Source: a virus. From it: DNA of 27,665 nucleotides. The stretch spans positions 1 to 27,665 of the IMG/VR virus record IMGVR_UViG_3300029319_005312; one strand, 5' to 3'. This document shows positions 1 to 27,665 of the stretch, piece by piece. Numbering within the stretch: position 1 is the first letter of the stretch; the number at the start of each line of letters is the position of its first letter. The translations under genes and the position numbers were made by a program. The notes under the pieces are model-generated. The model made no database searches and was not told the DNA's origin. It was given only the letters and a program-made list of their open reading frames with translations.

Positions 1-183
1 CCACCACAAGCTATGCCAGATATATTCAAGCGTGATTGTGCTATACACGCTTACTGGTTATACTACGTGTATGACAAAAAACATATAGCGCATAACGAAG
101 AATCATTATATGATACTGAATACATTAAAAATACTTTTGGTTACAGCGACGATTTATCATGCTACGCCGGAGCAGACGGATAG
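1..183 (+). CDS. C-terminal end of an unidentified protein (5' end outside window)
   Basis: Frame 1 is open from the first base to a TAG at 181-183, giving the last 60 residues of a protein that begins before the window. The fragment is rich in Tyr and His and ends in ...CYAGADG. I recognise no family. It overlaps the start of the next gene by about 74 bases, which is longer than most overlaps here, so either the next gene starts later or this is a genuine nested end. Amino-acid composition looks protein-like. Confidence 0.5.
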   Translation, partial: PPQAMPDIFKRDCAIHAYWLYYVYDKKHIAHNEESLYDTEYIKNTFGYSDDLSCYAGADG

Positions 184-463
184 TACTCCGCACATTACGG
201 CTAGCAACAAAATAATAGATCTTGGTAATCCACAGAAACATAGATGGATAGCTGTATCAAGAGACTTAGAAGCTAAGGGTTTAACATTTGGCGTAAAAGT
301 CAAAGTTACCGGAGCTGGTGATCTTGACGGTATATGGACCGTACAAGATAGAATGAACCGCAGGTGGTTATCACGTATTGACTTTTTAGTCAATAAGGAT
401 ATTACAGGTGGTAAATGGGAAAATGTCAGAGTCGAAATAATCGACGATGACAATAGGTTATAA
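110..463 (+). CDS. 3D / RlpA-like double-psi beta-barrel protein
   Basis: A 117-residue protein resembling the 3D domain found in MltA- and RlpA-like cell-wall proteins and in many phage proteins. What shows this is the VTATIYHA strand at residues 11-18, a PEQTDS loop, then GVKVKVTGAG (61-70) and DGIWTVQDRMNRRW (73-86) followed by RIDF (89-92). The spaced aspartates (about 73, 80 and 91) match the three Asp that name the family. The hydrophobic N-terminus could act as a signal sequence, but it is also the first strand of the domain, so export is uncertain. Family members bind or cleave peptidoglycan or serve as accessory lysis or entry proteins; which applies here cannot be told. The ATG at 110 is the only start that keeps the first strand. 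Confidence 0.65.
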   Translation: MILNTLKILLVTATIYHATPEQTDSTPHITASNKIIDLGNPQKHRWIAVSRDLEAKGLTFGVKVKVTGAGDLDGIWTVQDRMNRRWLSRIDFLVNKDITGGKWENVRVEIIDDDNRL

Positions 464-484
464 GATATAATTAGTAATAGGCTA

Positions 485-1090
485 ATGTCACACGATAGAA
501 ATATAAAATGGTTAAATGACAGGCGCATCGTATATAGAAGAGATCCTATAAATGACGTACCTACTATTGAAACCAAACAGTATAAATACTACGAAAATGG
601 TACGTATGAGTGTTATCACTTGTTTAATAGCAAGGCTAAGATAACTACATACAAATCATTGAAGTGGCACATGCTTGTATTGTATTATCTTAATGAACAT
701 GTAGATTTAAAACATGTTTTTAAATTTATAGCCGATAAACAAAACGGTTTTGTTACCTTCTTCATTAAACAGCGATTACTAGATGAAATGATAGAAGATG
801 TATTAAAACAGGGTGGCGATCCACCCGCAAACAAGCTACGCAAAGTAGTATTTAAAGACTATTCAGGTTTAGACTTGAGTGGTAAATTAAAAATTGTAGG
901 TCAATTAATAGGTAGATCAAGCATAGATAAAGAAATGATATACCAAGCTATGTTAGACTTAAACGACTGGGGTAAGAAAATTACTATTAGTCGTATTGCT
1001 GGTTTACTTAATTGCTCTACAAGAACAATACATCGCCATATGTGTGATGATTTAAAACAAGAAAAACAATTGATGAATGAAGAAGTATAA
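485..1090 (+). CDS. Helix-turn-helix protein, putative phage regulator
   Basis: A 201-residue protein whose C-terminal part (about 166-186) reads as a helix-turn-helix: ITISRIAGLLNCSTRTIHRH, with the small residue, turn and recognition-helix pattern of DNA-binding regulators. The N-terminal 110 residues are rich in Tyr, Lys and His and match no family I recognise. It lies directly upstream of, and overlaps by 14 bases, the sigma-factor gene, which suggests they are translated together and act on the same transcription programme. It could be a transcriptional regulator, or a replication-initiator-like protein with a terminal HTH. The HTH is visible; the function is inferred. Confidence 0.55.
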   Translation: MSHDRNIKWLNDRRIVYRRDPINDVPTIETKQYKYYENGTYECYHLFNSKAKITTYKSLKWHMLVLYYLNEHVDLKHVFKFIADKQNGFVTFFIKQRLLDEMIEDVLKQGGDPPANKLRKVVFKDYSGLDLSGKLKIVGQLIGRSSIDKEMIYQAMLDLNDWGKKITISRIAGLLNCSTRTIHRHMCDDLKQEKQLMNEEV

Positions 1091-1847
1091 TTTAGATAAT
1101 TATATAAGGTACAAAAACGAAGTGCAAGAGTTAACATCTAGATTACCAGAAATAACAGACGGTAATTATACTGTGTACGATGACAAACAAATGGTAACTT
1201 GTTTTTTACCGCTAGTAGAGAACGTTGCAAGGAAGTTTTCAACTAGTCAACAAGCCTCAGGTGTAATGACTATACTTGATCTGATACAAGAAGGTAACGC
1301 TGGTTTAACACTAGCCGTTGGCAAGCTTGACAGATCTTTGTTGTTAGAATCTGAAGACCAAGAAAAAACTTTAAAATCATTTTTCTCAAAACGTATCAAA
1401 GGTGCAATACGTAGAGCAGTAGATATTAATCGTGGTAACATGAGAATACCTGAACATAAGCTTAATGAAATACGTAAGAATTTTGGTCACAATAAGAAGA
1501 TGGTTGAAATGTTTTTCAATAGTATATTTTTAAGTATTGATGAAAAGCAAACAGATGTTAATGAAGACTGGGCTGCTCAGATACCTGACAAGTCAGAGCC
1601 TTACAATGTCGGCATGTTAAATCAATATCTAAAAGGTTTACTTAAAAAACATCTAAACAACAAAGAGTACGAAGTGTTACGTATGAGTTATGGTTTAGAT
1701 TGTGATAAGCACGATGCTAAGACAATAGCTAGTAAACTAGGTATACAAGGTAGTAGTGCTTATGTACGTGTTTCGCAGTTAAAAAAGCAAGCAGTACAAA
1801 AGCTTATTGATAATGTAGATTACACGCAAGTGCTTGATTATCTTTAA
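1077..1847 (+). CDS. Phage-encoded sigma-70-family factor
   Basis: A 256-residue sigma-70-like protein that would direct host RNA polymerase to phage promoters. Region 2 is clear: FLPLVENVARKF (43-54), then DLIQEGNAGL (68-77), the near-invariant DLIQEGNxGL core-binding helix, and RIKGAIRRAVD followed by RGNMRIPEH (119-127), which corresponds to the region 2.4/3.0 R-x-I-RxPxH segment. A region 4-like helix-turn-helix follows (about 196-245), with KEYEVLRMSYGLD, KTIASKLGI and YVRVSQLKKQAVQKL in the right order. It has no region 1.1 and is shorter than housekeeping RpoD of Bacteroidetes. No phage RNA polymerase is seen in the window, so redirecting the host polymerase is the natural reading. Its start overlaps the HTH gene. 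Confidence 0.85.
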   Translation: MKKYNLDNYIRYKNEVQELTSRLPEITDGNYTVYDDKQMVTCFLPLVENVARKFSTSQQASGVMTILDLIQEGNAGLTLAVGKLDRSLLLESEDQEKTLKSFFSKRIKGAIRRAVDINRGNMRIPEHKLNEIRKNFGHNKKMVEMFFNSIFLSIDEKQTDVNEDWAAQIPDKSEPYNVGMLNQYLKGLLKKHLNNKEYEVLRMSYGLDCDKHDAKTIASKLGIQGSSAYVRVSQLKKQAVQKLIDNVDYTQVLDYL

Positions 1848-1855
1848 GTTATAGA

Positions 1856-1882
1856 GTGAACAATTAGTTAAATAGCGTTCAC
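1856..1882. promoter_or_regulatory. Inverted repeat GTGAAC-N15-GTTCAC in the sigma/ERF gap
   Basis: The 75-base gap between the sigma-factor and ERF genes is the longest non-coding stretch in the plus-strand half. It holds a perfect 6-base inverted repeat, GTGAAC (1856-1861) and GTTCAC (1877-1882), separated by 15 mostly A/T bases. The size fits a dimeric operator; there is no T-run after it, so it is not a typical terminator. The remaining 40 bases up to the ATG at 1923 are A/T-rich and could hold a promoter, but I see no Bacteroidetes-type TAnnTTTG box. Confidence 0.35.
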
Positions 1883-1922
1883 CAATGTGTAATTATAAGT
1901 ATAGACAATTTAATTTTATTAT

Positions 1923-2432
1923 ATGACTTTACAACAAAAACTGGCTCAGATTCAAACTGAGCTCAAGGCTAAAAAGAGTAGATTTAATTCTTTCGGTAAG
2001 TACTATTTCCGTAGTGCCGAAGATATACTTGAATCAATAAAGCCTTTCTTACTAAAGTACAATGTAACCGTTACTGTTAATGAAAAGTTAATAGCAGATA
2101 CTAACGGTGTTCCAGTACTAAAATCAACAGCTACAATACACGACGAAAAAGGTATGACGTTATCAACGTCTGCTATAGTCGGCGTAGACTTAATGCAAAA
2201 GGGTATGCAAACTCCACAACAGTTTGGTAGTGCATCGTCCTATGGTAAGAAATATGCTTTAGGTAATTTGTTTCTTATTGATGATACTCAAGACAGTGAT
2301 GCTACAAATAATCACAAGTCTGACTTCGATATGGATGCAGCTAAAAAGTATATTAAGTCTGGCGGTACGTTAGATGCGATAAAGAAAAAATATAAACTTA
2401 CTCCTGAACTAGAAAAAGAACTAACACTGTAG
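1923..2432 (+). CDS. erf: ERF-family single-strand annealing protein
   Basis: A 169-residue ERF-type recombinase, which anneals complementary single strands during phage recombination. The family signature is plain: a short N-terminal helix with FGKYYFRSAEDILESIKPFL (24-43), then QTPQQFGSASSYGKKYAL (96-113) and NLFLIDDTQDSD, matching the ERF 'Q..Gs..TYarRYaL..llgi...DdD' pattern. The C-terminal 40 residues form a short Lys-rich helix tail. Two bases separate its stop from the next start, an exonuclease, so the pair forms a Red-like exonuclease plus annealase unit, with an SSB close downstream. The family call is firm; activity is inferred. Confidence 0.85.
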   Translation: MTLQQKLAQIQTELKAKKSRFNSFGKYYFRSAEDILESIKPFLLKYNVTVTVNEKLIADTNGVPVLKSTATIHDEKGMTLSTSAIVGVDLMQKGMQTPQQFGSASSYGKKYALGNLFLIDDTQDSDATNNHKSDFDMDAAKKYIKSGGTLDAIKKKYKLTPELEKELTL

Positions 2433-2433
2433 T

Positions 2434-3165
2434 ATGACAAAAGAGGAGATCCTGAAAAAACTACGTAATGATGAAGATTATTATGGAGATTTTGGCAGGA
2501 AGTTTTTAAGTGCTTCTGATATTGGTGTGTTGTTAAAAAACCCATTAGCTTATGGTCAGCCATCTAAACAGACTTCAGCGTTTTTAGTAGGTAGTTATTT
2601 TCATACAGCTATACTTGAGCCGGATAAGCTTAAGAAGTTTAAGATAATACCTTCATCAACTAGAAATACTAAAGTATACAAAGAGATGTCTGAAGGTGAG
2701 TTATGTTTATTACAACACGAAGTTGATCACATTGAACTTATGACTGAGAAAATTATGACCAACGAAGTTTGCAAAAATTTAATCCAAGGTACTAAAGTAG
2801 ATTACGAGGTACCGGGTGTTGCCAAACTAAATAAATATACCTGGAAAGGTAAGGCAGACATAGTTAATCATGATGACAAAGTTATAATTGATTTGAAGAC
2901 AACTGCTGATATAAATAAATTCAGATCAAACGCGTTTAGGTATAATTACGATAGTCAAGCATATATATACAGTCAATTATTTGGCTATGAAATGATATTC
3001 TTAGTTATCGATAAAACAACGCACCAAATAGGAGTATTTGACTGTTCGGCGGAATTTTATGCGTCAGGACAAGACAAAGTTAGTAGAGCAGAAGATGCTT
3101 ATGAGCTGTTCTACAAAACTAAGGATTTTAATCCACAACAATATTTCATAAGCAAAACACTTTAA
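2434..3165 (+). CDS. PD-(D/E)XK exonuclease, RecE/exonuclease VIII-like
   Basis: A 243-residue nuclease that would resect DNA ends for the ERF protein just upstream. Visible motifs are GSYFH (53-57, the GxxxH that opens this nuclease family), KGKAD (138-142) with D142, IIDLKTT (151-157) giving D153 and K155 of the D...DxK active site, and QAYIYSQ (175-181), the QxxxY motif of the RecB/exonuclease VIII group. All catalytic positions are present and the length is normal for phage members. Alternative: a Cas4-like or YqaJ-like nuclease, but no Fe-S cysteine set is seen and the annealase neighbour favours recombination. Confidence 0.85.
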   Translation: MTKEEILKKLRNDEDYYGDFGRKFLSASDIGVLLKNPLAYGQPSKQTSAFLVGSYFHTAILEPDKLKKFKIIPSSTRNTKVYKEMSEGELCLLQHEVDHIELMTEKIMTNEVCKNLIQGTKVDYEVPGVAKLNKYTWKGKADIVNHDDKVIIDLKTTADINKFRSNAFRYNYDSQAYIYSQLFGYEMIFLVIDKTTHQIGVFDCSAEFYASGQDKVSRAEDAYELFYKTKDFNPQQYFISKTL

Positions 3166-3174
3166 TTTAATAAT

Positions 3175-3342
3175 ATGGCAAGAACAAGAAAGAGAACATG
3201 CGACGTAACAGGCATGACAACAAGCGTTAACAATTTTTACACTAATCAATCACATGTAAAAGCTGTTGATAACTTAAGAAGAACAACTGGTGCTACTAAA
3301 GCTCAGATGACTAGAATGTTTAACCAATTAAATGCTTATTAA
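3175..3342 (+). CDS. Small conserved-looking 55-residue protein
   Basis: A 55-residue basic ORF from an ATG preceded by tttaataat, a typical start context here, to TAA at 3340-3342; the next gene begins 3 bases later. It starts MARTRKRTCDVTGM and ends MFNQLNAY. There is one Cys, a basic N-terminus and a predicted helical C-terminal half (KAVDNLRRTTGATKAQMTRM). It fills exactly the space between the exonuclease and SSB genes, so it is very likely expressed with the recombination module. No known function; it could bind single-stranded DNA or one of its neighbours. Confidence 0.7.
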   Translation: MARTRKRTCDVTGMTTSVNNFYTNQSHVKAVDNLRRTTGATKAQMTRMFNQLNAY

Positions 3343-3344
3343 TT

Positions 3345-3662
3345 ATGGCAGGAATTATTAAAACAAGTATTAACTTATCAGAAATACCTAAAGATAAAAT
3401 TATCACAGGTAAGAAAGGTAAATACTTACCAATTAGTATCTCTGTTAACGACGAACCTGATCAATTTGGTAATCAGGGTCCAGTTATCGTAGATCAAAGC
3501 AAGGAAGAAAGAGATGCTAAAGTAGCTAAAACTTACCTTGGCAACTGTAGAGTTGTTTGGACAAACGGCACGTTCCCAGAACCTGTTGGTAATCCACAAA
3601 CAGACAACTCTGTAAACGTACAGCAACCAGTTGCGGCTGTAAAAGATGATTTACCATTTTAA
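3345..3662 (+). CDS. ssb: Small single-stranded DNA-binding protein (SSB-like)
   Basis: A 105-residue protein with a short beta-rich N-terminal region (residues 1-75, including IKTSINLSEIPKDK, YLPISISV and CRVVWTN) and a flexible Gln/Val/Pro linker ending in KDDLPF. The acidic Asp-Asp-hydrophobic-Pro-Phe tip is the hallmark of bacterial and phage SSB C-termini, which recruit partner proteins. The OB-fold part is shorter than in E. coli SSB, as in other divergent phage SSBs. It sits between the ERF/exonuclease pair and primase-helicase, the expected place. The tail is seen directly; the OB fold is inferred. Confidence 0.75.
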   Translation: MAGIIKTSINLSEIPKDKIITGKKGKYLPISISVNDEPDQFGNQGPVIVDQSKEERDAKVAKTYLGNCRVVWTNGTFPEPVGNPQTDNSVNVQQPVAAVKDDLPF

Positions 3663-3671
3663 ATATTATAA

Positions 3672-5402
3672 ATGCAAGTAGAAGATAAAGAGATCAATGG
3701 ATTTTTGATTGATGAGTTCAATCAATATAACCTTGAAGTGGGTAAAACACAGGGGATTTGTCCTCTGTGTTCTCACACAAGGAAACCCAAGAACCAGAAG
3801 CTTAAATGCTCTAGTTATGATTGGGAACGTGGTCTCGGTACTTGCCATAACTGTAATACAACTTATCAACTACACACTTACAAACGTAAGGGAGCTAGTG
3901 AACGTGAATACGTACGTCCTGGTTTTTCAACTAAGACACACAAAGCTCCTAGTAGTAAAGTTATAGAATGGTTTAAGTCTAGAGGAATATCTCAGGATAC
4001 TTTAAATGACCTAAACGTCTCTGAAGGTCCTGAGTTTATGCCTCAAACTGGTAAAACTGAGAACACAATTAAATTTAACTATTTTATAGGTAACCAACTT
4101 ATTAATATTAAATACCGTGACGGTGCTAAAAACTTTAAGTTATATAAAGGTGCTGAAAAAGTATTTTACAATATAAATAGTATCGTTGGTCATACAACCT
4201 GTGTTATAGTTGAAGGTGAAATCGATGCGTTATCATTGCACGAGGCTGGTATAAGAAACGTTGTATCAGTTCCAAACGGTGCTACATTAAATCACAATAA
4301 CCTAGATTATCTAGATAACTGTATAGATTATTTTGAAGACAAAGAAAAAATAATACTAGCAGTTGACGCAGATGAACCTGGCACTATGTTAAAACAAGAG
4401 TTTATACGTAGGCTTGGTGCTGAAAACTGTTATCTAGTTGATTTTAACGATTGTAAAGACGCAAACGAATATTTAGTAAAGTATGGCAGCAACGAGCTTG
4501 CTAATGCTATACACAGCGCAACGCAAGTTCCGCTAGAAAATGTAACTACATTAAAAAACATTGAGAATGATCTTAAAGATTTTGTTAAACATGGTTTCAA
4601 ACCTGGCTTCCAAATTGGCCTCAAAAATTTCGACGAAGTATTCAGCACTTATACTGGACAGTTTATTACTGTTACTGGTATCCCTAGTAGTGGCAAGAGT
4701 GATTTTGTTGATCAAATGGTTGTAGGCTATAACAAGATGTATGGTTGGAAGACAGCATTTGCTAGTCCTGAAAACCAGCCAATTTACTTACATGCCCATA
4801 AACTTATGCGTAAGACATGGGGTGATATGCCTAATCCAAGTGATATTGGCAGTGGTAAATGGAAAGAGGTATCTGATCATGTTAATGACAACTATTATTT
4901 TATTGACATGGATAAATATAGTTTAGAGTCAGTACTACGTAAAGGCGCTGAGCTAGTTAAACGTAAAGGTATTAAATGCCTTGTAATTGATCCTTACAAT
5001 AAGATAAGAGATGCAAATGCAGTGTCAGATGATGTTAATAGATATACTATGGACTATCTATCAAAGATAGAGCAGTTTTGTAAAAAGTATGATGTCTTAA
5101 CATTTATAGTAGCACATCCGACTAAAATGCAACGAGATCAAAATGGAAAAATACAAGAGCCAACTATGTATAACATAAAAGGTGGTGGCGAGTGGTATGA
5201 TGCAAGTTATCATGGTTTGTTGGTACATAGAGATTATGAAGCTAAAAATACTAAAGTAAAAGTATTAAAAGTTAAGTTTCAAAACCTCGGTGAAAACGGA
5301 GCAGAAACGTTTTTTACTTGGGAACCAAGATCAGGTTCATTTGTACCACAAGTTAATGTATTAGACGAAAACAAAGATGACAGCAGCCTTCCGTGGGAAT
5401 AA
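3672..5402 (+). CDS. T7 gp4-like primase-helicase
   Basis: A 576-residue bifunctional replication enzyme. Residues 28-62 form a zinc-binding domain with Cys30, Cys33, Cys58 and Cys61. A TOPRIM primase core follows: VIVEGEIDALSLHEAG with Glu181, then LAVDADEPG with Asp232 and Asp234. The C-terminal half is a DnaB/RecA-type helicase: GIPSSGKS Walker A (336-343), CLVIDPYNK Walker B (436-444), and a later TFIVAHPTK segment, the H4-like motif of hexameric helicases. It synthesises primers and unwinds DNA at the phage fork. All key residues are present and the length matches T7 gp4. The ATG at 3672 follows the SSB gene by 9 bases. No DNA polymerase lies in the window. Confidence 0.92.
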   Translation: MQVEDKEINGFLIDEFNQYNLEVGKTQGICPLCSHTRKPKNQKLKCSSYDWERGLGTCHNCNTTYQLHTYKRKGASEREYVRPGFSTKTHKAPSSKVIEWFKSRGISQDTLNDLNVSEGPEFMPQTGKTENTIKFNYFIGNQLINIKYRDGAKNFKLYKGAEKVFYNINSIVGHTTCVIVEGEIDALSLHEAGIRNVVSVPNGATLNHNNLDYLDNCIDYFEDKEKIILAVDADEPGTMLKQEFIRRLGAENCYLVDFNDCKDANEYLVKYGSNELANAIHSATQVPLENVTTLKNIENDLKDFVKHGFKPGFQIGLKNFDEVFSTYTGQFITVTGIPSSGKSDFVDQMVVGYNKMYGWKTAFASPENQPIYLHAHKLMRKTWGDMPNPSDIGSGKWKEVSDHVNDNYYFIDMDKYSLESVLRKGAELVKRKGIKCLVIDPYNKIRDANAVSDDVNRYTMDYLSKIEQFCKKYDVLTFIVAHPTKMQRDQNGKIQEPTMYNIKGGGEWYDASYHGLLVHRDYEAKNTKVKVLKVKFQNLGENGAETFFTWEPRSGSFVPQVNVLDENKDDSSLPWE

Positions 5403-5409
5403 ATACAGT

Positions 5410-5652
5410 ATGGGTGAATATGCTCGTAATGATGAAGAAGAAGCAGCTAGACTTTGGTGTCATGAAAACGATATATGTATAACACCAAGGCAAGCTAAAT
5501 GGGGCGAACCTATTTGGTATATAGATATTGAGAAAGGTAAATATCCTAATCGTAAAAAGTTAGGTACAACTCCTCATGTTTATGGACCAACTAGAATATG
5601 GGAGAAAATAAGCGAATATCAATTATATTATTATAAAAAATATGCAAAATAA
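5410..5652 (+). CDS. Hypothetical 80-residue protein
   Basis: I choose the ATG at 5410, just after the primase-helicase stop, rather than the in-frame ATG at 5377, which would overlap it by 26 bases. The product begins MGEYARNDEEEAARLWCHEN, with an acidic helical N-terminus, then WGEPIWYIDIEKGKY and an aromatic, Tyr/Lys-rich C-terminus ending YYYKKYAK. No family is recognised. Its stop overlaps the next start by 11 bases, so it belongs to the same transcript as the nucleotide-metabolism genes. Confidence 0.6.
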   Translation: MGEYARNDEEEAARLWCHENDICITPRQAKWGEPIWYIDIEKGKYPNRKKLGTTPHVYGPTRIWEKISEYQLYYYKKYAK

Positions 5653-6283
5653 TTTTTTTAATGCAAATCATGCTTTTAATTATTTATGGGACTACATACA
5701 AGAACAAGGTGTAGACTTTGATAATACAAAAGCTATATTCAATTGTGGTTTTTATTTAGATCAGCCAAAAGAAAACTACATAACAAACGAGATGCGTAAT
5801 TGGAAACCTGATTATGCAGAGGCTGAGTGGCAATGGTACTTATCTGGCGATCCTAGTGTTAAAAAGCTAGGTGATATATATGGTAAGGTTCCACCTATAT
5901 GGGAAAAAATGGCAGATGAACACGGTTACGTAAGAAGTAATTACGGTTGGCAATGGCAACGTAACTATCAATTAGATTATATAGTTAACAAGCTTAAAGA
6001 TAATAAAGAAACCAGGCACGCTGCTATAAGTATATATGATTGTAAAGAGCACGGTACTTATGAGTTTGATACTCCGTGTACATATGCTGTTCAATTTACA
6101 ATACTTAATGATAAACTGAATATGTCTGTTTATATGCGTTCTAATGATCTCTGGTACGGCTTTTGTAACGATCAATACTGTTTTAGTATGTTACAACAAT
6201 TAGTTGCAGAGAGATTAAATATGGAGGTTGGATGGTATTACCATCACGCACATAACATGCATATATATAACGACAAATTATGA
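5642..6283 (+). CDS. Thymidylate-synthase-fold enzyme, likely dCMP (or dUMP) hydroxymethylase
   Basis: A 213-residue member of the thymidylate synthase/pyrimidine hydroxymethylase family. Visible are RSNYGW (98-103), the catalytic Cys146 in DTPCTYAVQF, the phosphate-binding R166 in YMRSNDLWYGF, and H207-x-Y209 in MHIY. The Asn that selects dUMP in thymidylate synthase (E. coli N177, GLPFNIASYA) is Asp177 here, in GFCNDQYCFS. From memory, phage T4 gp42 dCMP hydroxymethylase has GFRNDYAW at this place and shares the 'MRSND' and 'SNYGW' segments. That substitution favours cytosine. The protein is shorter than T4 gp42, ending soon after HIY. Two MazG-type proteins follow, as expected for dCTP removal. 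Plain thymidylate synthase remains possible. Confidence 0.75.
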   Translation: MQNNFFNANHAFNYLWDYIQEQGVDFDNTKAIFNCGFYLDQPKENYITNEMRNWKPDYAEAEWQWYLSGDPSVKKLGDIYGKVPPIWEKMADEHGYVRSNYGWQWQRNYQLDYIVNKLKDNKETRHAAISIYDCKEHGTYEFDTPCTYAVQFTILNDKLNMSVYMRSNDLWYGFCNDQYCFSMLQQLVAERLNMEVGWYYHHAHNMHIYNDKL

Positions 6284-7071
6284 CGTATTATATTTATCAT
6301 ATTCCAGGTAAAAAAATCGGTGTTACCTGTGATCTTAATAACCGGGTCACAGTTCAACAAGGTTATGGTCCTGATGAATATGAAGTACTAGAAAGCTCTA
6401 CTGATGTAGATTATATATCTACAAAAGAGAGAAAATTACAAAGAGAATATGGATACCGTGTAGATATGGTACCATATAAAAACCTTAAACCTAAATCGAA
6501 TATGAATATAAATGTAACTGAACAGACCACAACGTTTCCATGTCCAGTGGATAAATTAAAAGGTCAATTGTTTGATAATATAGGTATGTCTTGGAAAACT
6601 GATCACGGTCAGTTAGATATAACACCTAAAACAATAGACTGGATAATGAAGAACGTAAAAGTTTCTATGTTTAATAATAATAGAAGCTATGTATACAATA
6701 AAGCATTTGCTAGGTTTTACGATAACAATGACGTTTTCGCAAAACAACCTTCAGTAAAATGTTCTAAAAAACCTTTAAAAATGTTCGAGCTTATCAGGCA
6801 ATGGGCTGATGAAAGAGGAATATATGACAAAGGTGATACAAAAACTCAATTAATTAAACTCCAAGAAGAAATGGGAGAGTTAGCTAAGGCTACATTAGAA
6901 AAAGATCAAGCGGAAGTTATTGATGCTATTGGTGATATGGTTGTAGTACTAACTAACTTAGCACATTTAAACAATGTACATATTGAAACTTGTATAGCTG
7001 ATGCTTACAATGTAATATCAAAACGTACAGGTAAAATGGTTAATGGAACGTTTGTCAAAGATGAAGATTAA
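6280..7071 (+). CDS. GIY-YIG-like domain fused to MazG-type NTP pyrophosphohydrolase
   Basis: A 263-residue two-domain protein. Residues 1-65 look like a GIY-YIG fold: YYIYHIPGKKIGVT with DLNNRV (Arg22) and STKERKL (Glu50), placing the expected Arg and Glu. Residues 66-160 form a Lys/Asn-rich middle region with WKTDHGQLDITP. Residues 168-250 are MazG-like: MFELIRQWADERG, LQEEMGELAKA (E196, E197, E200, the EExxE metal motif) and DAIGDMVVVL (D215, D219). MazG proteins hydrolyse NTPs or dNTPs to monophosphates, and the related T4 gp56 removes dCTP. It overlaps the hydroxymethylase-like gene by 4 bases (ATGA). The MazG part is firm; GIY-YIG is likely but may be catalytically degenerate. Confidence 0.8.
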   Translation: MTYYIYHIPGKKIGVTCDLNNRVTVQQGYGPDEYEVLESSTDVDYISTKERKLQREYGYRVDMVPYKNLKPKSNMNINVTEQTTTFPCPVDKLKGQLFDNIGMSWKTDHGQLDITPKTIDWIMKNVKVSMFNNNRSYVYNKAFARFYDNNDVFAKQPSVKCSKKPLKMFELIRQWADERGIYDKGDTKTQLIKLQEEMGELAKATLEKDQAEVIDAIGDMVVVLTNLAHLNNVHIETCIADAYNVISKRTGKMVNGTFVKDED

Positions 7072-7285
7072 GACTAAAGACAAGATAGTACAAGCTGTAC
7101 TAAGGAAGATGGACAAACGTAGTATTGTTGGCCAAAAGAAATATGGTCAAACAATGGAAAACGAAATAGAAACTGGCAAGAAAAATTTATACGACTTTTT
7201 AGTTGATGTTCAAGAAGAGATAATGGATGCGTTGTTGTATATTGAAGCAGCTAAAAAATGTATTGAAGATGAGAAGAAAGATTAG
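7061..7285 (+). CDS. Small MazG/all-alpha NTP-pyrophosphatase-like protein
   Basis: A 74-residue helical protein read from the ATG at 7061 (MKIKTKDKIVQ); an in-frame upstream ATG at 7043 would overlap the previous gene more deeply. The segment RSIVGQKKYG, then LYDFLVDVQEEIMDALLYIEAAKK, matches the pattern of short phage all-alpha pyrophosphatases: a KYG turn, then an EExxDAxxY helix. Only one metal-binding helix is obvious, so it may work as an oligomer or have lost activity. It directly follows the MazG fusion protein with an 11-base overlap, giving two consecutive NTP-PPase-like genes after the hydroxymethylase-like gene. Confidence 0.6.
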   Translation: MKIKTKDKIVQAVLRKMDKRSIVGQKKYGQTMENEIETGKKNLYDFLVDVQEEIMDALLYIEAAKKCIEDEKKD

Positions 7286-7724
7286 AAGAAAAAAAGGACC
7301 TGTTGCAAGTAAAAAAGTTACTTGTGACGGGATAACCTTTGCGTCAGGATTAGAAAAGTATATGCATTTAGCTCTTAAAAAAGCAAAGATACAAGCTGTG
7401 TATGAAGGACATACTTACGAGATATTTCCAGCATATCAGTTTGATTCATCAGCATATGAAAGATGTGCTAATGGTAAAGGTGAATATAAAGATCGTGGAC
7501 ATAAGAAAATATTAAACATATCTTATACACCAGACTTTATGGGTCAAGGCTTTATTATTGAATGTAAAGGTAGAGCAAACGAGAGTTTTCCTTTACGTTG
7601 GAAAATGTTTAAGAAGTATGTTAAAGAACATTTGCCTAATGTAATATTATATAAACCACAAAATCAAAAAGAATGCGACGAGACAGTAAAGCTTATTTTG
7701 AAAAACAAAGGAGCAAGGAGATAG
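7269..7724 (+). CDS. DUF1064-like PD-(D/E)XK nuclease, possible Holliday junction resolvase
   Basis: A 151-residue protein from the ATG at 7269 (MRRKIRRKKGPVAS); a further upstream ATG at 7227 would lie deep inside the previous gene. The N-terminus is very basic. FASGLEKYMHLAL (24-36) supplies Glu29, SYTPDF (85-90) supplies Asp89, and FIIECKG (95-101) supplies Glu98 and Lys100, a complete E...D...ExK set. This arrangement is that of the phage DUF1064 family, which is related to T7 endonuclease I-like resolvases. Such enzymes cut branched DNA before packaging, which fits the replication-recombination context. Motifs are visible; the resolvase role is inferred. Confidence 0.75.
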   Translation: MRRKIRRKKGPVASKKVTCDGITFASGLEKYMHLALKKAKIQAVYEGHTYEIFPAYQFDSSAYERCANGKGEYKDRGHKKILNISYTPDFMGQGFIIECKGRANESFPLRWKMFKKYVKEHLPNVILYKPQNQKECDETVKLILKNKGARR

Positions 7725-7852
7725 CAAGACGTATGTATGCCTTGAGAAAAATTGATACATTTATAAAATGGACAATTACACAGAGAGGTTATTTAAAATG
7801 GAAGCATTTAAAAGAACAATATAAAAAGTATAATTTACCATGGCAAAATTAA
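7673..7852 (+). CDS. Small basic protein, 59 residues
   Basis: An ORF from ATG at 7673 to TAA at 7850-7852, overlapping the nuclease gene end by 52 bases and the next gene start by 13. It is helical and Lys/Arg/Trp-rich: MRRDSKAYFEKQRSKEI, then KWTITQRGYLKWKHLK, ending NLPWQN. There is no recognised family. The contiguous overlaps and biased composition support a real gene in this mini-gene stretch. Confidence 0.5.
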   Translation: MRRDSKAYFEKQRSKEIARRMYALRKIDTFIKWTITQRGYLKWKHLKEQYKKYNLPWQN

Positions 7853-7977
7853 CATTAATGGCATATAAGTGGAAACCTAAAAAGAAGAGACCGGGAGTAC
7901 ACAGTAAAAATAGAAACACAAAACAAAAATCAGGTAAGTATTACGCAGGTACAGCTTACCGAGGACAAGGGAGATAA
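7840..7977 (+). CDS. Small basic protein, 45 residues
   Basis: ATG at 7840 to TAA at 7975-7977, overlapping the previous ORF by 13 bases and ending one base before the next ATG. It begins MAKLTLMAYKWKPKKKRPGV and ends AYRGQGR. The W-K-P-K-K-K-R-P-G-V-H-S-K run resembles short basic proteins I associate with marine phages. It would bind nucleic acid readily, but nothing more can be said. Confidence 0.55.
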   Translation: MAKLTLMAYKWKPKKKRPGVHSKNRNTKQKSGKYYAGTAYRGQGR

Positions 7978-7978
7978 T

Positions 7979-8119
7979 ATGAAAAGTTGGGAATTAAGTT
8001 TTGGCCTGTTTACAGGTATTTTATTTGGATATAGATCGTATCCAGATGTAGAAAACAATAAAATAGATCACGTATTTTATGTATTTGTATTTGACATTTG
8101 TTTAACCTTACAATATTAA
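7979..8119 (+). CDS. Small hydrophobic/aromatic protein, 46 residues
   Basis: ATG at 7979 to TAA at 8117-8119, three bases before the nrdB start. It begins MKSWELSFGLFTGILFGYRS and ends DICLTLQY. A short hydrophobic segment (LSFGLFTGILFGY) and a second one (HVFYVFVFDICLTL) flank a polar loop. It could lie at a membrane or be a compact beta protein. Similar short 'SFGLF.GILFG' proteins occur in phages in my recollection, without a known role. Confidence 0.55.
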   Translation: MKSWELSFGLFTGILFGYRSYPDVENNKIDHVFYVFVFDICLTLQY

Positions 8120-8122
8120 TAA

Positions 8123-9091
8123 ATGGGATTATTTGATAACAGAGTAGCGTATAAACCTTTTGAGTACCCTGAGTATTACACTGAGGGTTGGTTGAAACAA
8201 GCTCAAGCGTTTTGGTTGCATACAGAAATACCTATGTCAGGTGATGTAAAAGACTGGAACGAAAAATTAACAAAAGAAGAAAAAAACTTAGTAGGTAATA
8301 TACTATTAGGTTTTGCACAAACTGAATGTGCTGTGTCTGATTACTGGACACAAAAAGTTGTATCGTGGTTTCCTAAACATGAGATACAACAAATGGCAAT
8401 GATGTTTGGATCACAGGAAACAATACACGCTGTAGCTTACAGCTATTTAAATGAAACTTTAGGTCTTGAAGACTTTGAAGCTTTTTTACATGAGCCTGCA
8501 ACAGCAGAAAGATTTGATAATCTTGTAGCTTATGAAGGTACTGATCCTGTTGAAATAGGTAAATCATTAGCTGTATTTAGTGCGTTTGCAGAAGGTGTTT
8601 CATTATACTCTGCATTTGCAGTACTATATAGTTTTCAAATGAGAAACTTATTAAAAGGTATAGGACAACAAATGAAATGGAGCGTGAGAGATGAATCGTT
8701 ACACAGTCGTATGGGCTGTAGACTATTCAGACACATGTGTGAAGAAAAAGACTTTTTAAAAGAGTCTTGTAAACCACATATTGTAGAAGCAGCTCATGTT
8801 ATGCATGATGCTGAAATGAAATATATTGACAAGATGTTTGAGGCGGGTGATATTGAGGGTATGAAATCTTATGACTTAAAACAATTTATAAAGAAGAGAA
8901 TAAATGAAAAACTTGTTGAGCTCGGGTACAAAGAGCTCGCAGAAGAATTTGAATACGACAAAGAAGCCTCGGAAAAGTTGGATTGGTTTTATCATCTTAC
9001 TGGTGGGCATACTCATACCGACTTTTTTGCTATTAGGCCAACAGACTACAGCAAAGCGAACGAAGGAGAAGATTTTGAAAATATTTGGTAA
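8123..9091 (+). CDS. nrdB: Class I ribonucleotide reductase small subunit (NrdB)
   Basis: A 322-residue ferritin-like radical-generating subunit that works with the large subunit downstream to make dNDPs. Metal ligands are visible as Glu68 (FAQTEC), Glu99 and His102 (SQETIH), Glu157 (FAEGVSLY), and Glu191 and His194 (RDESLH). The radical tyrosine is Tyr106, four residues after His102. The first ligand is Glu rather than the more usual Asp, as in some other NrdB lineages. The C-terminal tail ends EGEDFENIW, suitable for docking on NrdA. The ATG at 8123 has a taataa context. The enzyme would raise dNTP supply for phage replication. Confidence 0.93.
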   Translation: MGLFDNRVAYKPFEYPEYYTEGWLKQAQAFWLHTEIPMSGDVKDWNEKLTKEEKNLVGNILLGFAQTECAVSDYWTQKVVSWFPKHEIQQMAMMFGSQETIHAVAYSYLNETLGLEDFEAFLHEPATAERFDNLVAYEGTDPVEIGKSLAVFSAFAEGVSLYSAFAVLYSFQMRNLLKGIGQQMKWSVRDESLHSRMGCRLFRHMCEEKDFLKESCKPHIVEAAHVMHDAEMKYIDKMFEAGDIEGMKSYDLKQFIKKRINEKLVELGYKELAEEFEYDKEASEKLDWFYHLTGGHTHTDFFAIRPTDYSKANEGEDFENIW

Positions 9092-9096
9092 ATAAT

Positions 9097-10818
9097 ATGT
9101 GGAGTAACAGATGGAAAAAAGGCGTTGATTACCCAGACTGGGCAGACGCCGACGTGTATAAAAAAACAATAACTGGTGGTTATCTATATAATGGAGAAAC
9201 ACCACGTGAAGCTTATCAACGTGTAGCTACAACTGTAGCAAAACGTTTAAACAAGCCAGAAATGGCTGATATATTTTTTGATTACATTTGGAAAGGTTGG
9301 TTATGTCTAGCCTCTCCAGTGTTATCAAATACAGGTACTGAAAGAGGATTACCAATATCTTGCTTTGGCATCGATGTTGCAGATAGTATATTAGACATAG
9401 GACAGAAAAACCTAGAGATGATGTTACTAGCTAAACACGGTGGTGGAGTTGGTGTTGGTTTGAATATGATCAGACCAGCTGGCGCAGATATTACAATGAA
9501 CGGTACATCGGATGGCGTTGTGCCTTTCTGTAAAATATATGACTCTACGATACTAGCTACTAATCAAGGAGCTGTACGTAGAGGCGCTGCATCAGTTAAC
9601 TTAAATATAGATCACAAAGACTGGGAAGACTGGTTAGAAATAAGAGAACCAAAAGGTGATGTTAATAGACAATCATTAAACCTACATCAGTGTACTATAA
9701 TTGGTGATAAGTTTATGCGTAAACTTAGAGACGGTGATAAAGTTGCAAGACGTAAGTGGGGTAAACTACTACAAAAACGTAAAGCAACTGGTGAACCTTA
9801 TATAATGTACAAGGGTAATGTAAATAAAAACAACCCTGCTGCTTATAAGGACAATGCTCTGAAAGTGTTTATGACAAACATATGTTCAGAAATAGTTTTA
9901 CACACAGATGAAAATCATAGTTTTGTATGTTGTTTATCTAGTTTAAATCTAGCTAAATATCATGAGTGGAAAGACTCAAACTTAATATACGATAGTATAT
10001 GGTTTTTAGACGGTGTGTTAGAAGAATTTATACAAAAAGCAAAAAACAGGAGAGGCTTTGAAAATGCTGTAAGATCTGCTGAAAAAGGTAGAGCACTTGG
10101 TTTAGGTGTTTTAGGTTGGCATACATATCTACAGCAAAAAGGCTTTCCATTTGAAGGATTATTAGCACAATATGAAACAAGAAGAATTTTTAGTCAAATT
10201 AAAATCGAGTCTGAAAGAGCTTCAATGGCTCTTGCTTCAGCTTATGGAGAACCTCTTTGGTGCGTCGGTACTGGTTTTCGCAATACCCACTTACGTGCTA
10301 TTGCTCCCACTGTATCTAATAGCAAGCTTGCTGGGAATATATCCCCAGGGATTGAGCCGTGGGCAGCTAACGTCTTTACAGACCAAAGTGCAAAAGGAAC
10401 TTTCATCAGAAAAAACCCTACACTTGTAGCTGAGCTAGACAAACATGGTTTGAACACAGAAAAAATATGGAAACAAATTTTAAAAGACGGTGGTTCGATA
10501 CAAGGTATCAAAGCATTAGACAAAATTACTATCGGAGAACACGATATTCCGATAAAGGAAGTATACAAAACTTTCAAAGAAATTAATCAATTAGAGTTAG
10601 TTAATCAAGCTGGTATCAGACAGCAATATATAGATCAGTCTGTAAGTTTGAATTTAGCTTTTCCTTCACAAGCAGATCCTAAATGGATTAATAAAGTACA
10701 TTTAGAAGCTTGGAAAAAAGGTATTAAAACTCTATATTATATGAGAACAGAGTCTGTATTAAGAGGTGATATTGCGTCTCAAGCTATGGACCCAAATTGT
10801 TTAAGTTGCGATGGGTAA
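9097..10818 (+). CDS. nrdA: Class I ribonucleotide reductase large subunit (NrdA)
   Basis: A 573-residue catalytic subunit. I start at ATG 9097 (MWSNRWKKGVDYPDW) rather than the in-frame TTG at 9085, which would overlap nrdB. Present are the first redox cysteine in GLPISCFG, the catalytic NICSEI (Asn261, Cys263, Glu265), the second redox cysteine in FVCCLSSLNL, the radical-transfer tyrosines in LYYMRT, and a C-terminal CLSC pair for re-reduction. The N-terminal ATP-cone is absent, so dATP activity control is probably lost, as in many phage enzymes. Codons between about 10260 and 10400 use more G/C in the third position than those upstream. Confidence 0.93.
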   Translation: MWSNRWKKGVDYPDWADADVYKKTITGGYLYNGETPREAYQRVATTVAKRLNKPEMADIFFDYIWKGWLCLASPVLSNTGTERGLPISCFGIDVADSILDIGQKNLEMMLLAKHGGGVGVGLNMIRPAGADITMNGTSDGVVPFCKIYDSTILATNQGAVRRGAASVNLNIDHKDWEDWLEIREPKGDVNRQSLNLHQCTIIGDKFMRKLRDGDKVARRKWGKLLQKRKATGEPYIMYKGNVNKNNPAAYKDNALKVFMTNICSEIVLHTDENHSFVCCLSSLNLAKYHEWKDSNLIYDSIWFLDGVLEEFIQKAKNRRGFENAVRSAEKGRALGLGVLGWHTYLQQKGFPFEGLLAQYETRRIFSQIKIESERASMALASAYGEPLWCVGTGFRNTHLRAIAPTVSNSKLAGNISPGIEPWAANVFTDQSAKGTFIRKNPTLVAELDKHGLNTEKIWKQILKDGGSIQGIKALDKITIGEHDIPIKEVYKTFKEINQLELVNQAGIRQQYIDQSVSLNLAFPSQADPKWINKVHLEAWKKGIKTLYYMRTESVLRGDIASQAMDPNCLSCDG

Positions 10819-11638
10819 ATATACAATAAAAGACATATTAGATCCAGTCGATCCTAAGAGGTTCTGGCTGCATTACTGGGGTAAAAAACATTTAGTTATT
10901 AGAAGAAATATATTTAAAACTTTATTTAAATGGAACGACTTTACTAATGTATTAAATGGTTATCCTAGAAATTTAAACCACTTACAAATATTAGATTACG
11001 ATGGTAAAGGTACTAAGTGGTGTTTAGATAAAGTAAAAAAAGGTAAATTAAAATTACCTATGTTAAAAAAGAAAGAAATATTAGACTTATGGAAGTCTGG
11101 TAAAACATTTGTTCTTTCAATGGCAGAATATACTAAACAAGACTTCGTTGAAATATGCGATGAGTTTGAAAGATATTTTGAAAGAGGTCAAGTTAATATA
11201 TATTGTTCAAGTAAAAAAGATGCTGTTGGTTTTCCAGCGCATTGCGATAGTACAGAAAACTTTTTGTTTCATACAGAAGGTAAAGTTAAATGGACTATAT
11301 ATGATAACTCTGCGCCTGAAAGAAAACCTGGAAAAGTTATTGATGAGTTTGTTTTGGAAGCTGGAGATTTATTGTACATACCACAGTACAGATACCATAA
11401 AGCCGAATCACTTACGCCTAGAATATCTATAAGTATTCACTTTCCGAACAAACGAAATCAATCATTAAAGAAGTTTCAGATAACTAAAAAAGGTGCAAAA
11501 AGAGATGGTTGGTATGATTGGACACCTGAAGATCTATACTATAACAAAAAAGGTCATAGTACTAGAGATGTGCCTAGAAAATTTAGGATGGGTGGAACAC
11601 AATGGAAGAAAACTTATTTTAACAATTTAAAAAAATGA
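10811..11638 (+). CDS. JmjC-type cupin 2-oxoglutarate/Fe(II) oxygenase-like protein
   Basis: A 275-residue protein with a JmjC/cupin_4-like core. The Fe(II) triad is visible as His144 and Asp146 in FPAHCDSTENF and a distal His196 in IPQYRYHKAES; GKVKWTIYDN (157-166) carries the Lys/Trp strand expected for 2-oxoglutarate binding. The N-terminus (FWLHYWGKKHLVIRR) resembles the entry of ribosomal-oxygenase-like proteins. Substrates in the family are proteins or tRNA; here the target is unknown. The C-terminal 60 residues are basic and Trp/Tyr-rich. It overlaps nrdA by 8 bases and heads the sugar/modification cassette. The fold is quite sure, the substrate not. Confidence 0.75.
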   Translation: MGKYTIKDILDPVDPKRFWLHYWGKKHLVIRRNIFKTLFKWNDFTNVLNGYPRNLNHLQILDYDGKGTKWCLDKVKKGKLKLPMLKKKEILDLWKSGKTFVLSMAEYTKQDFVEICDEFERYFERGQVNIYCSSKKDAVGFPAHCDSTENFLFHTEGKVKWTIYDNSAPERKPGKVIDEFVLEAGDLLYIPQYRYHKAESLTPRISISIHFPNKRNQSLKKFQITKKGAKRDGWYDWTPEDLYYNKKGHSTRDVPRKFRMGGTQWKKTYFNNLKK

Positions 11639-11835
11639 ATAGAGTAGCAATAGTAGAAGCTCCATACAATATTAGAAACTCAAGGTTGATGGCTAATTTA
11701 AATAACGCGTTTTGCGCTAAATGGGTTATTGACAACGTAAAGAAGATAGAGGATATTGAAACAAAAGATTATGATTGTTTAGTATTGTTTGGTGATAGAA
11801 AAAAATTACAAAAGATAGTAAATGAAAGCAGGTAA
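11635..11835 (+). CDS. Hypothetical 66-residue protein
   Basis: Starts with an ATGA overlap on the JmjC gene and ends 14 bases inside the next gene. It begins MNRVAIVEAPYNIRNSRLMA and has a second strand-like segment YDCLVLFGDRKK (45-56), so it looks like half of an alpha/beta Rossmann-type domain. No complete active site is visible. It may be a stand-alone small protein, or the remnant of a longer sugar enzyme. Translational coupling argues it is expressed. Confidence 0.6.
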   Translation: MNRVAIVEAPYNIRNSRLMANLNNAFCAKWVIDNVKKIEDIETKDYDCLVLFGDRKKLQKIVNESR

Positions 11836-12166
11836 GATATGGGGTAAAACAGAAATGATCCATAAAAACGGCGTCATGGAGTTTCACCGAATAGAATTTA
11901 ATAAAGGATTTAAATGCTCTGAACACGAGCATAGATTTAAATGGAACGGATTTTTTGTAGAGTCCGGTAAAATGCTTGTCAGAGTATGGCAAGAAGATCA
12001 GGGTCTTGTTGATGAAACAATACTTGAAGCAGGTGATTTTACTATGGTAAAACCTGGTAAGATACATCAGTTTGAAGGTATTGAAGATGGTGTTGCTTTT
12101 GAATTATATTGGGCTGAGTTTAATCACGATGATATAATTAGAAGAACATCTGGTACTAAGATATGA
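11822..12166 (+). CDS. Small single-domain cupin
   Basis: A 114-residue cupin. Motif 1 is GFKCSEHEHRFKWNGFFVES, with the H-x-H pair, and motif 2 is AGDFTMVKPGKIHQFEG, with PxGxxH. These residues bind a metal. Single cupins near sugar genes are often sugar-phosphate isomerases, epimerases or tautomerases, but many are of unknown role. It precedes kdsB with an ATGA overlap, which suggests a task in the same sugar route, though nothing fixes the substrate. The protein is slightly acidic and lacks a signal peptide. Confidence 0.75.
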   Translation: MKAGKIWGKTEMIHKNGVMEFHRIEFNKGFKCSEHEHRFKWNGFFVESGKMLVRVWQEDQGLVDETILEAGDFTMVKPGKIHQFEGIEDGVAFELYWAEFNHDDIIRRTSGTKI

Positions 12167-12801
12167 AAAATATAGCGGTAGTTATACCAGCAAGACTGAA
12201 CAGTACTAGAATCAAACACAAAATGTTGATGAAGTTCGATGATGAACCTTTGATACGTCTTGTGTTTGATAAGGTACGTATGATGGGCTTTGATACATTT
12301 GTAGCAACTGATAGCAAACGTATAGCTAAACTGTTTCCTATTAAGTGGTGTATACAAACAGGTAAAGCTGACAATGGTACACATAGATTGTCTAAACGAG
12401 TTGTATTAGATTTAGTAAATAGTTACGATTACATATTAAATATACAAGGTGATATGCTTGATATAAATCTAGATACAATAAAACCTATAGTAAAAGCATT
12501 AAATCAAAAAGATGTAGTCTGTTTAACTGCTTACACAAAAGGTGCTAAATCAGATGATGTCAAAGTTATACATCAAAATGGTAAAGCAATGTGGTTTACA
12601 AGATCTGATATAGGTTACGGTGATAGACACTTAGGTATATATGCTTATAAACCTTATTTGTTAAAAGCATATAGAGTTATGAAAGATAAATATAAATCAG
12701 AAAATCTAGAGCAAAATAGGATACTAGGTTTATATGATATTGACGTAGTTGAAACTACATATGATGGTATAGAAGTTAATACTTATAATGATATAAAATG
12801 A
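12163..12801 (+). CDS. kdsB: 3-deoxy-manno-octulosonate cytidylyltransferase (CMP-Kdo synthetase)
   Basis: A 212-residue nucleotidyltransferase that joins CTP and Kdo to give CMP-Kdo and pyrophosphate. Family marks: VVIPARLNSTRIKHKML (6-22, the CTP-binding signature), FVATDSKRI, TGKADNGTHRLSKRV, YILNIQGDM with the metal Asp, WFTRSDIGYGDRHLGIYAYK and a late ENLEQNRIL. The usual QGDEPL is QGDMLDI here and the protein is about 35 residues shorter than E. coli KdsB, so it is divergent but keeps core residues. It neighbours kdsA two genes on, completing the two committed activities of CMP-Kdo formation; KdsC and KdsD steps would rely on the host. A related CMP-sugar specificity (such as CMP-nonulosonate) cannot be excluded. 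Confidence 0.85.
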   Translation: MKNIAVVIPARLNSTRIKHKMLMKFDDEPLIRLVFDKVRMMGFDTFVATDSKRIAKLFPIKWCIQTGKADNGTHRLSKRVVLDLVNSYDYILNIQGDMLDINLDTIKPIVKALNQKDVVCLTAYTKGAKSDDVKVIHQNGKAMWFTRSDIGYGDRHLGIYAYKPYLLKAYRVMKDKYKSENLEQNRILGLYDIDVVETTYDGIEVNTYNDIK

Positions 12802-13427
12802 AATACGCAGAAAAATACAAAGCGATACACGAAGGCGCTGAATATAAAATAAAAGATCCAATTACAGGCGAGTTTAGAATAAAAAAAGGTGAATATGGTA
12901 ATGGTACAGGTTTTAAAACTGTATTAAAACCTCTTAAAAAGTTTATTGATGAACATCCTGGAGCTATGGTATTAGATTACGGTTGTGGATCTGGTAAAGC
13001 CTGGGATCATAAGCTAGCTATTTACAATGGTGAAAAATATACTAAACCGGGTAAGCGTGTTCCTGATAAATACGACGCTATGACAATGACACAATATCTT
13101 GGCGAAAACTTACAAGGTTTTTACAGGTACGATCCTTTTCACCCTAAATATTACATGAGACCACCAGCTATTAAGTTTGATTTAACAATTGTTAATGATG
13201 TTATAGAGCATGTGCCACTAGAAGAAATACCAGCATTGCTAAGAGATGTAGCTGATTTAACTTGTACTTGTGGCGCTATACTAATGTCAATACCAGCAAG
13301 TCCTTCGTATGCACATTTTATGGACGGTGAAAATATGCATTGTACGTTAATGCCAAGAGATGAGTGGAAAAAATTATTAAGAAAATATATACCAAAACAT
13401 AAACTAATAATAAACTTTACACCATGA
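12798..13427 (+). CDS. Class I SAM-dependent methyltransferase
   Basis: A 209-residue methyltransferase. AMVLDYGCGSGKAWDHK (55-71) is motif I for S-adenosylmethionine, and FDLTIVNDVIEHVPLEEI is the motif IV/V region with the 'D.iEH' pattern of methyltransferases that act on small molecules or sugars. There is no DPPY or NPPY, so a DNA amino-methylase is unlikely, and no PC motif, so not a cytosine-C5 enzyme. It sits between kdsB and kdsA with ATGA overlaps at both ends. A sugar O-methyltransferase (for example of Kdo, whose methylated forms cap some O antigens) would fit, but this is inference. Confidence 0.75.
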   Translation: MKYAEKYKAIHEGAEYKIKDPITGEFRIKKGEYGNGTGFKTVLKPLKKFIDEHPGAMVLDYGCGSGKAWDHKLAIYNGEKYTKPGKRVPDKYDAMTMTQYLGENLQGFYRYDPFHPKYYMRPPAIKFDLTIVNDVIEHVPLEEIPALLRDVADLTCTCGAILMSIPASPSYAHFMDGENMHCTLMPRDEWKKLLRKYIPKHKLIINFTP

Positions 13428-14176
13428 AAAAACCAATATTAATAGCTGGACCGTGTAGTCTAGAAGGTAGAATACAAGCTCATGAAATATCTAGTAAATG
13501 CGAAGAGTTAGCAGATAAGTATGGCTTTGATTATTATTTTAAAGCATCGTTTGATAAAGCTAATAGAACATCTGTAAACTCTAAAAGAGGTATTGGTATA
13601 GATAAAGCTATAGATATATTTGCTGAACTAAAAGAATTAGGTGGTTGTAAGATTACAACGGATATACATGAACCTTGGCAAGCAGAAAAATTAGCTGATG
13701 TTGTAGATGTTATACAGATACCAGCTTATTTATGTAGACAAACTGATTTATTAGTTGCTGCAGGTCATACATTTAAAAACGTTAATATTAAAAAAGGACA
13801 GTTTATAAATGGTAGCAATATGGTACACGCTGTTAATAAAGTTAAAAGCACAGGTAATAATAATATTATGCTAACTGAAAGAGGTAGTATGTTTGGTATG
13901 GGTGATCTTGTTGTAGATTTTAGACAGATCGTAGATATGAAAGAATTAGACGTGCCAGTTATAATAGACTGTACGCACTCAACACAAAGACCTAATTCAG
14001 GTAGCACAACGGCTGGTCAACCGCGCTATGCTATACACATTGCAAAAGCTGCAAAAGCAGTTGGTGTTGATGGTTACTTTTTTGAAGTACACGAAAATCC
14101 TAGCGCTGCATGGAGTGACGGGTCTAATATGATTAAGTTAGATAAATTTGAAGAAATATTAAAACAATTAGTATGA
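13424..14176 (+). CDS. kdsA: 3-deoxy-8-phosphooctulonate synthase (Kdo-8-P synthase)
   Basis: A 250-residue enzyme condensing phosphoenolpyruvate with arabinose-5-phosphate. Matches run along the whole chain: LIAGPCSLEG, YFKASFDKANRTS, CKITTDIHEPWQAEKLADV, VIQIPAYLCRQTDLL, NIKKGQF, MLTERGSMFG, LVVDFRQI and FFEVHENPSAAWSDG. The KASFDKANRTS loop separates KdsA from DAHP synthase. The Cys in AGPCSLE, where E. coli KdsA has Asn, marks the metal-dependent type known from Aquifex. The length is close to full. Kdo-8-P synthase is normally a host lipopolysaccharide enzyme; finding it in a phage operon is notable. Confidence 0.92.
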   Translation: MKKPILIAGPCSLEGRIQAHEISSKCEELADKYGFDYYFKASFDKANRTSVNSKRGIGIDKAIDIFAELKELGGCKITTDIHEPWQAEKLADVVDVIQIPAYLCRQTDLLVAAGHTFKNVNIKKGQFINGSNMVHAVNKVKSTGNNNIMLTERGSMFGMGDLVVDFRQIVDMKELDVPVIIDCTHSTQRPNSGSTTAGQPRYAIHIAKAAKAVGVDGYFFEVHENPSAAWSDGSNMIKLDKFEEILKQLV

Positions 14177-14829
14177 GAGTATTTATAGGGCATGATAGTA
14201 GATACCCAGACGCTACTAAAGCATGCTATAATTCGATTAAAAAGTATAATAAAGATATTAAAGTAATACCTTTGTATAAACATAAGTTAGAGAAAAAAGA
14301 TATATATAATAGATCAAAATCTACAGGTGAATCAACAGAATTTTCGTTTACTAGATTTTATGTACCGCTTATGTCTGCTTATAAAGGTTTATCTATGTTC
14401 TGTGATAATGATTTTATATTTAGAGATGATGTTGCTAAAGTGTTTGATTATTTAAAACAAGATGATTTAGTAGCTTGTGTTAAACACGAGTACTATGATA
14501 TTAAAAGCACTAAAATGAACGGTATTGTTAACAAGTCATATCCTAGAAAAAATTGGAGTTCATTAATGGTTTTTAACAACGAAAAATTAAAAGACATTTT
14601 AACAAAAGAATATTTAGATAATGCTAGTGCTGCTGATTTACACCAATTAGCTTGGGCTGAAAATAAAATAAGTGAAATAGATGGTACTTGGAATCATTTA
14701 GTAGGTGAACAACCTTACTCTGAAGAAAATCCAGCTAAAGGTATACACTTTACAAATGGTGGACCTTGGTTTGAAGAATATAAAGACTGTCAATTTGCAG
14801 ATGAATGGAGAAAGATATTAGGAAAATAG
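14173..14829 (+). CDS. GT8-like glycosyltransferase
   Basis: A 218-residue GT-A-type transferase. It starts MRVFIGHDSRYPDATKACYN, as in small GT8-like proteins that open with a '(I/V)(F/Y)IG.D.R...A..V...SI' strand, then STEFSFTRFYVP (54-65), and FCDNDFIFRDDV (77-88) with the D-x-D motif (Asp78, Asp80) that holds the metal and nucleotide-sugar. WSSLMVFNN and HFTNGGPWFEEY are further family-like segments. It would transfer a hexose from a UDP- or similar sugar. There is no membrane segment. It overlaps kdsA by 4 bases and the next transferase by 25. The acceptor is unknown. Confidence 0.75.
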   Translation: MRVFIGHDSRYPDATKACYNSIKKYNKDIKVIPLYKHKLEKKDIYNRSKSTGESTEFSFTRFYVPLMSAYKGLSMFCDNDFIFRDDVAKVFDYLKQDDLVACVKHEYYDIKSTKMNGIVNKSYPRKNWSSLMVFNNEKLKDILTKEYLDNASAADLHQLAWAENKISEIDGTWNHLVGEQPYSEENPAKGIHFTNGGPWFEEYKDCQFADEWRKILGK

Positions 14830-15647
14830 TAAAAGACAAATCAGTTATATTTGTTGGTAATTCTGTAGAAATAATGAAGCATGAACATGCTAAGTTTATA
14901 GAAAGCCACGATATAGTTGTTAAGTTTGGTAGAGCATTAGAAGCTACACCGTTGCAAGAAAAATCACTAAGTAGCAGGGTTGATGTATGGGTTACCGGTC
15001 AGTTTAGATCTCATGCATTTAGAAAAATGAAAGATCATTTTAAACCTGGTGGTAAGTTTGAAAATACACATATATTATTAAATAGATCAAGAGGTAACTT
15101 TCATTTAAAAGAGTTTGTTATTGAAAAACACATGTGTCCTCATTTAATAAAATATGGTTATCAAGAAATGTATAGTGATAAAGAAATTATTGATACTATG
15201 AAAGTTTTTGATAGAGATGTTATAGGCACTGATCTTAGACCATCAAGTGGTTTTTTAACTATACTATGGTTTATAGAAAAAGTTAAAACATATAAAAGCT
15301 TGTCATTAATAGGCTTTGACTTCTTTACAAAATCAACACCAGCTAAAAGAGTTGGTTATAATAAAAAATCTAAAAAATCAAATATTAGTGCACACGATCC
15401 GCATAGCTGGCATTTACCTATATATTTAAGACCAGCAAGTGCTCATGATACTTATCTCGAAGAACAATTTGTTTCTTGGTTAACAAGAACAAATCAAGTT
15501 ACTTGGCATATATTAAGTGATTTAAAAAAGAGAAGTATTAAGTATACAGGCTGGGCAAAGAACTTGCCAATGATAATAACAGCCTCTAATCAAAGAACGA
15601 AATATTACAAATCCAGAGTGCAACCAACTCAGCTAAAACCTCAATAA
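14805..15647 (+). CDS. GT29/sialyltransferase-like glycosyltransferase
   Basis: A 280-residue protein with the motif order of GT29 sialyltransferases. The sialylmotif-L-like part is KSVIFVGNSVEIMKHEH...SHDIVVKFGRA (12-44, with Gly18-Asn19). The motif-S-like part is RPSSGFLTILWFIEKV (145-160), leading to LSLIGFDFF (166-174). The VS-like part is HDTYLE (214-219), the His-x4-Glu of the catalytic motif. These enzymes use CMP-sialic acid, and plant GT29-like proteins have been proposed to use CMP-Kdo. With kdsA and kdsB in the same operon, CMP-Kdo is the natural donor to suspect. No membrane anchor is seen, unlike Golgi enzymes. The 3' end is overlapped by a minus-strand gene. Confidence 0.7.
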   Translation: MEKDIRKIVKDKSVIFVGNSVEIMKHEHAKFIESHDIVVKFGRALEATPLQEKSLSSRVDVWVTGQFRSHAFRKMKDHFKPGGKFENTHILLNRSRGNFHLKEFVIEKHMCPHLIKYGYQEMYSDKEIIDTMKVFDRDVIGTDLRPSSGFLTILWFIEKVKTYKSLSLIGFDFFTKSTPAKRVGYNKKSKKSNISAHDPHSWHLPIYLRPASAHDTYLEEQFVSWLTRTNQVTWHILSDLKKRSIKYTGWAKNLPMIITASNQRTKYYKSRVQPTQLKPQ

Positions 15648-15723
15648 GTAATATAACTAGTATAGTAACAATATACTCCCACCAGTCGTACTTTCCATTA
15701 TTATTAAAATCTAAGAATCTCAT
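15586..15723 (-). CDS. 45-residue membrane mini-protein overlapping the convergent gene end
   Basis: Read on the minus strand from ATG at 15723, which overlaps the TGA of the previous gene (ATGA), to TAG at 15588-15586. The start MRFLDFNNNGKYDWWEY carries a D-x-N-x-N-G-x-x-D-W-W-E loop like a calcium-binding EF-hand or dockerin loop, followed by a hydrophobic helix YIVTILVILLIEVLAELVAL. The last 62 bases are antisense to the GT29-like gene. The ATGA coupling and a clean hydrophobic helix support a real gene. It could be a small holin-like or accessory lysis protein, but nothing proves it. Confidence 0.55.
   Translation of the reverse strand: MRFLDFNNNGKYDWWEYIVTILVILLIEVLAELVALWICNISFFD
15659..15677. 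terminator. Weak hairpin between the convergent units
   Basis: AGTATA (15659-15664) and TATACT (15672-15677) form a 6-base stem around a 7-base loop, just after the plus-strand GT29-like stop. It is all but free of G/C pairs and has no T-run, so it would be a poor intrinsic terminator in either direction. It is listed because it is the only inverted repeat seen in the convergence zone. Confidence 0.2.
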
Positions 15724-15974
15724 TTAGCGCCACATGGTTTGCCATTGGCAATGTTAACCCATCGTTCTTTTTGGAACCAGTCGCGCAACGTAGCTCCTTT
15801 TTTTCTAGCGCCTTTTACATTAGACTTACTAGATCTTTTGTATTTACCTTGAGCCGCAGCAGTACGTTTAGCACGTATTACTTTTTGCCTTTCAGCTTTG
15901 CTCATGCTTTTGTACTTTTTGTATGGTAGACAAACTTTCTTTGTTCCACCACCTTTTATTTTACTTTTTGGCAT
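15720..15974 (-). CDS. Basic DUF5872-like protein
   Basis: An 84-residue very basic protein. I start at ATG 15974 (MPKSKIKGGGTKKVCLPYKK) rather than 15995, because the upstream gene ends at 15961. It has a CLPYKKYKSMSKAERQKVIRAK helix, a Lys/Arg/Ser linker, and a C-terminal LRDWFQKERWVNIANGKPCG. The C-terminal 'LRDWF..erWV.I.....PCG' pattern is one I associate with DUF5872, found in phages and large viruses. It likely binds nucleic acid or sits in the virion. It lies in a row of tiny basic genes. Confidence 0.7.
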   Translation of the reverse strand: MPKSKIKGGGTKKVCLPYKKYKSMSKAERQKVIRAKRTAAAQGKYKRSSKSNVKGARKKGATLRDWFQKERWVNIANGKPCGAK

Positions 15975-16083
15975 TTTTAGGTTTTTTATGACCACATCCT
16001 TTTTTCATAAGTGCTTTGTGTTTTTTAACACTACTTACATCATGGACAGATCCGTCCTTACAATACATTTTATGCTTTTTCAT
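15961..16083 (-). CDS. Lys-rich Cys/His mini-protein, 40 residues
   Basis: ATG at 16083 to TAA at 15963-15961, overlapping both neighbours by 14 bases. It begins MKKHKMYCKDGSVHDVSSVK and ends GCGHKKPKNAKK. The C-x5-H and C-G-H pairs could bind zinc. There is no family call. It is kept because the overlaps continue the unbroken tiling of this strand. Confidence 0.5.
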   Translation of the reverse strand: MKKHKMYCKDGSVHDVSSVKKHKALMKKGCGHKKPKNAKK

Positions 16084-16459
16084 AATATTTTGCTTTTTTA
16101 TTTGCGTCTTTTTCCCAAGGTAAACCTCGACTTTTTGTGTTTATATAATCAGTTGATATTTTTAAGCTTTTACCACCTGGATTACCTTTCCACTTATAGT
16201 ATAAACTATTAAATTGTAATTGTGGCTCATGATCTTCACCAGCTAAACTCATTTGTAGTTTATGACCTTTTTCATGCTTTATAGTTTTAAGCATGTTTTT
16301 AGGACTTAAATCTTTATTTACAAATATAGTTTTATTCTCATCAATATAACCCCAATGTCTTTTAGTAGGCATATCAACAAGTTTAATAACATTATCTAGT
16401 TTATTAGAGCTTGGATGCAAGCTTAATAACTGATGAAACGATTTCATTTTAAACGCCAT
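16070..16459 (-). CDS. Small HEXXH metallopeptidase-like protein
   Basis: A 129-residue protein starting at a TAATG junction with the previous gene. KTIKHEKGHKLQM (58-70) is a zincin HExxH motif (His62, Glu63, His66), and LPWEKDANKKAKYY (113-126) supplies a Glu116 that could be the third zinc ligand in the 'PWE..A' arrangement of DUF4157-like and related peptidases. There is no signal peptide. It may cleave a host or virion protein, or be a structural relic of a peptidase. It sits among small basic proteins next to the lysis genes. Confidence 0.65.
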   Translation of the reverse strand: MAFKMKSFHQLLSLHPSSNKLDNVIKLVDMPTKRHWGYIDENKTIFVNKDLSPKNMLKTIKHEKGHKLQMSLAGEDHEPQLQFNSLYYKWKGNPGGKSLKISTDYINTKSRGLPWEKDANKKAKYYEKA

Positions 16460-16572
16460 TATTTCTTTTTTCTTCTAGTTTTTCTAGCTTTTCTTTTTTT
16501 CTTTCTAGCTGCTTTCTTTTCGTTTTTTGATGCCCAAACTGCTTTACGTTGAGCTGCACTTGCATATCCCAT
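16459..16572 (-). CDS. Small poly-basic protein, 37 residues
   Basis: ATG at 16572 in a TAATG junction, TAA at 16461-16459 in another TAATG junction. It begins MGYASAAQRKAVWASKNEKK and ends in an almost pure Lys/Arg tail. The 'sxAQrkAVwASk' opening is a common start of short phage proteins. The tail would bind DNA or RNA strongly. Both junctions support the start and stop chosen. Confidence 0.65.
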   Translation of the reverse strand: MGYASAAQRKAVWASKNEKKAARKKKRKARKTRRKKK

Positions 16573-16679
16573 TATTTTCTTCGTTTAATTTTTTTACAAC
16601 TACCTGGTGAAAATGGCTTTTTACCTTTTACTGGCGCATATCCTGGCCAGCATCTACCTTTCTTTTTACTTTTTGCCAC
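16572..16679 (-). CDS. 35-residue basic mini-protein with GTG start
   Basis: GTG at 16679 (revcomp of cac 16677-16679) to TAA at 16574-16572. It reads MAKSKKKGRCWPGYAPVKGK, then KPFSPGSCKKIKRRK. The CWPGY-x-P-V-x-G-K-K-P-x-S-P-G-S-C pattern is a recognisable phage mini-protein with two conserved cysteines. The start lies inside the preceding gene (8 codons before its stop lies another frame), and the stop overlaps the next ATG as TAATG. The GTG start explains why it is easily missed. Confidence 0.65.
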   Translation of the reverse strand: MAKSKKKGRCWPGYAPVKGKKPFSPGSCKKIKRRK

Positions 16680-16806
16680 CTTTACCCATTTTACCTGGTC
16701 CACCTTTTTTAGTACATCTTACACCCCATCCTGAAGCATAAGCGCTAGGCCAAACCTTAAATTTTCTTTTAGCTGCAGCTTTACAAGCTGGACTAATTTT
16801 TCCCAT
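16666..16806 (-). CDS. Small basic 'ASGWGVRCT' mini-protein, 46 residues
   Basis: ATG at 16806, overlapping the holin-like gene end by 14 bases, to TAA at 16668-16666. It begins MGKISPACKAAAKRKFKVWP and continues SAYASGWGVRCTKKGG, ending in Gly/Lys. The 'KVWPSAYASGxGVxCxKxG' core recurs in short proteins of marine and Bacteroidetes phages and giant viruses as I recall. It has two Cys and a net positive charge. The role is unknown; a virion or DNA-binding role is plausible. Confidence 0.7.
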   Translation of the reverse strand: MGKISPACKAAAKRKFKVWPSAYASGWGVRCTKKGGPGKMGKGGKK

Positions 16807-17020
16807 TGCCTTTAAATTTTTCAATTGAACTTATACCAAAGCATCCTAAAGTAACCCATACAAACGAGTTGTAAACAACTTCATTTATAATAAGATCTTT
16901 GTCTGCAAAAAGACTTGTGCATAAATCAGCTACAGCAAAACATACCATAACTACAAATGATGCAAAGCCTACTATATTTTTTTCGTTAATATCGTTTTTA
17001 TCTTTAAATAATGTCCACAT
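16793..17020 (-). CDS. Holin-like protein with two membrane helices
   Basis: A 75-residue protein from ATG 17020 (MWTLFKDKNDINEKN), chosen because the previous gene stops at 17022; the in-frame ATG at 17041 would overlap it. Two hydrophobic helices are visible: IVGFASFVVMVCFAVADLC (about 16-34) and VVYNSFVWVTLGCFGISSI (about 47-65), then a charged EKFKGNGKN tail. The size and topology suit a class II-type holin, and the gene lies near the M15 endolysin. It could equally be another small virion-associated membrane protein. Confidence 0.65.
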   Translation of the reverse strand: MWTLFKDKNDINEKNIVGFASFVVMVCFAVADLCTSLFADKDLIINEVVYNSFVWVTLGCFGISSIEKFKGNGKN

Positions 17021-17021
17021 A

Positions 17022-17192
17022 TTATTTCTTTTTACCACCATATGAATATGGAAATAAAGCGTTCATAGCTTTACGTCTACCTTCACAACCACATGGTATG
17101 TTTAAACCTTTTGATACTCTATCTACAGCAGACTTAATACCAGTCTTAGTAGTGAATTTATGTATAGTGTCTCCTAATCCTCTTGATTTCAT
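17022..17192 (-). CDS. Small conserved phage protein with CxC motif, 56 residues
   Basis: Starts at ATG 17192 (MKSRGLGDTIHKFTTKTGIK), five bases after the previous stop; the longer in-frame start at 17261 would lie deep in the previous gene. The centre has NIPCGCEGRRKAMNALFPY. The 'GLGDTI.K.T..TGIK' and 'PCGC..R...lN..FPY' patterns recur in short proteins of flavobacterial phages in my recollection. The CxC and a single acidic patch might bind metal. The function is unknown. Confidence 0.7.
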   Translation of the reverse strand: MKSRGLGDTIHKFTTKTGIKSAVDRVSKGLNIPCGCEGRRKAMNALFPYSYGGKKK

Positions 17193-17196
17193 AATA

Positions 17197-17469
17197 TTAA
17201 CATCTCCATCTTCTACGTGCTGCTCTACCTCTTGGTCCTTTCCAATTTTTAGATCTAGCACAAAATGATTTTCTTCTTTTAGCAGCTTTGCTGCCAGGTT
17301 TAACTTTACCTGTTACAGCTGTTTTTAATTTACTACCAGGATTTTTACGTCTATAAGCCGCAACACCTTTTTTAGTCATACCAGCGCCTTCTTTTACAGT
17401 TCTAAAGTTTCTGTTCTTACCTTTGGTAGTTTTTCTTACGTCTGGTTTTCTTTTTCTTTTAGCTGGCAT
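17197..17469 (-). CDS. Very basic phage protein, DUF6321-like
   Basis: A 90-residue, Lys/Arg-rich protein. VKEGAGMTKKGVAAYRRKNP (about 25-44) is followed by GSKLKTAVTG, then KPGSKAAKRRKSFCARSKNW and a terminal RGRAARRRWRC. This 'GAGMTkKGVaaYRrkNPGSKLKTAVT...KRRkSFCAR' pattern is widespread in marine phages and I connect it, with some uncertainty, to DUF6321. It would bind nucleic acid. The TAA of the endolysin gene meets its ATG at 17469. Confidence 0.75.
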   Translation of the reverse strand: MPAKRKRKPDVRKTTKGKNRNFRTVKEGAGMTKKGVAAYRRKNPGSKLKTAVTGKVKPGSKAAKRRKSFCARSKNWKGPRGRAARRRWRC

Positions 17470-17930
17470 TATATTACCATGTATTTAGTTTTACCGCCTT
17501 CACGATAAGCTTTTAAACATCTATTTCTATTTTCGTCTGGGTGTACATAGCTAACATGCACCCAAGCTGGATTACTATCATCACCAAACTCCCATATCAT
17601 TTGGTCGTAATCTAAATTTTCTTTAATCCACTTATACATATCAGCATTAGACATGTTGCCATACGTGTCATCAATATCCATTGCTTGACCGTGACAATGC
17701 TGTGATTTTGCTGATCCACCGATCGCAGCGTTAAGTTCTGGTCCACGATAAAACGAATTTATCTTTATAGGACCTCCTACGTGCTCTCTAAGAGGCTCAA
17801 ATACTTTTTCTGCAATAAGCTTCATGTTTTCTAAATGAGACTCAGAGGGATCATTTTTTAAACCTAGCCTTAAAGCAGTAATACTATGTATTCCTTCTTT
17901 ATAAGATACGTGTTTACTTATTCTATCCAT
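17469..17930 (-). CDS. Endolysin, M15A-type zinc D,D-carboxypeptidase/endopeptidase
   Basis: A 153-residue peptidoglycan peptidase that would cut stem-peptide bonds at lysis. The zinc motif is SQHCHGQAMD (76-85): S-x-H-x-x-G-x-A-x-D with His78 and Asp85, and AWVHVSY (122-128) supplies His125. INSFYRGPELNAAIGG (57-72) is the usual region upstream of the motif in peptidase_M15_3. There is no signal peptide, so it depends on a holin; the holin-like genes on the same strand are candidates. The length is normal for single-domain phage M15 enzymes. The ATG at 17930 overlaps the preceding mini-gene by 8 bases. Confidence 0.88.
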   Translation of the reverse strand: MDRISKHVSYKEGIHSITALRLGLKNDPSESHLENMKLIAEKVFEPLREHVGGPIKINSFYRGPELNAAIGGSAKSQHCHGQAMDIDDTYGNMSNADMYKWIKENLDYDQMIWEFGDDSNPAWVHVSYVHPDENRNRCLKAYREGGKTKYMVI

Positions 17931-18066
17931 TTTTAAGTGCTTTTTTTACAGCTCTAGCTTTACGCTTTATTTCAGCTGCTTTGCCAATTATAATGTCGTC
18001 TACTGTAGTTTTAGTCCACAATAAAACCCACATATCTTTCCAATATTGTTTAGTTAATTTCCACAT
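17923..18066 (-). CDS. Small amphipathic basic protein, 47 residues
   Basis: ATG at 18066 to TAG at 17925-17923, overlapping the endolysin start by 8 bases and the upstream gene end by 17. It begins MWKLTKQYWKDMWVLLWTKT and ends KRKARAVKKALKNG. A Trp-rich amphipathic N-terminal helix and a Lys/Arg-rich C-terminal helix suggest membrane association. It may aid lysis as a spanin-like or holin accessory, but it has no lipobox and no full transmembrane helix. Confidence 0.55.
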   Translation of the reverse strand: MWKLTKQYWKDMWVLLWTKTTVDDIIIGKAAEIKRKARAVKKALKNG

Positions 18067-18403
18067 ATTTTTTTTTATTAAATAAATTTATAGTCACGCT
18101 TATTGTTATACCGCCAAGCGCTGTAGCGGCTAAATCTTTTGTATCAAACTTATTTTTGCTTTCAGTTGCATCAAGAAGTTCTTTTGCTGTTCCTGCTAAT
18201 AAAGCAGTACCTATGCCTGCTAGCATGGCTTTCTTTTTATCTTTTGTTTTTTGCCAGACATAAGTATAACCAGTAGCTCCAGCTATAGTACCTGCGGCAA
18301 AATGTAGTTGTTTATCTCTTGGTATCTGAGCGTTAGCAAAGCCCACAATACCTATTACAAATAGGACACATAATTTAAAATTTACTTGCGTTATTAATTT
18401 CAT
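18050..18403 (-). CDS. Exported YfiM-like protein
   Basis: A 117-residue protein from ATG 18403 (MKLITQVNFKLCVLFVIGIV), chosen over 18424 because it gives a classic signal peptide, ending GFANA|Q. The mature part has IPRDKQLHFAAG, the 'DK.LHF.AG' pattern of YfiM-like envelope proteins, then glycine-rich hydrophobic stretches (AGATGYTYVW, MLAGIGTALLAGTAKEL, LAATALGGITISVTI) that could be membrane-embedded. In Bacteroidetes, Gln after the cleavage site is common. It may act in the envelope at lysis or alter the host surface. It overlaps the previous gene by 29 bases. Confidence 0.7.
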   Translation of the reverse strand: MKLITQVNFKLCVLFVIGIVGFANAQIPRDKQLHFAAGTIAGATGYTYVWQKTKDKKKAMLAGIGTALLAGTAKELLDATESKNKFDTKDLAATALGGITISVTINLFNKKKYVEIN

Positions 18404-18785
18404 TGATGGCTTCTTGAATATCATTTAAATCTGCTGGTAACATAAGATCTAAACCAGCTTTAAAAACAGTTTCTTTTATACCGTCTTTAAATATTATTAA
18501 CGTGGGTGCCATACGAACCCTATATTTCTTTTTAGCTTCTGGAGCCTTAGCTATATCAATTCTATAATATACAGCATCTTCTAACTTATCCCACTCTGCA
18601 AAACAATTAGCTTCATTAAACTTAGCCCAAAATTCTACAATAACAGGTTTTTTATCATCATCACCAAATGCATTATGGCTATTTATTATGTCCTCAAAGT
18701 TATTATCTGTAATCCAATATTTTTCAGGAACATCTGATTGACTATATGATATAAGTGGAATTAACATTAAAATTAAGTACTTCAT
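18375..18785 (-). CDS. Exported thioredoxin-fold protein lacking the CxxC site
   Basis: A 136-residue protein with signal peptide MKYLILMLIPLISYS|Q. The thioredoxin fold shows as KPVIVEFWAKFNEANCFAEW (46-65), VYYRIDIAKAPE (72-83), and VRMAPTLIIFKDG (90-102) with the cis-Pro94. The normal WCxxC is FNEAN (56-60), so both active cysteines are replaced by Asn; only Cys61, just after the site, remains. Disulfide chemistry is therefore unlikely, and a binding or chaperone role in the periplasm, or mixed disulfides through Cys61, are options. It overlaps the YfiM-like gene and follows the coiled-coil membrane gene by 2 bases. Confidence 0.75.
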   Translation of the reverse strand: MKYLILMLIPLISYSQSDVPEKYWITDNNFEDIINSHNAFGDDDKKPVIVEFWAKFNEANCFAEWDKLEDAVYYRIDIAKAPEAKKKYRVRMAPTLIIFKDGIKETVFKAGLDLMLPADLNDIQEAINEINNASKF

Positions 18786-18787
18786 TT

Positions 18788-19069
18788 TTATTTTTTTTGT
18801 AGTTCGTATAATCTTTCGTCGATCTTATCTAGTTGCTCTCTCATTGCTTCAACATCTTCTTGAGTATCTAATATGGTCTGACGAATTAACTCATCTTTTA
18901 GATCATACTCTATTCTATCAATAACAGGTTCTGGTAATTCTTTTGCTAAAGCTATATCAGCTTGTAAAGCAAACCACATAGCAGCTAAGCTAAATATACC
19001 TGCTCCAGCTAGCCCTATTGTTTTTAAATCTAATGTTATTTTAGTTTCTTCTCCAATTTGTTTTGCCAT
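18788..19069 (-). CDS. Membrane protein with C-terminal coiled coil (lysis/spanin-like candidate)
   Basis: A 93-residue protein: short polar start (MAKQIGEETKITLDLKTI), one membrane helix (IGLAGAGIFSLAAMWFALQ, about 18-36), an ALAKELPEP linker and a charged C-terminal coiled coil (DELIRQTILDTQEDVEAM, then LDKIDERLYELQKK). One helix plus a periplasmic coiled coil is the layout of inner-membrane spanin subunits, and similar short proteins are common in marine phages. No matching outer-membrane spanin lipoprotein with a lipobox is visible. It could also be a holin-like protein. It sits two bases after the beta-barrel gene. Confidence 0.65.
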   Translation of the reverse strand: MAKQIGEETKITLDLKTIGLAGAGIFSLAAMWFALQADIALAKELPEPVIDRIEYDLKDELIRQTILDTQEDVEAMREQLDKIDERLYELQKK

Positions 19070-19071
19070 GA

Positions 19072-20265
19072 TTATCTAAATGTGTAGTTAATTCCAAAGT
19101 TTGAGTTAAATATTTCTGAGTCCCAGAATTTAGTATATTCACCTTCAATAAACACACCAATTGATTTGCTTATTTTAACACCAAATACCATACCAGCTTG
19201 ATAATCACTCCATTGTTCACCTTCTAGTAAATTATTATGACCACCTTCACTCCAACTGTTTCTATGTAAGTAGCTAAAGTCTTCATTACCTTGCACATAT
19301 TTGTGGTATGGTAATATCCAGTTACCAAACGCGTGAAACCAAAAGTTGTTTTTGTAGTGATAAAAGTCAAAACCGACGATTGGTGCAATCTCGGCAAAAG
19401 CATCAAGCTCAGCCCATGCTTCTTCATTATATCGATTTAATAGACCAGGCATTACGAGATCTCTAAACTGTGCATCTGTCCAAGCAACAATATCACCTTC
19501 TGGATTAGTCCAATACCAATCACTAACAAAATCACCAGTTTCATCTGTTCCTGAATAATACCAATCATCGTATCCATACTCGAAACCCAAAGTGTACCAG
19601 TAATTAACAGTTCCTCCGTCTTCATCTGTTTCATTTAACCATATCTCTACAGGATTATAACCGTAAGGACGTTGATGTGTTCTGTATATTGCACCAGCAG
19701 ATATACTAAATTTCTTACCAATAGGTAACCTGGCTCTTAATTCACCAGATGTATATTGAAAACCAACATTACCAGCTTCTCTAGCTTCAAACTTAGCTAT
19801 ATGATAATCACCAGTATGTCTTATAAATAATCTTTTATTGTCGAACTCGTTACCGTTTCTTCTTTCTTTTTCCCAATGTAGCATGTATTCTAAACCTTGA
19901 ACGGCTGATGTAGGTGCTGATAAAGCTACTTGTTTTTCTATTTTGTTATTACCAGTCCAGAAATTACCAGGTTTTACTTCATAACCAAATCTAGCTAATT
20001 TACGTATACCAAACCCATATCTGTAATCAAACGGGTGATATATTGTTTGATCTACAACATCTGGTATTGCGTAGAAATCATCAGGGTTTGTACGTATGAA
20101 ATATTTAGGTTGTTCTTCTTTTGCATTACCTATGTTACCGGCAGCATAAAAAGTTCCGTACTTTAAAAAATCTTTATAAACTTCTTTAAAAAAGTTTTTC
20201 TTTTCTTCTTGTGCAATAGAATTAAAGCTTATAAATAATGCTAATATTGTTAAAATTTGTTTCAT
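19072..20265 (-). CDS. Phage-encoded predicted outer-membrane beta-barrel protein
   Basis: A 397-residue protein with signal peptide MKQILTILALFISFNSIA|Q. The mature part is rich in aromatic, alternating-polarity strands, for example KFSISAGAIYRTHQ, WYTLGFEYGYDDWYY, IVGFDFYHYKNNFWFHAFGN and SIGVFIEGEYTKFWD, and it ends SNFGINYTFR. An aromatic residue near the C-terminus after a final strand is the targeting signature of outer-membrane barrels. Acidic, Tyr/Trp-rich loops (residues about 215-260) suggest exposed surface turns. No enzyme motif is seen. Possible roles: receptor masking or superinfection exclusion, envelope weakening at lysis, or a virion component. It lies between the giant virion protein and the lysis genes. 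Confidence 0.75.
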   Translation of the reverse strand: MKQILTILALFISFNSIAQEEKKNFFKEVYKDFLKYGTFYAAGNIGNAKEEQPKYFIRTNPDDFYAIPDVVDQTIYHPFDYRYGFGIRKLARFGYEVKPGNFWTGNNKIEKQVALSAPTSAVQGLEYMLHWEKERRNGNEFDNKRLFIRHTGDYHIAKFEAREAGNVGFQYTSGELRARLPIGKKFSISAGAIYRTHQRPYGYNPVEIWLNETDEDGGTVNYWYTLGFEYGYDDWYYSGTDETGDFVSDWYWTNPEGDIVAWTDAQFRDLVMPGLLNRYNEEAWAELDAFAEIAPIVGFDFYHYKNNFWFHAFGNWILPYHKYVQGNEDFSYLHRNSWSEGGHNNLLEGEQWSDYQAGMVFGVKISKSIGVFIEGEYTKFWDSEIFNSNFGINYTFR

Positions 20266-20315
20266 CTGTAGTAAAGTTGTTATAGTTTAAGTAATCACTT
20301 GTTTTTGCCAATAAT

Positions 20316-23300
20316 TTAATTAAGTCTCTTTCTTTTATTTGTGGTTTTGACATTTTTGTCTTTTGATTTACCACTTGTAGTATCATCATCTTGTATGTTA
20401 AGCTGCCAGTCTCTCCAACCTAAAGCTAAAGCTATTCTTTGCCAAGACTCAGCTTCTGAATTTATTATTTGGTCTAAGCTTTCTATTTTTTGATATACTC
20501 TATCAGTAGGTATATTTGTTGCTGCTGATATTACGTTAGCATACGATTCTATTATAGGACTAGTAGGATCTAATAAGCTTTTTTCAAGTATTTCTTTTTT
20601 ATTAAACTTGTAAGTAGTTAAAGCAGAATATGTTTTTCTAGCTTTACTACCAAGTGGTGGTGAAACATTAATACCTTCTATTAATACGTAAGCATAATCT
20701 GCTCTTCCACCTGGTTTTTCATTTTCTTTTTGAAACTTAAGTACCATATTTTTTAATGTAGCTACTACAGCTCCTTTTATACCCATACCTCTTAATATAG
20801 AATCAGCCATACCATTAGCTATACCAGAGTATCTTTGTCTTTCTTTTTCGTCTGTTTCATCATCGTCGAATAACATTGCAAATAACGCTTGTTGCATACT
20901 GTGGAATAATATGTTTTGCATACCCATATAATATGTTATTCTGCTCATTTGTATTATTCTACTTTTTGCTAAGCTATTATATTCACCAGTAACAGGATCG
21001 TAAACTCTTCTGTTATTTAAAAGATCTAAAAACTCTTTTTTAGATTTTCTATTATACTGCATCGTAACGTTGTTAAACGCTAGTAAAACTCTACCAAGCG
21101 GACTTGCTTGTTCTTGTGATATAACATCTGGTCTACCTGATTGCTGTGTAGTTTCTGCAACTTCTTGCATGTCAATAAAAGCTTTTTGTTCAGCTTCTTT
21201 CTTTGTCATACCTTGCTTAATATACGTGTTAGTTCTGTTTCTATATAAACTAGCACCACCTAAAGCAATAGCAAAGCTATCTGCCATTTGTGTAGGTAAA
21301 AATCCTTTTTCTAACAACAATGATATTGCCCTTCTAACTGGGTTACGAGAACCTCTTACAGCATCAGATATTTCTTGCCAGTTAACATCTTGCTGCATAC
21401 CACCTCTTCTTTGTTTCAAAAAGTCTGAGTTAAATATAAAACCAAAATCTTTCCAAAACTGTTTTTGATTACCAAAAGCAGCTCCAGCGGCTAACATATT
21501 ATTATCGCTATAGTTTACAAAGTTTGTAAAAGATATTGTCTGTAATACCGCTGATCTAGTATTTAAAAACATTATAGTACCAGTAGCACTATTTATCCAG
21601 TTCATAGTTCTATTTACTAGTCTATTATTTCCAAAAACTCTATTAGTGCCTTTTTCAATTCTATATAAAATATCTTCTAACGCTTCTCTAAAATCACTAC
21701 CGTATACAGCTTGTATTTTATTCATATTTTCTGGAGAAAGTATGACATTTTTATTATCAATAAATTCTTGTAAATATTCGCTTCTTTTTAAATATTGATT
21801 TATTTCCTGTATATCTAAACCTATACTACTACCTAACCAGTCATCTTGTGGAGCTGGCCAACCTTCTTCTAACTTAGTTATCTTTACAAGATCATTAGCA
21901 TAGGCTTTCATTTCAGGGTTACTGTTAACTATTTTAACTAAAGCTTTAACATCTGTTTTTGACAAGCCTGGTATTTTCATTCCTTGTTTTGTCCACATGT
22001 AAACTCTTACAGCAACATCATTTGTAAAATTATTATAACCAGTGTCTTTTTTCAAAGTGTTAGAAACGTTTTTATACTTTTTCTTTAAAGCCTCATAGTC
22101 ATTACGTAAGGCTTGTTTAGCAGCGTTTAAAGCATTAATACCTCTAGCAAGTGGTCTTACTAAATTATCTTCAAAAAACATTTTATGCTGCTCACCTTGT
22201 TTACCTTTACCCATAAACTGATATAATAAACCTAAAAAGTCTTCTGCAGAAGGTTCTATTATTATATTCCATCTACCTTTAAAAGCGCCTCTTGCTTTTG
22301 CTGCTGCGTCAGAAAATCTAGTCTCAGATCTTATACCTTTTGTTTCCTCTAGTATTTTGTTAAATCTATCGTTTAAAGATTTGTTCATTTTAGCCTGTTG
22401 TACATCAGACTTGACATCAGCAATATCTAAAACTTTTTGTACAGCTTCGACATTTTTAATAGCATCATCTGCAAAATAAAAATCATTATAACCTTCAGCG
22501 ACTTTATTCGTTATCCAATCAGCTTTTGCTTGAGCCGTGCCGTTTTCTAGACCAGTTATATTTTCTAGTTTTAAGTTCAGCCCTAAACCTTTAGCAAATT
22601 GTTGTATTGCTCGCGCCGATGCTTGTGGTCTTGCTGTTAATATAAAAATATCTTTATTGCCAAATTTAGCTTGTCTTTTTAATGCTAAATCAAACAAAGG
22701 ACCTTTTCTACCTTTAACAACTTTATTAAATTCTACAAAATCAAATGTAGCTCCTTGTGATTCTAAGTTAGCAGACTCAAGCGCAAACTCAGCTGGTGTT
22801 ATTTTTTTAGTTGTACCATCAGGCATATTTACTATAACTCTACTATTTGATATAGCTACAGTGTCATCAAAGTCTAGCACAGTAATACCTTTTCTAGTTT
22901 TATCTATTTTATTTATTTCGTATACAGCTTTATCAAGTGTTCTAGCTTTATTTAAAGATCTGTTTTTCTTGCTTAATTCAACATTTGCTGTATTTTTAGC
23001 AACTTGCTCTGATCTATGTATTCTAAATTTAACACCTGTTGTGCTATACACATTATTTATATCACTCTGTTTAAGGTTATTAATTCTATCAACAGATGTA
23101 GTAAAATTAGTTTTACCTAATTCATTATCTAAATTACCAGTTATATCTGCAAACGAAGCCATTTGAGTATATTCGTTTAGATTATCATCTACCCAAGCAT
23201 CTGTATCAATATCTTCTGCTGTAGTTATAACATAAGATAATTGACCCATTGTGTTTACATTAACCTTTAAATGCTCACCATATAACCTAGTTCCTTTTGC

Positions 23301-26300
23301 TTTTAACTCTTTTGCATCTCGTTGTTTACCGTCTATTGTTAAATAATTCCATGTAGTTAAAGATTTAATACCTAAAGCAGCATTGCTTTGACCTTGTAAT
23401 ATAGCTAAAGCACTGTTTATTTCTATTTTACCCTCTTGTACTAATTTTCTAAGTTCTTTTAATATAAATTTTAAAACAACAGTATTAGCATCGTTTATTG
23501 CTTCTATTTGACCTTGATATTCTGCTAATTTAGCTAGCTGAGCATTTTTACCACTAACGCTATATATGTCTTTCATTATATCAAACATTACGCCTTTTTG
23601 ACTATTGTAAGAACGCATGTCTATTAATGCTCCTATTTGATTTCCTTCTTCATCTAAAGATAATAATTCATCAGGTAAAGTTTGATTATTATCCTTTAAT
23701 AACTGCTCTATTTCATTTCTTTGATTAAAATAATCACCTGTAGCACCTGGTATAATATTACCATCAGCATCTTTTTTTGATGCCGCTGGATCCATAAATC
23801 TTCTTATATATAACAACATTGCTATTTCAGAAGAAACATTATCGTTATTTTTGTTTTTATACAAGTTATATATAATCCTGCCTATAGGTGATTTAGCTAT
23901 TGTTTTATTGTCTTTATGTACTTGATCTTTATCAACCTTACTAAATACATAATTATCCGTTATATCTTTAGGCACACCATTTCTAAACATAGCTGCCTTA
24001 AAACCTGTGGCAGCATAAGCACCTTTTTGCTCTAACTCTCTAAAATGTTCTATAAACTCAACAGGATATTTTTTAAGAGCTTTGTGGTTCCAAACGTCAT
24101 CAGTAGCAAAATCATCAATAGTGTCATTGTTTTTATATATAATAGCAGCTATAGCATTAAAATCTTTTATAAACTGTTTACCATTATTCATGTATTGATC
24201 AGCTATTCTAGATTTTAATACCCTGTTCATTTTAGCGTTACCTCTATCAAGCTGTCTACCTATTTCAGCCACGTAGTTATCCTGTAGTGTAAATTTTCTT
24301 ATTTCAGCATTTCTATTTAACGCTTCCGTTAAAGGACCTTCAACCTTTAAATCATTTCTAAATATATCTAAACCTATTTCAGCTGCTATTTGTTGTGATA
24401 AACTTTCTTTTTTAGCAGCAATAATTTTATCATTTTTAAAGAATATATCTGTCCACTGCTCATCTGTAATAGAGTTTTCTACATTATCTTTTCTTCTCAT
24501 TATCTGTGGACCAGATGTCATACCTGTTTCTTTGGCTGAAGCTCTATCTATTTTTTTACCTTGCCAATCAGATACAAATTCACCGTTAACTTGTTTTTCT
24601 ATAGTTTGTGGTGCAAATCTAGATAAAAAGCTAGTCGTCATGTTTTCTAATATAGCTTTTTTATTTTTAAGTAAAAAATCTCTAAACTGATTATCTTTTA
24701 TACCACCCATAGCTTTTCTAATGTCTATGTCTGCTTGTTTCATTATAGCTTTTCTAAGCTCAGAAACAAATGGTGTTACTGTTTTGTTTTTACTTATAGC
24801 TTCGTATATACTATTGTTTAATGTAGTTATTTGTATCTTTAATTTATCTGTAATAGATTTTATAACTTTATCATCAAACATTTTTGATTCTAACAATGTG
24901 GTGTAAGAAGCATCTATTTCGTTTTTAATATCTTGCTCTAGATCAAATTCTGTGTCTGCAACTTGTTTAGCGCCTTCACTTACAGTTACATCATCTTCAA
25001 ACTGTTCTTTTGTCGCAGCTTTTCTACCTAAAACACCATCAGCTTTTCTTCTTACAAAACCGTTTATCCAACCTGTTAAGTTTAACTTTTCGTTTTGCGC
25101 AGCCATTTCAGGATCAAAATTTCTTATATGTGGTATTAACTCTGCTACAACCTCAGATATAAAATCTTCTCTACTAAAACCAGGTAAAGCACGCATATCT
25201 TGAGTTATACTACCAGCAGCTATTTTATCTAAAGTTCCAGCTGAAAATAGTTTACTTATTGCAGCATCTGCACCACCACCGTTTTTCCACTGATCTTTTG
25301 TGGTGTTTTTATCGTATGTAGAATTTATTAAAGCTCTACTTTTTTTATCTGTTTTAGGTTGTGCAACATTTTCTTTACCTTGAAAACGTCTTATACCTTT
25401 ACCAACCTTAACACCTTCTTTTATAGCTGTTCTTTGTGCTCTTGTAAATCTACCTTTAGCAATTGATTTATTATAATCTTTTATAAAGTTATATACATCT
25501 TCTTCTGTATTGAACTCTATTTTACCAAAACCTATATCTTGCAATAATCTTCTTAAAGCATCTTTTATTTTAGTTAAAGTACCTTCTTGAAACTTTATAT
25601 CACCATAAGCTAAAGCATCTGAAAATAAAGTTAATACTTCTTCAGCTCTTGTAGCATTAGGATCGCTTTGATATAATTTTAATCTTCTATAAAAATCTTT
25701 TTTACCTTGATTATTTGTAGGTTTGCTAGTATCTAATGTATCTAATTTACTTTTTAAAGCTTCTGCTAAACCTCTTACAACATTTTTACCTGTTATTTCA
25801 CCGTCTTTTAAGTTATATAATGTATTAAATAAAGCTGCGTGTAATACTTCGTGTTGAGCTGTAAATACCTCACCAAGCTCTGCAGCTTTTTGCTCATCTA
25901 TTATTATAGTTCTACCATCAGCACTTATATAACCTGTAGCGTCAGCGTCCAAAGCTATTGATTTTTTACCTGCTTTTTCTTGAGCTTCCTTAGCATCTTT
26001 AGCAACTATATATTCTATTTCTCTGTCTAAGTCTAAACCACTTATTGCTTTACCTGCTTTTGCTGTAACATCTCTAACTTTACTTAACGCTGCTATTTTA
26101 GCTAGTTCTAAATCTATTTCTACGTTTCTATCTAATAGATCTTGTACTAGAGCTTTACCATCTTTACCAGCTTGTTCTATTTGTTTACTGTTGTTTATTT
26201 TTTCAAGAAGCAACTCTAATGCTTGCTCTCTTTTATCAGCTATGTTTTTAGGCATTGAAAAGTCTGCTTCTCTTATTTGCGCTATAGCTTCTTTCTTTTC

Positions 26301-27665
26301 AAGATATTCGTCTTGCTCAATATCACCATTTTCTAAAGCTTGATCCAACGCTTTAAATTGACTATTGTAAAAAGCTTCCATTGATTTAGGATCTAACTTA
26401 CCAATAGCTATTTTAGTAAATGCTTTTACTTCATTTACAGTTTGTTTAGCAATACCAGCACTAAAAGGAAGAAGTGTACCAATTAAACCACCAGCACCTG
26501 CAGCTTCTATATAGTTTTCACTTTTTAGATTTTGCCCAAGGTTTTTCATACGTTCATTTAGCGTTTCACCTATTGCAAACCTACTTACATCTTCAAAACC
26601 TGTTTGAAATGTTTCTGTTATACTTTCTGCTAAACCTGCTTTAAAACTATCAATACCACCTTGTCCTAATACTGGTAATACTTTTTTAAATTGACCCCTT
26701 ATTATTGATGATCCTAAATTTTTTAACAAAGCAGCACCAGCTTTAAACTGTGGTATCATACCAATTAGTTCAGCTGCTCCATAAGGTACCGCGAGCATAT
26801 TAGCTGTTTTAACATCTTCTTTCGCTTCTTCTGTTTCGTTATAGTCACTCATTAATCTAGCAACTTCTTCTCTGTTTTCAGGGTTGTTTATATAAGCATC
26901 GTCAAGATTATTTTTCTTTTTTACTTTTTCTAACACCCTATCAATATACATATCACCACCACCACTAACAGCTGTACCTATACCTAATGTAGCCATTGCA
27001 AAAGCCATTTCAGGAACCTGATCACCAAGTAACTTATATACTTCTTTCCAACCTCCACCTTCTTCAAAAACTTTTGAAAACTTAGCCGCTTCAAAATTAG
27101 AGTCAGTAGCTATTCTGTCTAATATTTGCAAAGCATCCATGTTACTTTCAACTTTGTTTTCTTTTAGTTGCTCTAGTTGTACTTTTTTAGCCTCACCGTA
27201 GGTCATCTTTTTATTGTAACCATAAGCACCTTGCTGTCTAACATCTTCAGTATCCATAACTCTTTTACCTTCTTCGTTTGTACTGACTATGTGACCTCTG
27301 TCATTTATATAAACAATTGAGTCATCATTTATTTCGCCTGACTCATATCTTTTATTTATTTTATCTGCATTAGCTATAAGAGGGTTATATATCTTGTTTG
27401 ATTTAAATTTAGCATTAAAATCTATCATTCTAGATTTTATTCTTTTACCACCACCAAACATATGATAGCTAAATATATTATCTGTGTCAAAAGCTCCTAT
27501 ATTTATACCTAATATTTCATTTGGTGAATCTAAGCCTAACATATCTCTAGCTGCACCTTGTTGTTTTTCTTGATCAGCTAATATAACTTGCATTTGCTCG
27601 TGAAAACCTTTTACACGATCTAAAACTCTTATATCAGAAAATACAAGTGTATTAACAAAATCACC
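20316..27665 (-). CDS. Giant multi-domain polyvalent virion protein (5' end outside window)
   Basis: The frame stays open through the window edge: the 72 bases beyond the first in-window ATG (27593) encode 24 more residues without a stop, so at least 2449 residues are present and the start is missing. It is a giant protein of the kind described as polyvalent proteins, thought to enter the host with phage DNA. Domains seen, N to C: Gly/Ala-rich hydrophobic segments, an HExxH zincin motif (25839-25853), a sigma-region-2-like stretch (about 25020-25180), a complete HAD phosphatase (about 22420-22890), long helical regions, and a C-terminus with ASPLGRVLLAFNNVTMQYNR and ALALGWRDWQL, ending in a Lys-rich tail. 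It heads the minus-strand unit seen here, followed after 50 bases by the outer-membrane barrel gene. Confidence 0.85.
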   Translation of the reverse strand, partial: GDFVNTLVFSDIRVLDRVKGFHEQMQVILADQEKQQGAARDMLGLDSPNEILGINIGAFDTDNIFSYHMFGGGKRIKSRMIDFNAKFKSNKIYNPLIANADKINKRYESGEINDDSIVYINDRGHIVSTNEEGKRVMDTEDVRQQGAYGYNKKMTYGEAKKVQLEQLKENKVESNMDALQILDRIATDSNFEAAKFSKVFEEGGGWKEVYKLLGDQVPEMAFAMATLGIGTAVSGGGDMYIDRVLEKVKKKNNLDDAYINNPENREEVARLMSDYNETEEAKEDVKTANMLAVPYGAAELIGMIPQFKAGAALLKNLGSSIIRGQFKKVLPVLGQGGIDSFKAGLAESITETFQTGFEDVSRFAIGETLNERMKNLGQNLKSENYIEAAGAGGLIGTLLPFSAGIAKQTVNEVKAFTKIAIGKLDPKSMEAFYNSQFKALDQALENGDIEQDEYLEKKEAIAQIREADFSMPKNIADKREQALELLLEKINNSKQIEQAGKDGKALVQDLLDRNVEIDLELAKIAALSKVRDVTAKAGKAISGLDLDREIEYIVAKDAKEAQEKAGKKSIALDADATGYISADGRTIIIDEQKAAELGEVFTAQHEVLHAALFNTLYNLKDGEITGKNVVRGLAEALKSKLDTLDTSKPTNNQGKKDFYRRLKLYQSDPNATRAEEVLTLFSDALAYGDIKFQEGTLTKIKDALRRLLQDIGFGKIEFNTEEDVYNFIKDYNKSIAKGRFTRAQRTAIKEGVKVGKGIRRFQGKENVAQPKTDKKSRALINSTYDKNTTKDQWKNGGGADAAISKLFSAGTLDKIAAGSITQDMRALPGFSREDFISEVVAELIPHIRNFDPEMAAQNEKLNLTGWINGFVRRKADGVLGRKAATKEQFEDDVTVSEGAKQVADTEFDLEQDIKNEIDASYTTLLESKMFDDKVIKSITDKLKIQITTLNNSIYEAISKNKTVTPFVSELRKAIMKQADIDIRKAMGGIKDNQFRDFLLKNKKAILENMTTSFLSRFAPQTIEKQVNGEFVSDWQGKKIDRASAKETGMTSGPQIMRRKDNVENSITDEQWTDIFFKNDKIIAAKKESLSQQIAAEIGLDIFRNDLKVEGPLTEALNRNAEIRKFTLQDNYVAEIGRQLDRGNAKMNRVLKSRIADQYMNNGKQFIKDFNAIAAIIYKNNDTIDDFATDDVWNHKALKKYPVEFIEHFRELEQKGAYAATGFKAAMFRNGVPKDITDNYVFSKVDKDQVHKDNKTIAKSPIGRIIYNLYKNKNNDNVSSEIAMLLYIRRFMDPAASKKDADGNIIPGATGDYFNQRNEIEQLLKDNNQTLPDELLSLDEEGNQIGALIDMRSYNSQKGVMFDIMKDIYSVSGKNAQLAKLAEYQGQIEAINDANTVVLKFILKELRKLVQEGKIEINSALAILQGQSNAALGIKSLTTWNYLTIDGKQRDAKELKAKGTRLYGEHLKVNVNTMGQLSYVITTAEDIDTDAWVDDNLNEYTQMASFADITGNLDNELGKTNFTTSVDRINNLKQSDINNVYSTTGVKFRIHRSEQVAKNTANVELSKKNRSLNKARTLDKAVYEINKIDKTRKGITVLDFDDTVAISNSRVIVNMPDGTTKKITPAEFALESANLESQGATFDFVEFNKVVKGRKGPLFDLALKRQAKFGNKDIFILTARPQASARAIQQFAKGLGLNLKLENITGLENGTAQAKADWITNKVAEGYNDFYFADDAIKNVEAVQKVLDIADVKSDVQQAKMNKSLNDRFNKILEETKGIRSETRFSDAAAKARGAFKGRWNIIIEPSAEDFLGLLYQFMGKGKQGEQHKMFFEDNLVRPLARGINALNAAKQALRNDYEALKKKYKNVSNTLKKDTGYNNFTNDVAVRVYMWTKQGMKIPGLSKTDVKALVKIVNSNPEMKAYANDLVKITKLEEGWPAPQDDWLGSSIGLDIQEINQYLKRSEYLQEFIDNKNVILSPENMNKIQAVYGSDFREALEDILYRIEKGTNRVFGNNRLVNRTMNWINSATGTIMFLNTRSAVLQTISFTNFVNYSDNNMLAAGAAFGNQKQFWKDFGFIFNSDFLKQRRGGMQQDVNWQEISDAVRGSRNPVRRAISLLLEKGFLPTQMADSFAIALGGASLYRNRTNTYIKQGMTKKEAEQKAFIDMQEVAETTQQSGRPDVISQEQASPLGRVLLAFNNVTMQYNRKSKKEFLDLLNNRRVYDPVTGEYNSLAKSRIIQMSRITYYMGMQNILFHSMQQALFAMLFDDDETDEKERQRYSGIANGMADSILRGMGIKGAVVATLKNMVLKFQKENEKPGGRADYAYVLIEGINVSPPLGSKARKTYSALTTYKFNKKEILEKSLLDPTSPIIESYANVISAATNIPTDRVYQKIESLDQIINSEAESWQRIALALGWRDWQLNIQDDDTTSGKSKDKNVKTTNKRKRLN
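22420..22892 (-). other. HAD-family phosphatase domain in the giant protein
   Basis: All four HAD motifs occur in order: motif I DFDDT (22874-22860, nucleophile Asp and general-acid Asp), motif II Thr in IFILTARP (22637-22635), motif III Lys in AQAKADWI (22526-22524), and motif IV in YFADDAIKN (22469-22464). The cap between motifs I and II is short, as in polynucleotide 3'-phosphatase or acid-phosphatase types. The catalytic set is complete, so it should be active. The substrate is unknown. Confidence 0.8.
25020..25180 (-). other. Sigma-70 region 2-like segment in the giant protein
   Basis: The segment FSREDFISEVVAELIPHIRN, then FDPE, LNLTGWINGFVRRKADGVLG, follows the order of sigma region 2: a 'D(L/F)I.E....L...i..FDP' helix, then a 'W/I....R..' helix. 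The Asp at 25166-25164 and the Trp at 25070-25068 correspond to the DLIQEG and region 2.3-like positions. Similarity is by pattern only. Confidence 0.45.
25839..25853 (-). other. HEXXH zinc-protease motif in the giant protein
   Basis: The codons at 25853-25839 (minus strand) give H-E-V-L-H within FTAQHEVLHAALFNTL. A typical zincin helix, preceded by an ISADGRTIIIDEQKAAELGE strand region. The third ligand is not assigned. It may process the giant protein or attack host proteins after injection. Confidence 0.6.

Follow-up and report, generated by a model that had tools for sequence, protein, structure and literature searches.

A divergent sigma-70 region 2 domain in a giant virion-type phage protein and its possible docking on host RNA polymerase

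Introduction

Phages that lack a polymerase of their own are usually thought to begin transcription through host sigma factors at strong early promoters. Sigma-like domains also occur in other proteins, and that of PhyR mimics sigma toward NepR. Phage polyvalent proteins are giant multidomain proteins that carry HExxH motifs and are encoded with virion genes (PMC5512222, Iyer et al. 2017); the paper that describes them covers zincin processing and the jump-starting of transcription and never mentions sigma (PMC5512222). The N4 virion RNA polymerase and similar ejected giants are delivered proteins that are HExxH-linked and aimed at first transcription (PMC5512222; PMC12633501). In Bacillus, RsoA is a small cellular protein that carries a sigma domain 2 without a domain 4 and has a known domain 4 partner; its work with SigO shows that a separate sigma domain 2 protein can function as its own polypeptide, and the sigma-like domain of PhyR has another role (PMC8103513).

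Here we analyse one virus record of 27,665 bases (the window), which contains a giant open frame with a sigma-like segment. The source is a phage of about 60–70 kb whose cultured relatives infect Flavobacteriia. Like the polyvalent proteins, the giant is multidomain, carries an HExxH motif (zincin-like by motif), belongs to a family encoded with virion genes and has relatives that bear zeta-toxin-like kinase domains; as far as we searched, a sigma domain appears to be a new cargo for such proteins. It resembles N4 in being a putative delivered giant, but N4 delivers a whole polymerase, whereas the window giant would supply at most a sigma domain for the host polymerase. The segment has the helices and the register of sigma-70 ECF region 2 (PF04542, TIGR02937) but sits in a virion-type protein of 2,500–3,600 amino acids, with only a tentative region 4. 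Within the open-licence papers searched, we found nothing relevant on sigma factors that are injected or carried in virions. Both the domain and this type of delivered protein are known; what we did not find described is their combination.

A family of giant virion proteins

The giant reads to the end of the window and has lost its 5′ end there (Table 1). Complete frames of its relatives span about 2,500–3,600 amino acids, and in alignment residue 148 of the window giant pairs with residue 448 of the relative L001, which implies that the window frame probably lacks about 300 residues of the N terminus. The Met at 27593, from which the preliminary description counted residues, is thus unlikely to be the start. 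We number residues on the minus-strand open frame throughout.

Table 1 Features of the giant protein and of the separate sigma factor, in window coordinates
Feature	Residues	Position	Strand	Basis and remarks
Giant polyvalent protein	2,449 in window	20316..27665	-	Open frame; 5′ end lost at window edge
HEVLH (HExxH) zinc metallopeptidase-like motif	605-609	25839..25853	-	H, E, H invariant in 17-member alignment
Sigma-70 region 2-like domain	~795-886	25008..25283	-	Pfam/NCBIfam matches of relatives, hhalign, AlphaFold2, Foldseek, VIA
Helix equivalent to sigma 2.1/2.2, REDFISEVVAELIPHIR	832-848	25122..25172	-	AlphaFold2 helix 46-62 of model; hhalign register
Long helix equivalent to sigma 2.3/2.4, LTGWINGFVRRKADGVLGRK...	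863-893	24987..25079	-	AlphaFold2 helix 77-107 of model; hhalign register
Degenerate region-4-like helix-turn-helix (tentative)	about 926-959	24789..24890	-	SigV/sigma70-ECF extension; DUF1492 weak match; region-4 enrichment in relatives
Complete separate sigma factor (regions 2 and 4)		1077..1847	+	PHROG 351 E 3.2e-18; Pfam Sigma70_r2 and r4 below cut-off

In the relatives, terminase, portal and virion structural genes lie upstream and the giant is the last gene; this order is taken from the relatives, as the upstream side of the window giant lies beyond the window. Cultured Flavobacterium and Cellulophaga phages have the same gene order, with a giant ‘structural protein’ (the annotation of the records) at the end. 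These proteins, Elemovirus gp18 (3,694 amino acids) and gp101 of Cellulophaga phage phi38:1 (1,691 amino acids), share N-terminal homology with the family giants (best E 1e-16 and 6e-11, respectively). The link was found through the N-terminal parts of relatives; a tblastn search of cultured phages with the conserved C terminus of the giant gave no convincing match. The two cultured proteins resemble the family in operon position, N-terminal sequence and structural annotation but differ in that neither has a sigma-like module at a meaningful E-value and gp101 has no HExxH. In a paper that includes phi38:1 proteomics, gp101 goes unmentioned. Calle, a phage that shares its genus with phi38:1, is podoviral in morphology (PMC8776804). 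Homology and synteny together support the assignment of the window giant to a family of putative giant virion proteins.

Some relatives carry further domains. The giants of four A1 relatives contain a zeta-toxin/AAA_33 kinase-like domain (E 5.5e-15) and those of two A1 relatives a weak Tox-REase-5 match, which we read from their sequences as probable variable effector cargo. In the window giant, a HAD-phosphatase-like pattern is visible by eye at residues about 1620-1770 (about 22350-22810, minus strand; VLDFDDTVAISNS ... FILTARPQ), where Pfam is silent.

Sequence homology to sigma region 2

The preliminary description had singled out positions 25020-25180 as a segment that resembles the core-binding part of sigma factors. 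The sequence that it named, REDFISEVVAELIPHIRNFD, is present and begins at residue 832, or 808 when counted from the Met at 27593; REDFISEVV starts at the same residue. WINGFVRRKAD follows at residues 866-876, as described. The interval corresponds to residues 829-882 and covers the counterparts of the sigma 2.2 and 2.3/2.4 helices, but the domain begins earlier, near residue 795.

On the window giant alone, Pfam gives no Sigma70_r2 match and NCBIfam gives weak sigma matches (SigV, E 0.0013; sigma70-ECF, E 0.0079). By itself this sequence has diverged too far for a call, and the case for homology therefore rests on relatives. Scanning viral contigs with the residues around the segment yielded 26 relatives, a second subfamily found with L136 comprises 32 loci, and an iterated search gave 117 matches, 73 of them distinct. 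A pattern recurs in the local alignment, as in L003 (‘EEAISDVILRVYSAGDIAKFDGRGTLYGYVNGRIGFRIKDML’), and the second subfamily is exemplified by ‘VPVDFVDKVYTELTSHIRNFNPETNDNLFGWINSQIGNKAGNV’.

Among 50 family members, Sigma70_r2 is the commonest Pfam match (15 of 50; best E 1.6e-6). One relative, L350, exceeds the curated cut-off of PF04542 (28.3 versus 24 bits); the window protein lies below it, so that membership in region 2 at curated strength comes through the family. The NCBIfam sigma70-ECF model matches 28 of the 50 (best E 1.3e-7), and the other NCBIfam matches are mostly to sigma families. Against PDB sequences, a profile from an initial, small alignment (A3) found no sigma factor, and that of the larger family (A4) had a sigma factor as its top match (E 7e-4). 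The module had no match in searches of phage or plasmid records.

We also approached the family from the cellular side, with a region-2 profile built solely from Escherichia coli RpoE and RpoD and 29 sigma factors from four gammaproteobacterial genomes. Across the 73 giants, the best six domain matches, and eight of the best ten, fell in the module, which makes up 2.4% of the residues; on the window giant itself the profile matched residues 832-897. Module windows ranked at a median 97th percentile against 1,395 background windows of the same proteins (p ~1e-14, a value that overstates independence because the sequences compared are related), and in 60 within-window shuffles the mean never came near the real mean. 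Aligned by hhalign with the family, the cellular region-2 alignment scored 32.6 (probability 69%), against a maximum of 19.8 in 300 column shuffles, and placed RpoE ‘DVVQEAFIKAYRALDSF..WLYRIAVNTAKNYL’ on ‘DFISEVVAELIPHIRNFDP..LTGWINGFVRRKADGVL’.

Predicted structure of the domain

AlphaFold2 with 19 relatives gave a model of low confidence (mean pLDDT 54.6), for which sigma region 2 nonetheless accounted for nearly all of the 50 PDB matches listed. With 50 relatives and the domain alone, the model was confident (block-mean pLDDT 92–97 over model residues 1–90). Foldseek comparison of this model with the PDB returned sigma factors as all 50 of the matches listed, with probabilities of up to 1.00 and target TM scores of up to 0.72, and the matches listed by VIA were sigma factors or sigma complexes throughout (best Z 7.7). 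On a small helical domain, neither Foldseek E-values near 0.1 nor a VIA Z of this size would be enough by itself; the structural case holds because the matches are unanimous and agree with the sequence evidence. In a structure search of a viral library, the named matches near the top were mostly phage sigma factors.

The structural comparison with sigma region 2 that the preliminary description proposed thus found its match in the AlphaFold2 model, Foldseek and VIA, and the likeness that it noted is borne out as homology by the profile matches of the relatives and the predicted fold. We conclude that the segment is a real but divergent sigma-70 region 2 domain, as judged by sequence profiles and predicted structure.

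Core-binding residues and a possible region 4

In the hhalign register, D834 corresponds to D403 of sigma70, S837 to Q406, E838 to E407 and W866 to Y430; the first three of these sigma70 positions are the core-binding residues of region 2.2 that we compared. The D403 position holds D or E in 38 of the 50 family members. At the position of E407, which we take to be a core-binding residue of sigma70, the 50 members have K (12), D (10), E (8) or G (7), with alanine or others elsewhere; given this variation, core binding in the standard mode is not assured, and the family differs here from sigma-70 ECF region 2. The window giant keeps acidic residues at both positions, unlike the family as a whole. 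Like RpoE and other ECF sigma factors, most members lack an aromatic residue at the positions of sigma70 W433 and W434. Divergent members retain the motif D/E-F-h...ELhpHIRNFNPE...LxGWINSQ, which suggests a specific surface or a fold requirement.

Downstream of the module, a region-4-like helix-turn-helix is weakly hinted at by sequence. On the window giant, the weak SigV and sigma70-ECF matches extend through region 4, and a weak Pfam match to DUF1492 near residues 867-956 (E 0.05–0.14) overlaps the tentative helix-turn-helix. In relatives, a region-4 profile is enriched directly downstream of the module and not in the next stretch, and L019 carries a clear helix-turn-helix there (‘FTEVAEKLGVPVETIKELTKLVQ’). 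The region-4 match spans only about 20 residues and passed its composition control narrowly, and none of the Pfam region-4 families was found.

The separate sigma factor and other genes of the window

The phage also encodes a separate sigma factor at 1077-1847, as the preliminary description had it, and the protein matches the sigma factor family PHROG 351. We considered this protein as a close relative of the module and rejected the idea, as its profile shows no preference for the module (p 0.25); in hhalign the two score 17.8, at shuffle level, in a consistent register. A 70-kb phage (G002, with L029/L117) has a separate sigma factor 97% identical to that of the window. Its giant reaches only 49% identity with the window giant even across the conserved C terminus, and a single-sequence comparison around the module gave no match. 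From these sequences, the giant gene appears either to change much faster than its neighbours or to be exchanged.

Other genes of the window include, at 12163-14176 on the plus strand, a cytidylyltransferase (PF02348, E 1.6e-22), a methyltransferase and a DAHP/KDO-8-P synthase family protein (PF00793, E 5e-60), which by sequence look like a KDO-type surface sugar pathway. Past them, at 14173-15647 (plus strand), two proteins without a Pfam match are glycosyltransferase- and sialyltransferase-like by eye. A JmjC/cupin-like oxygenase-type protein (PF08007, E 1.6e-15) and then a small cupin protein are encoded at 10811-12166 (plus strand). Directly downstream of the giant, at 19072-20265 on the minus strand, lies a gene for a protein with a signal-peptide-like start and no Pfam match that, by eye, may be an outer-membrane protein. 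A thioredoxin-like protein, also with a signal-peptide-like start (18375-18785, minus strand), is encoded between the giant and an M15 peptidase that is an endolysin candidate (17469-17930).

Proposed role of the module

We favour the reading that the giant carries a virion-delivered module that docks on RNA polymerase, and give it a probability of roughly 0.5 on the basis of sequence, models and analogy. The giant carries a sigma domain 2 fold, assigned by homology and structure prediction, about 200 residues past its HExxH motif; homology and synteny support its late production as part of the virion. As is the case for other giants of virions, it may be injected and enter the host with the DNA, where its metallopeptidase part may cleave it into pieces. 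The sigma-like piece could then compete with host sigma by docking on the clamp helices of beta-prime in the host polymerase, and either lower host transcription or lead the enzyme to the incoming phage DNA before the sigma factor of 1077-1847 is made. For a sigma domain 2 on its own, docking on host RNA polymerase would be the simplest function, by analogy with SigO–RsoA, in which a sigma domain 2 likewise occurs on a polypeptide without domain 4. The fold and its homology, the order of HExxH and then module in 39 of the 73 giants, the position in a virion operon, the N-terminal homology to annotated structural proteins of cultured phages and the acidic D834 and E838 all favour this reading, and suggest that an RNA-polymerase-docking module may be delivered together with the phage DNA. 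The module mostly lies 160–235 residues past HExxH where it is detected; about half of the giants are without a detectable module, as are the cultured members annotated as structural, and these gaps count against this reading together with the variable E407 position.

The sigma-like domain might instead belong to a working ECF-like sigma factor, in which region 2 and the degenerate region 4 guide the host polymerase to the promoters that the phage uses first; the virion would then bring one sigma activity and the protein of 1077-1847 a second, later one. The alignment of the SigV and sigma70-ECF profiles through region 4 of the window giant speaks for such a protein, as do the region-4 enrichment confined to the stretch just past the module and the clear helix-turn-helix of L019. 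With Pfam silent on region 4, a matched part of some 20 residues, a narrow composition control and a variable E407 equivalent, we regard it as rather unlikely. A version in which the giant cuts itself after entry and thereby frees a unit of region 2 and degenerate region 4, which then redirects the host polymerase to the earliest phage promoters, is likewise doubtful. The two timed sigma activities that the preliminary description envisaged belong to the reading of a working sigma factor and share its rather low probability.

Readings in which the domain leaves RNA polymerase alone must also be weighed against docking. Divergence, the many members that have lost the E407 equivalent, the fixed distance to HExxH and the many relatives without a detectable module would all suit a structural or spacer module of sigma descent, with no role in transcription, between the peptidase and the remaining virion protein; the motif retained in divergent members argues against this, and we consider it unlikely. 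Sigma mimicry, in which the domain would bind a host anti-sigma factor and free host sigma or tie up the regulator while leaving RNA polymerase untouched, has precedents among sigma-like domains (PMC8103513) and fits the variable core-binding position, but no anti-sigma partner was identified, and it seems to us improbable. Least credible by far is a chance likeness of an ordinary helical stretch to sigma region 2: the window sequence alone is weakly recognized, small helical folds recur and the VIA Z lies within the range of common arrangements, yet profile libraries, the PDB sequence search, shuffles and the structure search all pick out sigma factors.

Significance

The docking reading makes a definite prediction, namely that one domain of about 100 residues binds RNA polymerase. 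The module is spread through 39 of 73 sampled giants of one marine phage group, with further loci besides. Were the giant to act as a virion-carried sigma, it would be a smaller counterpart of the injected polymerase of N4. If the particle carries a sigma domain, these phages would have a third route to starting transcription, beside the injected polymerases of N4 and injected modifying enzymes such as T4 Alt.
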